Shown here one piece after another: positions 1 to 56,242 of a stretch of DNA of 56,242 nt. The DNA is from Clostridia bacterium. Its GTDB lineage: Bacteria > Bacillota > Clostridia > Oscillospirales > Acutalibacteraceae. Location of the stretch: positions 1 through 56,242 of the forward strand of contig JAFQKF010000043.1 in NCBI GenBank assembly GCA_017397105.1, written 5' to 3'. The stretch's first letter is position 1, and the number at the start of each line of letters is the position of its first letter. The position numbers and the translations under genes were made by a program. The notes beneath the pieces were generated by a model. The model was not told where the DNA came from. It ran no database searches and worked only from the letters and a program-made list of their open reading frames with translations.

Positions 1-154
1 ATATAAGAAAGTCAAGTTCGGATGTTTCGTACATATTGTTTGCATATTCGTTTTCAACAGCAATGCAGTCGATTGACACCATCGAACCATCGGTAAGTTG
101 TACTTCAACACAAGCGGTGTCGATATTGAATCCACAGGATTTAATATAATTCAT
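1..154 (-). CDS. DUF6061-like small protein, 3' end cut by the window
   Basis: The reading frame starts at an ATG (152-154) preceded by a clear GGAGG ribosome binding site and stays open to the window edge, so about 51 N-terminal residues are seen. The residues include a DTACVEVQL stretch, then SIDCIAVENEYANN and YETSELD, which resemble the small DUF6061 proteins common in Clostridia from memory of that family. Function is unknown. It faces leftward, away from the neighbouring lipoprotein gene. The family assignment is by recalled motif only. Confidence 0.6.
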   Translation of the reverse strand, partial: MNYIKSCGFNIDTACVEVQLTDGSMVSIDCIAVENEYANNMYETSELDFLI

Positions 155-222
155 TAGGATACCTCCAAGATTTATTGTTTTGAAAGTATTTCAACGTGGG
201 TTATTTTTTTGGTATCCTTAAT

Positions 223-351
223 TCATATAGACCTACAAAGGTACGCCGAGTGGCGAAGTTTGTTCGTAGCATAAAACGCTGCTTTTTCTTCATTTTTAAA
301 TTCATAGCAAAAATTCAGGGTTCTGCAGGATATTGATTCCTGTAGAACCCC
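223..351 (-). repeat. Possible dispersed intergenic element
   Basis: This stretch between the DUF6061-like gene and the lipoprotein gene is open in one minus-strand frame for about 43 codons but has no start codon or ribosome binding site in that frame, and it ends in the hairpin at 318-350. It looks like the multi-copy, coding-like intergenic sequence often mis-annotated as short hypothetical proteins in Clostridia. The rest of 155-410 shows nothing else recognisable. Confidence 0.25.
318..350 (-). terminator. Hairpin, probable terminator of the lipoprotein gene
   Basis: An inverted repeat with 13-nt arms (GGGTTCTGCAGGA and its near-perfect complement, one G-U pair) encloses a 7-nt loop. 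Read on the minus strand it is followed by TGAATTTTTG, so it would end transcription coming from the lipoprotein gene at 411-1265. Confidence 0.55.
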
Positions 352-410
352 TTGTCATATTTGCTATATATTGTTTTATGCGGTCTGCGCTTTTTTACTT
401 CCCCTTTGCC

Positions 411-1265
411 TTAAAATCCGCCGTTGACGGAAAGAGTATTATCCATGATAACCGACGTGGTGTCTACCTTTTTGCCGAAAGCCTTGTAGTTATTAAGGCT
501 TATTTCAACCGTATATCGCCACGTGCCTTTTACGATTTCGCCGTTGCTGTTTATGAGCACCTTTACGGTAGGATTGGTGTAATAAATTTTCGTGTCCTTT
601 TCTGAGATTTCGAGGGGCAGCCCCAAGTCCGTAAGCTGCTTTGTTACCTCGCTTATGTCACCAACGGCGGTGATTGCATGACCCACGCTGCCTGAAAGTG
701 CATCGTCACGCGCACCTGCAACCTGCTCTTTCATAATCATTTCAATAGCGATATTGTTGCCGACCTTGTAGGCTTTTGCGCTTGCAACGTCCGCTTCGGA
801 AAGATTTTTGTAGCCGCCCGTGATTCCTTTTTTATCGCTGGAATTGTTGGCAATCAGCTTTGACATAATGGGGGTAATGAATTCGAAAAGCCCCTCGTAC
901 TGCCCGTTGTTGACGCTTATGCTTTTAAGATCAATGCTGTGGTTTGATACCGCCTTTGCGTTGGATTTTTCAGCGGCGATTTTGTATGCTTCAACTATCT
1001 GCAACGTTGACCATGCAACAGGGTTATCGGATTCCTGCGTGCTTTCGGCTTCAGAGGGGATTTCGCTTTCCTCAGGCCGGAAAGATGCCTCCAAATCTTC
1101 ATCGGACATTGCGGATTCTGAAACCGTTGTTGAAACTTCGCTTGTTGTTTCTTCGCCTGCAACGGCGGTTGAGGTCTGCGCTTCGTTACTGCCGTCATGG
1201 CAGGAGGCGAAGGAAAAAGCAATAATTAAAGTAAGAAGAATTGCGGAAAATCTTTTGATATTCAT
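411..1265 (-). CDS. Secreted lipoprotein of unknown function
   Basis: A 284-residue protein with a Lys/Arg start, a hydrophobic segment and a lipobox ending SFASC around residue 21, so it should be cleaved and lipid-anchored outside the cell membrane. A Ser/Thr/Glu-rich linker (about residues 25-85) precedes a folded domain of about 190 residues that I do not recognise. A GTG nine bases upstream is possible, but a GGGTGA box sits just before the ATG at 1265, so that start is preferred. It is transcribed alone, divergent from the CapA-like gene, and ends at the hairpin 318-350. Confidence 0.75.
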   Translation of the reverse strand: MNIKRFSAILLTLIIAFSFASCHDGSNEAQTSTAVAGEETTSEVSTTVSESAMSDEDLEASFRPEESEIPSEAESTQESDNPVAWSTLQIVEAYKIAAEKSNAKAVSNHSIDLKSISVNNGQYEGLFEFITPIMSKLIANNSSDKKGITGGYKNLSEADVASAKAYKVGNNIAIEMIMKEQVAGARDDALSGSVGHAITAVGDISEVTKQLTDLGLPLEISEKDTKIYYTNPTVKVLINSNGEIVKGTWRYTVEISLNNYKAFGKKVDTTSVIMDNTLSVNGGF

Positions 1266-1452
1266 ATTAATCACCCATAAAATGATAACAGGATTTTGCT
1301 TTGCTTGTCAAGGAAAATCGGGGATTTTAGCCACAAACGGGAGAAATACTGCGCCTATTTTTCTTTAATAAACAAAAGGGCGTTATTGTGCCTTGCTCTT
1401 TTTGATTTGCTGTGATATCATTATATTACCTTTATGATGAAAGGATAATAAA

Positions 1453-2616
1453 ATGAAAGATAAATCCTCTTTGGTGTTCACGGGTGACATCGGTTTTGAC
1501 AGATATATGTACGGCAAATGGAACGATGAGGAGCTCATTTCGGGTGAGATTCTTGACTTTCTCCACAGTGCGGACCACGTTGTTGTAAACGTGGAGGGTC
1601 CTGTTGCGTCCGTTGAGCAGAATACAACCACAAGCGGTGCGGCTCAGCTGCTTCACACTATAGACCCAAAAGCGGTCAAGGTGCTCAACAAAATGAACGC
1701 AGATATATGGAGCATCTGCAACAATCATATTATGGATGCGGGCGAATACGGCATTAAAAGCACGCTTGAGATTGCAAAAGAAAACGGCGCCGTAACCGTT
1801 GGCGCAGGTATGGATATACACGAGGCAAGGAAGCCCGTTATTCTCAACGAAGCAGGCGGAATAGGGATGTTTGCGGTGGGTTATCAGCGCGCTTGCAGAA
1901 AGGCTGATGAAAACAAGGCGGGCTGCTACAGCTGGAGCGACCTTGATGAAATTCAGAATACAATAAATGAAATCAAGAAAACCTGCCGTTGGTGCGTGGT
2001 TATTGCCCACGCAGGCGAGGAATTTACTCCTCTGCCCTCGCCCTACACAAGGGAGCGTTACCGTCTTTACCTTGAAATGGGTGCGGATATGGTGGTGGGT
2101 CATCACCCTCACGTGCCTATGAATTACGAAACGGTGGGCGATAAGGTTATCTTCTATTCGCTTGGCAATTTTATATTTGATACCGATTATCAGCGCTCGC
2201 AGCATAAAACGGAGCTCGGCCTTATTGTGAAGATAAATTTTACTGAAACTCAATTCACCTGGGAGCCTATGGGACTTGAGATTTTAAGGGGACCCGAGCA
2301 TATTGTGAAAGCGCCGCTGCCCGTGATTTTCACGGACGTGCAGGAGGAGGAGTTCAATCTTCTCTCGCCGCTTTCGGCAAAGATGCATATTGCCGCTACC
2401 AGACGCCAGATGACGTACCTCAACCCTGCTCGCTTTGCCAACGCAACCGAGGAGGAGTGGGCGGAGCACTTTGCGGAGCCCCTGAGGACGGGACGAGTGC
2501 CGGGCGAAACGCTGGATTTCTTTATCCTCTGCCCCCTTGCAGAAAAGGAAAAAGAAAAAGACTGGCAAAAGAGTAAGCTTGAGGACGTAAAGCAGTACAT
2601 CCTGGAGCAGATGTAA
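1453..2616 (+). CDS. CapA-family metallophosphoesterase-like protein
   Basis: This 387-residue protein belongs to the CapA/PgsA family, first known from poly-gamma-glutamate capsule synthesis and built on a calcineurin-like phosphoesterase fold. Visible family motifs are FTGDIGFD near the N-terminus, VVNVEGP, the SICNNHIMDAG motif with the Asn-His pair, VVIAHAGEE, VVGHHPHVP and FYSLGNFIFD. No signal peptide is seen, unlike many capsule proteins, so a cytoplasmic phosphoesterase role is possible; the substrate cannot be told. GAAAGGAT lies upstream of the ATG. There are no capsule polymerase genes beside it, and it ends at the terminator 2632-2657. Confidence 0.8.
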   Translation: MKDKSSLVFTGDIGFDRYMYGKWNDEELISGEILDFLHSADHVVVNVEGPVASVEQNTTTSGAAQLLHTIDPKAVKVLNKMNADIWSICNNHIMDAGEYGIKSTLEIAKENGAVTVGAGMDIHEARKPVILNEAGGIGMFAVGYQRACRKADENKAGCYSWSDLDEIQNTINEIKKTCRWCVVIAHAGEEFTPLPSPYTRERYRLYLEMGADMVVGHHPHVPMNYETVGDKVIFYSLGNFIFDTDYQRSQHKTELGLIVKINFTETQFTWEPMGLEILRGPEHIVKAPLPVIFTDVQEEEFNLLSPLSAKMHIAATRRQMTYLNPARFANATEEEWAEHFAEPLRTGRVPGETLDFFILCPLAEKEKEKDWQKSKLEDVKQYILEQM

Positions 2617-2631
2617 AATCAATACTGTATG

Positions 2632-2657
2632 AAAAAAGCACCCCACGGGGTGCTTTT
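2632..2657. terminator. Bidirectional terminator
   Basis: A strong stem (AGCACCCC with GGGGTGCT) flanked by A-run and T-run lies between the convergent CapA-like gene and the PQ-loop gene, so it can serve both strands. Confidence 0.85.
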
Positions 2658-2664
2658 GTGTTTG

Positions 2665-2958
2665 TTATTCCCTTTCTTTATCAAGCTTTCTGTTTCTGAA
2701 ATACAGAATCAAATCCGCGCTTACCATTATAAGATTGAGAAAATAGAAAAACAGCACGTACCATTTCTGCGAAAACTCGGCCATATAAGCTTCGTTGAGA
2801 AATTTTGAAATGATTCCCGCTATGTAGCCGAAGACAATCAGGCACAGAAACCACAGGCTTTTGCCCTTTGCCGTGCGTGCTTTGTAGGATTTTATTACGT
2901 TCATCGGCCACGAAGCACCGAAGCTTACAATCATAACAACTTCAAGAATTTCTGCCAT
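2665..2958 (-). CDS. Small PQ-loop/SemiSWEET-like membrane protein
   Basis: A 97-residue protein with three predicted membrane segments (about residues 1-20, 35-55 and 65-85). The pattern ASWPMNVIKSYKARTAKG after the first helix is like the PQ-loop motif of SemiSWEET and MtN3-type half transporters, which dimerise to move small solutes such as sugars. The frame extends further upstream, but AGGAGG sits just before the ATG at 2958, which is the better start. It lies 14 bases after the gene at 2973-3302 on the same strand, so the two are probably one operon. The transport role is inferred. Confidence 0.65.
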   Translation of the reverse strand: MAEILEVVMIVSFGASWPMNVIKSYKARTAKGKSLWFLCLIVFGYIAGIISKFLNEAYMAEFSQKWYVLFFYFLNLIMVSADLILYFRNRKLDKERE

Positions 2959-2972
2959 ACAATCCTCCTGTT

Positions 2973-3302
2973 TTACAACCCGAAATGTATTATCCACTTA
3001 TCGTTTTCAATCGCTTTTTCGCACAGCTGCCTTAGCGGCGATAATCCGTGGATATCTTCGATAACGTCTGCAAGGCTTTGTACCGACGCGGGCGGAATAA
3101 GCGTGACTCCCGTGTATGCAAGCCCTTTTGCAGGCACGTCAAGTGTATGCCAATAAAAATCCGTGCGGCTTAATTTGGCGTCAATAATCTCCACGTAATC
3201 GTCATCAACGCTGATGCAGTCATATTTCTGCGGCTCGTAGTCGTCATACCGCCTGCCACACTCGGGTGCAGTCTGCATAATACCGAATTCGTGCTTTGCC
3301 AA
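2973..3302 (-). CDS. Conserved hypothetical protein, TTG start
   Basis: A 109-residue soluble protein with the stretch YDDYEPQKYDCISVDDDYVE followed by a domain ending in DKWIIHFGL. I know similar sequences only as conserved hypothetical proteins of Firmicutes and can give no function. The start taken is TTG at 3302 with an AAAGGCGG-like box before it; an in-frame ATG lies eight codons later and could be used instead. It is the first gene of a two-gene unit with the PQ-loop protein. Confidence 0.65.
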   Translation of the reverse strand: MAKHEFGIMQTAPECGRRYDDYEPQKYDCISVDDDYVEIIDAKLSRTDFYWHTLDVPAKGLAYTGVTLIPPASVQSLADVIEDIHGLSPLRQLCEKAIENDKWIIHFGL

Positions 3303-3392
3303 AGTATCGCCGCCTTTGTCAATTTACAAAAATAAATATATCACACAATATTTTTAAAATCAATTGATAAATAAATTGTACTGTCAGGTTTG

Positions 3393-3421
3393 TTGACATA
3401 AAAAGTTATCCATAATATAAT
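3393..3421 (+). promoter_or_regulatory. Sigma-A type promoter of galM
   Basis: TTGACA at 3393-3398 and TATAAT at 3416-3421 are both perfect and separated by exactly 17 bases, about 55 bases before the galM start. Confidence 0.85.
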
Positions 3422-3474
3422 GTATTATGAATAATAATAACTTCGTAAGAGGTTAATTGAAAGGATGTTTTAAA

Positions 3475-4515
3475 ATGACAGAGAAAAAGCTTTTTGGCGT
3501 AACAAAGGACGGCAGAGAGGTTCATTCCTATACCATTACAAATTCTCAGGGCGCATCCGTGGGGCTTATCACCTACGGTGCTACCGTTAACTGCATAAAC
3601 GTGCCCGATAAAAACGGCGTTATTGCGGACGTGCTTTCGGGATTTTCTGATATCAGCGGCCACGAGGAGCACTCGGATTATCAGGGCATGACAGTCGGCA
3701 GATATGCAAACCGCATTGCAAACGGTGAGTTTGAGCTTGACGGTGTTAAGTACAGCGTAACAAAGAATGAAAAAGAGAAAACCTGCCTTCACGGCGGCGC
3801 TGAGCTTTCCACCGCTGTATGGAATGCAATTATTGTGGATGACAACGCTGTTGAAATGTCCTATTTCAGCGCTGACGGCTCTCACGGCTTCCCCGGCAAC
3901 GTAAACTTTGTTGTTAAATTCGTGTTCAACGAGAAAAACGAGCTGAAAATCGATTATTACGCAAAGACAGATAAAAAGACGGTTATCAACATGACCAACC
4001 ATGCATATTTCAACCTTGCAGGCGCGTCAAACGGCGATATCCTCAACCACGTGCTCAGGATTGATGCGGATTATTACACCCCCACGGATGCCGATTCCAT
4101 TCCCACGGGCGAGCTTCGCAGCGTAGAGGGCACGGCTTTTGATTTCAGAGAGCCCAAGGCTATCGGCAGAGATATCGGCGCTCAGGATGAGCAGCTTATT
4201 ATGTGCAAGGGTTATGACCATAATTTCTGCCTCAATGAAGGCGACGGTGCGGCGGTTACTGCGTATGACCCTGAAAGCGGCAGAGCACTTGACGTGTATA
4301 CAGACCTTCTCGGCGTTCAGCTTTACACGGGCAACTTCCTTGACGGCAGCAATCTCGGCAAGGATGAAAAGCCTCTTATCAAGCACGCAGGCTTCTGCCT
4401 TGAAACTCAGTTTTATCCCGACACACCCAATCAGCCCGAATTCCCCCAGTGCACTGTTGAGGCGGGCAAGGAGTTCAGATCAACCACGGTATTTAAGTTC
4501 TATATCAAGAAATAA
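3475..4515 (+). CDS. galM: Aldose 1-epimerase (mutarotase)
   Basis: This 346-residue enzyme interconverts the alpha and beta anomers of galactose, glucose and related sugars in the cytoplasm, the first step of the Leloir pathway. Family motifs are clear: LITYGATV, GRYANRIANGEF, the NHAYFNLAG motif with the catalytic His, CKGYDHNF, and CLETQFYPDTPN with the catalytic Glu. Length is normal. A TTG-started extension of six codons exists, but AAGGATG precedes the ATG at 3475. It stands alone between a strong promoter and an inverted-repeat region; no galK/galT is in the window. Confidence 0.92.
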   Translation: MTEKKLFGVTKDGREVHSYTITNSQGASVGLITYGATVNCINVPDKNGVIADVLSGFSDISGHEEHSDYQGMTVGRYANRIANGEFELDGVKYSVTKNEKEKTCLHGGAELSTAVWNAIIVDDNAVEMSYFSADGSHGFPGNVNFVVKFVFNEKNELKIDYYAKTDKKTVINMTNHAYFNLAGASNGDILNHVLRIDADYYTPTDADSIPTGELRSVEGTAFDFREPKAIGRDIGAQDEQLIMCKGYDHNFCLNEGDGAAVTAYDPESGRALDVYTDLLGVQLYTGNFLDGSNLGKDEKPLIKHAGFCLETQFYPDTPNQPEFPQCTVEAGKEFRSTTVFKFYIKK

Positions 4516-4520
4516 TTGCC

Positions 4521-4600
4521 TGAATTCACAAAATGCGGCAACTTTGGTAACAAAAAGTTATTTGTGAATTCACAAATCCTTTATAAAACTTGAATATAAT
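4521..4600 (+). promoter_or_regulatory. Operator-like inverted repeats before the two-component operon
   Basis: A perfect 16-bp palindrome, TTTGTGAATTCACAAA, lies at 4561-4576, and a second TGAATTCACAAA half sits at 4521-4532, 28 bases upstream. TATAAT at 4595-4600 would place the -35 region on the palindrome's right end. The arrangement suggests a dimeric repressor or the operon's own response regulator binding here. The arms may also form a hairpin after galM, but there is no T-run after it. Confidence 0.5.
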
Positions 4601-4653
4601 TTATACAGGGTTGATTGTAAAATCGGCTATTATAAAAACAGGAGGGCAAAAAT

Positions 4654-5343
4654 ATGGCAGCAGAAAGAATTCTTGTTGTTGATGACGATACCAATATCTG
4701 CGAACTGCTCAGACTTTATCTTGAAAAGGACGGCTTTGAGGTAACCATAGCAAACGACGGTGAAACTGCAGTTAAGCTTTTCCGCGATACAAATCCTTCG
4801 CTTATGCTTCTTGATATAATGCTTCCCGTGCTTGACGGCTGGCAGGTCTGCCGCGAGGTCAGAAAGTTTTCGGACAAGCCCATTATCATGATTACCGCCA
4901 AGGGCGAAACCTTCGACAAGGTGCTCGGCTTTGAGCTGGGAGCGGATGACTATGTGGTTAAACCCTTTGATGCAAAAGAGGTTATTGCAAGAGTGCGTGC
5001 CGTGCTTCGCAGAACGGGCGGCAGCCAGACCACGGATATGAAAGAGGTAAAATTTGATAAGCTTGTTATCAATCTTACCAACTATGAGCTCATGGTAAAC
5101 GGCGAAAAAATTGATACTCCTCCCAAAGAGATGGAGCTTATTTACCACCTTGCAAGCAATCCCAACAGAGTTTTCACAAGGGATCAGCTTCTTGACGAGG
5201 TGTGGGGATTTGATTATTACGGCGATTCAAGAACGGTTGACGTTCACGTTAAGCGTCTGCGTGAAAAGCTTGAGGGCGTTTCCGATAAATGGGAGCTTAA
5301 AACCGTGTGGAGCGTAGGCTACAAATTCGCCACAAAGGATTAA
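4654..5343 (+). CDS. OmpR-family response regulator
   Basis: This 229-residue cytoplasmic regulator has an N-terminal receiver domain (residues 1-120) with the acidic pair DDD at the start, the phospho-acceptor Asp54 in LLDIMLP, Thr in MITAKGE and Lys in VVKPF. A C-terminal OmpR/PhoB winged helix (about 130-227) includes LLDEVWGFDYYGDSRTVDVH. It is phosphorylated by the histidine kinase encoded 19 bases downstream and then binds DNA. AGGAGGG precedes the ATG. The cell signal is unknown; a protease gene follows, which hints at envelope stress. Confidence 0.92.
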   Translation: MAAERILVVDDDTNICELLRLYLEKDGFEVTIANDGETAVKLFRDTNPSLMLLDIMLPVLDGWQVCREVRKFSDKPIIMITAKGETFDKVLGFELGADDYVVKPFDAKEVIARVRAVLRRTGGSQTTDMKEVKFDKLVINLTNYELMVNGEKIDTPPKEMELIYHLASNPNRVFTRDQLLDEVWGFDYYGDSRTVDVHVKRLREKLEGVSDKWELKTVWSVGYKFATKD

Positions 5344-5362
5344 GCTTTTTCAGAGGAGCAGT

Positions 5363-6874
5363 ATGGGTATTAAAGAAGTAAAGGGAGTCACCGTGCGGCG
5401 TTCGCGGCTGTTCAAGCGATTCTTTGTGCTCACCTCGTCGGTTGTTCTCATAAGCTTTGTTTTCGTAGGCTCGGCATTGCTGTTGCTTGTTTCCAAATTC
5501 TGGATGGATGAAAAGCTTGAGCTTTTGCAGGAGAATACCGTGGCGGTAGCTCAGAATACGCGTGACGTTCTTTCGTCCGATTATCTGGGTGAGAGCGGGC
5601 GTGGCTCCATTATAGTAATATGTAATAATTTAAGGCAGATTTCAAATGCTATTGATGCGGATATTTTTATAGCCAACGTTCACGGCGACGTTGTTTACTG
5701 CAAGGAAATTCTGCAGTCTGACCTTGCGATTTACACGGGCTCATGCCTTGTGCACAGCGGATATCATATTCCGGCTGAAACAATGAGCCTTGCAACCGAG
5801 TCCATTTGTGTTGACACGGGCACCCTTGACGGTGCTCTCAGTGAGCTCAGCTTCATTGTAAGCGCTCCCGTAATTGTAAGGGGGGAAACCGTGGCGGTTG
5901 TATTCATGACCCAGTCTTTTTCAAACGGACTTGCACCCTACGTGTGGGCGATATTCCGTATTTTCCTTTTTGCATCCCTTGCGGTAATACTTGCATCGTT
6001 TATACTGACTTATATATTTGTAGCAAGGTTTACAAAGCCTCTGCGTGAAATGTCGGTAGCGGCAAAGCAGTATGCAAACGGTGATTTTTCAAACCGTATA
6101 GTTGTTAAAAAGGGTTACCTTGCAAAGCAGAATGACGAGGTGCAGGAGTTGGTTGTGGCGTTCAACTCCATGGCACAGAGCCTTTCAACGCTTGAAATGT
6201 CAAGGAGAAGCTTTGTTGCCAACGTTTCGCACGAGCTGAAAACGCCTATGACCACAATCGGCGGCTTTATTGACGGAATTCTTGACGGTACCATCAGCGA
6301 GGATAAGCATACGCAGTATCTCAAGGTAGTGTCCGATGAAGTCAAGAGGCTTTCAAGGCTTGTTACGGGTATGCTCAATATGAGCAAAATCGAATCCGGT
6401 GAGTACAATCTCAACATGACGAGCTTTGATATTTCACAGATGATAATAAACACCCTGCTCAGCTTTGAGCAGATTATAGAGTCCAGGGGTCTCGAGATAA
6501 GAGGGCTTGAAACAATCTCTCAGAATTTCGTCAAGGCTGATACGGATATGATAAATCAGGTGGTTTACAACCTGATAGACAATGCAGTCAAGTTTACGCC
6601 CGATGGCGGATATATAGAGGTTTCCTCAGGTGCTGATTCCGAGAAAACCATTATTAAAATCAGAAACAGCGGCAAGGGAATCGAGCCTGAAGAGGCTGAT
6701 AAGATTTTTGAGCGTTTTTACAAGGTGGATAAATCCAGAAGCTATGACACCAAGGGTGCAGGTATGGGCCTTTACATTGTAAAAACAATCGTTGAGCTTC
6801 ATTCGGGCAAAATAAAGGCAAGCAGTGTGCCCGGCGAATATACCGAATTTATTTTCTGGATTCCGAAAATCTGA
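5363..6874 (+). CDS. Membrane sensor histidine kinase
   Basis: A 503-residue kinase with two membrane helices (about residues 20-45 and 195-220) flanking an extracytoplasmic sensor domain, then a HAMP linker (RFTKPLREMSVAAKQYANGD), a HisKA domain with phospho-accepting His290 in NVSHELKTP, and an HATPase domain with the N box (NLIDNAVKFTPDGG), FERFYKVD and the GMGLYIVK G box. It partners the upstream response regulator. Start ATG has GAGGAG before it. The gene order regulator-kinase-HtrA-like protease recalls WalRK/HtrC clusters, but the WalH/I/J genes are missing and the HK has no PAS domain. Confidence 0.92.
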   Translation: MGIKEVKGVTVRRSRLFKRFFVLTSSVVLISFVFVGSALLLLVSKFWMDEKLELLQENTVAVAQNTRDVLSSDYLGESGRGSIIVICNNLRQISNAIDADIFIANVHGDVVYCKEILQSDLAIYTGSCLVHSGYHIPAETMSLATESICVDTGTLDGALSELSFIVSAPVIVRGETVAVVFMTQSFSNGLAPYVWAIFRIFLFASLAVILASFILTYIFVARFTKPLREMSVAAKQYANGDFSNRIVVKKGYLAKQNDEVQELVVAFNSMAQSLSTLEMSRRSFVANVSHELKTPMTTIGGFIDGILDGTISEDKHTQYLKVVSDEVKRLSRLVTGMLNMSKIESGEYNLNMTSFDISQMIINTLLSFEQIIESRGLEIRGLETISQNFVKADTDMINQVVYNLIDNAVKFTPDGGYIEVSSGADSEKTIIKIRNSGKGIEPEEADKIFERFYKVDKSRSYDTKGAGMGLYIVKTIVELHSGKIKASSVPGEYTEFIFWIPKI

Positions 6875-6909
6875 TTTTACAATATTGTTTAACCGAATTA
6901 ATAATTTGT

Positions 6910-6934
6910 ACATATCTTTGTGGTAAAGATATGT
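6910..6934 (+). promoter_or_regulatory. Perfect hairpin in the leader of the HtrA-like gene
   Basis: Ten-base arms, ACATATCTTT and AAAGATATGT, are perfectly complementary around the loop GTGGT. There is no T-run after it, so it is not an intrinsic terminator; it could be an operator, an RNA processing site or a stabilising leader between the kinase and the protease genes. Confidence 0.45.
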
Positions 6935-6969
6935 GAAAGGCACAGCAACACCAGTGGAGGTAGAAGATT

Positions 6970-8619
6970 ATGGATGAATATGAGAACAAGGGTCTTTTTC
7001 CGCAGAATGAAAATGAACCGTCGGAAAGCGAAGAAACTCAGGCTCCGAATGCCGTTCCCAACGAGAATGAGGTTGAGCCTCAGAGTGCTCCCGTAAACAG
7101 TGAGCCTCAGAGTGCTCCCGTAAACAATGAGCCTCAGAGCACGGGATATTCTCAGCCCAACGCTCAGACGCAGAATCCTTATTCGCAGCAGGGGGCATAC
7201 CGCCAGGGATATCAGTCCGGCGCTTATTCTTATAACAGGAATCAGGCAAATCCGTATTCTTCGGAGCCTTACCGTCCTTATAATGCTCAGAATACAGGCT
7301 ATACCCCTTATACACAGCCTCCCATTCAGCAGGGATATTCCAACAATCCCGTTCCGCCCAAAAAGAAGGATGCGGGCAAGCGTGTTTTCTTTGCGCTGAT
7401 TGCGATTATACTTATATGTGTAATAGTAGGTACGGTTGTGTTTATGAGGAAGGGCAAGTCCACCGATCCCGAAATATCAACCAACCATTCGGGTAACGTT
7501 ATTGAAGGCTCAGAGGAGTCCGCAACCAATCCCAACGTTGATTTCGCTATTTCTCCCGTTGCAGAGAGCGGTGCTCTTACAACAGTTGAGATTGCCAAAA
7601 AGGGCAGAGCGAGCTGCGTAGGAATCCTTGTTTATGCAAACTCCAGCTCATCCACCGCTGCGGGGCAGGGTACGGGCGTTATTGCAAAAGAGGACAAGGA
7701 AAACGGCATAACCTATATAATCACCTGTGCTCACGTTATTGACGATGCCGGTATGAACGTAAAGGTTCAGCTTGAGGACGGCACAAGCTATGATGCAGAG
7801 GTTGTTGCCTGCGACACAAGAACGGATATAGGCGTTGTAAAAATCAAGGCTACAGGCCTTAACGTTGCCGATTTCGGCGATTCAGGCGCTCTTCAGGTCG
7901 GTTCTGCTGTTTATGCGGTAGGCAACCCCGGCGGAATTGAATTCTTCGGCTCGGTAACCGACGGTATCGTTTCTGCCATTGACCGCCCGATTGACAGTGA
8001 AATAGGCTACACCATGAAGTGCATTCAGCACACGGCGGCTATAAATCCCGGCAACTCAGGCGGTGCTCTTGTAAACGTTTACGGTCAGATTATCGGCATA
8101 AATTCGCAGAAGATTGCATCCACCGAATATGAGGGAATGGGCTTTGCCATTCCTATCAGGGATGCTCTTGAGATTGCGGAAGCTCTTATCAACTACGGCT
8201 ACGTGCCCAACAGAGCAAAGCTTGGCATAACCTATTACTCACTCAATGCAAGCGCTCAGTACAGCATGATTGCTCAGTTCAATCAGCTTCCCTCAGGCAC
8301 ACTTATCATCAACACTATTGATGATGACAGTGCTCTTGCAGGCACGGGCGCTCAGCAGTACGATATGATTATTGCTGTAAACGGTGAGAATCTTACCACG
8401 GCGGACGTTCTGCTTGAAAAGATAGATAACGGCAAGGTGGGCGACAAGCTGAAGCTTACCCTTTGCAGAGTCAACAGTGATTACAGCCTTGAGCGCTTTG
8501 ACGTGGATATAACTCTTATCGAGGATAAGGGCACGGGTGCTCAGGAAACCACCACCCAGCCTCAGGTAGTTTATCCTTTTGACAGCTACGGAGATTTCTA
8601 TTACAACTTCGGTTGGTAA
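6970..8619 (+). CDS. HtrA/DegP-like membrane-anchored serine protease
   Basis: A 549-residue quality-control protease. The N-terminal 130 residues are cytoplasmic and low-complexity (Gln, Pro, Tyr, Asn rich), followed by one membrane helix (about 135-158), a trypsin-like domain and a C-terminal PDZ domain (about 415-520). The catalytic triad is visible: His255 in CAHVID, Asp286 in RTDIGVV and Ser363 in NPGNSGGAL. It would degrade misfolded proteins outside the membrane. A GGAGGT box precedes the ATG. It lies 95 bases after the kinase gene, so is probably co-transcribed and part of the same stress response. The coding sequence ends at a strong terminator. Confidence 0.9.
   Translation: MDEYENKGLFPQNENEPSESEETQAPNAVPNENEVEPQSAPVNSEPQSAPVNNEPQSTGYSQPNAQTQNPYSQQGAYRQGYQSGAYSYNRNQANPYSSEPYRPYNAQNTGYTPYTQPPIQQGYSNNPVPPKKKDAGKRVFFALIAIILICVIVGTVVFMRKGKSTDPEISTNHSGNVIEGSEESATNPNVDFAISPVAESGALTTVEIAKKGRASCVGILVYANSSSSTAAGQGTGVIAKEDKENGITYIITCAHVIDDAGMNVKVQLEDGTSYDAEVVACDTRTDIGVVKIKATGLNVADFGDSGALQVGSAVYAVGNPGGIEFFGSVTDGIVSAIDRPIDSEIGYTMKCIQHTAAINPGNSGGALVNVYGQIIGINSQKIASTEYEGMGFAIPIRDALEIAEALINYGYVPNRAKLGITYYSLNASAQYSMIAQFNQLPSGTLIINTIDDDSALAGTGAQQYDMIIAVNGENLTTADVLLEKIDNGKVGDKLKLTLCRVNSDYSLERFDVDITLIEDKGTGAQETTTQPQVVYPFDSYGDFYYNFGW
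7075..7142 (+). repeat. 27-bp tandem repeat in the protease N-terminus
   Basis: Two nearly identical 27-bp units (7075-7101 and 7102-7128) and a partial third encode EPQSAPVNS/N copies in the disordered cytoplasmic tail. Copy number may vary between strains. Confidence 0.8.
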
Positions 8620-8629
8620 AATAATGACA

Positions 8630-8660
8630 AAAACGGCTTGCATCAGCAAGCCGTTTTTTT
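8630..8660 (+). terminator. Intrinsic terminator
   Basis: AAAACGGCTTG, a short loop and CAAGCCGTTTTTTT form a classical terminator after the HtrA-like gene; it also works for the convergent sialidase-like gene. Confidence 0.9.
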
Positions 8661-8672
8661 ATCAAAGTGTTA

Positions 8673-9656
8673 TTAAAGTGTTATTTCCCAGTAGGATATT
8701 TCAGTGCGGTTATACGTGTAAGTGATGTGAAGCTTTCCGTTTGAATAAACAATAGCGGGGTAGGAGAATTCGCCCTCTTCGCTTTCAAGAGTGAGCACGG
8801 TTTCCCAGGTTTCGCCGTTGTCGGTTGAGCGCTGAAGGGTGAGAGGGTATCTGTCTCCCCAGTTTTCGCTTACGGGGTTGGAAACAAGGTAAAGAGTGCC
8901 GTCGGGGGTACGGTCAAGGTCAAGCCCGCTGTTATTATTGGGCAGGCACGTGGGGTAAGCCTTGCACCAGGTGACTCCGTAATCGTCGGAATCGCTTCTG
9001 TATGCCCTGCCTTTAGCGGTACGGGTGAGCATATGCACCTTACCGGGTGCCGATTCCCACAAGGTGGGCTGAATCATGGGCACAACGTTGGTAGTGTAGC
9101 GGTTGCCTGAGTTGAGAATTGCAGGCATGGTGTCGGTTTTGATTCTTTTCTGCTTGTGCCACGTTCTGCCCTCGTCAAAGGACATATCGATAAAGCAGTT
9201 CCAGCCCTTTTTCTCGGTTGAAGCAGGGGCGAGGAGTCTGCCGTCGGAAAGGCGGATTATTTTATTTTTAACGGGACCTCTGCCGCCGCATCTGTCGCCT
9301 TCCACAAGCTCAACGGGGGTTGAAAACGTTCTGCCGAGGTCCTCAGAGAAGCAAACGAAGGTGCGCCAGGAGTAGATGTGACCGCCTACCTTGAAATAAA
9401 GGCAAACGGTATTATCCTTATCAAGGAACAATACGGGGTTCCAGTGGGGAAGATTCTTGCGCGCGCTTACACTTACGGGGGTGGACCATTTTCCGTCCAC
9501 ACGGTGGGAATACCATATGTCAACGTCCTTGGATTTTTCGTATTTGCCTGCAAACCATGCAGCCATTATGCTGCCGTCGGGCAGGGGCAAAACGGTTGAA
9601 GCGTGGCATTCGGGGGTGGGTCTTTCGGTAAAAATAAACTCGTGTAAAACTTCCAT
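8673..9656 (-). CDS. Sialidase/BNR-repeat beta-propeller protein
   Basis: A 327-residue protein of the exo-sialidase-like superfamily (six-bladed propeller). The N-terminal CHASTVLPLPDGSIMAAWF and HWNPVLF patterns match sialidase-family (BNR_2) proteins, and Asp-box-like turns occur at SEDLGRTF, SFDEGRTW, SDDYGVTW and STDNGETW. There is no signal peptide, so it is probably intracellular and acts on imported glycans; the exact sugar is not known. A longer frame exists, but GGTGGAAG precedes the ATG at 9656. It stands alone between terminator 8630-8660 and the yqfD gene. Confidence 0.8.
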   Translation of the reverse strand: MEVLHEFIFTERPTPECHASTVLPLPDGSIMAAWFAGKYEKSKDVDIWYSHRVDGKWSTPVSVSARKNLPHWNPVLFLDKDNTVCLYFKVGGHIYSWRTFVCFSEDLGRTFSTPVELVEGDRCGGRGPVKNKIIRLSDGRLLAPASTEKKGWNCFIDMSFDEGRTWHKQKRIKTDTMPAILNSGNRYTTNVVPMIQPTLWESAPGKVHMLTRTAKGRAYRSDSDDYGVTWCKAYPTCLPNNNSGLDLDRTPDGTLYLVSNPVSENWGDRYPLTLQRSTDNGETWETVLTLESEEGEFSYPAIVYSNGKLHITYTYNRTEISYWEITL

Positions 9657-9718
9657 TTTTCTTCCACCTTTCAAAATCACATTCGGTAGTTTGATTATAG
9701 CAAAAAGAAAAATGTTTT

Positions 9719-10903
9719 TCAATCATCCTGTGAAAATTGTTCTTCAATCTGCATAGGGCGCAAAACTCCGATATTTTCAAGGCAGGTAAAATAACCCGTA
9801 ACGCTTCCTTTTTTGCCCGTGTCAACGAAAGAAATATCGCAGGATTCTATTTTTACATACCTCAGCTCTTTTATAAGCTGCGAGAAGAACTCGGCTTTAG
9901 CCATTGCGGAGTATTCGTATGCAGTGAGCGGCTGAGAAACCAATTCCTCGGTGTAATAGCAGGTTTTGATAATGCCGAAAGGCAGAGAAACGCAGTTGAT
10001 AAGCAGAAAGGAGGTGTCGGCAAAGGAGCTGAAATCTCCTTTTTTTGTTATCCCCAGAGGGATTGCTTTGAAAAGCAGACTGAGGGAATACGTTTTGTAA
10101 GCAGGTCTTTGCACTGTAACCTTCGGATTTTTATCAACGGACGCTTTGAACGTGCGGCTTGTCAAAGCCTCCGCGTATCCTTGTGCACCGCTCAGGTCTG
10201 TGGTGAGATTTTTATTCTCTTCAAAGCCACTTATAAGAATGTCACCTTTTAGTATGCCGCTGCCGGTTGGTATCATGGGCGTGCCGTTAAAGACGCGCAG
10301 GGTGGTGAGCGTGCCGTCGGCGCAGGCAACAAGGTCGCATTTTTCTGCATCGGATTTGTCCGGTATCGGGTCCGCTTCACGTACCTCTATCACGGCCTTG
10401 CTTCCTGATATGTTTACGTGAATCCAGGTAAGCTCGGGCAGCATTTTCAGTGCGGTGTCCCTGTAATCGGCAACGGAGATATCGTTTGAAGCGCCTACGG
10501 TAACGTCAAGCTCCTGCATGACCTCAAGGATTCTTTCACTTTCAACAGTGCTGTTACCCGTAACGCTGATGCTCCATATCCTTGTTGAAAGAAAGCTCAT
10601 TGCGGTGGCAAAGATTATCAGCCCTGCCGCAAGCCCGAGCCGCAGGCGGCGCTTTTTTATTATAAGGGAGAATGCGTGCTTTTCGGCAATGCGCACTTTC
10701 ATCCCCGATTTTCTGGCACACGGTCTTATCTTTTTGTAGCTTCTCACGTCGGCACAGGCGGTTATGACTCCTCCGCTTGATTTTAAATCCCATATGTTGA
10801 TGCCGTTGCGTGAGCAGAGGTTTATGAATCTTTCGGGGAAGCCGCCCGTAGCCGTAAAGCGCACGTAGCCGAGAAGAAAGCGTATGATTTTTAAAATAAA
10901 CAT
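9719..10903 (-). CDS. yqfD: Sporulation protein YqfD
   Basis: A 394-residue membrane protein of the YqfD family, which in Bacillus and Clostridia is conserved among endospore formers and expressed in the mother cell. The N-terminus has the family pattern GYVRFTATGGFPERFINLC, a membrane helix lies at about 90-110 and most of the rest is predicted to be outside the membrane; EVREADPIPDK and AKAEFF are also typical. It follows yqfC by 12 bases on the same strand, the standard arrangement. Its exact biochemical role is not established. Confidence 0.88.
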   Translation of the reverse strand: MFILKIIRFLLGYVRFTATGGFPERFINLCSRNGINIWDLKSSGGVITACADVRSYKKIRPCARKSGMKVRIAEKHAFSLIIKKRRLRLGLAAGLIIFATAMSFLSTRIWSISVTGNSTVESERILEVMQELDVTVGASNDISVADYRDTALKMLPELTWIHVNISGSKAVIEVREADPIPDKSDAEKCDLVACADGTLTTLRVFNGTPMIPTGSGILKGDILISGFEENKNLTTDLSGAQGYAEALTSRTFKASVDKNPKVTVQRPAYKTYSLSLLFKAIPLGITKKGDFSSFADTSFLLINCVSLPFGIIKTCYYTEELVSQPLTAYEYSAMAKAEFFSQLIKELRYVKIESCDISFVDTGKKGSVTGYFTCLENIGVLRPMQIEEQFSQDD

Positions 10904-10915
10904 AGTCTGTGCACC

Positions 10916-11215
10916 CTATGAAGTAAAATCTATTCCCGTAATACAGCCCGTCACAACCGCCTGACCGTTTTGCATTGATATAACGGTAAGGTCACAGCCG
11001 CATATATGGACAACAAGCTTTGCCGTGTTGATTTTTATACTGTTTTCGCCGTATTCCAGTATTCCGATGCAGCCGTCTACGGTTGCTGTGCGGTTGCTTT
11101 CAAGCTCAATATGAGTGTAGCCCGGGATAGAGCCCAACGGAATTTCAAGCGCTTCGCTGATTTTTTCGACTATCTCGTCGCCGTCGGGTAAGTTGCGTTG
11201 CCTTCTTCTGTTCAA
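10916..11215 (-). CDS. yqfC: Sporulation protein YqfC (YabP/YqfC family)
   Basis: A 99-residue protein of the YabP/YqfC family, usually found directly before yqfD, as here. The ending LTVISMQNGQAVVTGCITGIDF is a family hallmark in shortened form (L.V..M....V.G.I..I.F). The track frame opens with GTG at 11224, but that GTG is part of a GAGAGGTG box; I prefer TTG at 11215, six bases after the box. It diverges from the ylbJ-like gene, with both starts within about 85 bases, so a shared control region is likely. Confidence 0.8.
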   Translation of the reverse strand: MNRRRQRNLPDGDEIVEKISEALEIPLGSIPGYTHIELESNRTATVDGCIGILEYGENSIKINTAKLVVHICGCDLTVISMQNGQAVVTGCITGIDFTS

Positions 11216-11299
11216 TTCTTTCACCTCTCAAACAGATTATGCCGCTTTTGCCATTAAAATGACTTTTTCAGCATATTATCATGAAAAGAGGTGAAGTGT

Positions 11300-12334
11300 A
11301 TGAAAAAAACGGTATGGCTTGCGGCGGCGTGCTTTTGCGTGGCGCTGATTGCTTTTTCAGGCAACGTCGCTCAGGGGATAAGGCAGGCTTTTTTACTTTG
11401 CACGGACGTGCTGATACCCTCGGTTTTTCCGTTTATGGCACTTACCTGCATTGCAGGGGCGGCGAGTGCAACGGGGAATAGCGGAAAGGTTGGCAGGTTT
11501 TTCAGCAAGGTATTCTGCATCCCTGCAAGCACGGTGGGGGTGTGGGCGTTTTCAATGCTCGGCGGTTATCCCGTGGGTGCATCCATGAGCGCTCAACTGC
11601 TTGAGAGGGGAGAAATCACTGCGCCGCAGTCAAAAACGCTTACCCTGATTTGCTTTAATGCAGGGCCGGCGTTTGTTATAAATGCTTTGGGGATGGGAAT
11701 GCTCGGCTCAAAAAAAGCAGGGGCGGTGGTGTTTGCCGGGGTATGCACTGCGGCGGTGCTGACGGGAGCTGTTGCAGGCAGGATTTATAAGCCGGATTTA
11801 AGGGTTGGTAAAACTGTTAATAATACAAATGCTGACGGCATGGCTCAGGCAGTGGTGCAGGGAGTTTACACGGCAGGCAGGAATATGCTGGGCATATGCG
11901 CATGGGTACTGTTTTTTTCTGCGCTGATTTCCCTTGTTTTGATGTTCCCCGTTAAAAAGGAAGTGCAGGATGTTGCGGTTATGCTGCTTGAGATAACTCA
12001 GGGCTGTGCAAGGGGAGCGGCAGGGCTTTCTTTACCTGCGGTGGCGGCTTTTGTTTCATTTGGCGGAGTGTGCGTGCTGTGCCAGGTGCTTTCGATTGCT
12101 CAAAGGAGTGCAGTCAAACTCAGTGAAATATTGATAACGAGGGCGTTTTCCGCCGCCGTTGCTTATGCGGTGACAGGAGCGCTGCTGAAAATATTTCCCG
12201 TTGAGGCGGCGGTTAATGTCAACGCTTCGTTTGATACGGTTATGCCGTATTCGCACAGCGTGGCGTCGGCGGTGATGCTTATGATTTTATGCGTAATATT
12301 GATTTTTGACCTTGATACAAAGCAAAAAGTGTGA
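11300..12334 (+). CDS. ylbJ: YlbJ-like sporulation integral membrane protein
   Basis: A 344-residue protein with about eight hydrophobic segments. The stretches LIPSVFPFMALTCI and FSMLGGYPVGA, and FNAGPAFVINALG, fit the nucleoside-recognition/YlbJ family needed for forespore coat or cortex assembly in Bacillus. A GTG nine bases upstream is inside the ribosome binding site AGAGGTGAAG, so ATG 11300 is taken. Together with the divergent yqfC-yqfD pair it forms a small sporulation cluster, which supports an endospore-forming host. The assignment to YlbJ rather than a close paralogue is likely but not certain. Confidence 0.78.
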   Translation: MKKTVWLAAACFCVALIAFSGNVAQGIRQAFLLCTDVLIPSVFPFMALTCIAGAASATGNSGKVGRFFSKVFCIPASTVGVWAFSMLGGYPVGASMSAQLLERGEITAPQSKTLTLICFNAGPAFVINALGMGMLGSKKAGAVVFAGVCTAAVLTGAVAGRIYKPDLRVGKTVNNTNADGMAQAVVQGVYTAGRNMLGICAWVLFFSALISLVLMFPVKKEVQDVAVMLLEITQGCARGAAGLSLPAVAAFVSFGGVCVLCQVLSIAQRSAVKLSEILITRAFSAAVAYAVTGALLKIFPVEAAVNVNASFDTVMPYSHSVASAVMLMILCVILIFDLDTKQKV

Positions 12335-12369
12335 TAACATAAAGGCAGATAATCTGTGAGGTGTAAGGA

Positions 12370-12588
12370 ATGAAAAAGAAGCTTTTCAATGCAAAGGAGC
12401 ATCCTGCTTCCTGCGTTTATTGCCAGTACGGCAGACTTTCGCCGGGCGGAGTTTCCGTTTTGTGCGTAAGAAAAGGCATAGTAAAGCCTGACGGCAAGTG
12501 CCGTAAATTTATCTATGACCCATTAAAGAGAGAGCCTCAGGTTCCGCCTGAGCTTCCCAAGGCAGATGCTGCCGATTTTGAAATTTAA
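12370..12588 (+). CDS. Small four-cysteine protein
   Basis: A 72-residue protein with Cys in the pattern CVYCQYG, then VLCV and GKCRKF, which could bind one zinc ion. The C-terminal half is Pro-rich and acidic. I recall only hypothetical Clostridia proteins of this shape, often encoded near ylbJ-like genes. It lies 35 bases after ylbJ on the same strand and is probably co-transcribed. Function unknown. Confidence 0.7.
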   Translation: MKKKLFNAKEHPASCVYCQYGRLSPGGVSVLCVRKGIVKPDGKCRKFIYDPLKREPQVPPELPKADAADFEI

Positions 12589-12603
12589 CAGTGATAAAAA
12601 GAT

Positions 12604-12633
12604 AACGGGCTGCCTCGTAAGAGACAGCCCGTT
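12604..12633. terminator. Terminator between convergent genes
   Basis: AACGGGCTG and CAGCCCGTT form a near-perfect stem. On the minus strand it is followed by ATCTTTTTATC, so it best serves the lipoprotein gene at 12652-13572, and possibly the small Cys gene too. Confidence 0.8.
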
Positions 12634-12651
12634 GCTGATTGTTTGAAATTA

Positions 12652-13572
12652 TTATTCATCGGGATGAGCGGCTGCATAATCCTCGGTCATAAATACCATA
12701 ACGCTTGCGTTGCCGCCGAAGTGAGCAACAAGGTCAAAATAGGTGGGGATGTAAAGCAGGTGGATATAATCCTCGCCGTAAATGGTCATGCGCTCAAAAG
12801 TGCCTGCGTTTTTGAAATCCTCTGAAATTTTGACGCCTGTTATTTCCTCAAGAGTGGAAATCTTGAAATAAAGGTCGGAGAGGGTGATGTAGTAGCAGAA
12901 ATCCTCGCCGGGAACAACGTCTTTACCGTTGACTTTGTAAGCAAGATCGTCTTTACTCAGGAAGATGGACATATCCTTTTCTTCGGTTGCAACGGACATG
13001 GGTGAATAGTTTGAGAATTCAAGTGCTGCGCCGTTTTTGGCGATAACGCCGAAATCGAAATCGGGAGCAACGAGGTGAACCTTGCCGTCCTTGACTTCAA
13101 GGGAGAGCTCGAATTTTTCATCAAAGTCTGTTTTTGCAACTACGGTGAACTGAGAGCCGCCGCCGAGAGATTCGGGCAGCTCCATGTAATCGCAGCAGGC
13201 AACGGTCTTCATACCCTCTACGTCGCCGTAGCCAACGATGAAAACTTCCTCTACGCCGTCGTTGTCGATATCCATAATTTCTGCGTCGGTCACTTCGTAG
13301 CCGAGAGCCTCGGCATCGTCAACGCCTTTGTTGAGTATGTAGGTGAAGTTCTTCTGTGAATCGTAGAAGAATTCGATATCCTCGCTGTCGCTTTCAAAAT
13401 CCGTTACCTTTTCAACGGCTTTGTCATCAAAGTAACCGCCCATTACAGTGTCCTTGAAAGCTTCTTCAAGCATCTTTTTGTCATCTCTGCTTACACCGCT
13501 GCAGGCGGTAAGGGAGAGAGCAAGCGCTGCGCAGAGCAGGAGGCTGATAACTGATGTGATTTTCTTTTTCAT
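12652..13572 (-). CDS. Secreted lipoprotein of unknown function
   Basis: A 306-residue protein with a lysine-rich start, a hydrophobic segment and the lipobox LTAC with Cys near residue 24, so it is lipid-anchored on the outer face of the membrane. Residues about 100-115 contain DIDNDGVEEVFIVG, a Ca-binding-like DxDxDG loop as in VCBS/FG-GAP proteins. The rest is not recognised. AGGAGA precedes the ATG. It lies 21 bases after the phosphoesterase gene on the same strand, so the two may be co-transcribed. Confidence 0.75.
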   Translation of the reverse strand: MKKKITSVISLLLCAALALSLTACSGVSRDDKKMLEEAFKDTVMGGYFDDKAVEKVTDFESDSEDIEFFYDSQKNFTYILNKGVDDAEALGYEVTDAEIMDIDNDGVEEVFIVGYGDVEGMKTVACCDYMELPESLGGGSQFTVVAKTDFDEKFELSLEVKDGKVHLVAPDFDFGVIAKNGAALEFSNYSPMSVATEEKDMSIFLSKDDLAYKVNGKDVVPGEDFCYYITLSDLYFKISTLEEITGVKISEDFKNAGTFERMTIYGEDYIHLLYIPTYFDLVAHFGGNASVMVFMTEDYAAAHPDE

Positions 13573-13593
13573 GTTGAATGTCTCCTTTCAGTT

Positions 13594-14286
13594 TTACCTT
13601 ATGATTTCGCCTGTAAGAATGTTTACGATATTCTGATAAACTGCTATATGCGTGCCTGAAATATATTTATCAAGATGCATCGAGCCGAAAAACCAGCGCT
13701 TGAATTTACAGACCTCAGAAAGCTCTTCAAGGTAGGTGTTAAGGCCTGTGACGCTTGCGCTTTCACTGTCCTTGAGCCTTAAGAAGCTTTTGATTTTAAC
13801 GGGAGGCTCGTGGGTGATAACGTAATCAACCGTGCAGTTGTGATTTTCAAGATTCTCTGCGCCGAAAAGCAGCTCATCCCTTGTGGGAAATTCAGCCTTT
13901 GACCATGAGTTGTTCTCGAATCTTATATCGATATCGGGGCTTTCGCCGCCGCCCATGGTGAAGAACGAAAGACTCTCGATATTATAAATCTGGCCGCGCA
14001 TCAGGTGATAAAGATTGCCGCAGATGTGGTGCGCCTTACCGCCGTTGAAATCAACGGTTTCATAAGAATTAAGAAGCTCGAAGTTTTCGTGAGTGCCGTC
14101 AATAAAGCAGATGCTGTATTTCTTTTTGCCGAGCTTTTTAAGGATTTTCTGCTCTTTTTTGCTGTTATCCCAGATAAAGCCGAAATCGCCGCAAACAATG
14201 AGCGTGTCACCTTTTTTGAGCGTTTTTGCAGCCGCACTTTCAAAACGGCTTATATCGCCGTGGGTGTCGCCCGTAACGTATATCAT
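13594..14286 (-). CDS. Calcineurin-like metallophosphoesterase
   Basis: A 230-residue cytoplasmic protein with the five metal-binding blocks of this superfamily: GDTHGD at residues 6-11, VCGDFGFIWD, DGTHEN in place of GNHE, a THEPP block, and SMHLD near the end. Such enzymes hydrolyse phosphomonoesters or diesters with two metal ions; the substrate is unknown. The variant GTHEN is usual in a Firmicutes subgroup. It is divergent from the D,D-carboxypeptidase gene. Confidence 0.85.
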   Translation of the reverse strand: MIYVTGDTHGDISRFESAAAKTLKKGDTLIVCGDFGFIWDNSKKEQKILKKLGKKKYSICFIDGTHENFELLNSYETVDFNGGKAHHICGNLYHLMRGQIYNIESLSFFTMGGGESPDIDIRFENNSWSKAEFPTRDELLFGAENLENHNCTVDYVITHEPPVKIKSFLRLKDSESASVTGLNTYLEELSEVCKFKRWFFGSMHLDKYISGTHIAVYQNIVNILTGEIIR

Positions 14287-14427
14287 AATTGCATTGCCCC
14301 TCTGAATTTGTGTATAAATTAAGGATTTTGCTATTTATTTTTTAAAAGAAAGGTGATATAATCAAAAACGGTGCACAAAATCAAACTCTGTGCATATATA
14401 TAATACTACATTTACGGTGTAAAGTCT

Positions 14428-15792
14428 ATGAAAAAATTTTTAATTTTACTCTTAACGTTCATTATTTTTTGTTCGTCGTTGCTCAGCGTGCCGTCTTCTG
14501 CGTCTTATAATTCTTTAACGGATAAATTAGGTCTGCACGCCGATACTTATCTTTTGCTCAGCCTTGATAATTCAACGGTGATTTTTGAAAGCAATGCGGA
14601 TAAGCAGAGGGCTCCCGCTTCGCTTACCAAAATCGTAACCGCCGCAGTCGTGCTTGAGAATTGTAAAAATCTTGAGCAGGTCATAACCGTGCCTGAGTAT
14701 TGCATAGAAATGCTTAAGGGCACGGGCAGCTCCGTTGACGGTCTTAAGGCAGGCGAGGAGATGAAGATTATCGACCTTCTTTACTGCCTGCTTGTTGAAA
14801 GTGCGAACGATGCGGCGCTTGTGCTTGCGGATTATGTAGGTAACGGCAACATTGATTCGTTTATAAAGATGATGAACGACCTTGCGGCAAAGCTCGGTTG
14901 TAACAACACAAGCTTTGTAAACCCTCACGGTCTTGATGACGATTATCAGTTTACCACCGCAAGGGATATTGCAACTCTTGCCGTTCATGCTTTGTCTTAC
15001 CCCGTTTTCAAGGAGATAGTAAGCAGGCTTACGTATCAGGTGCCCGAATCCAATATGAGAAAAGAGCGTACTATCTACAACACGAATAAGATGCTCAACC
15101 CCGGCATTTCGGATTATTACAGCAAGTATGTAAACGGTGTGAAAACAGGCTCTACCTCCAAGGCAGGTCAGTGTGTGGTTTCAACCGCATCTAAGGACGG
15201 CTATAACTACCTCTGCGTGGTAATGGGAGCGGAGTTCCTCAATATTGACGATGATTCTGCGCTTGAAAACTGTGCGTTCATTGATGCAAAGGCAATGCTT
15301 ACCTGGGCTATTGAAACCCTTGAGCTTGTTAAGATTTCCGATTCCGGCAGAGCGGTGGCGGAGGTGCCTGTTGAGCATTCGTGGTCAACGGATTTTGTCA
15401 CTCTTACCCCGAGTGAGGACAGTTATGAGCTCGTACCCATGGGCACCGATGACGGCAGCGTTCTCATTGAACCCGTTGCAGACACTGTGCCGAAGAGCAT
15501 CAAAGCGCCCGTCAAAAAGGGTGACGTTATATGCAAGGCGAACGTTATGTACGCAGGCGAAGCGATAGCACAGATTGACCTTGTTGCATCTTCTGATGCG
15601 GACAGAAGCGTTATCCTTTACGTGTTCTCGTTTTTTGCAAGGATTTTTGAAAATACAATTGTTAAGATTATCGCTGTAATTATAGTGGCTGCTGCGGCGT
15701 TTTATGCGTTTGTTATCGTAAGAGCGAGAGTCCGCAGACGCAAAAACAGAAACTTCAAGGTCGTTTCTTACAGGGATATGACCAGAAAATAA
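14428..15792 (+). CDS. Serine-type D-Ala-D-Ala carboxypeptidase (PBP5/DacF-like)
   Basis: A 454-residue penicillin-binding protein that trims the terminal D-Ala of peptidoglycan stem peptides. It has a signal peptide (1-25), the SxxK motif with Ser65 and Lys68 (ASLTKIV), SAN starting at Ser125, KTG starting at Lys239 (GVKTGST), a C-terminal beta-domain and a final membrane helix (about 407-432) with a basic tail as anchor. Length fits DacA/DacF types; DacF acts in sporulation, but that specific role cannot be proven here. The ribosome binding site is weak. It is followed 12 bases later by an acetyltransferase gene. Confidence 0.9.
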   Translation: MKKFLILLLTFIIFCSSLLSVPSSASYNSLTDKLGLHADTYLLLSLDNSTVIFESNADKQRAPASLTKIVTAAVVLENCKNLEQVITVPEYCIEMLKGTGSSVDGLKAGEEMKIIDLLYCLLVESANDAALVLADYVGNGNIDSFIKMMNDLAAKLGCNNTSFVNPHGLDDDYQFTTARDIATLAVHALSYPVFKEIVSRLTYQVPESNMRKERTIYNTNKMLNPGISDYYSKYVNGVKTGSTSKAGQCVVSTASKDGYNYLCVVMGAEFLNIDDDSALENCAFIDAKAMLTWAIETLELVKISDSGRAVAEVPVEHSWSTDFVTLTPSEDSYELVPMGTDDGSVLIEPVADTVPKSIKAPVKKGDVICKANVMYAGEAIAQIDLVASSDADRSVILYVFSFFARIFENTIVKIIAVIIVAAAAFYAFVIVRARVRRRKNRNFKVVSYRDMTRK

Positions 15793-15804
15793 TCGGAGGC
15801 ATTT

Positions 15805-16965
15805 ATGGCGGATATTTACATAGGCAGAGCGCCGAAGGAAGACTATGAGCAGCTTATGGATATGCTCGATGACGTTTTCTTTGCTGAGGATGAAGAGCCG
15901 AGAAGGGATTTCCGTTCTCTTCTTCCCAAGCTTTACAAGGAAGAATATGACCCCTGCTACAATAATTTCATCATTAAATATGGTGGCGAAATAAAAGGGG
16001 CGGTGGGGCTTTTTCCTTTTGATTTCATGGTATGCGGCAGCAGAATCAGGGTTGCAGGTATAGGAAACGTTGCCTGCACAAGGGATTCAAGAGGCAACGG
16101 CAACATGACGAAGTGTCTTGAGGCGGCGCTTGAAAGCGCAATCAATGACGGTGCGGATATCTCAATGCTCGGCGGCGACCGTCAGCGTTACGGTTTTTTC
16201 GGCTACGAGCCCATGGGAGTTAATCTCAGATTCCGTATGACTGACAGAAGCCTTAAACTCAGCGGCATCGATATGGATTATAAATGCGATGCGGTAGAGG
16301 TAAAAGAGGGCGATACTGCGAGAATTGAAAAAATTCAGAATCTTCTCAGAAGACAGCCGTTTTACCCCGTGCGTGAGGATGAAAAGCTGGTTGATATTCT
16401 CAGCTCGTGGTGCAACAAGCCTTATGCGGTAGAGGAAAACGGCGAATTCAGGGGCTTTTTCACTATGGGCAATGACGGCGGAATAGGCGATTTCGTGCCT
16501 GCTGAGCCTGAGGATTGGTTTAAGCTTATCCTTTGCGCCATGCGCCTTGGCGGAAGAAAAGAATTCAATATAAGCGCTCCCGATTTTAATCCGAAGCTTG
16601 CAAAACTGCTCAGTGATGCCTGCGCCGGCGTGCACTCAACCCACGTTGAGTCAATGTGCGTGTTCAATTACAAGAACGTTATTGAAGCGTTTCTTAAGCT
16701 TAAAGCGCAGGTCAGCCGCCTTGCCGACGGTAAGGTTACGCTGCTTATTCACGGCAAACGCTGTGACGAAAAGCTTAAAATCAGCGTTAAGGATAACGAA
16801 GTATGTGTTTGCGAGAGTGAAAATGAAGCTGACCTTGAGCTTGAACACCGCGAGGCACAAAGGCTTATTGCCTCCGTTTATTCGGAGAGAAGAGGCGAGC
16901 TCAGGCCCGAAATTGCGGCATGGTTCCCCATCCCGATTTATTGCTACGGGGCTGACAGCGTATAA
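15805..16965 (+). CDS. GNAT-family (Eis-like) N-acetyltransferase
   Basis: A 386-residue protein with an N-terminal GNAT domain: VAGIGNVACTRDSRGNGNMTK matches the acetyl-CoA loop (R/Q-x-x-G-x-G/A) and GGDRQRYGFFGYEPMG follows. A second GNAT-like half and an SCP2-like C-terminal domain give the Eis-type length. Such enzymes acetylate amino groups on proteins, antibiotics or small molecules; the substrate is unknown. It shares a unit with the carboxypeptidase and ends at the terminator 16970-17003. Confidence 0.82.
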   Translation: MADIYIGRAPKEDYEQLMDMLDDVFFAEDEEPRRDFRSLLPKLYKEEYDPCYNNFIIKYGGEIKGAVGLFPFDFMVCGSRIRVAGIGNVACTRDSRGNGNMTKCLEAALESAINDGADISMLGGDRQRYGFFGYEPMGVNLRFRMTDRSLKLSGIDMDYKCDAVEVKEGDTARIEKIQNLLRRQPFYPVREDEKLVDILSSWCNKPYAVEENGEFRGFFTMGNDGGIGDFVPAEPEDWFKLILCAMRLGGRKEFNISAPDFNPKLAKLLSDACAGVHSTHVESMCVFNYKNVIEAFLKLKAQVSRLADGKVTLLIHGKRCDEKLKISVKDNEVCVCESENEADLELEHREAQRLIASVYSERRGELRPEIAAWFPIPIYCYGADSV

Positions 16966-16969
16966 AAAT

Positions 16970-17003
16970 AACACGGTAACGTTTTTGACGTTGCCGTGTT
17001 TTT
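16970..17003. terminator. Bidirectional terminator
   Basis: ACACGGTAACG pairs with CGTTGCCGTGT around a T-rich loop, followed by TTTTTG; it lies between convergent genes. Confidence 0.85.
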
Positions 17004-17007
17004 GCGT

Positions 17008-17259
17008 TTACTGATTATTGACGATTTCCTTAAGAGCCTTTGCAAGCTGGTCAGGGCAGGAGGTGGGCTTGAAGCCGCAGCGTATACCCTCAAGCTTGCC
17101 TATAACGTCCTGAGCGTTCATTCCCTTTACCATGCTTGCGATTCCCTTGAGATTGCCGTCGCATCCGCCGTGGAAGCGTACGCTCTCAATAACGTCGCCA
17201 GTCATCTCAATATCAATCCACATAGAGCAGGTGCCTTTGGTTTTGTATTTGTAAGTCAT
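17008..17259 (-). CDS. TSCPD-domain protein (TIGR03905 type)
   Basis: An 83-residue protein matching the small TSCPD family: the motif FHGGCDGNLKGI, then GMNAQDVI and the name-giving TSCPDQLA near the C-terminus with conserved cysteines. The same domain occurs at the end of some ribonucleotide reductases; the role of free-standing members is unknown. The longer frame to 17346 is discarded because AAAGGCGGAATT lies before the ATG at 17259. Confidence 0.85.
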   Translation of the reverse strand: MTYKYKTKGTCSMWIDIEMTGDVIESVRFHGGCDGNLKGIASMVKGMNAQDVIGKLEGIRCGFKPTSCPDQLAKALKEIVNNQ

Positions 17260-17426
17260 AATCAATTCCGCCTTTTCATTGTGTGAATATCCCCGTGTGC
17301 TTACGGGTTGTTGGTACAGTTTAACGCGTTGTGCAGGAAATTTCAAGGGTTTTCTTTAATTTTGTGGTTTACAGTTTTGATTTTAACTGTTATAATTATA
17401 AAATAAATAAGTTATCGGAGGGTAAA

Positions 17427-18167
17427 ATGGAGTCTTGGCGCAATGAATATCTCGGCTCGGGGATAACTGCGGTTGTTTCGCCTGAGCACGGTTTCGGCAC
17501 GGATGCTGTTTTGCTTGCCGATTTTGCCGCCCCGTCAAAAAGGGCGGTCTGCTGCGACCTTGGCACGGGATGCGGAATTATTCCGCTTCTGTGGTGTAAA
17601 AAAGAGGGCGGTGCGATTACCGGTGTTGATATTCAGCCTCAGGCGTGCAGTCAGCTTGAAAGGGCTATAGAGATTAATTCGCTTGCAGGGCGTGTGACTG
17701 TGCTCAATGCGGATTTGCGTTCGCTTAAAGGAAAGCTTCCGTTTGGCAGCTTTGACGTTGTAACGATGAATCCGCCTTATAAAGCGGCAGGTGCCGGCAT
17801 TGAAAGCACCGGCAAGGCTCAGAAAATCGCACGACACGAGATTGAATGCTCGCTTGATGACGTGTGCACGGCGGCAGCATCTTTGCTTAATTTTTCGGGT
17901 AAATTCTGCGTTTGCCTGCGCCCTGAGCGTCTTTGCGAGCTGTTCTGCTCAATGAGGCAGGCGGGGATTGAGCCGAAACGCATGAGAACCGTTTGCAAAA
18001 ATCATTCCAGCAAGCCGTGGCTTGTGCTTGTTGAGGGCAGGCGCGGAGGTAAACCGGGTATGACGGTAGAGCCTCAGCTTGCCGTATATGAGGGGAAGGA
18101 GTATTCCCATGAGATGAAGGCGATTTATGCCGATTATCTGCTTGAAAACAGAGGTGAAGATAAGTGA
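17427..18167 (+). CDS. tRNA1(Val) A37 N6-methyltransferase-like (TrmN6/YabB)
   Basis: A 246-residue SAM-dependent methyltransferase. The SAM-binding motif I is DLGTGCGIIPLL, followed by GVDIQ, and the N6-adenine signature NPPY is in VTMNPPYKAAG. These, with length and the N-terminal pattern GFGTDAVLLADF, fit the TrmN6/YabB group that modifies tRNA. In Firmicutes yabB lies directly before rsmI, as here; the genes overlap by 4 bases (GTGA). A GGAGGG box precedes ATG 17427, so the longer frame is not used. Confidence 0.85.
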   Translation: MESWRNEYLGSGITAVVSPEHGFGTDAVLLADFAAPSKRAVCCDLGTGCGIIPLLWCKKEGGAITGVDIQPQACSQLERAIEINSLAGRVTVLNADLRSLKGKLPFGSFDVVTMNPPYKAAGAGIESTGKAQKIARHEIECSLDDVCTAAASLLNFSGKFCVCLRPERLCELFCSMRQAGIEPKRMRTVCKNHSSKPWLVLVEGRRGGKPGMTVEPQLAVYEGKEYSHEMKAIYADYLLENRGEDK

Positions 18168-18982
18168 GCGCAACGCTTTACGTTGTGGGAACTCCCATTG
18201 GCAACCTTGGCGATATGTCGCCGAGAGCGCTTGAAACTCTTGAGAATTGCGATTTTATTGCCGCTGAGGATACAAGAGTTGCATTAAAGCTTCTTAATCA
18301 TTTTTCAATAAAAAAGCCGCTTGTGAGCTACCATGAACACAACAGATTCGAAAAGGGTGAAAACATCCTTGCCCGTCTGCTTGAAGGTCAGAGCTGTGCG
18401 CTCGTAACCGATGCGGGTATGCCTGCAATTTCCGACCCCGGAGAGGACCTTGTAAGGCTGTGCCATGAGCACGGCGTAAAGGTTGAAGCCGTACCCGGTC
18501 CGTGCGCTTTTTCAACGGCGGTTGCAATATCGGGAATGCCTTCGGGCAGGTTTACGTTTGAGGGATTCCTGAGCATGAACAAGCTCAGCCGCAAGAATCA
18601 TCTTGAATCAATCGTCCGCGAGCAGCGCACCATGGTGTTTTACGAAGCGCCTCATAAGCTGCCTGCAACCCTTAAGGATTTATATGCCGCTCTTGGTGAC
18701 CGTAATCTTGCAATAGTAAGGGAAATCACAAAAATCCACGAGGAAGTTATAAGAACTACCCTTGCAAAGGCGTGTGAAAAATATGCTGACGGCTCGCTTA
18801 AGGGCGAAATCGTGCTTGTAATCGAGGGCGCTCAGCCCGAAGAGGAAAAGGAATATACCGTTGAGGATGCCGTTGAGCTTGCCCGTGAAGCGGCGGCTCA
18901 GGGTATGCCGAGGAGCGAAGCGGCAAAGCAGGCGGCAAAAATCACGGGAATAAAAAAAGGCGATATTTACAAAAATATGTAA
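18164..18982 (+). CDS. rsmI: 16S rRNA C1402 2'-O-methyltransferase
   Basis: A 272-residue tetrapyrrole-methylase-fold enzyme that 2'-O-methylates cytidine 1402 in the ribosomal P site. Motifs: LYVVGTPIGNLGDMSPRA at the start, FIAAEDTR, YHEHN, LVTDAGMPAISDPGEDLV, VPGPCAF and FEGFL, all standard for RsmI. Start is GTG at 18164 with GAGGTGAAG upstream, overlapping the stop of the TrmN6-like gene, so translation is probably coupled. Confidence 0.95.
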   Translation: MSATLYVVGTPIGNLGDMSPRALETLENCDFIAAEDTRVALKLLNHFSIKKPLVSYHEHNRFEKGENILARLLEGQSCALVTDAGMPAISDPGEDLVRLCHEHGVKVEAVPGPCAFSTAVAISGMPSGRFTFEGFLSMNKLSRKNHLESIVREQRTMVFYEAPHKLPATLKDLYAALGDRNLAIVREITKIHEEVIRTTLAKACEKYADGSLKGEIVLVIEGAQPEEEKEYTVEDAVELAREAAAQGMPRSEAAKQAAKITGIKKGDIYKNM

Positions 18983-19000
18983 TGCAGGGAAGGTTAAAAT

Positions 19001-19621
19001 ATGGGAGAATTTTTTGCGTTTTTCAGCGAGCACATAGGGCTTGCTCTTTTGCTTGCGGCGCTTGCGGTTTTAGCGCTGTTTGTGCTGGTCAAGGCAGGCA
19101 GGGCTTTTTCAAAGCGCAGTGCCGAGAACAACAGAATAATAGCAAAGCTTGAGGCTGATACAAAGCTGAGAAAAGAGTTTGAAAATCTCACCCCCGAGCT
19201 TGCAGGGTCCGCACAGCCCGAAAGGCTTTTCAAGGGCGTTGCGCTCAATCTTTGCAGAAGAATAGAAAAATCGGAGAATATTCTTGAGGAGTTCAATTCT
19301 CTCAACGATTGCCAAAAAGAGATTTATTCGCTCTATTTCGTTTTTGAAGACGGCGGCGAGACCCTGAGCGAGTTCTTTAAAATAAACGGAAAGCCTCTTA
19401 CGGAGTATGCGCTGAGTATAGTTAAAAAAATATACTCCTCCGAGCTTTCGGAAATTTTTGAAAGCGAGTACGATGCATACGATTCCGACAATGAAACGGC
19501 ATCCCTTATCGCCGATAAAATTGCCAAAGAGGATGCAGACTTTAAAAAATTGACTGAAAATACGGATATTTTTGCTCCCGCGGCGGAATATATTATCAGC
19601 AATATCAATTCATTCATTTAA
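19001..19621 (+). CDS. Membrane-anchored protein of unknown function
   Basis: A 206-residue protein with one N-terminal membrane helix (about residues 11-31), a basic stretch, and a mostly helical, Glu/Lys-rich cytoplasmic or external domain (about 40-206) that may form coiled coil. I do not recognise a family. It lies 18 bases after rsmI on the same strand and 35 bases before rubrerythrin, so is likely part of this unit. Confidence 0.6.
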   Translation: MGEFFAFFSEHIGLALLLAALAVLALFVLVKAGRAFSKRSAENNRIIAKLEADTKLRKEFENLTPELAGSAQPERLFKGVALNLCRRIEKSENILEEFNSLNDCQKEIYSLYFVFEDGGETLSEFFKINGKPLTEYALSIVKKIYSSELSEIFESEYDAYDSDNETASLIADKIAKEDADFKKLTENTDIFAPAAEYIISNINSFI

Positions 19622-19656
19622 CCGAAAGGTAAAAAATATAAGGAGGAAATAAAATT

Positions 19657-20196
19657 ATGGAATTCAAAGGCAGCAGAACAGAAGCCAATCTTATGGCGGC
19701 ATTTGCAGGCGAGTCGCAGGCAAGGAACAAGTATACCTACTACGCATCAAAGGCCAAGAAGGAAGGATATGAGCAGATTGCGGCTATCTTCCAGCTTACC
19801 GCTGATAACGAGAAGGAACACGCAAAAATCTGGTTCAAGGAGCTTCACGACGGTGCAGTTCCCGGCACAATGGACAACCTTAAGGACGCAGCAGCAGGCG
19901 AAAACTATGAATGGACAGAAATGTACAGGGAATTCGCAGAGGTTGCCGAGCAGGAAGGCTTTACAAGAATCGCATCTCTTTTCAAGATGGTAGGCGCTAT
20001 CGAGAAGGAGCATGAGGAGCGTTATCAGGCTCTCCTTAAGAATCTTGAGGACGGCATCGTATTTGAAAAGACCGAAGAGGTTGTATGGCTTTGCAGAAAC
20101 TGCGGTCACATCCACGTAGGCAAAACAGCTCCCGTTGTTTGCCCCGTTTGCGCTCATCCTCAGGCATACTTTGAGGTAAAGGCTGACAATTATTAA
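19657..20196 (+). CDS. rbr: Rubrerythrin
   Basis: A 179-residue peroxide-reducing protein of anaerobes. The N-terminal di-iron four-helix domain shows [24 protein letters not shown] and the second EKEHEERY motif. The C-terminal rubredoxin-like domain has paired Cys in [10 protein letters not shown] and VCPVCAHP to bind iron. It detoxifies hydrogen peroxide in the cytoplasm using reductant from rubredoxin or NAD(P)H. GGAGG precedes the ATG. It fits a strict anaerobe. Confidence 0.93.
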
Positions 20197-20213
20197 TCCC
20201 TGAAAACAAGATG

Positions 20214-20254
20214 ACGGCTTGCATCGGATTATATCCTTTGCAAGCCGTTTTTTT
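20214..20254. terminator. Terminator after rubrerythrin
   Basis: ACGGCTTGCA and TGCAAGCCGT pair around a 15-base loop and are followed by T7. It overlaps the stop codon of the convergent regulator gene. Confidence 0.88.
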
Positions 20255-21338
20255 AACCTAAAATCTTTTTGAATCTTTCGCTGTTCCTGAATTCGTCCGA
20301 AAGCTGAGGCCTGTTTATAAGGCCTTCCTTTACGTCTTCGTAAAACGAACCTTCCCAGAAGCGGTATGCCTTTGTTTTGTTGAATTCGAGTCCTTTTACT
20401 GCGCTTGAGGTGTGAATGAGAATATCGGGCATTTCATCATAGCTTTTTGCAAGCTTAACGGCTTTTTCAAAATGCTCAAGGGCGCTTTCTTCATCGCCTG
20501 CAAGATATTTTTTGACTCCGAGACGCTGATGATTTATTACCATAAGATAATGGCTTTTGCCGTAGTCACCGTCGGGCATAACTTTTTCAACAAGGTTTAT
20601 ATACGCTTCGGAAACATCACCGTCAGCATCAAGGAAGTTCTTGTGTTTTCTGTTCATGATTTCGCCGAAAAGGCGGAGCATTTCGGAAATGCCGTTTGCG
20701 CAGGCTGCCGCACGCTTCTCGTCATCGTGCGGATACATATACATCGCTTCATAGTCCCTTGTGTTCTGCATAATCGGCATCTGCTCAAGAATTTTCTCCG
20801 CATCGGCAATGTCAAATCTTTTGGAGTCAATAAGACTTAAGTCGCGCAGATAGCGGCACATAAGCTTTTTTGCCCATATTCTTATACTGTCAACGGTGCA
20901 GTGGTTCTGTATATTGTCGTATATTTTCTGCACCTCGGGTCTGATGCTTATGACGTACTCATCGTTATGCTGTGCCTGAATGAGGGCGTTCATATATTTT
21001 GCAAGCAGGTCGAAGTTACCAGGGAATTCAGCAACTGCCTGCTTCATAACGTCCCTTACCTCAGCTACTTTCCCCTCGTTCCACAGACGGGAGTATTTAT
21101 CGCAGTAATCCTTTATTTTTTTATCGTTTTCCATCATATCAATGCCAAGCAGAAAGTCAACCGAAACGCCGAAAAAAGCGGCAATTGCGGGTAACGTTGT
21201 TATATCGGGGTAGCTTTCGTTCCTTTCCCATTTGCTGACCGCCTGAAAGGATACGCCGAGAAAATCGGCAAGAGTTTCCTGAGTAAGTTCCTTTGCCTTG
21301 CGGAGCTTTTTAACGTTTTCTCCAAAATAAACTGTCAT
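20253..21338 (-). CDS. HTH (XRE-type) regulator with helical repeat domain
   Basis: A 361-residue protein. Residues 1-70 are an XRE helix-turn-helix (LRKAKELTQETLADFLGVSF, then VSKWERNESYPD), followed by a linker and a mostly helical domain of about 280 residues with TPR-like stretches such as AGDEESALEHFEKAVKLAKS. Such proteins often sense a peptide or metabolite and control nearby or global genes; the target is unknown. The start at ATG 21338 has GGAAGGTG upstream. The gene is divergent from the sugar-acid operon and could regulate it. Confidence 0.82.
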   Translation of the reverse strand: MTVYFGENVKKLRKAKELTQETLADFLGVSFQAVSKWERNESYPDITTLPAIAAFFGVSVDFLLGIDMMENDKKIKDYCDKYSRLWNEGKVAEVRDVMKQAVAEFPGNFDLLAKYMNALIQAQHNDEYVISIRPEVQKIYDNIQNHCTVDSIRIWAKKLMCRYLRDLSLIDSKRFDIADAEKILEQMPIMQNTRDYEAMYMYPHDDEKRAAACANGISEMLRLFGEIMNRKHKNFLDADGDVSEAYINLVEKVMPDGDYGKSHYLMVINHQRLGVKKYLAGDEESALEHFEKAVKLAKSYDEMPDILIHTSSAVKGLEFNKTKAYRFWEGSFYEDVKEGLINRPQLSDEFRNSERFKKILG

Positions 21339-21565
21339 ACCGTCACCTTCCGTTTTTAATTGCCGCAGCGCTGCCTGCATCTATATAATATCACTTTTTC
21401 CGCCGATGACAATAACCTGATTCTTGAAGCGGATTCAACAGTCGGTAGAATTATTCAACCGAGCAAAAATATCCTCATTTTAAAAATAAATATAATTATT
21501 TTATTGCATTTTATAACAGGTGTGGTAAAATTATACTGAAAAAAAGCATTAAGGAGGCAAAATTT

Positions 21566-23587
21566 ATGGCAAAGTTTTTCCTGTCTGCCTTTGCGGACGA
21601 AGCATCACAGAGTATAAGCGAGCAGATTGAGGCTTGTAAAAAGAATGGCATAGAATTTGTTGAGCTGAGAAACTGTGACGGCAAGAATATTTCAGATTTT
21701 TCCGTTGAAGAAGCAGAGGCTCTCAAAGCAAGGCTTGATGAGGGCGGTCTGAAGGTTTCTTCAATCGGCTCTCACTACGGCAAGATTATGATAACCGATG
21801 ATTTTGAGCCTCATTTTGAAGCTTTCAAAACCACAGTTGAGGTTGCAAAGGTTCTCGGTACAAAATATATAAGAATGTTCAGCTTCTACATCCCCGAGGG
21901 TGAGGATGCAAATCAGTATACCGATGAAGTTATCCGCAGAGTCGGCGCAATGGCTGAGTATTCTTACGAAAGAGGCGTGCTCTGCTGCCACGAAAACGAA
22001 AGAGGAATCTACGGTGATATCCCTGAGCGCTGCCTTGTGCTTGCGGAAAAATTCGGCGAGAAGCTCGGCTGCATCTTTGACCCTGCAAACTATCTTCTTT
22101 GCGGCGTTGAAACCTATGCAGGCTTCAAGCTTCTTGAAAAATATATCACTTATTTCCACATCAAGGATGTACGCACTGCCAGCGAAACTATAGTACCCGC
22201 AGGTATGGGCGACGGCAGAATTCCCGAAATCCTTGCTGACGTTGATAAAAAGGAACAGGCTTTCATCCTTTCCGTTGAGCCTCATCTTATGGTGTTTGAG
22301 GGCGTTAAGGACCTTGAACACGATGATAAGGTTACAAGCAAGATGAATTCTGAGTTCACTTATCCTGACAGAAACGCTTCCTTCGGCGCAGCTTGCGGCG
22401 CAATCAAGGACGTTCTTGCAAAGGTTCAGCCCGTACGCTACGGTATAATCGGCGTAGGCAATATGGGCACTTCGCATATCAACATGAATCTTCAGGGAAG
22501 GCACCGTGAAATGAGAATCACTGCTGTTGCCGATATCGACCCTGCAAGGCTTGATGCGGCAAAGAAGCTCCTTTACGGTGTAAAGACCTTTGATTGCGCA
22601 GAGGCACTCATTGACAGCGGCGAGTGTGACTGCGTTATCATCGCAACTCCTCATTATGACCATTCCCCCATTGCTCAGTATGCATTCAGCAAGAACGTTC
22701 ACGTTCTTACCGAAAAGCCTGCAGGTGTTTACACAAAGCAGGTAAGAGAGATGAACGAAGCTGCTGCAAAGAGCGGACTGAGTTTCGGCATTATGTATAA
22801 CCAGAGAACAAACTGCCTCTACCGTAAGATGCGCGAAATCGTAAAGGGCGGTGAATACGGCGAAATCAGAAGAGTAAACTGGATTATCACCGATTGGTAC
22901 CGCACTCAGGCTTATTACAATTCAGGCGGATGGCGTGCAACCTGGTCAGGCGAGGGCGGCGGAGTGCTTCTCAATCAGTGCCCCCACAATCTTGATTTAT
23001 GGCAGTGGATTTGCGGACTTCCCGTTAAGGTGCAGGCAGTCTGCCACGAGGGCAAGTGGCACGATATCGAGGTAGAGGACGACGTAAGCATCTACGCTGA
23101 GTATGCAAACGGTGCAACGGGCGTTTTCGTTACCACAACGGGTGACTGCCCCGGTACAAACCGTTTTGAAATAACTCTTGATAAGGCAAAGCTCGTATGT
23201 GAGGACGGCAAGCTTAGAATGTATAAGCTTGAGGGCAGCACCAAGGAGCATTGCGCTAATGCCGAGGAAGGCTTCGGAAGACTTGACGGCGAATGGGTTG
23301 ACGTTGAAACTGATGGCCTCAACAAGCAGCACAGTGCGGTTACAAACGCATTCACTGCTAACATCCTCAGGGGTGAAGAGCTTGTGGCAAAGGGTGAGGA
23401 AGGCATCAACGGTCTTTCGATTTCCAATGCGGCTCATCTTTCCTCATGGCTCGGCTGTGCGGTAGAAATTCCCGTAGATGAAGAAGTTTACTTTGCTAAG
23501 CTTCAGGAAAAAATAAACAATTCAACCTATAAAAAGACTGTCAGCAATCAGGTTCAGGGAGATATGTCAAGTACCTTCGGAAGCTGA
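21566..23587 (+). CDS. Fusion of sugar isomerase/epimerase and Gfo/Idh/MocA dehydrogenase
   Basis: A 673-residue two-domain protein. Residues 1-285 are a TIM-barrel of the xylose-isomerase-like/sugar phosphate isomerase family (FADEASQSI, HENERGIYG, GCIFDPANY, FHIKDV). Residues 290-650 are an NAD-dependent dehydrogenase with Rossmann motif GIIGVGNMG, CVIIATPHYDHSP, VLTEKPAGVY and the GGVLLNQCPHNLDLW motif. Both domains act on sugars or inositols, so one chain probably isomerises and oxidises a sugar acid or ring. AGGAGG precedes the ATG. It heads a three-gene unit with a second dehydrogenase and an SDR. Confidence 0.88.
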   Translation: MAKFFLSAFADEASQSISEQIEACKKNGIEFVELRNCDGKNISDFSVEEAEALKARLDEGGLKVSSIGSHYGKIMITDDFEPHFEAFKTTVEVAKVLGTKYIRMFSFYIPEGEDANQYTDEVIRRVGAMAEYSYERGVLCCHENERGIYGDIPERCLVLAEKFGEKLGCIFDPANYLLCGVETYAGFKLLEKYITYFHIKDVRTASETIVPAGMGDGRIPEILADVDKKEQAFILSVEPHLMVFEGVKDLEHDDKVTSKMNSEFTYPDRNASFGAACGAIKDVLAKVQPVRYGIIGVGNMGTSHINMNLQGRHREMRITAVADIDPARLDAAKKLLYGVKTFDCAEALIDSGECDCVIIATPHYDHSPIAQYAFSKNVHVLTEKPAGVYTKQVREMNEAAAKSGLSFGIMYNQRTNCLYRKMREIVKGGEYGEIRRVNWIITDWYRTQAYYNSGGWRATWSGEGGGVLLNQCPHNLDLWQWICGLPVKVQAVCHEGKWHDIEVEDDVSIYAEYANGATGVFVTTTGDCPGTNRFEITLDKAKLVCEDGKLRMYKLEGSTKEHCANAEEGFGRLDGEWVDVETDGLNKQHSAVTNAFTANILRGEELVAKGEEGINGLSISNAAHLSSWLGCAVEIPVDEEVYFAKLQEKINNSTYKKTVSNQVQGDMSSTFGS

Positions 23588-23600
23588 GAAAGGAAAAGAT

Positions 23601-24602
23601 ATGAAGGTTGCAATAGTTGGCTGCGGTAACATTTCAAGGCTGCATTTTGCGGCGGTGGATGAAAATCCGTTAACCGAGCTTGTGGCGGCGGTGGATATCA
23701 GACCTGAAAGGGCTGAGAAATTTGCGCAGCAATACGGCATAAACGCATACACCTCTTACGAGGAAATGCTTGAAAAGGAAAAGCCTGATGCCGTTCATAT
23801 CTGCACTCCGCATTATCTGCATACTCCGTATGCCGTAACAGCTTTGGGTAAGAATATTAACGTGCTCAGCGAAAAGCCCTGTTCAATAAGCGATGAAGAG
23901 GTAGAGCAGCTTCGTGCCGCTCAGTCGGCATCCGGGGCAGCCTATGCCGTTTGCTTTCAGAACAGATACAATGACTGCGTGGGTCAGATTATCGACACTG
24001 TGAAAAACGGCTCAATGGGTAAGCTCAAAGGCATAAGAGCCTTCGTTACGTGGGACAGAAGAAGCGGCTACTACGTTGATGACTGGCACGGCACTCTCGA
24101 AAAAGAGGGCGGATGTCTGCTTATAAATCAGGCAATTCACACCCTTGATCTGATTGAACAAATCGGCGGCAGATGCAAGGCGCTTACCGCAAAGGTAGGT
24201 AATTTTGCATTGAAGGATGTTATTGAGGGTGAGGATACCGCATCAATCCTTTTTGAGCTTGAAAGCGGAGCTTCAGCCGTCTTTTACGGCACCACCGCTT
24301 ATTCTTCAAATGCTCCCGTCATTATCGAGGTTGCGTTTGAAAACGGAACGCTCAGGGCTGAGGGTGAACGCCTCTTTGAAATCACGCGCGAGGGTGACAT
24401 AATAAGCAGGTCTGCCAAGGCAGGTACCGCAAAGGGTAAGCAGTATTGGGGCTCCGGTCACTCTGCTCTTATCAACGATTTTTACGATTGCATTGCAAAC
24501 AGGAGAAAATTTGAGATTGACGCTTTCAGCGGCGGCAATGCGGCAAAAATAGTTGTTGCCGCATACCGTTCATCGCAGACGGGCGAAAAAGTGTATTTAT
24601 AA
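23601..24602 (+). CDS. Gfo/Idh/MocA-family oxidoreductase
   Basis: A 333-residue NAD(P)-dependent sugar dehydrogenase, a relative of the C-terminal half of the gene before it. Motifs: VAIVGCGNISRLH for dinucleotide binding, VHICTPHYLHTPY, VLSEKPCSI and the GGCLLINQAIHTLDL active-site motif with Lys of EKP. Thirteen bases separate it from the fusion gene and GAAAGG precedes the ATG. The substrate is probably a sugar, sugar acid or inositol. Confidence 0.88.
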   Translation: MKVAIVGCGNISRLHFAAVDENPLTELVAAVDIRPERAEKFAQQYGINAYTSYEEMLEKEKPDAVHICTPHYLHTPYAVTALGKNINVLSEKPCSISDEEVEQLRAAQSASGAAYAVCFQNRYNDCVGQIIDTVKNGSMGKLKGIRAFVTWDRRSGYYVDDWHGTLEKEGGCLLINQAIHTLDLIEQIGGRCKALTAKVGNFALKDVIEGEDTASILFELESGASAVFYGTTAYSSNAPVIIEVAFENGTLRAEGERLFEITREGDIISRSAKAGTAKGKQYWGSGHSALINDFYDCIANRRKFEIDAFSGGNAAKIVVAAYRSSQTGEKVYL

Positions 24603-24621
24603 TAAAACGGAGGAATTCTTT

Positions 24622-25470
24622 ATGAATCATGAAAATTTAAAAGGCAAGGTTGCCGTTGTAACAGGCGGTGGCGGAGTGCTTTGCAGCGGATTTGCAAAGG
24701 ACCTTGCAAAGGTTGGTGTAAAGGTTGCGGTGCTTGATCTTCGTCAGGAGTCCGCACAGAGCGTTGCTGATGAAATCAATGCGGCAGGCGGCGAGGCTAT
24801 TGCCGTAGGCTGTAACGTTCTTGAGGCTGAAAGCCTTGAAAACGCAAGAAAAACCGTAAACGAAGAGTTCGGCCCCTGCGACATCCTCATCAACGGTGCA
24901 GGCGGCAACAATCCCAAGGGCACAACCGACAAAGAGCTCTTTGAGGACGGCGACCTTGACGCAAGAGCAGAGGGGCTCAAAACCTTCTTTGACCTTGATG
25001 CAAGCGGTATTGAGTTTGTTTTCAATCTCAACATTCTCGGCACTCTTCTTACCACTCAGTGCTTTGCAAAGGATATGATAGGCAGGGAGAATTGCAGCAT
25101 TCTCAACATCTCCTCCATGAATGCCTTCAAGCCTCTCACCAAAATCCCCGCTTATTCAGCCGCAAAGGCAGGCGTTTCAAACTTCACTCAGTGGCTTGCG
25201 GTTCATTTTGCAGGTGCAGGCATCAGAGTTAACGCCATTGCTCCCGGTTTCTTTGCTACCAATCAGAACAAGACTCTCCTCTTTAAAGAGGACGGTTCTC
25301 TTACTCCCCGTTCGGATAAGATTATTTCCCACACTCCCATGCGCCGCTTTGGCACCCCCGAGGATCTGAGCGGTTCTCTCCTTTTCTTCTGTGACGAGCA
25401 GTATTCGGGATTCATCACGGGCGTTATTCTTCCCGTTGACGGCGGCTTCTCCGCTTATTCGGGCGTATAA
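24622..25470 (+). CDS. SDR oxidoreductase, D-mannonate/fructuronate type
   Basis: A 282-residue short-chain dehydrogenase with VVTGGGGVLCSG for cofactor binding, NGAGGNNP, the catalytic Ser in ISSMNAF and YSAAKAGV with Tyr and Lys, and the end motif FITGVILPVDGGFSAYSGV, cut here. The extended GGNNP loop and length are like the D-mannonate oxidoreductase (UxuB-analog/YjmF) SDR group. GGAGGAATT precedes the ATG. As last gene of the unit it supports a hexuronate or related sugar-acid pathway. Confidence 0.85.
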   Translation: MNHENLKGKVAVVTGGGGVLCSGFAKDLAKVGVKVAVLDLRQESAQSVADEINAAGGEAIAVGCNVLEAESLENARKTVNEEFGPCDILINGAGGNNPKGTTDKELFEDGDLDARAEGLKTFFDLDASGIEFVFNLNILGTLLTTQCFAKDMIGRENCSILNISSMNAFKPLTKIPAYSAAKAGVSNFTQWLAVHFAGAGIRVNAIAPGFFATNQNKTLLFKEDGSLTPRSDKIISHTPMRRFGTPEDLSGSLLFFCDEQYSGFITGVILPVDGGFSAYSGV

Positions 25471-25489
25471 ATTGAATAAATTCAACATT

Positions 25490-25520
25490 CCCGCACCCTT
25501 TGGGTGCGGGATATTTGTTT
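25490..25520 (+). terminator. Terminator of the sugar-acid operon
   Basis: CCCGCACCC and GGGTGCGGG pair around TTT(T), followed by ATATTTGTTT. Confidence 0.85.
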
Positions 25521-25530
25521 AATCAACGTC

Positions 25531-27287
<1,757 letters not shown>

Positions 27288-27298
<11 letters not shown>

Positions 27299-28160
27299 AA
27301 AGCCCGATAAAGAACAGGTGTGGCAGCTTATAAAGGATAACTTTATGTGGTTTGTCGGCTGCTCAATCTACGCTATTTCAATCAATTCCTTTGCAGTGCC
27401 CAACGATATCGCACAAAGCGGAATAGCAGGTCTCGCCATTGTAGGCAATCATCTTGTTGATGCAATTCCTCTCGGAGTATGGAACTTTCTGCTCAACATT
27501 CCGTTGCTTATCCTTGCGTGGATATTCATAGGTAAGGCATTCGTCGGCAAAACGCTCTGGATTGTTTCAATGCTTTCCGTTTTGCTTGACGTGTGGGCGC
27601 TTCTTCCTGCTTATGAAGGGGACAGAATATTAGCCTCCCTTTTCAGCGGTGTGCTTTCGGGCATAGGGCTTGCGATGGTGCTCATCACGGGTGCTACAAG
27701 CGGCGGTACGGATATCGTTGGCAGGCTTTTGCATAAAGCGTTTCCGCACATCCCTCTGGGCAAGGTGATGCTTGCGTTTGATGCGCTCGTAATAACTCTT
27801 GCAGCCGTTGTGTTCAGAAGCTTTGAGAGTGCTTTGTATGCGGTTATAGTAATATTTATCAGCACAAAGGTGATTGATACAATCAACTACGGCACAGGCA
27901 ACGGAAAGATGCTTATGGTTATAACCGATAAGGGCGCCGAGGTTTCGCAGGCGATAACGGGACAGACTCAGCGAGGCGTTACCATAATACCCGTTGAGGG
28001 CGGATATACAGGCGTCGAAAGGCAGATGCTTGTATGCGTTGTAAGGGCGCACGAGGTGTCCAAAATGAAGAAGATTATAGAAAAAATCGATTCGCAGACC
28101 TTCATTATCGTAAGCGAAGCCAATGAAATCCACGGTAAAGGCTTTAAAAAGAGTATATGA
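27288..28160 (+). CDS. YitT-family membrane protein (DUF2179)
   Basis: A 290-residue protein with five or six membrane helices in the first 200 residues (SINSFAVPNDIAQSGIAGLA and the GATSGGTDIVGRLL motif) and a C-terminal DUF2179 domain (about 210-285, ITDKGAEVSQAI...GVTIIPVEGGYTG). Members are thought to be transporters; the substrate is unknown. It overlaps mrnC by 11 bases, with GAGGATG as ribosome binding site, so they are co-translated. Confidence 0.88.
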
Positions 28161-28166
28161 CAATAC

Positions 28167-28196
28167 TTGACAGGTTTTGTTACATTGATGTATAAT
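28167..28196 (+). promoter_or_regulatory. Promoter of the yebC gene
   Basis: TTGACA at 28167-28172 and TATAAT at 28191-28196 with an 18-base spacer, about 35 bases before the start codon. Confidence 0.8.
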
Positions 28197-28230
28197 AACT
28201 AAGTTAAATTTTTAAAGGAGAGGTTTTATT

Positions 28231-28968
28231 ATGTCAGGCCATTCCAAATGGAGTACAATCAAGCGCAAAAAAGAAAAGACAGACAATGCCAGAGCCAAGG
28301 TGTTCACCAAAATCGGCAGAGAAATCGCTGTAGCGGTGCGTGAAGGCGGTCCCGACCCCGCTTCAAACTCCAAGCTCAAGGATATAATTGCTAAAGCAAA
28401 GGCAAACAACGTTCCTAACGATAATATCGACAGAATCATCAAAAAGGCTGCAGGCGAAAACGGCGGAGCTGATTACGAAGAAATCATCTACGAGGGCTAC
28501 GGCCCCAAGGGTGTAGCAGTTATTGTTGAAGCTCTTACCGATAACCGCAACAGAACCGCAGGCGACGTTCGTCATTACTTCGACAAATACGGCGGAAATA
28601 TGGGCCAGTCAGGCTGCGTTTCCTTCATGTTCACAAAGCAGGGCGTAATCGTGCTTGAGCAGGAGGGCGTTGACGAAGAGAAGCTTATGGAAGACGCTCT
28701 TGAAGCAGGCGCTACCGATTTCCTCACCGAGGACGGTGTTTTCGAAATCCGCACAGAGCCCTTTGACTGCGGCGCAGTCCGTGATGCTCTTACAGATAAG
28801 GGTTACACCTTCCTTTCAGCAGAGGTTGAGTACGTTCCTTCAACATACACCGCTCTTACCGAGCCCGATGACATTACCGCAATGAGCAAAATGCTCGATA
28901 TGTTTGAGGATAACGACGATATCCAGGGCGTATGGCACAACTGGGAAAACGCTGACGACGCTGAATAA
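28231..28968 (+). CDS. yebC: YebC/PmpR-family protein (TACO1)
   Basis: A 245-residue cytoplasmic protein starting with the invariant SGHSKWSTIKRKKEKTDNAR, followed by KIGREIAVAVREGGPDP and the YEGYGPKGVAVIVE motif. The family was long called a transcriptional regulator; more recent work ties it to helping ribosomes through proline-rich stretches. AGGAGAGG precedes the ATG. It is transcribed alone between its promoter and the terminator 28985-29018. Confidence 0.95.
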   Translation: MSGHSKWSTIKRKKEKTDNARAKVFTKIGREIAVAVREGGPDPASNSKLKDIIAKAKANNVPNDNIDRIIKKAAGENGGADYEEIIYEGYGPKGVAVIVEALTDNRNRTAGDVRHYFDKYGGNMGQSGCVSFMFTKQGVIVLEQEGVDEEKLMEDALEAGATDFLTEDGVFEIRTEPFDCGAVRDALTDKGYTFLSAEVEYVPSTYTALTEPDDITAMSKMLDMFEDNDDIQGVWHNWENADDAE

Positions 28969-28984
28969 TCAGGCTTGTTTTTCA

Positions 28985-29018
28985 GAGTCTGCTCCGTAAC
29001 GGAGCAGGCTCTTTTTTT
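28985..29018 (+). terminator. Terminator of yebC
   Basis: GAGTCTGCTCC and GGAGCAGGCTC form a stem with a TGTT-free 4-base loop, followed by T7. Confidence 0.9.
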
Positions 29019-29175
29019 GTCTGAAATGTCAAATTTACGCTCTTAAAAACATCACTTTGACGAAGAATTTAAATTTTTTTCGTAAATAATAAATGAGCAT
29101 TTGATATGAAAAACGGAGGAAAACGGAGAAAAAACGAGCTTTCTAAATGTAAATTAAAAAACTCAAAAAAACCTA

Positions 29176-29204
29176 TTGACATAATCGCCGCCTTATGATA
29201 ATAT
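29176..29204 (+). promoter_or_regulatory. Promoter of the rplM-rpsI operon
   Basis: TTGACA at 29176-29181 and TAATAT at 29199-29204 (17-base spacer). The transcript start would be about 30 bases before rplM, which leaves no room for an L13 autoregulatory leader RNA. The upstream AT-rich part (29019-29175) shows no gene. Confidence 0.65.
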
Positions 29205-29240
29205 ATGCAGGCACGAAAAAAATAAATCGGAGGTAGTGTT

Positions 29241-29669
29241 ATGTCTACTTATATGCCCAAGGCTGCAGACCTTACCCGCAAGTGGTATGTTATTGACGCA
29301 GCTGGCAAGACCCTCGGCAAGGTAGCTGTTGAAGCCGCAAACCTTCTTCGCGGCAAGAATAAGCCCACCTTTGCTCCCCACGCAGATTGCGGCGATCACG
29401 TAATCATCATCAACGCTTCTCAGATCGTTCTCACCGGCAAGAAGCTTGAGCAGAAGAAGTACTATCATCACACCGGCTATATCGGCCATCTTAAAGAAGT
29501 CAGCTACGGCAAGCTTATGCAGACAAAGCCTGAGTTCGCTGTTACCAAGGCTGTTAAGGGTATGATTCCTGACACAGTTATCGGCCGCAAGGCACTCACA
29601 AGACTTCGCGTATGCGCAGGCGCTGAGCATCCTCACGCAGCTCAGAAGCCCGAAGCATGGGAATTTTAA
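29241..29669 (+). CDS. rplM: 50S ribosomal protein L13
   Basis: A 142-residue early-assembly protein of the large subunit. Motifs: RKWYVIDAAGKTLGKVAVEA, LRGKNKPTFAPH, GDHVIIINA, KKYYHHTGYIG and the C-terminal VYAGAEHPH-like VCAGAEHPHAAQ. GGAGG precedes the ATG. First gene of the conserved rplM-rpsI pair. Confidence 0.97.
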   Translation: MSTYMPKAADLTRKWYVIDAAGKTLGKVAVEAANLLRGKNKPTFAPHADCGDHVIIINASQIVLTGKKLEQKKYYHHTGYIGHLKEVSYGKLMQTKPEFAVTKAVKGMIPDTVIGRKALTRLRVCAGAEHPHAAQKPEAWEF

Positions 29670-29687
29670 GAAAGGGAGGCTGTTTAA

Positions 29688-30086
29688 ATGTACGATTCAA
29701 ATCCTTACTTCTACGGCACAGGCCGCAGAAAGAGCTCAGTAGCAAGAGTTCGCCTTTACCCCGGCACAGGCAAAATCACAATCAACGACAGAGATATCGA
29801 TGATTATTTCGGTCTTGAAACCCTTAAGCTCATCGTTCGTCAGCCCCTCGTTCTTACCGAGACAGGCGAAAAGTTTGATATCGTTTGCCGCGTAGGCGGC
29901 GGCGGAGTTACCGGCCAGGCCGGTGCTATCCGTCACGGTATCTCCAGAGCTCTCCTTCTCTACGATGCAGAGCTTCGCACCGCTCTCAAGAAGGCTGGCT
30001 TCCTTACCAGAGACCCCAGAATGAAGGAAAGAAAGAAGTACGGTCTCAAAGGCGCTCGCCGTGCACCCCAGTTCTCAAAGAGATAA
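29688..30086 (+). CDS. rpsI: 30S ribosomal protein S9
   Basis: A 132-residue small-subunit protein with [15 protein letters not shown] at the start, [21 protein letters not shown], and the basic tail [18 protein letters not shown] that reaches the P-site tRNA. The final codons double as the attachment site of the element to the right: the last 13 bases of the gene and two bases after it recur at 36969-36983. The gene stays intact. Confidence 0.97.
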
Positions 30087-30088
30087 TT
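30074..30088 (+). other. Attachment site attL (end of rpsI)
   Basis: CTCAAAGAGATAATT covers the last codons and stop of rpsI. The same 15 bases occur at 36969-36983, just past the integrase gene, which marks the two ends of an inserted element. Confidence 0.8.
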
Positions 30089-30104
30089 ATTTTATCGACA
30101 AAAT

Positions 30105-30147
30105 GGCTTGTTATCAAGGTTTTTGCCTTGTGGCAAGCCTTTTTTGA
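30105..30147 (+). terminator. Nested hairpin terminator after rpsI, inside the element
   Basis: GGCTTG pairs with CAAGCC outside and CAAGG with CCTTG inside, followed by T6. As it lies within the element it can replace the terminator that the insertion displaced from rpsI. Confidence 0.75.
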
Positions 30148-30163
30148 TGTCCGTTTGATGTCC
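30143..30163 (+). other. Integrase arm-type direct repeats, left end
   Basis: TTTGATGTCC occurs twice (30143-30152 and 30154-30163). The same word, once exact and once as TTGATGTC, is found at the other end of the element, as expected for arm-binding sites of a tyrosine recombinase. Confidence 0.55.
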
Positions 30164-30185
30164 GAACAACAAAAAATTTCAAAAT

Positions 30186-30217
30186 GCGGCTGATTTTTCA
30201 TTGTCAGCCGTCTTTTT
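30186..30217 (+). terminator. Second rightward terminator in the element end
   Basis: CGGCTGA and TCAGCCG pair, followed by TCTTTTTT. The rest of 30218-30465 has no gene that I can support; it holds short direct repeats such as CACCTGTTC and CACCGCTTC. Confidence 0.65.
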
Positions 30218-30465
30218 TATGTTTGACTTTTCGTGACAAATGTAAAGTTTTGACAGGTTATTTTCTCGGCGTTCGCTCGGAGTTCGTTCACCTGTTCCTC
30301 ACCTGTTCGGTGCTTTTCTTGCCGCTTCCTCACCGCTTCGTTTCTCTCTGTTCGCTCTATGTTGAATTGAAAATGAAGCATAAGCTTTCTTTTTTATGTT
30401 CACACTTTTTGACACTTTGTCGACAGTTAAAGCAAAATGTTTCAGGTTTTTTTAGGTTGCAAACG

Positions 30466-30497
30466 AAAAAGGCGGAAGCAATAAGCTCCACGCCTTT
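30466..30497 (-). terminator. Terminator of the leftward element genes
   Basis: On the minus strand AAGGCGTGGAGCTTATTG and its partner GCTTCCGCCTT form a stem followed by TTTCG; it lies just after the stop of the gene at 30505. Confidence 0.6.
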
Positions 30498-30504
30498 ATA
30501 ATTC

Positions 30505-30741
30505 TTATGCTGTTGTACTTATAGCTGTCATAACCTTGTAATCTGATTGAAGCTCTGCCGCTTGTTTTGCTGCTTCAAGCTTTTCTGACGGTGTAGCATC
30601 GGGATTTTGCATTATTTCAATCGCCGTTTTCAGCCTTAATACTTTAAGCTCAAAATCGGCGGCTTGCCTGCGTTTCCTCGCTTCTTGGTTTTTCTTTCGG
30701 GTTTCTGCGGCTCTTGCTTTTCGTTCATCTGCAACACTCAA
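30505..30741 (-). CDS. Basic, helical small protein of the element
   Basis: A 78-residue protein rich in Lys, Arg, Glu and Ala in the first half (DERKARAAETRKKNQEARK), almost surely helical, then EIMQNPDATPSEKLEAAKQA. The frame is open further upstream, but an AAGGGGTG box lies six bases before TTG at 30741, which would give a 17-base overlap with the gene before it. Start and function are uncertain. Confidence 0.5.
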   Translation of the reverse strand: MSVADERKARAAETRKKNQEARKRRQAADFELKVLRLKTAIEIMQNPDATPSEKLEAAKQAAELQSDYKVMTAISTTA

Positions 30742-30994
30742 CAGCTTCACCCCTTTTCTTTGCAAGAGCGATTCTTGCTTTTTCTTTGGTTTCTTCGCTT
30801 GCCTTTTCATCTGATGCGAAAAATTCAAGAGCAGATTCGGGCATATTGTCATAGTTATTATCCGTCAATGCTCTCGCAACCATCAGCATCAAATCCAGCT
30901 TTTCATCCGATAAATTAGAAAGCATACACATAATATATTCTTTTTCGATTTCTTCTTTGCTCATATCCTTATACTTTTTTCTCTGTTCGCTCAT
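30725..30994 (-). CDS. Small acidic helical protein of the element
   Basis: An 89-residue protein with SKEEIEKEYIMCMLSNLSDE and LDLMLMVARALTDN, predicted to be all helical, then an Ala/Glu/Lys-rich tail. TAGGAG lies before the ATG at 30994. Similar short proteins occur in Clostridia phages and elements; no function is known. It is translated together with the overlapping gene at 30505-30741. Confidence 0.6.
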   Translation of the reverse strand: MSEQRKKYKDMSKEEIEKEYIMCMLSNLSDEKLDLMLMVARALTDNNYDNMPESALEFFASDEKASEETKEKARIALAKKRGEAVECCR

Positions 30995-31105
30995 TGTTCA
31001 AACTCCTATCTTTAATTTTGTTTGACATACCGAAGCAGGGAGCTTATAATAAACTCGTCACCGATTTTCACGGCTTTGTCACGGCTTCGGTGATTTTCTC
31101 GGCTC

Positions 31106-31342
31106 TTATCCGTTGCTTTGGTCGGCTGTCGGATGAGGGCTTTTCTTTTCGTTTAACTGTGGGGCTATCTGCGTTTTTTCGCATTCTGCATCATCTTCGG
31201 GGTTGTTATACCCCTTCGGTCTGTGACCCATTCTGTAAGGGTACAGAGGGCAATTTTCAACAGAGCAGAAACGAACCGCCGTTCTGCTGTCACAGCAGCA
31301 GTCAAGGCATTTTGCTCTGATTGCCTTTATCGGTGTCAGCAT
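31106..31342 (-). CDS. Cys-rich small phage-type protein
   Basis: A 78-residue protein with KAIRAKCLDCCCDSRTAVRF then CSVENCPLYPYRMGHRP: the pattern CLDCC...C...CPLYPYR is known from many Firmicutes phages and mobile elements, where it is annotated as hypothetical and probably binds zinc. AGAGGTGATG precedes the ATG. It stands upstream of the two small helical genes and diverges from the HTH gene at 31484. Confidence 0.75.
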   Translation of the reverse strand: MLTPIKAIRAKCLDCCCDSRTAVRFCSVENCPLYPYRMGHRPKGYNNPEDDAECEKTQIAPQLNEKKSPHPTADQSNG

Positions 31343-31379
31343 CGCATCACCTCTCTTTTATTATTATAACAACAATATA

Positions 31380-31461
31380 CACTAATTAGTTTATATTGTC
31401 AACACTAATTTTATGATATTTTCAAATATCACTTGATTTTATCAATTATTTTGTGTATAAT
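31380..31461 (+). promoter_or_regulatory. Divergent control region with palindrome and -10
   Basis: ACTAATTAGT is a 10-bp palindrome near 31380, a related ACTAATTTT lies about 20 bases on, and TATAAT near 31456 would drive the HTH gene. This looks like an operator region between divergent element genes; the -35 box is not clear. Confidence 0.4.
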
Positions 31462-31483
31462 AAGCGTAAAGGCAGGTGTAACA

Positions 31484-31699
31484 ATGGCATTAAGTGAAAA
31501 AATAAGAATATTGCTTGTTAAACGCGGGAACATATCCGAAGCGGAGCTTGCACGCCGTTTAGGAATAAGCCCTCAAAACCTCAACAATAAAATGAAGCGT
31601 GATAACTTTACTGAAAAGGACTTGCAGAAAATCGCAGAAGCCCTTGATTGCACATTCAACGCTTTGTTTACTCTCAACGATACAGGCGAAACCCTTTAA
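31484..31699 (+). CDS. Small HTH regulator of the element
   Basis: A 71-residue protein, nearly all one XRE-like helix-turn-helix: GNISEAELARRLGISPQNLN for the recognition part, then KDLQKIAEALDCTFNALF. The start ATG 31484 has GGCAGGTG upstream; the longer frame is not used. It is the only rightward gene inside the left part of the element and is followed by a terminator, so it acts as an independent regulator, perhaps a Cro/repressor-like one. Confidence 0.8.
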   Translation: MALSEKIRILLVKRGNISEAELARRLGISPQNLNNKMKRDNFTEKDLQKIAEALDCTFNALFTLNDTGETL

Positions 31700-31708
31700 T
31701 GAACGCAT

Positions 31709-31745
31709 AAGGCTATAAGCTCCGATTAGAGTTTATAGCCTTTTA
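31709..31745 (+). terminator. Terminator after the small HTH gene
   Basis: AAGGCTATAAGCTC and GAGTTTATAGCCTT pair with one mismatch-like G-U, followed by TTACTTTT. It may serve both strands. Confidence 0.8.
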
Positions 31746-31752
31746 CTTTTGG

Positions 31753-32073
31753 TCAATCCCTGCACAAGCCCATTTCAATGCCTACAAGTCTGATAAAATC
31801 AGTATGCCATTGTCTGCCCGTTCTGTCGCTGACGAAGCATTTTAAACAAGCCCCTTGCAAACTATGACTTTGTTTAAAGAATACTAAATCAATCAGTTTC
31901 AGCCGTTCTTCACCGTTGCGGAGTAACTTTGTTTTTTCAATCGCCCGTTGTACCGCTTCACTTTCAAATTGTCTGATGCAAGATTCTTCAGGATTCTTTT
32001 GAAAATTTCCGTATTCCCTCGCAACTCGCTTTGCATATCCCCACCATAAGATGTTTGTTCTGTGCCTTGCCAT
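31753..32073 (-). CDS. Phage late-regulator-like protein (sigma region 4/ArpU-like)
   Basis: A 106-residue protein. The C-terminal half, LKLIDLVFFKQSHSLQGACL then RTGRQWHTDFIRLVG, matches the pattern (RL.LI..V.., SHTL.GAA, RWH..FI) I recall from ArpU/RinA-like or sigma-70 region-4-like late regulators of Firmicutes phages. It would turn on late or packaging genes. AAAGGGGCGG precedes ATG 32073. Its presence without late genes suggests control of a helper phage or loss of the late module. Confidence 0.6.
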   Translation of the reverse strand: MARHRTNILWWGYAKRVAREYGNFQKNPEESCIRQFESEAVQRAIEKTKLLRNGEERLKLIDLVFFKQSHSLQGACLKCFVSDRTGRQWHTDFIRLVGIEMGLCRD

Positions 32074-32193
32074 TGACAAAACCGCCCCTTTGCAATAGAA
32101 TTATATTGTCATTATAAATCATTTCGCATCGAAGCGGCTGCCTTTTCAGGTGGTCGCTTTTTCTGTTCTTGTTTTTGGCGTGACTTTATTCAA

Positions 32194-32871
32194 TTATCCG
32201 TTTACCGCCTGTGCGAATGTTTCAAAGTCAGCAACTCCGCCGAAATCTCTCATAGCATCCTTTTCTGTGTCAAAATCTTTGTCAGCTTGCCACGAATAAA
32301 GAGCATTATTGCTGTGATTGACCGAATATATGCTTGCTTTCTCTGCCATTTCTGCCCTGCTGTTGCATTTTTCAAGCGTGCAAAGTCTTTTTGCGCTGTC
32401 GTGTAAATCCTTAATATGTTCAAGAATAGCTGCTGTGCTTTCTTTACTGAATACAAGCCCGTGATAATTGTTTTTCGCCGCTATTTCGTCAAGCACCGAT
32501 AAACAAAGCGGATTCCCTTCAAGTGTTCGTGATGCCTGATGCAGCTCATCGGATGATACCTTATCACGCATCTTAAGAGCTTGAAGAATTGCAAGCTGCT
32601 CGGCTGTGGGTGCATCAATTTTCTGTGAAACTGCACTGCTTTTCATACCGTTTATAATTTCTGTGAAAACAGGGCGTGTTCTGTCCTGCAGCTCTTTAAT
32701 GGCTTTGTTTCTCTCGGCTTCTGCCTTTTTCTTTTCTTCATCATAACCGTTGCTGCCTTTGTATTTTTCAAAACTCTGCATTTTTTCGTCATAAGTCTGC
32801 CAAATGGCCCGGAGTTCTGCACGGTAGTTTTTCACCGTATTGTGATACTTTGTGATTCTGTTTTCTGACAT
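32194..32871 (-). CDS. Coiled-coil protein of the element
   Basis: A 225-residue protein with a highly charged, coiled-coil N-terminal half (KYHNTVKNYRAELRAIW to about residue 75) and a C-terminal part without known motif. Its pattern is like scaffold-type or structural hypothetical proteins of phages, but I cannot name the family. GAAAGGAT precedes ATG 32871; the frame's first ATG at 32895 lacks a site. It is 20 bases from the helicase-loader-like gene. Confidence 0.6.
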   Translation of the reverse strand: MSENRITKYHNTVKNYRAELRAIWQTYDEKMQSFEKYKGSNGYDEEKKKAEAERNKAIKELQDRTRPVFTEIINGMKSSAVSQKIDAPTAEQLAILQALKMRDKVSSDELHQASRTLEGNPLCLSVLDEIAAKNNYHGLVFSKESTAAILEHIKDLHDSAKRLCTLEKCNSRAEMAEKASIYSVNHSNNALYSWQADKDFDTEKDAMRDFGGVADFETFAQAVNG

Positions 32872-32891
32872 TTTATAAATCCTTTCTTTGC

Positions 32892-33497
32892 TCAATTACT
32901 ATGTGATGTTTCAGCACATATTTTTTGCTGTTTTGGTAAATCGCTTCTTGCTTCAATCATATTCCGCATTTCTTTAAGCTCTTTTCTTTTGTGGATTGTC
33001 GGAATACTTTTGAAAAATCGGTTGCGTTCAAATTTCAATTCATCATCATCGGCACGGGCTATTCTTATCATTTCGCCCTCGCCGCCGACAAATTGTTTGA
33101 TATCTTCGGGCATACTCTCCCACAAGCTGTGGAATTTTTCCCTTGCATTTTGACCTTGCGTTTTTCCGTTGCTCTCCGTCATTGTATAACCAAAGTTATA
33201 AACATAGCGCCTTGCTTCTTTCAAATATTCGGTGAAACTATTCCATAGTTCCTCATCTGTCGGAGCATCCGCCCTCTGTAAATCGTTTATCTGTTCAATG
33301 ATATCCGCAGGTGTCGGCGGCGTTTTGCAGATTTTCAAACACATCATAAAAGCGATTTCTAATTCTTTGTCCGCATAATCCGCAAAGAGTATTTGCCACA
33401 TATTAACGAGCAATTCAACATTGGTTTCTTTTGCGTAGTACGGATATATTGTTTTTATTGCTCCGATAACCTCAAGAATTTTATTTTTACTTGCCAT
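32892..33497 (-). CDS. Helicase loader/inhibitor-like replication protein (G39P type)
   Basis: A 201-residue protein. The N-terminal 75 residues, with KTIYPYYAKE and VNMWQILFADYADKELEIAF and PPTPADIIEQI, follow the pattern of SPP1 G39P-like helicase loader/inhibitor domains. Such proteins bring DnaB-type helicase to an origin bound by an organizer protein. It lies next to the replisome-organizer-like gene, nine bases away, which supports this. The C-terminal part is not conserved to my knowledge. Confidence 0.6.
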   Translation of the reverse strand: MASKNKILEVIGAIKTIYPYYAKETNVELLVNMWQILFADYADKELEIAFMMCLKICKTPPTPADIIEQINDLQRADAPTDEELWNSFTEYLKEARRYVYNFGYTMTESNGKTQGQNAREKFHSLWESMPEDIKQFVGGEGEMIRIARADDDELKFERNRFFKSIPTIHKRKELKEMRNMIEARSDLPKQQKICAETSHSN

Positions 33498-33506
33498 AGT
33501 TCACCT

Positions 33507-34241
33507 CTATTCATACATTGATTGCAGCTGCAACATAAAATCATCTGTTGCATTCGTGGATTTACTCTGTGGCGGTTTGGCTTTATCTTTCTTTGCCCAA
33601 TTTCGGATGGTTGCAAGGTGGTTTTTATATTTCTTGCCTGTGCTTGCTATATAACAGCTTAACCGTTCTATGCGTTCCTCATAGTCAAGAGGAAATTCAG
33701 CCTTAAGCTTTTCAAGGTCAGCATCAGATAAAAGAACATTGTTATATTCGCCGTATTTATGACGGCACGGAGAAGAATATATATTATCCTTTTTATCTTT
33801 CTTTTCTTTATTATCTTTATTGTTTGTGTCCCTTCCGCTGTCCTCTGTGGTGTCCTCTTTGCTGTCCCGTTGGTCGGGGCGTTGGTGTCCCTCTGTGGTG
33901 TCCTCGTCAGATTGATAAACCCCATAGTTTTCAATGGTTAAGGTTGTCCCGTCTGCTGTCCCTTTGGCTGTGACCATATTGTCATCTTTCAACACCTTCA
34001 AAAACCTATCTACTTTTTTAACATCCCAACCCCAACGGTCAGCAAGGGTTTTTCTGCTCGTGAACAGTTGCCCCCGTTTTATGATTTTTAAATTACCGTT
34101 AATCAATATTTTTTTATCTGAATGATTAGCAAGTAATAAAAGGTCAAGAAAAGCCCTGCCACGGTCAAACGGTTTTTCAAGCCAAAGATAATGCCCCTGT
34201 ATGTCCCGATATAATTTTACATACCCGTAATTTTTACTCAC
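33507..34241 (-). CDS. Phage replisome organizer-like protein
   Basis: A 244-residue protein with an N-terminal winged helix (about 1-110: GYVKLYRDIQGHYLWLEKP, KRGQLFTSRKTLADRWGWD, VDRFLKVLKDDNMV) typical of phage replisome organizers, then a Lys/Asp-rich hydrophilic linker (about 112-150) and a C-terminal domain like DnaD C-terminal regions (ERIERLSCYIASTGKKYKNH, ATIRNWAKKD). It binds the element's origin and recruits helicase. The linker-coding DNA is a likely site for the origin, as in other phages. Confidence 0.75.
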   Translation of the reverse strand: MSKNYGYVKLYRDIQGHYLWLEKPFDRGRAFLDLLLLANHSDKKILINGNLKIIKRGQLFTSRKTLADRWGWDVKKVDRFLKVLKDDNMVTAKGTADGTTLTIENYGVYQSDEDTTEGHQRPDQRDSKEDTTEDSGRDTNNKDNKEKKDKKDNIYSSPCRHKYGEYNNVLLSDADLEKLKAEFPLDYEERIERLSCYIASTGKKYKNHLATIRNWAKKDKAKPPQSKSTNATDDFMLQLQSMYE

Positions 34242-34253
34242 GGTTTACACCTC

Positions 34254-34550
34254 TTAACTGTCAACTGTTTCGCCGTGGGCTTCAATGTACCTTTTAGCTG
34301 ATTGTTTCGCCTTTTCAATCTCTCGCTGCCTTGATGTCATCTGACGGTAAAAACGCTTCACATCGTCAACGGTTGAGGGCAAGAAATATCCTTGATGACT
34401 GCTGCATATAACCTCGCCGTTTCGCCTTAATGCGTTTATGCAGATTGTTATATCTCTACCGTTCATATTGAGGATTTTTGAAAGCTGTCTGACCTTAACA
34501 GCGTTTTCTTCACCTTCCGATAAAATGCTCATAATATCTAATGCTGCCAT
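34254..34550 (-). CDS. Winged-helix small protein of the element
   Basis: A 98-residue protein with a helix-turn-helix-like stretch VKVRQLSKILNMNGRDITIC and ALRRNGEVICSSHQGYFL, which is a typical wing after a recognition helix. The C-terminal third is a basic helix. It resembles short phage DNA-binding proteins that precede the replisome organizer; function is probably regulation or replication. It abuts the excisionase-like gene, sharing one base at 34550. Confidence 0.65.
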   Translation of the reverse strand: MAALDIMSILSEGEENAVKVRQLSKILNMNGRDITICINALRRNGEVICSSHQGYFLPSTVDDVKRFYRQMTSRQREIEKAKQSAKRYIEAHGETVDS

Positions 34551-34747
34551 TATATCGCCGCCTTTCTCGATTCTTCATCAATCCATTCAAGGAAAAGAGG
34601 ATAGTTTATCATTGTTTTGTTTCCGATGCGAATGCTCGGAGGCGGATTTTTTGATTTGAGCATCAAACGCAGGGCATATTCACTCAATATCCCCGTTGCT
34701 GCCGTTTCTCTGACTGTTAAAAAGGTTTTTTCTGTGGCTTCGCTCAT
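34550..34747 (-). CDS. Excisionase-like HTH protein
   Basis: A 65-residue MerR/excisionase-like DNA-binding protein: FLTVRETAATGILSEYALR for the helix-turn-helix and IRIGNKTMINYPLFLEW for the wing. Small proteins of this type direct tyrosine integrases toward excision and often also act as regulators. Its start ATG overlaps the stop of the upstream small gene by four bases. Confidence 0.72.
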   Translation of the reverse strand: MSEATEKTFLTVRETAATGILSEYALRLMLKSKNPPPSIRIGNKTMINYPLFLEWIDEESRKAAI

Positions 34748-34923
34748 TTACTTGCCCCCTTCAACTTTGCAATAATGCTTTTGATTTTCGCCTTTTCTTC
34801 GGGGTTAAGCTCTTTGCGGAGCTTACGGCTGAAACTGCCGTCTGTCATACCCAATTCATCGGCTATCTGCCAAAGCTTCACCCCTGCGTTTTTTGCTTCT
34901 GTTCTGATGTCAAGATTTTTCAT
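34744..34923 (-). CDS. Small HTH protein of 59 residues
   Basis: This gene is short: 59 residues starting at the ATG 34921-34923, with AAAGGGTGAT upstream. The stretch AKNAGVKLWQIADELGMTDG followed by SFSRKLRKEL fits a helix-turn-helix like the short phage regulators known in Firmicutes. The end, KAKIKSIIAKLKG, is basic. It is the first gene of the leftward operon and overlaps the excisionase-like gene by four bases. Confidence 0.75.
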   Translation of the reverse strand: MKNLDIRTEAKNAGVKLWQIADELGMTDGSFSRKLRKELNPEEKAKIKSIIAKLKGASK

Positions 34924-34965
34924 TTAATCACCCTTTCATTTTTGTAATTGTTTTTGTGGTTGTTC

Positions 34966-34994
34966 TTGACAATTTCAATTATAAATGATAGAAT
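34966..34994 (+). promoter_or_regulatory. Promoter of the XRE regulator-integrase pair
   Basis: TTGACA at 34966-34971 and TAGAAT at 34989-34994 with a 17-base spacer. It lies in the 123-base gap between the divergent leftward and rightward operons, the likely lysogeny-type switch. Confidence 0.75.
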
Positions 34995-35046
34995 GGTTAA
35001 TATAAAGGGAATAATTGGCGAATATACGCAAAAGAGGTAACTGAAA

Positions 35047-35712
35047 ATGGACTATATAACGGACAAAAAGAAAATCGGTGAAAACCTTCAACGAATAAGA
35101 AAAAAGAAATACAAGACACAAGAAAGCTTTGCTGAAGCTTTGGGCTTGTTGGATAGAAAAACAATTAGTAAATGGGAAACGGGCGAAACAGAAATACCGA
35201 TGACAAGACTCCCTGAAATATGCAATTTGCTTGATTGCGATATGGACTATCTTTTTGGAAAAATTGATGTTCCTCGAAAAAACACAGAAATAGCCATGAA
35301 AGAAACGGGACTATCCGAAAAATCTATTACAAAGTTAAACGAAATAATGAAGTCTTGTCATCTTGATTGGTGGTCGCTCGTTTTTAATGAATTTATTGAA
35401 AACGAAAAGTTTGCAGCTTTTCTTGGCTACTTATCCTTATACGCAACCCATAAATCAGAAAAAATAACTCATAGTTATTACAGCATTGACACAAAAGACA
35501 TAGCGTTTACAAGAGCACAGAATGCTTTCGTTGAAATAGCAAGCGAAATTGAAACAGTAATGACAAAAAAAGCAAAGACAAATGGCGATTATAGAGGATA
35601 TCTTTTAATAGCTGATACTGCATATAAAGAAGGAAAAATCACAAAGGATGAATACCAAAAAGAGATTGCGAAATGTTACGAAGGGTGGCAAGTAAATGGC
35701 AACGATAAATAA
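35047..35712 (+). CDS. XRE-family repressor-like regulator
   Basis: A 221-residue protein with an N-terminal XRE helix-turn-helix (about 8-65: NLQRIRKKKYKTQESFAEAL, TISKWETGETEIPMTRLPEI, LLDCDMDYLFG) and a C-terminal helical domain of unknown type. No LexA-like Ser-Lys protease motif is visible, so induction would not be by RecA cleavage. AAGAGGTAA precedes the ATG. It overlaps the integrase gene by 17 bases and probably represses the leftward operon. Confidence 0.8.
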   Translation: MDYITDKKKIGENLQRIRKKKYKTQESFAEALGLLDRKTISKWETGETEIPMTRLPEICNLLDCDMDYLFGKIDVPRKNTEIAMKETGLSEKSITKLNEIMKSCHLDWWSLVFNEFIENEKFAAFLGYLSLYATHKSEKITHSYYSIDTKDIAFTRAQNAFVEIASEIETVMTKKAKTNGDYRGYLLIADTAYKEGKITKDEYQKEIAKCYEGWQVNGNDK

Positions 35713-36829
35713 ACGTGGTAATACATTTCAGATTGTTGTATCTCTCGGACTTGATGTCAACGGCAAGAAAATACGCAAAACAACAACCTATAAACCGCCC
35801 GAAGGTACTACACCGAAGAAAGCTGAAAAGCTCGCCGCCGAATATGCCGCAGAGTTTGAAAGAAAATGCAAGGGTATGACCTCATTAAATGAAAATATGC
35901 GATTTTCTGAAATGGCTGAATGGTTTATTGAAAACTACGCCAAAAACGAGCTTAAAGAGATAACCGCATATAATTATGAAAGTCAGATTAAAAATCACCT
36001 TTTGCCCGAACTCGGCAACATAAAATTGAAAGATTTCACCCCTGCAAAGATAACAGCATTTTTCAAAACCCGTGAATATGCCCCTGCAACCTGTCGCAAG
36101 GTTTATGTTATATTGCAAAGCGTTTTTGCCCGTGCCGTTGAGCAAGGATTCATCAAAGAAACGCCCTGCACAAAAGCTGTTATTTTACCGAAAGCAAAAC
36201 AGGCAAAAGAAAAAAAGCCCTTTCTTGACGAACATCAAGCAAAAGAGCTTTTATCAATGGTCAGCGATTATTCACAGTTTAACACAATAATCAAAGTGCT
36301 TTTATATACGGGTATGCGTTCGGGTGAATGCTTGGGTCTGCGTTGGCAAGATATCGACTTTGATAACAGAACAATTCATATTGAGAACACATTAACCGAT
36401 GTCGGCGGAAAACATTGGCTGCAGCCGCCCAAAACAAAAACAAGCAACAGATATATAGGACTTTCCGATACATTGGCAGAGATATTCAGAGAACAGAAAA
36501 AGCATCAGGATGAAAAAGCCGACAAGCTCGGCAAGAGCAACAAGCACCCCGAAATGGTATTCACTACCGAAAGCGGAAATTATGTTGACCGTTCATTCAT
36601 CAATACACAATTCAGAAAATTTGTTAAGGGAACATCTTTTGATTTTGCAACCTTGCACACATTAAGGCATTGCAACGCAACGCTTTTAATTAACAGCGGA
36701 ATTGATTTGAAGATTGTTTCTGAATTGCTCGGTCACTCCGATGTTTCAACAACCGCCAACGTATATGCAGATGTTCTTGAAAGCTCAAAAGCAAGGGTTG
36801 CTGATTTGATATCCTTGAAGCTGCAATAA
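35696..36829 (+). CDS. int: Tyrosine-type site-specific integrase
   Basis: A 377-residue phage integrase. The N-terminal arm-binding domain (1-60) and SAM-like core-binding domain (about 65-150) precede the catalytic domain. Visible catalytic residues are Arg208 in TGMRSGECLGLRW, the LHTLRH motif with His and Arg, LGHSDVSTT, and the nucleophile Tyr357 in NVYADVL. It would recombine the 15-bp rpsI-end site. The gene ends 140 bases before attR, and TTGATGTC arm-type repeats lie directly after its stop. Confidence 0.93.
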   Translation: MATINKRGNTFQIVVSLGLDVNGKKIRKTTTYKPPEGTTPKKAEKLAAEYAAEFERKCKGMTSLNENMRFSEMAEWFIENYAKNELKEITAYNYESQIKNHLLPELGNIKLKDFTPAKITAFFKTREYAPATCRKVYVILQSVFARAVEQGFIKETPCTKAVILPKAKQAKEKKPFLDEHQAKELLSMVSDYSQFNTIIKVLLYTGMRSGECLGLRWQDIDFDNRTIHIENTLTDVGGKHWLQPPKTKTSNRYIGLSDTLAEIFREQKKHQDEKADKLGKSNKHPEMVFTTESGNYVDRSFINTQFRKFVKGTSFDFATLHTLRHCNATLLINSGIDLKIVSELLGHSDVSTTANVYADVLESSKARVADLISLKLQ

Positions 36830-36830
36830 T

Positions 36831-36850
36831 TTGATGTCTTTTTGATGTCC
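36831..36850 (+). other. Integrase arm-type repeats, right end
   Basis: TTGATGTC (36831-36838) and TTTGATGTCC (36841-36850) match the pair at the left end of the element. Confidence 0.55.
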
Positions 36851-36968
36851 AAAGATAAAAAACGGTATTGCAAAATCCGAAACATTATGCTATGATACAA
36901 AAAGCAAATCGTTATATATCAACGCTTTTCGGCACACTTCAAAACGACACAAAACATCGAGCTTATAA

Positions 36969-36983
36969 CTCAAAGAGATAATT
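36969..36983 (+). other. Attachment site attR
   Basis: The 15 bases CTCAAAGAGATAATT repeat the end of rpsI exactly; after them the two ends differ. It marks the right end of the element. Confidence 0.8.
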
Positions 36984-37005
36984 TATCCCGAATGGGGATT
37001 ATCGA

Positions 37006-37050
37006 AAACCCTTGGAATCTCAACGGTTCCAAGGGTTCATTTCTTTTTTA
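37006..37050 (+). terminator. Terminator right of attR, likely the original rpsI terminator
   Basis: AACCCTTGGAA and TTCCAAGGGTT form a perfect 11-bp stem with T6 shortly after. Lying 23 bases beyond attR, it is where the rpsI terminator would be in an empty site. From 37051 to 37268 the DNA is AT-rich and shows no gene. Confidence 0.8.
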
Positions 37051-37268
37051 GAATAATTTCAAAATCCAAAATGTCAATATTTTGTCAATAATTAAGAAAA
37101 AACACAGAAAAACAACTTGTTTTATGAAAATATATTTTTACACTTAAACCATAGAATTCTGATATATCTTTTAAAAATTTTAATCTTAATGTTGACATAC
37201 AAACTCACAAAACCAAGCCTTATTTTTTGTTGCTTTTCACGAAATAACAGAAAATTATAAAATAGGGG

Positions 37269-37297
37269 TTGCAAATTTGCGTTTTCATGTCTATAAT
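37269..37297 (+). promoter_or_regulatory. Promoter of the DUF3800-associated RNA
   Basis: TTGCAA (37269-37274) and a perfect TATAAT (37292-37297) are spaced by 17 bases. Transcription should start near 37304, well upstream of the DUF3800 gene. Confidence 0.75.
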
Positions 37298-37303
37298 AAA
37301 AGT

Positions 37304-37400
37304 GCAGGTAGAAATACGCTGTATACTCGTGTAATCGAATTAACGTTTAAGCGATATGTAATATCGTCGACCACGAGGCCGCCTTCGGGCGGTTTTTTTT
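37304..37400 (+). ncRNA. Structured RNA upstream of DUF3800 gene
   Basis: A 97-nt unit with its own promoter and terminator and no ORF. An outer stem, CTCGTG (37326-37331) with CACGAG (37372-37377), encloses a possible weak hairpin and a perfect one, CGATAT-GTA-ATATCG (37352-37366). The terminator hairpin CCGCC-TTCG-GGCGG (37379-37392) and T8 follow at once. RNA motif classes called DUF3800 have been reported beside genes of this family, so this is likely a member or relative; which class I cannot tell. The layout promoter-RNA-terminator-gene is also that of type III toxin-antitoxin systems. Confidence 0.65.
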
Positions 37401-37402
37401 TA
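37379..37402 (+). terminator. Terminator between RNA and DUF3800 gene
   Basis: CCGCC-TTCG-GGCGG with T8. It ends the small RNA; read-through would feed the protein gene 22 bases on. Confidence 0.88.
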
Positions 37403-37424
37403 AGTTTTAGGTGGATGAAAAAAC

Positions 37425-38114
37425 ATGGATATTTTTGTATATTCAGATGAATCTGGAGTTTTTGATTATAAACATAATAAGTATTTCGTTTTTGCCGGAG
37501 TAGTTTTTCTGAGCAAAACTGAAAAAGATAAATATACCAGGCTGTATACAAAAGCAGAGAAAGATATAAGAACTTCTGAGAGCATTGCCAAAGAAACGGA
37601 AGTAAAAGCAACTGGGATATCAAACAAAAATAAAGGTAAACTATTTCGTTCATTAAACAAGGCGTATAAATTCGGTGTTGTCATCGAGCAGAAAAGGATT
37701 CTCCAAAAAATATATGCAGACAAGAAATCAAAACAAAGGTATTTAGATTATGCATATAAAATAGCCATCAAGAGATTTTTTGAGAAAGTTATTTCAGACG
37801 GAATCATAAATCCCTCAGAAGTAGAGAATATTCGCTTTTTTATAGATGAACATTCTACAGCTACGAATGGACGATATGAATTAAGAGAGGCTTTAGAGCA
37901 AGAACTTAAATGGGGTACTTTTAATTATTCATGGAATACATTTTATCCTCCCGTTTTTCCTAAAGTTAAATCAGTCACGGTGGATTTTTGCGACTCCGCT
38001 TCAAAAACATTAGTTAGGGCAGCAGATATTGTAGCGAACAAACTATATTATAAAGCAAATTCTGGTCAAAAATCATCTTTGGATTCTAATTTTATCATAA
38101 CCTATTTACCATGA
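37425..38114 (+). CDS. DUF3800 protein
   Basis: A 229-residue protein beginning MDIFVYSDESGVFD and KYFVFAGVVF, with FFIDEHS in the middle and the closing VRAADIVANKLYYKA: the DESG start, central Asp and the (Q/R)AAD end motif are the DUF3800 signature, thought to be an RNase H-like nuclease fold. AGGTGGA precedes the ATG. It sits between two mobile elements, 22 bases after the structured RNA, and has its own terminator. A defence or toxin role guided or held by the RNA is a hypothesis. Confidence 0.82.
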   Translation: MDIFVYSDESGVFDYKHNKYFVFAGVVFLSKTEKDKYTRLYTKAEKDIRTSESIAKETEVKATGISNKNKGKLFRSLNKAYKFGVVIEQKRILQKIYADKKSKQRYLDYAYKIAIKRFFEKVISDGIINPSEVENIRFFIDEHSTATNGRYELREALEQELKWGTFNYSWNTFYPPVFPKVKSVTVDFCDSASKTLVRAADIVANKLYYKANSGQKSSLDSNFIITYLP

Positions 38115-38128
38115 TTCGATAAAATCAT

Positions 38129-38178
38129 ATTCCTCTTATAGCTTTGCACTAACAGCAAGACCATAAGAGGAATTTTTA
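38129..38178 (+). terminator. Terminator of the DUF3800 gene
   Basis: ATTCCTCTTAT and ATAAGAGGAAT form an 11-bp stem with an internal small hairpin in the loop, followed by TTTTTATG. Confidence 0.7.
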
Positions 38179-38184
38179 TGCAAA

Positions 38185-38223
38185 AAACACAGATTCGGTT
38201 TAACCGCCGAATCTGTGTTTTTA
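38185..38223. terminator. Bidirectional terminator
   Basis: AAACACAGATTCGG and CCGAATCTGTGTTT pair perfectly with short loop and flanking A- and T-runs, between the DUF3800 cassette and the leftward gene at 38256. Confidence 0.88.
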
Positions 38224-38255
38224 GTTAAACTGTCATATTATTTGAAACATTACCA

Positions 38256-38654
38256 TTAAACTGAAAGATTGTCCAAGAAATCTCTGATATCATCTTTTTC
38301 AAGTTCAGGAGAGCCCCAAAAGCCATAATAAAGAGTTGATACTGTTTCTGAAGAGTACATTTCTATAACTTTATGTAACGCATCTGCTTCAATTTTCATA
38401 TGTTTTCTCGATGTAAATTCATCTTGTTTTACCATATCGAAAAATTCTGAACGTATGGTTTCTTCGCTGTGCTTGGAGTCGCCCACGATAAAGTAACGCC
38501 AATCAGCGGTATGTTGAACTTTATTGCCGTTTTTATTAAGATGTTCAAACTTTGCAAGATGTCCAGCAGCATGTATATGCAACTTTTTATTGGCATAGTC
38601 CTCACTATTCAGGATTTCTTCAAGTTCTGCTCTGTTTTTAATAATACTAAACAT
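38256..38654 (-). CDS. Unknown protein next to the second integrase
   Basis: A 132-residue soluble protein, acidic at its C-terminus (ELEKDDIRDFLDNL). GAAAGGAATT precedes the ATG. I do not recognise the family; the stretches HIHAAGHLAKFEHLN and YFIVGDSKHSEET could hold catalytic or metal-binding His but this is only an impression. It follows the integrase gene by 44 bases on the same strand, so it is probably cargo at the end of the second element. Confidence 0.6.
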   Translation of the reverse strand: MFSIIKNRAELEEILNSEDYANKKLHIHAAGHLAKFEHLNKNGNKVQHTADWRYFIVGDSKHSEETIRSEFFDMVKQDEFTSRKHMKIEADALHKVIEMYSSETVSTLYYGFWGSPELEKDDIRDFLDNLSV

Positions 38655-38698
38655 AATTTAATTCCTTTCATTTTTAGATTTTGTTGTTTGATTGTTGA

Positions 38699-39937
38699 TT
38701 ACCCGTTCCACACAAGTGAAGCGAATTTTTCGTTTGCGGCTTTCTGAGCATCTTCATTGCTATGTACATATAACTTAAGTGTTATTTCGATTGATCTGTG
38801 TCCGAGCTTTTCGGAAACGGTTTTGATATCCGCTCCTTTTTGAATCATAAGCGTTGCCATTGTGTGTCTGAACTTATGAGGGTGGCAATCTTCAATGCCG
38901 TACTTCTCACCAAATTTTCTGAGATACGCAGTAGGCGCCTGAGGGTTTATTCTTTTGCCGTCAAGGTGTGTGAAGATATGTTTTGGTGTCGGCAAATTCT
39001 GCCCCTCAACAACCTCTTTCTGGAGTTCTTTCCATTTTGCAAGAATTTCCATAACCTGAGGATTGGCAAAAACCACTCTTTTCTTTTTGTTTTTGGTTTT
39101 TGTGTCGTATACGCCTTTGCCTTCTGTGTACTGTGCATTGTTCACAATATGAATTCTGCCGCTTGTGAAATCTATATCTGCCCATCTGAGACCGCAGGCT
39201 TCACCGCGACGCATTCCTGTGTCAGAAAGAAGGTAAATCATTGTCTGCCACATCAAGGGCTCTTTTTCAGAGCAAATCAGAATATTTTTCAACTCTTCAA
39301 CGGTAAACGTTTCGACTTTTTCTTCGCCTTCGTTATCAACGGGCTTTTCTATATTTTTCATCGGATTTGATACAATCAGGTTTTGCTTTACGCACCACGT
39401 AAGAAACGCTGACAGAGTTGCATAATGCTTTCTGACTGTGGAAATTTTGAGATTGCAGTCATACGAAAGGGAATCAATATAAGCCTGACAATCCTTTTCA
39501 CTGATGTCTTCAAGCTTCTTTTTTCCGAACACCGTCAGAGCACGGTTCATTGTGGTTCTGATACCGATTATGGTATTGACTTTCTTTTTGCTCTTGGTTT
39601 TATTTATATAGAATTCGAATCCGTCGGAAAAAATTATCTTTTTGGCATTCTCGGCGTTCTTCTCTGCCAGCAACCTTGCCTTTTCAAGCTTCAAAGCTTT
39701 GATTTCTTCACGCGTTTTGACTTCGCCTCTGTCGCAAGCTGCCTGAAAATGAGCTTTTGCAATTTCAAGCTCTTTTTGCTGGCGCTTTTTAGCCCACTTG
39801 TACCAGTCTTCAGGCAATTTCCAAATCATTGAATAGGGAGTGAGCTGTTTGCTGTTGACGTCATAGCCTCTGGACACCTTGATTCTGAACCCTGTCAATT
39901 CGTTGTTTTTGTTTCTGTATTCCTTAGCGCTTGCCAT
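38699..39937 (-). CDS. int: Tyrosine-type site-specific integrase (Tn916-like)
   Basis: A 412-residue recombinase. The N-terminal part has an AP2-like arm-binding segment, a long coiled stretch (KEIAKAHFQAACDRGEVK order differs slightly) and a core-binding domain, then catalytic motifs SDTGMRRGEACGLRWADID, PHKFRHTMATL, LGHRSIEIT and the C-terminal Tyr in LKLYVHS. ATG 39937 lies 11 bases from AAAGGA and is preferred over the upstream in-frame starts. It serves integration of the second element and pairs with the excisionase-like gene upstream. Confidence 0.9.
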   Translation of the reverse strand: MASAKEYRNKNNELTGFRIKVSRGYDVNSKQLTPYSMIWKLPEDWYKWAKKRQQKELEIAKAHFQAACDRGEVKTREEIKALKLEKARLLAEKNAENAKKIIFSDGFEFYINKTKSKKKVNTIIGIRTTMNRALTVFGKKKLEDISEKDCQAYIDSLSYDCNLKISTVRKHYATLSAFLTWCVKQNLIVSNPMKNIEKPVDNEGEEKVETFTVEELKNILICSEKEPLMWQTMIYLLSDTGMRRGEACGLRWADIDFTSGRIHIVNNAQYTEGKGVYDTKTKNKKKRVVFANPQVMEILAKWKELQKEVVEGQNLPTPKHIFTHLDGKRINPQAPTAYLRKFGEKYGIEDCHPHKFRHTMATLMIQKGADIKTVSEKLGHRSIEITLKLYVHSNEDAQKAANEKFASLVWNG

Positions 39938-39978
39938 TATTTTTTTCATCCTTTCATTTGTAATTCTTGAATCGTCCA

Positions 39979-39998
39979 CCCCTTCTGAGCAGAAGGGG
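39979..39998. promoter_or_regulatory. Perfect 20-bp inverted repeat between xis and int
   Basis: CCCCTTCTG and CAGAAGGGG flank a 2-base centre. It lies 41 bases before the integrase start; on the minus strand no T-run follows, so it may attenuate or control int rather than end transcription. Confidence 0.5.
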
Positions 39999-40027
39999 CA
40001 GACAATACTCAGCTTTGGCGCGGAATC

Positions 40028-40228
40028 TTATGCTGCGGTGTTTTCGTGAGATTCGAAATACTCCATCATCTTGGGGTAGTTGATGAGGTATTTCATACCG
40101 GACTTGTGATAGCTGATTTCGTTTGCTTTGGCAAGGTCTCTTATGTAGTGGGCGCTCATGCCGCTTGCCTTTGCGGCGTCGTTGATTGACATATAAGTCG
40201 GATGGTTGTTCGTGTTAGCATTTGTCAT
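40028..40228 (-). CDS. xis: Excisionase-like HTH protein
   Basis: A 66-residue MerR/excisionase-like protein: MSINDAAKASGMSAHYIRDL for the helix-turn-helix, then KSGMKYLINYPKMMEYFES as wing. It would direct the integrase toward excision. GGAGAAACC lies before the ATG. Gene order xis then int on one strand is usual for such elements. Confidence 0.78.
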   Translation of the reverse strand: MTNANTNNHPTYMSINDAAKASGMSAHYIRDLAKANEISYHKSGMKYLINYPKMMEYFESHENTAA

Positions 40229-40249
40229 TTGCGGTTTCTCCTTCTTGAT

Positions 40250-40516
40250 TTATTTTTTCTGAGTTGCTTTTTGTTTGCTTTTGCCTTTCTGCTTTTTCTT
40301 ACCGGACTTTTTCTTTGGGGTTTGAGGACCTCTTTCGCAAGAGTAAAACCTACAGCGTTTTTTGTTGGGGTTCAGGTCGTTACGGAGTCTGCAGTACGTG
40401 CCGCCCCAATATGTGCGTTCGCAGTGATAGCAGCGGGAGCAATCGCAGGGGATGGGGTTAATTTCTCCATGTTCAATTGCGTTCATTGGTGTTCCGATGT
40501 GTCCTTTCAGCTTCAT
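40250..40516 (-). CDS. Cys-rich mini-protein, copy A
   Basis: An 88-residue basic protein with IPCDCSRCYHCERTY, then GTYCRLRNDLNPNKKRC: six cysteines in the first 55 residues, probably a zinc-binding fold. A Lys-rich tail of about 25 residues follows and may bind nucleic acid. It is the most diverged of three tandem paralogues; AAAGGAATT precedes the ATG. I know no function for the family. Confidence 0.7.
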   Translation of the reverse strand: MKLKGHIGTPMNAIEHGEINPIPCDCSRCYHCERTYWGGTYCRLRNDLNPNKKRCRFYSCERGPQTPKKKSGKKKQKGKSKQKATQKK

Positions 40517-40545
40517 AAAGGTAATTCCTTTCTTTGATTTTGTTT

Positions 40546-40770
40546 TTATTTTTGCTTGGGGCTTTGTTCACGGTCTTTGGAATTCACTTGCTCGAAAAAC
40601 CTGCAACTTGTTGCGTTGGGGTTCAGGTTGTCAAGGATCCTGCAGTATGTGCCGCCCGAATGCATGCGCTCGCAGAAAAAGCAACGGGAGCAATCGCAGG
40701 GGATGGGGTTAAGCTTTTTCTTGTGTTCTACCGAGTTCATCGGTGTGCCAAAACGTCCTTTTAAGCTCAT
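40546..40770 (-). CDS. Cys-rich mini-protein, copy B
   Basis: A 74-residue paralogue with the same core, IPCDCSRCFFCERMH then GTYCRILDNLNPNATSC, and a hydrophilic tail. It is nearly identical to copy C in the core. AAAGGAT lies before the ATG. The N-terminal LKGRFGTPMNSVEH is shared with copy A. Confidence 0.7.
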   Translation of the reverse strand: MSLKGRFGTPMNSVEHKKKLNPIPCDCSRCFFCERMHSGGTYCRILDNLNPNATSCRFFEQVNSKDREQSPKQK

Positions 40771-40787
40771 AAAGATAAATCCTTTCT

Positions 40788-41015
40788 TTAGTTTTTTACC
40801 GAGTTTTGCTTGGGATGTTGCTCCCGGTCTTTGGAATTAACTTGCTCGAAAAACCTGCAACTTGTTGCGTTGGGGTTCAGGTTGTCAAGGATCCTGCAGT
40901 ACGTGCTGCCCGAATGCGTGCGCTCGCAGAAAAAGCAACGGGAGCAATCGCAGGGGATGGGATTGAGCTTTTTGTTGGGGTTGATTGCGTTGATTGGTTT
41001 TCCTTGTTTTCTCAT
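40788..41015 (-). CDS. Cys-rich mini-protein, copy C
   Basis: A 75-residue paralogue: IPCDCSRCFFCERTH, GSTYCRILDNLNPNATSC and a tail close to that of copy B, but a different N-terminus (MRKQGKPINAINP). GAAAGGAA precedes the ATG. The three genes lie head to tail directly downstream of the Rep gene, so are probably translated from the same message. Confidence 0.7.
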   Translation of the reverse strand: MRKQGKPINAINPNKKLNPIPCDCSRCFFCERTHSGSTYCRILDNLNPNATSCRFFEQVNSKDREQHPKQNSVKN

Positions 41016-41086
41016 AAGTGTTTCCTTTCGTTATTTTAATTTTTTTTAGTTGCCTTCTTATAGTATTCTTATATTTCCCTTAGTTC

Positions 41087-42937
41087 CTATTCTCTCTTAC
41101 TGCGAACATGCCTGTTGTGCAATATCGGATCAAACGATCTTGGCTGAGGACGATGAATGCTATTGATGAAAATTGCATTGACTTTTGCAAAAAAAATGTT
41201 TTGCTTGTGTTTTTTTACTATTTTGTGTGTGGGTTTGCGGGAGACAACAGAAACAATCTTTTTTTGTTTCTTATCTGGAAATATTGCGTGTGTGTCAGTT
41301 CGCCTGTATATGCTCTTAAAAAAGTTTATTCTTTTATCGAGCCGAGTGTATATTACGCTTATACCAAGTTTGCTTGTAAGCTCGACACAGTCGAAATACA
41401 GTTCATCGTCTTTTTTATGGGCGGCAGGCGCACCGTTTTCGTTTATGTATTTCAAGAAAGAAAAGATGTTTTGCTGACGTCTTTTAATATAGCGTGGATA
41501 ATCATGTGATGCGCGATTTGGATCGGAAAGGTACTTTTTCTTTTCTTTTTCAAAGTGTGCGGTTAAGAGTGACCAATATTCTTGCTCTGAAACAAAGTCT
41601 AAATGAAGTTTATGATGTGTGATCAATTTGATAATATCTTTGTTGCTGGTAAGGACATCCTTGACGGTTCCGAAATCATCGTAGAATTTCAGAGGCTTTT
41701 TGCTACATATTTCTATACGAAATATATTTTTCTTTATGTGATACGAATCGGCAGTGTCTTTAGTGGAACTGCCGTCGTATTTCGTAGAACCGCTGTCTTC
41801 ATCGCAAGAATCACTGTCTTCATCATAAGAATCGTCATCGTCTTCGTAAAAATCACGTTCGTATTTGTAAGATTCATCCTCATCTTCTAAATAAGAATCC
41901 TCGTCAGCAAAAAAATCAATGTCAGTATAGAATGGATTAAAGTCTAAATCTGAATGACGAATCTCATCTTTGTCAGGAACATACTTGTCCTTGTCTTCGC
42001 AAGGTGTGTGTTCGTCTTTAGAGGGAACAGATTTGCTTTCACAAGGATTAGGTGTGCTTTCCTCAGGTTCTATATCATCTTTTAAAGGAATGTACCAAAA
42101 ATCATCTGGGGAAGAATCGCTGGTGTCTTCGCAAGAGGAACGTTCGTATTCAGAAAAATCAGATTTGCTTTCACGAGGAGCAGGGATGCTTTTCTCAAAT
42201 TCCATGTCCTCTTCTAAAAGAGCGAGCCAAAACTCTTCATCGTCGTCGAAATAAGAATCCTCGACTTCAAAAGAATCGCACTTGCTTTCGCAGGACTCAG
42301 GTATGTCTTCCCTGTGCTCAGTGGAATCCTTCATTGTTTCTTCGCTCTTGTCGTAGACAACAATATCCTCTGAATCAGAAGCGTGACAAAATGATGTTTT
42401 ATAATCATACTTTTTACTGCCTCGTCTGCCGGGCTTGTGATAAGGGAAATACATAGATTTGAACACTCTGAAAAATTCTTCTATTTGCTCAGGGTTGTCG
42501 GCGTCGGTGGAAACACTTCTGTCAACACGAGTGATTTTGAAATTTTCAAAATCTATTTTAGGGCCGGCTTCTGTTGGGAAAATCTGTTCTTCTTCTATTA
42601 ACTTGTTTATAGAACAGCATATATCGTGGCAATCTGAACGATATACTCCCGTGACATTGTCGCCGAAGAAAACTTTTGGGACAGAAAATCTAACTTTTAC
42701 TGTTCCAACTTTTGCTTCTACCCCTTTTTGCTCTTTGTCAGGTTTAAATGTAAACAAAACTGTACCGTTTAGGTGCTTGACATCTTTTTGCCAATAATCA
42801 CCGTTGTCTTCGTGCTTCCAACCGTATTTTTTACCTATCATTGCGCAGCAATGGCATTTGGCTTCGATTGTATCAATGAAGATTTCATGTGGTTTTGTCG
42901 GGTTATTCAGCTTTTTAATTAAGTCGTATTTTTTCAT
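41087..42937 (-). CDS. rep: Gene II/X-type replication initiator with large acidic insertion
   Basis: A 616-residue protein. The N-terminal 200 residues (VGTVKVRFSVPKVFFGDNV, FENFKITRVDRSVS, DIVVYDKSE) and the part from about residue 400 (NIFRIEICSKKPLKFYDD) look like the rolling-circle replication initiators of filamentous phages and plasmids (gene II CRI and X families). In those, the YDK and RIE motifs are close together; here about 200 Asp/Glu/Ser/Cys-rich residues lie between them. ATG 42937 has GGGTGAAC upstream. It would nick the element's double-strand origin. The family call is by pattern, without a search. Confidence 0.6.
   Translation of the reverse strand: MKKYDLIKKLNNPTKPHEIFIDTIEAKCHCCAMIGKKYGWKHEDNGDYWQKDVKHLNGTVLFTFKPDKEQKGVEAKVGTVKVRFSVPKVFFGDNVTGVYRSDCHDICCSINKLIEEEQIFPTEAGPKIDFENFKITRVDRSVSTDADNPEQIEEFFRVFKSMYFPYHKPGRRGSKKYDYKTSFCHASDSEDIVVYDKSEETMKDSTEHREDIPESCESKCDSFEVEDSYFDDDEEFWLALLEEDMEFEKSIPAPRESKSDFSEYERSSCEDTSDSSPDDFWYIPLKDDIEPEESTPNPCESKSVPSKDEHTPCEDKDKYVPDKDEIRHSDLDFNPFYTDIDFFADEDSYLEDEDESYKYERDFYEDDDDSYDEDSDSCDEDSGSTKYDGSSTKDTADSYHIKKNIFRIEICSKKPLKFYDDFGTVKDVLTSNKDIIKLITHHKLHLDFVSEQEYWSLLTAHFEKEKKKYLSDPNRASHDYPRYIKRRQQNIFSFLKYINENGAPAAHKKDDELYFDCVELTSKLGISVIYTRLDKRINFFKSIYRRTDTHAIFPDKKQKKIVSVVSRKPTHKIVKKHKQNIFFAKVNAIFINSIHRPQPRSFDPILHNRHVRSKRE
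41740..42334 (-). repeat. Imperfect tandem repeats coding the acidic insertion
   Basis: Within rep, units such as CESKSDFSEYERSSCEDTSD and CESKSVPSKDEHTPCEDK, then many (D/E)-D-S repeats, show expansion of short DNA words (AGAATC...TCTTCATC). The region codes for a low-complexity, strongly acidic chain. Confidence 0.8.
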
Positions 42938-43090
42938 ATAGTTCACCCAAAAAAAATAATGAAAAAACACTTCCTACTTAAATTCTGTAAGAGTTTTTCA
43001 GCTAAAATGTTTTCCCAATAACTAATTTTTTGAGAAAGCGACAAGAAAGGTCATCTTTTATAGCGATAAAACTTGAAAAAGAGGGCGGAT

Positions 43091-43149
43091 TTTGTGCAAC
43101 ATTTTGAAAAGCAATCAAAAAACACGTTTCTGAACAAGAATTTGTGCAA
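43091..43149 (-). other. Possible replication-origin region
   Basis: The gap of about 290 bases before rep is AT-rich and non-coding. TTTGTGCAA occurs at 43091-43099 and again at 43141-43149. Direct repeats in front of rep could be binding sites of the initiator; nothing more is seen in 42938-43190. Confidence 0.3.
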
Positions 43150-43190
43150 GTCTACAAAATTTGAATTTTTTTGATTTTTTGCGAAAAACA

Positions 43191-43214
43191 CCCCGCAAAG
43201 CAATGCTTGCGGGG
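43191..43214 (-). terminator. Terminator after the 57-residue gene
   Basis: CCCCGCAAGCATTGCTTGCGGGG-type stem, on the minus strand followed by TGTTTTTCGC. It separates the upstream four-gene block from rep. Confidence 0.8.
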
Positions 43215-43227
43215 CGAAAACACTATT

Positions 43228-43401
43228 TTAACTGCCTTGTGCATCAGACAGGATTATGTATTCGTCATAATCGTCTTCGTACACATCAAAACACTCGCAA
43301 TACGAATCACTGTCTTGTGTGAGTGATTTTCCGTAAGCGTTTTTGAAAACCTCTTTTACTTTCAGAAGGGTTTCACAAAACTTTATAATCTGTTTAAGCA
43401 T
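43228..43401 (-). CDS. Short acidic-tailed protein of the second element
   Basis: A 57-residue protein: a helical basic start (MLKQIIKFCETLLKVKEVF) and a strongly acidic Cys/Tyr/Asp end (CECFDVYEDDYDEYI). GGAGG precedes ATG 43401. Function unknown; it lies 14 bases after the CAP-domain gene on the same strand. Confidence 0.6.
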   Translation of the reverse strand: MLKQIIKFCETLLKVKEVFKNAYGKSLTQDSDSYCECFDVYEDDYDEYIILSDAQGS

Positions 43402-43415
43402 AGTTCCTCCTTTTA

Positions 43416-43949
43416 TCAACAAGCAAATAACTGTACGGCATAATACCAGCCTTCCTCAGAGAACAAAACACAAATACCGGTATATTTCCACTCGGCATCC
43501 AAAAGGTTCTCGCGGTGGGAAGGGGAGTTCATCCATAATTCCACAGCCTTTTTTTCATAACAACCTCCACTGCGAATGAGAACGATGTTTTCGCCTACCG
43601 CTCTGTAAGTGAGATTGTTTTCAAGGAATACTGTATGAAATCCTTTATTCTGGTGTGGGCGTGTGTGCCCCGTCAAAACAAATTGCTCGCTGCATCTGAT
43701 CTTAGCCAACTCGCAGATTCTGTTATCGAGTTCAAGCGGAGACAAACCGTTAGCGGTTCGTGCGCGGTTACACTCTTCAAACAGTGCAATGTCGTTTTCG
43801 TCGGGTGCGTACGCCGTGACTTCCTGAAATGTCGTGGTTTCGGGAACGGTTGTTTCCTCAACGGGATCTTCGCTTTTGAGATTGTCCGTAAACATACCTG
43901 TCACCATAAGGATTAACGACAATATAAATGAAATAAATTTTTTAATAAT
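43416..43949 (-). CDS. Secreted CAP/SCP-domain protein, apparent ATT start
   Basis: A 177-residue protein. After an N-terminal membrane/signal segment and a Thr/Glu-rich linker, the domain ECNRARTANGLSPLELDNRI, GHTRPH, AVGENI, WMNSPSHRENLL and YYAVQLFAC matches the cysteine-rich secretory protein (CAP) superfamily of extracellular proteins. No ATG, GTG or TTG lies near the strong AAGGAGG box; an ATT at 43947-43949 is seven bases from it and gives a full signal peptide starting I-K-K-F. Standard callers would choose TTG 43922 or a later ATG and lose part of it. Confidence 0.72.
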   Translation of the reverse strand: MIKKFISFILSLILMVTGMFTDNLKSEDPVEETTVPETTTFQEVTAYAPDENDIALFEECNRARTANGLSPLELDNRICELAKIRCSEQFVLTGHTRPHQNKGFHTVFLENNLTYRAVGENIVLIRSGGCYEKKAVELWMNSPSHRENLLDAEWKYTGICVLFSEEGWYYAVQLFAC

Positions 43950-43961
43950 AGTAATTCCTCC

Positions 43962-44402
43962 TTAAATAAAATCAATTTTGAGTTCGAGCGTGTTTTCGTC
44001 GATATAAGCTGTAGCCAGCAGACGCAGCTCTTTCTCTTCCTTCTTCTTGAAAAAAATCGTTGCATCTGAAATGGGAGCATCAAGGTATTTGCTGCTTCGG
44101 ACAATCAGCATGTTTCCGCTGCTTGAGGTAAGCTCAAGCTGATTCTTCTGGCTGATCGGCAACGGGTTTCCATCGGGCTGTCTTACAACTACGGGCGGGT
44201 ACTCGATACCCGCAAAACCGAAGTTGCTATTTTCAGCCACGAAGTAAACCAACTTGCTGCCAACGTCTACGATGCTGCAAACGGGAGTTTTGACTCCGTC
44301 TTCATATTTGAAGAAACGCAGCTCGTTTTCCATAAGAGTTATTACGTAGCAACCGACCTTTCTGCCTGAAGTGTTCATTAAAAAGAAGTTTTTAAGCGCC
44401 AT
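43962..44402 (-). CDS. Unknown protein of the second element
   Basis: A 146-residue protein of beta-rich look, for example GRKVGCYVITLMENELRFF and GNMLIVRSSKYLD. No signal peptide or membrane helix. AAGGAGGAG precedes ATG 44402, overlapping the gene before by 11 bases. It may be a distant relative of that gene, with a similar length and order of segments (SIV..., a Gly-Asn-rich turn, ...ELTSSSGN). No family recognised. Confidence 0.6.
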   Translation of the reverse strand: MALKNFFLMNTSGRKVGCYVITLMENELRFFKYEDGVKTPVCSIVDVGSKLVYFVAENSNFGFAGIEYPPVVVRQPDGNPLPISQKNQLELTSSSGNMLIVRSSKYLDAPISDATIFFKKKEEKELRLLATAYIDENTLELKIDFI

Positions 44403-44853
44403 AAGATTCTCCTCCTTGTGCAAAAATCAGATTCAGTTCGCCGTTTTCAACCAGACATCTGCAAAACAAATTTACAGCGTCTCTGTCGAAAAAGCCGATT
44501 GTCATACCGCTCTTGCCGAGATCGGGATAAAATTCGTTTTCACGGAAGATGAATGTTTTACCGTTATTCGTTTTTATTTCTGTCTGTCCCTCCATACCGA
44601 GCGTGACAGGTACGGACCCATATAACCAACGGGCGCCATATTCGAACGGCTTTTGAGTCATCTGGAAATCACGGTTTTCATCAAATCTCAAAAACACATA
44701 TTCGCCGTCAAGGTAATTAACGATTGAGGCAAAGGGCTTTTCGGGATTAGCGGCACTGAAGAAATCAATTGAAATTCCGTCTCTGAGCTTTGCGGTAAAA
44801 ACTTTGCTTTCTCCTTGTGTTGAAATGATCATCTGGTTTTCTTTCTTTGACAT
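44392..44853 (-). CDS. Unknown protein, first gene of the second element's operon
   Basis: A 153-residue soluble, beta-rich protein (VFTAKLRDGISIDFF, FASIVNYLDGEYVFLRF, TEIKTNNGKTFIFRENEF). AGGAGG lies before ATG 44853; the longer frame is not used. No domain recognised. It leads the leftward operon, after a 14-bp palindrome and a strong hairpin, and overlaps the next gene by 11 bases. Confidence 0.6.
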   Translation of the reverse strand: MSKKENQMIISTQGESKVFTAKLRDGISIDFFSAANPEKPFASIVNYLDGEYVFLRFDENRDFQMTQKPFEYGARWLYGSVPVTLGMEGQTEIKTNNGKTFIFRENEFYPDLGKSGMTIGFFDRDAVNLFCRCLVENGELNLIFAQGGESYGA

Positions 44854-44877
44854 GATTTTTTCCTCCTGAAATTTTAA

Positions 44878-44891
44878 TTTTCGTACGAAAA
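44878..44891. promoter_or_regulatory. 14-bp palindrome before the operon
   Basis: TTTTCGTACGAAAA is perfectly palindromic and lies about 25 bases before the start of the gene at 44853; a second GTAC-centred word follows. It may be an operator. Confidence 0.35.
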
Positions 44892-44921
44892 AAGCGATTC
44901 CGTACAAGTTACGGTTTTGGT

Positions 44922-44946
44922 GGAGGGGCAGAAGCTTTGCCCCTCC
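44922..44946. promoter_or_regulatory. Strong GC-rich hairpin
   Basis: GGAGGGGCA and TGCCCCTCC pair perfectly around GAAGCTT. No T-run follows on either strand, so an RNA leader element or operator is more likely than a terminator. Confidence 0.45.
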
Positions 44947-45010
44947 TGATGATGATTGCTTTTTGAGATGGTTTTAATAGCCAACAATGGCAGTTAGAAT
45001 AGTTTGCCTT

Positions 45011-45031
45011 GCGGCGTCAAGGGACCGCCGC
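45011..45031. other. GC-rich hairpin in AT-rich DNA
   Basis: GCGGCG and CGCCGC flank a 9-base loop; it lies between the hairpin at 44922 and the small ORF at 45073. Confidence 0.35.
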
Positions 45032-45072
45032 TACAACAAGAATTCTTAATTGGATGTCCGGTCAGGGAGGCT

Positions 45073-45114
45073 TCAAATACACCACCTCCGAGCAGAACAG
45101 ATTTTACGTTTCAT
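45073..45114 (-). CDS. Possible 13-residue leader peptide
   Basis: ATG at 45112-45114 has a perfect AAGGAGG box nine bases upstream and opens a 13-codon frame (MKRKICSARRWCI). It precedes about 220 bases with two hairpins before the first operon gene, so it could be an attenuation leader or an inert remnant. Confidence 0.3.
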   Translation of the reverse strand: MKRKICSARRWCI

Positions 45115-45328
45115 AAGCATTCCTCCTTGTTATTCAGTTGTAATTTGGCATAGTTTTAAAGAATCAATAAGATATCAGGTTTTTCAGCTGAAAAGTCCTC
45201 CCTTGCAGGGCTTTTTAGCTATCTCCAGGCGTCTCTTATTTATCGTCTATAGTATGTAAGAATGACCAATACAATAAGAAGAAATTTAAAACCTTTAATG
45301 TAAAGCAAAAAAACGAAAAAAATAAAAC

Positions 45329-45377
45329 AAAAAAATCCCCCTCGGAAATGACCCGAAAATCATCTCTGAGGGGGATC
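45329..45377 (-). terminator. Leftward terminator downstream of tracrRNA
   Basis: GATCCCCCTC and GAGGGGGAT pair, with an inner hairpin, and on the minus strand T7 follows. It marks the end of some leftward transcript in 45378-45550, either tracrRNA read-through or a separate RNA. No ORF is seen there. Confidence 0.75.
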
Positions 45378-45551
45378 GCTTGTGGTTATGAAAATGCAGC
45401 TGAAAAATGCCTTTTCCAATTAATTCGGTACGCTTTTGTGCTTCGGAATAAAACACTTCCCGAAGCTCTGTTATGGGAATGATGTTTTGTCGGAATTTAA
45501 ACGAAATATGTTGATATTGTTCCTGAAAAGTGTTAATATTCGATTATAAAA

Positions 45552-45668
45552 CAAAAAAGCCCCGCAAAGCGGAGCTTAATGTTCACACACTGTGAGGTCG
45601 TAAAAACGACGGTTTGAATTAATTTTTATTTGAACTTGTAGTGTAAATCTCATAAGGTGTTTGAGATC
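45552..45668 (-). ncRNA. tracrRNA: tracrRNA
   Basis: Read leftward, the anti-repeat (about 45628-45668) pairs with the CRISPR repeat: UUACACUAC with GUAGUGUAA as upper stem, an AAG bulge as in the S. pyogenes duplex, and UCAAAU with GUUUGA as lower stem. Then follow a nexus-like hairpin (GUCGU-UUUU-ACGAC), a CACA/UGUG hairpin and the terminator GCUCCGC-UUU-GCGGGGC with T6 at 45551-45573. The 3' part binds Cas9; with crRNA it is matured by RNase III. It runs opposite to cas9. Confidence 0.88.
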
Positions 45669-45674
45669 GTTTTT

Positions 45675-45702
45675 ATTATAGCAGAAATAATTTGAATGTC
45701 AA
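45675..45702 (-). promoter_or_regulatory. tracrRNA promoter
   Basis: On the minus strand TTGACA (45702-45697) and TATAAT (45680-45675) are spaced by 16 bases; the start would be near 45668. It lies within 45 bases of the cas9 start codon, so the tracrRNA promoter occupies the cas9 leader DNA. Confidence 0.8.
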
Positions 45703-45719
45703 TATATGGAGGCAATTTT

Positions 45720-48700
45720 ATGAAAAATCCGAAGGACTATTACATTGGACTCGATATTGGTACTGATTCAATTGGTTGGGCTGTAACTGATGTTAGTTAC
45801 AATATTCTTAAATTCAAGGGTAATGCTCAATGGGGAATCCGCCTTCTTGATGAATGTAAGACGGCTGAAGAAAGACGCGCTTTCAGGTCTTCAAGGCGCA
45901 GAACTCAACGCAACAAGTTCAGGATACAATGTCTGGAAATGTTGTTTAACGAAGAAATTGCAAAGAAAGACATTGCTTTCTATCAAAGATTACACGATAG
46001 CAATCTTTGGGAAGAAGACAAATCAATTCCGGGCAAATACTCATTGTTTAACGATTCTGATTTTAGTGACAAAGATTATCATAAGAAATACCCCACAATT
46101 TATCATTTGAGGAAAAGGCTTGTTGATAGCGATGAGCCTGTTGATGTGCGCCTTGTTTTTCTTGCAGTAAGTCATATTATCAAAAACAGAGGCCATTTTT
46201 TATTTGATTCTGAGACATTGGGTGATAATGCAATTCCGTGTTTTGATGATGTTTGGGGTGATTTGACTGTATATCTTGCGGATGAATTTGAAGTTCATCT
46301 TGAATGTCAGAGTGTTGAAGCGGTATGTAATATACTGAAAAATCGCAACTTGTCTATTACCTCCAAAAAGATATCGTTGCTCAAGGAGTTTTCGGCAAGC
46401 AAAAAGGACGAACCGATTAATTCGATTGTGACACTTTTAGCAGGCGGAACAGCGAAGGCTGCAGATTTATTCTCGGACGAAAACTTGAAAGATTCCGAAG
46501 CGTCCAAAATAGTTCTCTCAAGCGGTTATGATGAAAAAGCAGATATTTATGAGTCTGTTTTAGGTGACAGATTTGAACTTGTTGAAAGAATTAAAGCTGT
46601 ATATGATTGGGCATTACTTGCAGATGTTTTGAACAATCACAGATATATTTCTTTTGCAAAATGCGATATATACAATAAGCATAAATCAGATTTGAAAACT
46701 CTGAAATCGTTTGTTAAATCGTATGCTCCTGAGAAGAAGAGACTGATTTTCAGTGAGAACAAAGCAGGTGTATGCAATTATCTCGCATATTCGGGTCATT
46801 CAACAAAAGAGGTTGTTGAGAAAAGATGTCAGCAGCAGGATTTTTTGGATTTTCTGAAAAAACAGCTTCCTAAGGAGAATAAAGATAAAAAATATGATCA
46901 GATGTATTCTGAAATTGCTTTGGGAACTTTTTTGCCTAAAATTGTAAGCAAAGATAATGCGGTTATACCTATGCAGGTTAATAAGGCAGAGTTAGTGGCT
47001 ATATTAAAGAATGCTTCCGTATATTTGCCGTTTTTAAATGAGATTGATGAAACAGGTAAAACGGTTTCGGATAAAATTCTGGATGTTTTCTCGTTTAGAA
47101 TTCCCTATTATGTAGGACCTCTTAACAGACATAGCAAACGCTCTTGGATTGAAAGAACGAACGATAAAATATATCCTTGGAATTTTGCTTCTGTTGTAGA
47201 TGTTGATAAAAGTGCTGAAAGATTTATAGAGAATCTTACGAGTAAGTGTACGTATATCTTTGCTGCGGAAGTTTTGCCTAAGTGTTCGTTACTGTATAGC
47301 AAATTTGCCGTTCTTAATGAGCTTAATAATTTGAAAATTGACGGCGAAAAAATCAGTGTTGAGTTGAAACAAAAGATTTATAATGAGCTTTTTATGTGCA
47401 ACAATAAAGTTACTTCTGCAAGGTTGAAGAGGTATCTGAAATCATACGGCATAGAAGGTGATATTACAGGAATTGATGGAGATTTTAAAAATTCTCTGAA
47501 ATCGTACTGTGATTTATCATCTTTTAATTTGACTGATGCGCAAAAAGAAGAAGTTATAAAAGCAATCACAATTTTTGGCGACGATAAAGGATTGTTGAAA
47601 AAGAGATTGAAAGCTTTGTACGCAGATAAGCTTTCTAAGGATGATATTTACAAACTCAGCAAATTAAAATATACCGGTTGGGGCAGGCTTTCACGTGAAT
47701 TCTTATCGGAAATTGAAGCAACGAATATTGAAACAGGAGAAGTCAATAGCATAATTAATTTTATGTGGGAAACCAATAACAATCTTATGCAGCTTTTAAG
47801 CAATGATTTTGATTTCCTGAAGGCAATTGATGAAGTTAACGGTGACAGAAAGTTTACAACGCTTAAAAAAGAGGTTGAAGAGCTTTACGTTTCGCCGAAG
47901 GTTAAAAGGCCTATATATCAGGCGATGAAGATTGTTGAAGAACTTGTGAAAATCAATGGCCGTCAACCTAAAAAGATTTTTATTGAAGTTGCACGCGGTG
48001 AAGAGGAAAAGAAACGTACCGTTTCAAGAAAGGCTCGTCTTTTAGAGTTATATAAAGCTTGTAAAAAAGAAAACGAAGCTTTGTATAATGCAATAGTAAA
48101 CACCGAAGAAAACGAGTTCAGAAGAGATGCGCTTTTCCTTTATTATACGCAGTTTGGTAAATGCATGTATACAGGAAAATCAATATCTCTGGAAGAGATT
48201 TACAACAGAAATCTTTATGATATTGATCATATCTTCCCGCGTTCAAAACTCAAGGATGACAGTATTGATAACAGGGTTTTGGTTACAAAAGAATCCAATG
48301 AAGCTAAGGGTAACGTTTACCCTGTGGCGCAGAATATCAGAGAGAATCAGTTGCCTTTCTGGAAGATGTTGCTTGATAAAGAGTTGATAAGTCAAAAGAA
48401 ATTTGAAAGACTTACCCGCAATACTCCGCTTACAGATGATGAACTCTCTTCATTTATCAGCCGTCAGCTTGTTGAAACAAGGCAGTCCACAAAGGCGGTT
48501 GCTCAGCTTCTTAACAAACGCTATGATTCGGAAATAGTTTATGTAAAGGCGGGTCTTGTTTCTGATTTCAGGCAGCAGTATGGGCTTGTAAAATGCCGTG
48601 AGGTCAATGATTTACATCACGCAAAAGATGCTTATCTCAATATTGTTGTAGGCAATGTTTATAATACCAGATTCAATCACAGCAAATATGCATTTATTTC

Positions 48701-49676
48701 TGATTTGCAGGCAGGCAAGGTAAGCCTCAATCAGATGTTTGTTTATCCTACTGATAATGCGTGGTCAGTAAGCGACGAAAACAAATCCATTGATATTGTA
48801 AAAAAGACTATGGATAAAAACAATATCAGATTCACCCGTTATTCATTCAGGCAAAAAGGCGGTTTGTTTGACCAGAACATATTGAAAAAAGGAAAAGGAC
48901 AGGTTCCGGTCAAGATGAATTCGCCTATGGAGGATATTGATAAATACGGCGGATATAACCGTGCAACTTCTACTTGCTTCTCGTTGGTTTCTTATGTTAA
49001 TGAAAAAGGGGAGGCGGTTAAGCAGTTTATTCCGATTGATTTGCATGAAGAAATCCGATATCTCGAAAATCCGAAGGCTTTTATTGACAGTAAGCTTTCT
49101 GTTGATGCAAAGGTTATTATTCCTTGTGTTAAGTACAATGCCTTGGTTAGCATTGACGGTTTCAGGATGCATATCAGCAGTAAAAGCGGCGGAGGCGCAA
49201 AAATTGTGTATAAACCCGCAATGCAGCTTGTTTTATCTCCCGGGTTGGAAGAATACATTAAGAAGATTTCCAACTATCTGAAGAAGTGCGTTGAACTGAA
49301 CAGGGAAAAAGAGATAACAAAGTTTGACGGAATAACTCTTGAAAATAACCTTTCTTTATACGATGCTCTTGCTGACAAGCTTGGCAATACAATTATGAAG
49401 GTTAAGTTTTCCAATACCGCAAACGCTATGGAATCCAAAAGAAACGTTTTTGAAAAGCTTTCTCTTAAAAATCAGTGCGAAGTGTTGATGGAGGTCTTGA
49501 GTATTGTTCATTCAAACGTTCGTACGGGAGATTTAACTTTAATTGGTGAGGCAAAAAATAGTGGAACAGTTACAACAAATAGTAAAATTTTGCCCACTAA
49601 AAATGTCAAATCATTCAAGCTTATAAATCAATCAATAACAGGACTTTTTGAACAGGAGACAGAATTACTGGATTAA
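45720..49676 (+). CDS. cas9: Cas9 endonuclease (type II-A)
   Basis: A 1318-residue RNA-guided nuclease. RuvC-I has Asp12 in GLDIGTDSIGWA, the Arg-rich bridge helix lies at about 50-80 (RRAFRSSRRRTQR), RuvC-II has Glu756 in IFIEVARG, HNH has His837 in DIDHIFPRS, and RuvC-III has His966 and Asp970 in HHAKDAYLN. All catalytic residues are present, so it should be active. ATG 45720 with GGAGG fits better than the ATG eight codons upstream, which overlaps that box. With tracrRNA and crRNA it cuts invading DNA. Confidence 0.97.
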   Translation: MKNPKDYYIGLDIGTDSIGWAVTDVSYNILKFKGNAQWGIRLLDECKTAEERRAFRSSRRRTQRNKFRIQCLEMLFNEEIAKKDIAFYQRLHDSNLWEEDKSIPGKYSLFNDSDFSDKDYHKKYPTIYHLRKRLVDSDEPVDVRLVFLAVSHIIKNRGHFLFDSETLGDNAIPCFDDVWGDLTVYLADEFEVHLECQSVEAVCNILKNRNLSITSKKISLLKEFSASKKDEPINSIVTLLAGGTAKAADLFSDENLKDSEASKIVLSSGYDEKADIYESVLGDRFELVERIKAVYDWALLADVLNNHRYISFAKCDIYNKHKSDLKTLKSFVKSYAPEKKRLIFSENKAGVCNYLAYSGHSTKEVVEKRCQQQDFLDFLKKQLPKENKDKKYDQMYSEIALGTFLPKIVSKDNAVIPMQVNKAELVAILKNASVYLPFLNEIDETGKTVSDKILDVFSFRIPYYVGPLNRHSKRSWIERTNDKIYPWNFASVVDVDKSAERFIENLTSKCTYIFAAEVLPKCSLLYSKFAVLNELNNLKIDGEKISVELKQKIYNELFMCNNKVTSARLKRYLKSYGIEGDITGIDGDFKNSLKSYCDLSSFNLTDAQKEEVIKAITIFGDDKGLLKKRLKALYADKLSKDDIYKLSKLKYTGWGRLSREFLSEIEATNIETGEVNSIINFMWETNNNLMQLLSNDFDFLKAIDEVNGDRKFTTLKKEVEELYVSPKVKRPIYQAMKIVEELVKINGRQPKKIFIEVARGEEEKKRTVSRKARLLELYKACKKENEALYNAIVNTEENEFRRDALFLYYTQFGKCMYTGKSISLEEIYNRNLYDIDHIFPRSKLKDDSIDNRVLVTKESNEAKGNVYPVAQNIRENQLPFWKMLLDKELISQKKFERLTRNTPLTDDELSSFISRQLVETRQSTKAVAQLLNKRYDSEIVYVKAGLVSDFRQQYGLVKCREVNDLHHAKDAYLNIVVGNVYNTRFNHSKYAFISDLQAGKVSLNQMFVYPTDNAWSVSDENKSIDIVKKTMDKNNIRFTRYSFRQKGGLFDQNILKKGKGQVPVKMNSPMEDIDKYGGYNRATSTCFSLVSYVNEKGEAVKQFIPIDLHEEIRYLENPKAFIDSKLSVDAKVIIPCVKYNALVSIDGFRMHISSKSGGGAKIVYKPAMQLVLSPGLEEYIKKISNYLKKCVELNREKEITKFDGITLENNLSLYDALADKLGNTIMKVKFSNTANAMESKRNVFEKLSLKNQCEVLMEVLSIVHSNVRTGDLTLIGEAKNSGTVTTNSKILPTKNVKSFKLINQSITGLFEQETELLD

Positions 49677-49689
49677 TGAGGTGACAGTT

Positions 49690-50565
49690 ATGGGATGGCG
49701 CACGGTTGTTGTTTCAAAACCGTCAAAACTGGATTTGAAATTAGGCTATATGGTTGTGCGGGACAGTGAAGGAACCGTCAGAGTACATATAAGCGAGATT
49801 TCTGTTTTGATAATTGAAAACACGGCGTCATCCGTAACTGCTGCATTGCTGAATGAACTTACAAAGCAAAAAATCAAAGTGATTTTCTGTGATGAAAAAA
49901 GGAACCCTTCCTCTGAACTTGTTTCATATTACGGGTGCCACGATAGCTCGTTGAAAGTCCGTAGCCAGATGGAGTGGAAATCGGAATCAAAGCAGGCTGT
50001 TTGGACTGCTATCGTTACTGAAAAGATTAAAAATCAGCGAAATAATCTGGTTTATTTTCAACTTACCGAATATCAATTGCTTGACCGTTACCTTGAAGAA
50101 CTTGAGTTTAACGATGAAACCAACAGGGAAGGGCACGCTGCAAAAGTTTATTTTAATGCGATGTTTGGTAAAAATTTTTCTCGCTCTGAGGATTGCCCGA
50201 TTAATGCAATGCTGAATTACGGATACGGTATTATCCTGTCGTGTGTAAACAGGGAAATCGTTTCTAACGGTTACGTAACTCAGATTGGATTGTTTCACGA
50301 TAATATGTTTAATCAGTTTAATCTCGGGTCGGATATAATGGAGCCGTTAAGGGCTATTGTTGACCGGAAAACAAAGGAGTATATGCCTGAGAAATTTGAA
50401 AAAGAGGAAAAAAAGGTGGTATTGGAATTGCTGAGCAACGAGCTGCTTGTTGACGGAAAGCGGCAAACTTTGCTCAATGCAATAAGAATATATGTAAAAA
50501 GTGTTTTTGATGCAATTGAAAATAACGATATTTCAAACATAAAATTTTACAGTTATGAGTTATAG
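49690..50565 (+). CDS. cas1: Cas1 integrase (type II)
   Basis: A 291-residue protein that inserts new spacers with Cas2. MGWRTVVVSKPSKLDL is the usual type II start, and GHAAKVYFNAMFG holds the catalytic Glu/His region; CPINAMLNYGYGI follows, another family block. GAGGTGACAG lies before ATG 49690; the track frame begins earlier inside cas9. It begins 13 bases after cas9 and overlaps cas2 by 11 bases. Confidence 0.96.
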   Translation: MGWRTVVVSKPSKLDLKLGYMVVRDSEGTVRVHISEISVLIIENTASSVTAALLNELTKQKIKVIFCDEKRNPSSELVSYYGCHDSSLKVRSQMEWKSESKQAVWTAIVTEKIKNQRNNLVYFQLTEYQLLDRYLEELEFNDETNREGHAAKVYFNAMFGKNFSRSEDCPINAMLNYGYGIILSCVNREIVSNGYVTQIGLFHDNMFNQFNLGSDIMEPLRAIVDRKTKEYMPEKFEKEEKKVVLELLSNELLVDGKRQTLLNAIRIYVKSVFDAIENNDISNIKFYSYEL

Positions 50566-50875
50566 ATTTATGAGAGTTATTGTCTTTTTTGATTTACCAA
50601 CAGAAACAGGCGAGGATAAGCGAAACTACAGGAAGTTCAGAAAATATTTAATTAAAAGCGGCTTTATGATGCTTCAGGAGTCTGTTTATGCAAAGCTTGC
50701 ATTAAACTATACTCAGGTTGATCAGGTGATAACGGAAGTGAAGAAAAGTAAACCTCCTAAGGGTTCTGTTCAGATTTTATCAGTAACAGAAAAACAGTTT
50801 TCAAAAATGGAGCATATTTCAGGCAAAAGCAGTACCAACATTATTAATACCGATGAAAGGTTGCTGATTTTGTGA
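50555..50875 (+). CDS. cas2: Cas2
   Basis: A 106-residue protein forming the Cas1-Cas2 adaptation complex. The ferredoxin-like start MRVIVFFDLPTETGEDKRNY contains the metal-site Asp. The first ATG (50555) overlaps the cas1 stop; an ATG five codons on is also possible. It ends over the start of csn2. Confidence 0.95.
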   Translation: MSYRFMRVIVFFDLPTETGEDKRNYRKFRKYLIKSGFMMLQESVYAKLALNYTQVDQVITEVKKSKPPKGSVQILSVTEKQFSKMEHISGKSSTNIINTDERLLIL

Positions 50876-51546
50876 TAATGGTAAGTTTTGATTTTTTGTC
50901 AAAAACAATTTGTCCGGATGAAAAGAAAGTGGATGTTTTATGCATTGAGAACCATAACCTTTTCAGAAGAATTTACAATGCATTTCTGTCGGGAGAAACG
51001 GAAGAAAATAATATTGTTTTTTCAGAAAACTACGTTCCTCTTAAGTTCAAGGGTAATGTTTGCTTTCTGGATGATTATTTCAGGCTTGCATATTCTAATT
51101 CAATAATGAAAAAACTGTATGAACGTATTGAGGATTACTGTTACAGTGAAATGGAAAGAGAAACGGTTCAATTAAAATCACATCTTGTAGGTTATATGGA
51201 ACAGATTGTGAAAGGCTTTGATTTCGATTTTGAATTCAATTACGAATTTGCACTTCCGGAATTATTCAAATTGATGAATATGAAACCCGTTGCGGATAAT
51301 TATGATGTTTTGAATGCTTTGATTGATTACATTTTGATTCTTAATAAATACGCTCCGCCAAAATGCTTTGTTCTTATGAATTTGCATTTATATTTTTCTG
51401 AAAATGAGCTTGATTTGTTTTATGGTGATATGATAAATAATCATATAAAACTGCTGGTTATTGAGAGCAGAACGGTTTTCAAGAAAAGCATAAATGAAAA
51501 TCTTATTATTTATGATAATGATTTTTGTGAAATATTTGAAAATTAA
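50872..51546 (+). CDS. csn2: Csn2, short form
   Basis: A 224-residue protein that defines subtype II-A and aids spacer acquisition by holding DNA ends as a ring. The N-terminal CIENHNLFRRIYNAF block and the end IIYDNDFCEIFEN fit the family; length suits the short Csn2 group. Start is GTG 50872, overlapping the cas2 stop by four bases; ATG 50878 is the alternative. Its last codons hold the -35 box of the array promoter. Confidence 0.88.
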   Translation: MIMVSFDFLSKTICPDEKKVDVLCIENHNLFRRIYNAFLSGETEENNIVFSENYVPLKFKGNVCFLDDYFRLAYSNSIMKKLYERIEDYCYSEMERETVQLKSHLVGYMEQIVKGFDFDFEFNYEFALPELFKLMNMKPVADNYDVLNALIDYILILNKYAPPKCFVLMNLHLYFSENELDLFYGDMINNHIKLLVIESRTVFKKSINENLIIYDNDFCEIFEN

Positions 51547-51564
51547 TGTAATATGTTATATAAT
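51536..51564 (+). promoter_or_regulatory. CRISPR array promoter
   Basis: TTGAAA (51536-51541) and TATAAT (51559-51564) with a 17-base spacer; pre-crRNA would start near 51571. The -35 lies at the end of csn2. Confidence 0.7.
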
Positions 51565-51624
51565 ATATCTGTCTTATGGAATGTCCTGCAAAAGTGTAGT
51601 GTATGCAGTATACTCTCATTTGAG
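51547..51624 (+). promoter_or_regulatory. CRISPR leader with anchoring motif
   Basis: The 78-base AT-rich leader ends in ATTTGAG (51618-51624), directly against the first repeat. This is the leader-anchoring sequence known from Streptococcus type II-A loci, where Cas1-Cas2 inserts new spacers. Confidence 0.8.
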
Positions 51625-53376
51625 GTTTGAGAGTAGTGTAATTTCATAAGGTAGTAAAATGCAGGCGCAGACCAACACACTCAACGTCCTGTTTGAGAGT
51701 AGTGTAATTTCATAAGGTAGTAAAATAAGTCCAAACTGGTCTTTTTCTTCCCCTCGGTTTGAGAGTAGTGTAATTTCATAAGGTAGTAAAATCCACGTTT
51801 TGGATCACCGTCATACCTGCACTGTTTGAGAGTAGTGTAATTTCATAAGGTAGTAAAATGGAAGATGCCCGAGCCACTTCTATGGGTCAGTTTGAGAGTA
51901 GTGTAATTTCATAAGGTAGTAAAATTAAATGCAAGCACTTTAAAGATAAATCTCTGTTTGAGAGTAGTGTAATTTCATAAGGTAGTAAAATCTTGTTACC
52001 GTGCTTTCAACTACCATTTCAGTTTGAGAGTAGTGTAATTTCATAAGGTAGTAAAATCAGCAATGCTCGTTTTAGTGTGTCAAGATTGTTTGAGAGTAGT
52101 GTAATTTCATAAGGTAGTAAAATTAAACCTTGCTTTTATATGTCGCTTGAGGGGTTTGAGAGTAGTGTAATTTCATAAGGTAGTAAAATCAAGAATCGCA
52201 CTAATTACTCCTGTGGTTAGTTTGAGAGTAGTGTAATTTCATAAGGTAGTAAAATCGATTCAAGCTGCTTATCGAAGGGAATTCGTTTGAGAGTAGTGTA
52301 ATTTCATAAGGTAGTAAAATTGGATGACGAATTCGAAAGATTGGGCTTCGGTTTGAGAGTAGTGTAATTTCATAAGGTAGTAAAATCGTACTCGTTTATG
52401 TAAGGTTGCCGATACCGTTTGAGAGTAGTGTAATTTCATAAGGTAGTAAAATTATTAATTCCGCGGGTATCTCAACATCATGGTTTGAGAGTAGTGTAAT
52501 TTCATAAGGTAGTAAAATCAAGCTCTGACAACATAAAGTAACCGCATTGTTTGAGAGTAGTGTAATTTCATAAGGTAGTAAAATCCCTGCAAACACAATC
52601 ACCCGTTGTGCCTTGTTTGAGAGTAGTGTAATTTCATAAGGTAGTAAAATGATATAGTTGCTGATGCCGTTTGTTTTTGCGTTTGAGAGTAGTGTAATTT
52701 CATAAGGTAGTAAAATTGACAGAATCAACAAAGTTTTTCACTGACCGTTTGAGAGTAGTGTAATTTCATAAGGTAGTAAAATAGGAATTCGGAAGGATAA
52801 GCGAGCCGAGTCGTTTGAGAGTAGTGTAATTTCATAAGGTAGTAAAATCTGACATTATAGGTATCAAAGAAGCCGTGGGTTTGAGAGTAGTGTAATTTCA
52901 TAAGGTAGTAAAATCGTGATAATTGCCGCATACTGCGCCGCTGTGTTTGAGAGTAGTGTAATTTCATAAGGTAGTAAAATCGTGGTAATTGCCGCTTACT
53001 GCTTCGCTGTGTTTGAGAGTAGTGTAATTTCATAAGGTAGTAAAATTCGTAACTCATTTGTCAAACCATCCTCCCGGTTTGAGAGTAGTGTAATTTCATA
53101 AGGTAGTAAAATCGTAATTATTGCGGTATATTTACCCACGTTGTTTGAGAGTAGTGTAATTTCATAAGGTAGTAAAATGAAAAATACGGATTAAAAGTAT
53201 ATCTTCATGTTTGAGAGTAGTGTAATTTCATAAGGTATTAAAACGACACCAAAAGGAGAAATGAAGATGTCACAGTTTGAGAGTAGCGTAATTTCATAAG
53301 GTAGTAAAATTACATTCCGAGAAGAACAAATGGAACCATAGTTTGAGAGTTGTGTATTCTATTAATATAAAAGTAA
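51625..53376 (+). CRISPR. CRISPR array, 27 repeats and 26 spacers
   Basis: The 36-bp repeat starts GTTTGAGAGTAGTGTAATTT and ends AAGGTAGTAAAAT. Copies are identical from 51625 to 53178; spacers are 30 bases except one of 31 (51793) and one of 29 (52256). The leader-far end decays: repeat 25 (53209) has GGTATTAAAAC, repeat 26 (53275) one T to C change, and repeat 27 (53341) keeps only about the first 17 bases. Transcription is rightward, as for the cas genes. The oldest spacers are at the right. Confidence 0.98.
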
Positions 53377-53387
53377 CGGTGTCATAT

Positions 53388-53744
53388 ATGCCCAACATTA
53401 ACGAAACGCTTTCAAAACTTAAAAAGTCCTCTTTCCGTTCGGGGTTTCATCTTACGGAAAAGGACAGGGCTTATATTTCTGAAAAGGGTATGGACACAAT
53501 AAGAACTCATGCTCAGGAGTTTGTTCGTACCCGTCTTGCCCCCGCACACCCACACAATGACGGCAGACAAACCCCGATGCGCGGTCATCCCGTTTTTGTG
53601 GCGCAGCACGCCTGTGCCTGCTGCTGCCGCGGATGCCTTGAAAAATGGTACAGGGTTCCGCAAGGTAAAGAACTGACCGACATCCAGCAAGAAAAGATTG
53701 TAAATCTGCTTATGGCGTGGATAACGCAAGAGATAAGCAGATGA
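53388..53744 (+). CDS. DUF4186 protein
   Basis: A 118-residue protein with RTHAQEFVRTRLAPAHPHND, DGRQTPMRGHPVFVAQHACA, CCCRGCLEKWYRVPQGKEL and IVNLLMAWI, an almost perfect match to the DUF4186 family as I recall it. Conserved Cys and His suggest a metal site; function is unknown. ATG 53388 gives the family start; the frame opens earlier inside the degenerate last repeat. It is followed by a terminator. Confidence 0.85.
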   Translation: MPNINETLSKLKKSSFRSGFHLTEKDRAYISEKGMDTIRTHAQEFVRTRLAPAHPHNDGRQTPMRGHPVFVAQHACACCCRGCLEKWYRVPQGKELTDIQQEKIVNLLMAWITQEISR

Positions 53745-53776
53745 AAGATTACCGAAAGAAGAATCAGAAAACGACG

Positions 53777-53806
53777 AGCCCGGAGTGCTGATGCATTCCG
53801 GGCTTT
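53777..53806 (+). terminator. Terminator after the DUF4186 gene
   Basis: AGCCCGGAGTG and CATTCCGGGCT pair, followed by TTTTG. The remaining gap to 54110 shows no gene or clear element. Confidence 0.82.
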
Positions 53807-54110
53807 TGTCGTACAAAACGCTGTTTCAGGTTTCCTTTTCGTGTGTGGGGGTGGGGGAGCGGAAGCTGTTTTGCTTTTGCATCTGCAATCCGCTGGATTG
53901 ACAGTCTAAATGCTTTCACAATTGCTCCCAGTGAAGTTTTCGGAATTCTGAATGTTTATTGTTGCGGGCAAAAAGTGAGCCTTTTGTGCGCTACAGAGGC
54001 CATATTGCTGAATTCGCGTTAAAGATTGTGCGCTTTGAAACGTGACGTGAGCCATGAAACCTGATATAATATTCTACAGAAGAAACATTAATTGTCGAAA
54101 CGGAGATTAT

Positions 54111-54374
54111 ATGGGATTTATTGAAGATTTATATTACGGAAATATTGATGCTCAGGCGTATAACGCTGAATTCGGTGCACAGTTGAAGAAAAAGCTCAAC
54201 GATCTGACTGAGTTTGAAAAGCAAATTTCCGATAAACTGTCCGGCGAAGAAAAGACGATGTTTCTGAACTACACAGACAAGTATACTGAATTCACAGCCC
54301 GCAGCCTCACCGATTCTTTTGTTTCCGGTTTTCGTCTCGGTGCAAAATTCACACACGATACATTTATACGATAA
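54111..54374 (+). CDS. DUF6809-like protein
   Basis: An 87-residue helical protein: MGFIEDLYYGNIDAQ at the start, LSGEEKTMFLNYTDKY and FVSGFRLGAKF at the end, which fit DUF6809 proteins common in Clostridia. Function unknown. CGGAGA lies before ATG 54111; the longer frame from 54054 is not needed. Confidence 0.75.
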   Translation: MGFIEDLYYGNIDAQAYNAEFGAQLKKKLNDLTEFEKQISDKLSGEEKTMFLNYTDKYTEFTARSLTDSFVSGFRLGAKFTHDTFIR

Positions 54375-54408
54375 TTACGTCCTCCTTTCTTTTGAGGGTT
54401 CATGACAT

Positions 54409-54442
54409 AAAATGCTCCACAGAAAATCTCTGCGGAGCATTT
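54409..54442. terminator. Bidirectional terminator
   Basis: AAATGCTCC-CAGA and TCTG-GGAGCATTT form a long stem with A/T flanks. Confidence 0.8.
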
Positions 54443-54527
54443 GTGCTGTCAATATGCGACCTGTTGCAAAGAAATGCTTTTGTGATATAATGTGCTTATA
54501 ACAATTTGACGATGGGATTGAGATAAA

Positions 54528-55712
54528 ATGGTTCTTTTTCGTTTTTTGCTTGCATTGCTGACGGTTTTTGGAACACTGTTTCCGAATGTCGGTCTGAATT
54601 TTGAATATAAGCATCTGCCGATTGAGTTTGCGGTTGAGTCTGTGAACGATATATACGTTCCTGCGGACAACAACGCAAACGTGGTTGAATATCCCTCAAT
54701 CATAAAGCTCCGTCATCAGAAGAACGAAGCTGCTAACGGCAAGTCGCTCGCAACCTTTGAAAAGTGGGGCGACACGTATCCCATATATGAAAGCAACGAT
54801 GATGCCGAAACGTGGCAATATGTCTGCACGGTAAAAGATAATCTGAACGAGGGTTACTGGAATGAATGGATGCCGTTTCTCTATGAACTGCCTGCGGATA
54901 TGGGCGATTTTGAAAAGGGTACAATCATTCTTGCCGCAACGTCAATATACGGCGAAGGTGTAACCGACAGCACCATAACCCTTTATTCAAGCAACGATGC
55001 GGGTAAATCGTTCAATGCTTTCTGCAACGTTGACAGGGCAGGCGGAATAGATTGGGGTGTGTGGGAACCGTATTTGATTTACGAGGAAGAAACGGGCAGA
55101 CTTTTCTGTTTCTATTCAGACGATTCCGACCCCGAGCATTCGCAGAAGCTTGTTTATAAATACACAACCGATCTTGTTAACTGGAGCGAGAAGTTCGAAT
55201 GTGTTGCCTGCTCTGATTCATCACTCAGACCCGGTATGGTTTCAATTACCAGAATGGGCAACGGCGAATATTTAATGGTTTACGAGATGGTCGGTATTTT
55301 CATGAATCCGATTTATTGCAAAAGGTCAACTTCTCTCGATAATTGGGGCGACGTTTCGGATTACGGCAAGATAGTTTCTGCAGGCGGCAAAACTTTCGGC
55401 TCATCTCCTTGCGTTGCGTGGACACCCGTCGGCGGCGAATGCGGAACACTTATTGTTACGGGTCGACACGCCATCAGAGGCGAAAGCGACACGGGTGCGG
55501 ATATGTTCATCAGCTTCGATTACGGCAAAACCTTTGCACCGATTGATAATCCCATTCCGTATCCGACTGACGAACCTTTCGTAAAATGCGGTTACAGTCC
55601 GTCACTCTTTTTCTCGGAAGACGGAACAACGCTTTACTACGTCAACAATCCTCCGTGTTATGAATCAACCTATAAGATTACGGTTGCAAAAATCAAAATT
55701 TCGGAGTTATAA
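54528..55712 (+). CDS. Secreted Asp-box beta-propeller (sialidase/arabinanase-like)
   Basis: A 394-residue protein with a hydrophobic signal-like N-terminus (about 1-20). Asp-box turns SNDDAETW, SSNDAGKSF and SFDYGKTF and the stretch VWEPYLIYEEETGRLFCFYS fit six-bladed propeller glycosidases of the sialidase-like or GH93 exo-arabinanase type. It would act on glycans outside the cell. A signal peptidase site is not clear. It differs from the intracellular sialidase-like protein at 8673-9656. TATAAT lies about 40 bases upstream. Confidence 0.75.
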   Translation: MVLFRFLLALLTVFGTLFPNVGLNFEYKHLPIEFAVESVNDIYVPADNNANVVEYPSIIKLRHQKNEAANGKSLATFEKWGDTYPIYESNDDAETWQYVCTVKDNLNEGYWNEWMPFLYELPADMGDFEKGTIILAATSIYGEGVTDSTITLYSSNDAGKSFNAFCNVDRAGGIDWGVWEPYLIYEEETGRLFCFYSDDSDPEHSQKLVYKYTTDLVNWSEKFECVACSDSSLRPGMVSITRMGNGEYLMVYEMVGIFMNPIYCKRSTSLDNWGDVSDYGKIVSAGGKTFGSSPCVAWTPVGGECGTLIVTGRHAIRGESDTGADMFISFDYGKTFAPIDNPIPYPTDEPFVKCGYSPSLFFSEDGTTLYYVNNPPCYESTYKITVAKIKISEL

Positions 55713-55774
55713 AAAGCGTTGGTTATATTAATCAAGTCGAATTTTTGAAAAATCACAAGTGTTGAACGACAAAA

Positions 55775-55800
55775 TGAGGCTGCTGTGCAAGCAGCCTCAT
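55775..55800. terminator. Bidirectional terminator
   Basis: TGAGGCTGCT and AGCAGCCTCA form a 10-bp stem with 5-base loop between convergent genes. Confidence 0.85.
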
Positions 55801-55814
55801 AATATTATGATAAC

Positions 55815-56057
55815 TTATTCGACTTTAAATCCAAACATTTCTTTGAAATCATTAAAGCATTCTTCGCATACCCAACACTTTTGGTCGGGCGTGCAAAAGC
55901 CTTGCTGCAAATCTTCGCCGTGCTCGCTGAATTTATCCCAGCAAAAGGCACAATGGTCATGGTCCCACTTTTCTGACGGCTTGGTGTATTGCATCTTTTT
56001 AAGTTTTGCGTTCATCAAATACTCTTGCTGATTCAAGAGCCTCCAATCGTTTTGCAT
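55815..56057 (-). CDS. Small Cys/His zinc-binding-type protein
   Basis: An 80-residue protein: NDWRLLNQQEYL at the start, then SEKWDHDHCAFCWDKFSE, FCTPDQKCWVCEECFNDFKE. Two CxxC pairs and nearby His suggest a zinc site. I recall it as a conserved hypothetical of Firmicutes; function unknown. It follows the small gene at 56070-56189 by 12 bases on the same strand. Confidence 0.75.
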   Translation of the reverse strand: MQNDWRLLNQQEYLMNAKLKKMQYTKPSEKWDHDHCAFCWDKFSEHGEDLQQGFCTPDQKCWVCEECFNDFKEMFGFKVE

Positions 56058-56069
56058 TATGCGCCACTC

Positions 56070-56189
56070 CTAATCAACCAGATATACACAAAAGGATTTA
56101 GTCTTTCCGCCAACAACGGTTCTTTCAACTTCTTCCTCCCAAAAAGGCAAAAGATAGTCCTTAAAATCTTTTATTATGTCATCTTTCAA
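56070..56189 (-). CDS. Possible 39-residue protein, TTG start
   Basis: AAAGGTGA lies eight bases before TTG 56187-56189, which opens 39 codons (KDDIIKDFKDYLLPFWEEEV, then ERTVVGGKTKSFCVYLVD) up to a stop. The composition is protein-like, and the next gene follows closely. No family known; start unusual. Confidence 0.45.
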   Translation of the reverse strand: MKDDIIKDFKDYLLPFWEEEVERTVVGGKTKSFCVYLVD

Positions 56190-56242
56190 GGCGTGTTCAC
56201 CTTTCAAAAAGAGGGTAAATTTGTTGATTATTAATATAATGC

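Follow-up and report, generated by a model that had tools for sequence, protein, structure and literature searches.

The nearest tested precedent for the locus studied here is AbiF-RCd22, a type III-like module of a Clostridioides difficile prophage, in which a sigma-A promoter, an RNA of ~100 nt with the Rfam motif RF03085, a terminator and a protein gene follow one another, with no promoter between RNA and protein gene. Its RNA, RCd22, binds and neutralises the toxic AbiF in cis and in trans (PMC12373285). The type III toxin-antitoxin systems ToxIN, CptIN and TenpIN have the RNA-terminator-protein order too, and a pseudo-ToxI is described for phage PhiTE (PMC3475682). DUF3800 proteins have themselves been met in another context: passages of PMC10910872 and PMC12669027 place them as accessory nucleases with an RNase H fold in type V-A2 and VI-F CRISPR loci.

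The window (the whole stretch of 56,242 nt of DNA that was analysed) has the promoter-RNA-terminator-gene layout in common with AbiF-RCd22. However, AbiF is an Abi_2-family protein and RCd22 carries two motif copies, whereas the DUF3800 module combines a predicted RNase HII-like protein with a single unrepeated RNA fold and occurs in several gene arrangements. It resembles type III systems in that the RNA is proposed to restrain a nuclease, and the window's clade has the RNA-terminator-protein order of ToxIN, CptIN and TenpIN. In contrast to these systems, the order is not fixed and is not followed by the sister clade, and the RNA lacks tandem repeats; since there are no repeats, canonical type III membership is not claimed. 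The best fold match of the protein is RNase HII-like and not a ToxN, CptN or TenpN fold, although it may belong to a type III toxin family outside these three. The DUF3800 proteins of type V-A2 and VI-F loci belong to the same family and share the RNase H fold, but according to the passages cited above they lie within CRISPR loci, some with TPR domains, while the gene in the window has no partner other than its RNA.

In family terms, the RNA of the window belongs to RF02969 over its full length and the protein to Pfam PF12686. The DUF3800-I family was reportedly described in 2017, with the RNA upstream of DUF3800 genes. A reading made from the sequence alone had taken the locus as its main candidate for an undescribed system; the RNA is already catalogued as RF02969. 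The window locus is therefore a known RNA-protein pair and an ordinary one, and it is the relatives that supply evidence on mechanism. To the knowledge of RF02969 and PF12686 we add that the RNA can lie downstream or on the opposite strand and can occur by itself, and we add a model of the protein fold. An experimental function for either was not found in the searchable literature, and no functional study of DUF3800 was named among the titles listed in wider literature searches.

The anatomy given by the sequence-only reading was borne out: promoter, outer stem, inner hairpin, RNA terminator and DUF3800 gene follow in this order on the forward strand. A sigma-70-type promoter, TTGCAA-17-TATAAT (37269..37297, 10/12 matches), leads into the DUF3800-I RNA (37297..37403). 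A covariance search of the window matched the whole RF02969 model (positions 1-115 of 115) at 37297-37403 with 107 bits against a cut-off of 44.2 (E 2.4e-16). This is the sole above-cut-off Rfam match across the 56 kb, and the RNA has one copy in its own genome, searched as an assembly 76% complete. The window promoter match alone means little, because 37100-38260 holds 8 promoter-like sites where 5.0 would be expected; what counts is its fixed place in relatives. The CTCGTG/CACGAG outer stem and the CGATAT-GTA-ATATCG hairpin claimed earlier are both present. The proposed 97-nt RNA is indeed structured, but its start needs correction: judging from the promoter spacing, the transcript probably begins near 37302 and includes the 5' hairpin P1 (37303..37323), which the Rfam alignment places there and whose cells are 95.6% paired in 70 RNAs. 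A three-way junction follows (37326..37377, from the Rfam alignment and the 70 RNAs), made up of the outer stem P2, the 3-bp hairpin P3 (37338-37347), a joining segment and the P4 hairpin (37351-37367), the two hairpins being placed by the Rfam alignment. The intrinsic terminator of the RNA spans 37375..37403 (37375-37396 in the terminator scan). After a gap of 21 nt comes the DUF3800 (PF12686) gene (37425..38114, forward strand, 229 aa), which encodes a protein of predicted RNase HII-like fold. Its own terminator, as previously suggested, is probably a hairpin (~38129-38173) with a T-run, together at 38129..38178 on the same strand; the hairpin (-17.7 kcal/mol, z -4.52) is absent from the list of the simple terminator scan.

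The RNA fold is maintained through compensatory changes. The window RNA has a minimum free energy of -33.4 kcal/mol (z -2.84; 3 of 200 shuffles were as good), and the Rfam structure adds P1 and the 3-bp hairpin to give the three-way junction; a passage of the Rfam 15 report (PMC11701678) lists four more covarying pairs for DUF3800-I RNA. When 47 RNAs were aligned with MAFFT, standard pairs made up 95.2% of pair cells, and both sides had changed in 172 cells, compared with a shuffled mean of 42.1 and 15-27 in slid controls. A covariance-model alignment of 70 RNAs, which leans towards its own structure, gave 384 such cells compared with 83.0. Compensatory changes in homologous loci, on which the sequence-only reading had set its RNA, are thus abundant. 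At one pair of P3, for instance, pairing is kept as AU in 59, UA in 9 and GC in 2 of the 70 RNAs. Pair 46/86 of the structure used on alignment A3 was unsupported, with 28 of 46 cells unpaired. The junction GA and UUAAGCG are invariant (70/70), although many of these RNAs had been picked by a pattern containing most of those letters; the 25 picked by protein agree. Because it came from pattern scans, the initial set of RNAs was biased in favour of the conserved core, and the conservation claims rest also on sets found by protein (25 of 70 alignment rows) or by the Rfam model. Among 39 matches of the genome pattern scan, 30 fitted model R1 and nine did not (one of the nine, L028, matched partially, E 0.23), which is sorting and not independent proof, R1 having been built from most of those 30. 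R1 missed G638 (39.9 bits, under the cut-off), which was excluded, and the Iodobacter, Massilia and MT837050 matches were set aside with query coverage of only 23-41%.

The window protein matches PF12686 with 55.2 bits (cut-off 21). Its structural model most closely matches RNase HII and further proteins of the RNase H fold, and an RNase HII-like fold is therefore predicted, at 16% identity to RNase HII. Residues D8, E59, D141 and D201 are invariant in nine sequences spanning both clades and, from their place in the fold without superposition, appear to lie at the RNase HII catalytic positions. The protein differs from RNase HII in a DUF3800-specific motif, E59-x-K61, which is invariant, and in a block of basic residues around KKSKQRYLDY; a passage of PMC10910872 speaks of a catalytic rearrangement. 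Among the PADLOC-DB 2023 defence models the window protein matches no family, and 23 homologues matched two models with one member each (best E 0.0028). A sequence search of the PDB returned two matches only, both at chance level (E above 0.5).

To the question whether DUF3800 homologues lack the RNA, the answer depends on how close they are. A protein-only search yielded 36 viral DUF3800 loci, several of them near-copies; the RNA lay directly upstream on the same strand in all 34 testable loci, the other two (L106, L110) reaching a contig edge. The gap was 7-22 nt in 33 of the 34, and L108 has a weak RNA match (23.3 bits) with a gap of 72 nt. Of 391 genomes in a class draw, four encode the subfamily protein and each of these has the RNA, the four including the window's own genome and G786, whose protein gene is broken. 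The RNA scored above the cut-off in six genomes of this draw and reached E 0.001 or better in seven; two of the six, G550 and G747, lack the subfamily protein, and G747 has a distant DUF3800 elsewhere in the genome. Overall the RNA is rare, being found in 2 of 148 relatives and in 3 of 398 phylum-draw genomes, with the window's own genome included each time. In the close subfamily, pairing is obligate from the protein's side (34/34 and, in the reversed order described below, 9/9 testable loci), whereas only four weak RNA matches were seen at 26 other DUF3800 loci.

At two loci found with the Rfam model (L066, L067), DUF3800 ends 16 nt ahead of the RNA, and the promoter-like site of the RNA overlaps the end of the gene. 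The same DUF3800-then-RNA order is present in L056 (Streptococcus phage Javan110) and L111. A profile of these four retrieved 11 viral loci, some of them near-copies, with the RNA downstream on the same strand in 9 of 9 testable loci; the other two end with the gene. In a tree of 52 proteins, the ten with a downstream RNA form one clade (100/100). A further pattern scan gave 31 stretches, 29 of which were examined (L111 and L124 had already been analysed) along with two more, making 31 loci. DUF3800 precedes the RNA in 22 (three split; six on contigs already counted) and follows it in one (L205, the contig of L108), the strand being shared in the 22; it is on the opposite strand in two (L186, a weak cut match with E 0.0003, and L208, broken) and absent from the examined DNA in six. 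Gene order is free, with upstream, downstream and opposite-strand arrangements all represented. Because of the latter two, a role as 5' leader alone is excluded for the RNA, and action in trans is very probable. As the sister clade is reversed and two loci are opposite-strand, read-through is not the general mechanism. The type III likeness drawn by the sequence-only reading remains apt for the mode of action, but the RNA-terminator-protein order is not essential to it and read-through into the protein gene does not hold generally.

Promoter-like sites were scored as pairs with the -10 box 3-11 nt ahead of the covariance-model start and a score of at least 9/12. They were present at 46 of 54 RNAs upstream of DUF3800, at 9 of 9 downstream RNAs and at 14 of 17 RNAs without DUF3800, compared with 7.0% of 16,000 shuffles. 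The -10 box ended exactly 4 nt before the model start in 15/17 lone and 9/9 downstream RNAs. A separate count placed the best -10 box at a distance of exactly 39 nt from the core, on its upstream side, at 28 of 46 loci, and the remaining distances vary partly with P1 length. Two lone RNAs, L113 and L068, lack a good promoter.

RNA copies without the protein recur. In the genome-scan set of 30 RNA loci, DUF3800 is present in 20 (in some truncated where the examined stretch ends), three contain broken pieces of it (L035, L037, L041), and in seven it is absent from the examined stretch (L013, L017, L029, L030, L033, L045 and L051, the last with only 306 nt examined after the core). Further lone RNAs were found in L005, L112 (with the same RNA in L115), L113, L114, G550, G747 and Mycoplasma phages (3 of 7 records examined); several of the intact protein-free RNAs are in phages. 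Model scores are similar for lone and paired RNAs (median 100.0 vs 94.3 bits, P 0.63), and each of two MAGs has one paired and one lone RNA (L032/L033, L031/L013). In the Mycoplasma phage locus L053 the RNA has lost pairs and scores 80.8, compared with 100.2 for L052. These lone RNAs fit the prediction of an antidote, although the same picture would arise if the protein had been lost recently.

Lone RNAs have varied neighbours. They follow an endolysin gene in L005 and L112, lie between the end of an Abi_2/AbiD gene and hicA and hicB-like genes in L114, and sit beside a VapE-like gene in L030. In L112 and L115, where an endolysin precedes the RNA, a SocA/Panacea gene and a PemK-like gene begin 20 nt after it; a Panacea gene is also near the RNA of L033. 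On a 69-kb phage contig, a lone RNA (L113:1311-1411) with no obvious promoter is immediately followed by a tRNA-Thr gene. Prophages of two Mycoplasma host species (L052, L053, L057) carry a lone DUF3800-I RNA with a dnaB-like helicase gene on one side and a gene pair on the other, the first gene of which matches AbiEii in L052. In an Enterococcus faecium-like prophage population, DUF3800 is split in 3 of 13 contigs (L195, L199, L203; compare L207), by insertions with transposase-type ORFs, of the Mutator family in L195 and of rve type in L199 and L203, one in each of the latter two being below the Pfam cut-off. The RNA is intact in all; these contigs were found via the RNA, which makes them weak evidence on DUF3800 loss.

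In the window, the pair sits between two mobile elements, as the sequence-only reading had noted. Element 1 (30074..36983) is inserted at the rpsI 3' end between 15-bp direct repeats, CTCAAAGAGATAATT, at 30074-30088 and 36969-36983, with its integrase at 35696-36829; in element 2 (38184 onward), a 132-aa ORF and a tyrosine integrase (38699-39979) occupy 38256..39979 on the reverse strand. The segment 36984-37111 is the sequence that follows rpsI in relatives, and between it and element 2 is a cargo slot (37112..38183) that holds other genes in relatives. Among 45 genomes of the genus, four (G006, G008, G024, G033) have the entire right flank with an SLFN_AlbA_2 gene in the slot, and G011, whose right flank extends over only ~100 nt, has an AbiEi-AbiEii pair and an AlbA_2 gene. 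With the left piece present, the slot holds only short ORFs without a Pfam match in G023, G028 and G036 and is next to empty in G020. The region thus presents as two mobile elements in tandem at the rpsI 3' end with a variable slot between them. Elsewhere the cassette has integrases or endolysins as neighbours (9 phage integrase among 105 scanned of 177 listed), endolysin families likewise leading, and it occurs on a satellite phage (L054) and a Lactobacillus plasmid (L055). The earlier view of a self-contained, folded RNA that travels as cargo together with DUF3800 is supported, and the cassette is best read as defence or maintenance cargo. The AlbA_2 and AbiE contents of the slot argue better for defence than the CRISPR locus invoked earlier: the cas9, cas1 and csn2 genes (45696-51546), which by csn2 we take to be a type II-A locus, are ~7.5 kb from the cassette, and proximity is all there is, with no tie between the cassette and the Cas9 locus.

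Other features were noted nearby. A 39-nt palindrome at 38184-38222 forms a strong hairpin (z -8.68 for 38180-38230), and genomes of the genus contain it at several sites. Tandem 254-nt repeats (40345-40977) lie next to a gene (41087-42970) whose 627-aa product has a replication domain of the Phage_CRI (G2P-type) family.

Beyond the close subfamily, a different class draw, of 382 genomes, included 29 with DUF3800 in the Pfam-wide sense. An Rfam scan of 20 non-subfamily loci showed DUF3800-XI RNA upstream in three and no match in 17. With R1, 26 other DUF3800 loci gave weak matches in four (18.7-24.5 bits; L162:1262-1341, L166:2221-2274, and L167 and L169, both at 1309-1362), just downstream of distant DUF3800 genes. 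Each has a promoter-like sequence and a UAAGCG hairpin; L166, L167 and L169, which are near-identical, also have a clear terminator. The Rfam scan gave no match at the L162, L166 and L169 stretches, and the four may be unlisted relatives of the RNA.

We propose, with a probability of about 0.58, that the RNA is an antidote that restrains a DUF3800 nuclease, the two forming a toxin-antitoxin-like ribonucleoprotein module; toxicity and inhibition are the inferred parts. The computational evidence covers the conserved RNA fold, the fixed promoter-like site, the obligate pairing from the protein's side, the varied arrangements, the lone RNAs, the predicted protein fold and the slot. A constitutive promoter would give a stand-alone RNA of ~100 nt that folds into the 5' hairpin, the three-way junction with its invariant GA...UUAAGCG core and the terminator. 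The RNase HII-fold nuclease would bind this RNA in trans and be held inactive. In the window's clade, where the gap is short, the protein may be made by read-through of the RNA terminator, which would keep the RNA in excess. Should a phage or a competing element stop transcription or deplete the RNA, the freed nuclease would attack nucleic acid and thereby either stop the infection or make loss of the element costly. RNA-only copies, several of them on phages, would then protect against DUF3800 modules; they recall the pseudo-ToxI of PhiTE (PMC3475682).

Several observations argue against an antidote and bear on the alternatives. An activating RNA, needed as a cofactor for an active ribonucleoprotein nuclease, would give the same obligate pairing, with lone RNAs as remnants. 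Some lone copies are decayed (L053) or have a poor promoter (L113, L068), and many lie at sites from which DUF3800 may have disappeared. The asymmetry in the 391 genomes comes from very few genomes, including the window's own and the broken G786, many viral loci are near-copies, and most other DUF3800 genes are without a recognised RNA. The invariant junction core, the nuclease-like fold and the accessory-nuclease role of DUF3800 in some CRISPR loci (passages of PMC10910872 and PMC12669027) would also suit an activator. We nevertheless consider activation unlikely, if deserving of attention, since the common RNA-only copies with fold and promoter-like site intact would be useless, and since across the 391 genomes the protein is always accompanied by the RNA, which itself also turns up where the protein is absent. 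The lone copies would also suit an RNA that base-pairs with transcripts elsewhere, for which UUAAGCG could be the pairing site and the DUF3800 neighbourhood secondary. This seems improbable given that the close-subfamily protein is never without the RNA, and that an RNA so rare and patchy (7/391 at E 0.001 or better) is unlike a housekeeping regulator.

In the window's clade, the RNA and its terminator directly precede the gene and leave little room for another promoter, as would be expected of a riboswitch-like leader attenuating read-through into DUF3800. In the sister clade, however, the gene comes first and the RNA has a promoter-like site to itself, two loci have it on the opposite strand, and other RNAs are gene-free. 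The reversed order refutes a riboswitch or attenuator as the sole role, attenuation being at most an added layer, and we regard a cis-acting leader as very improbable. A protein of RNase H-type fold, encoded on mobile DNA with a structured RNA before or after its gene, also calls to mind RNA-guided nucleases such as TnpB and IscB, with the RNA carrying a guide. No guide-length variable stretch was found: unpaired runs in the 70 RNAs are short or constant, with large variation in two loops only, that of P1 (median 4, maximum 12 nt) and that of the terminator (median 5, maximum 40), and the joints within the fold are short, with an invariant UAA. Membership of the OMEGA (TnpB/IscB) group is disfavoured, and a guide is the kind of explanation we would scarcely credit. 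A search for direct repeats of at least 10 nt in 37270-37430 found none, and the Rfam match there is single.

An RNA antidote for DUF3800 thus remains our preferred reading. A broader proposal, that DUF3800 and its RNAs are a separate class of RNA-antidote systems, with an RNase HII-fold nuclease restrained by a separate three-way-junction RNA, any gene arrangement, unlisted UAAGCG-hairpin relatives downstream of more distant DUF3800 genes and antidote copies on phages and satellites, is put forward tentatively and is rather less than an even bet. The catalogue so far lists DUF3800 RNAs as motifs with no function assigned. With reversed and opposite-strand loci the simplest idea, that of a 5' control element, falls away, and the RNA-only copies narrow the question to whether RNA supplied from elsewhere silences DUF3800. 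If so, a widespread family, which also accompanies CRISPR effectors, would gain a function, and the RNA copies carried by phages would become readable as RNA counter-defences.
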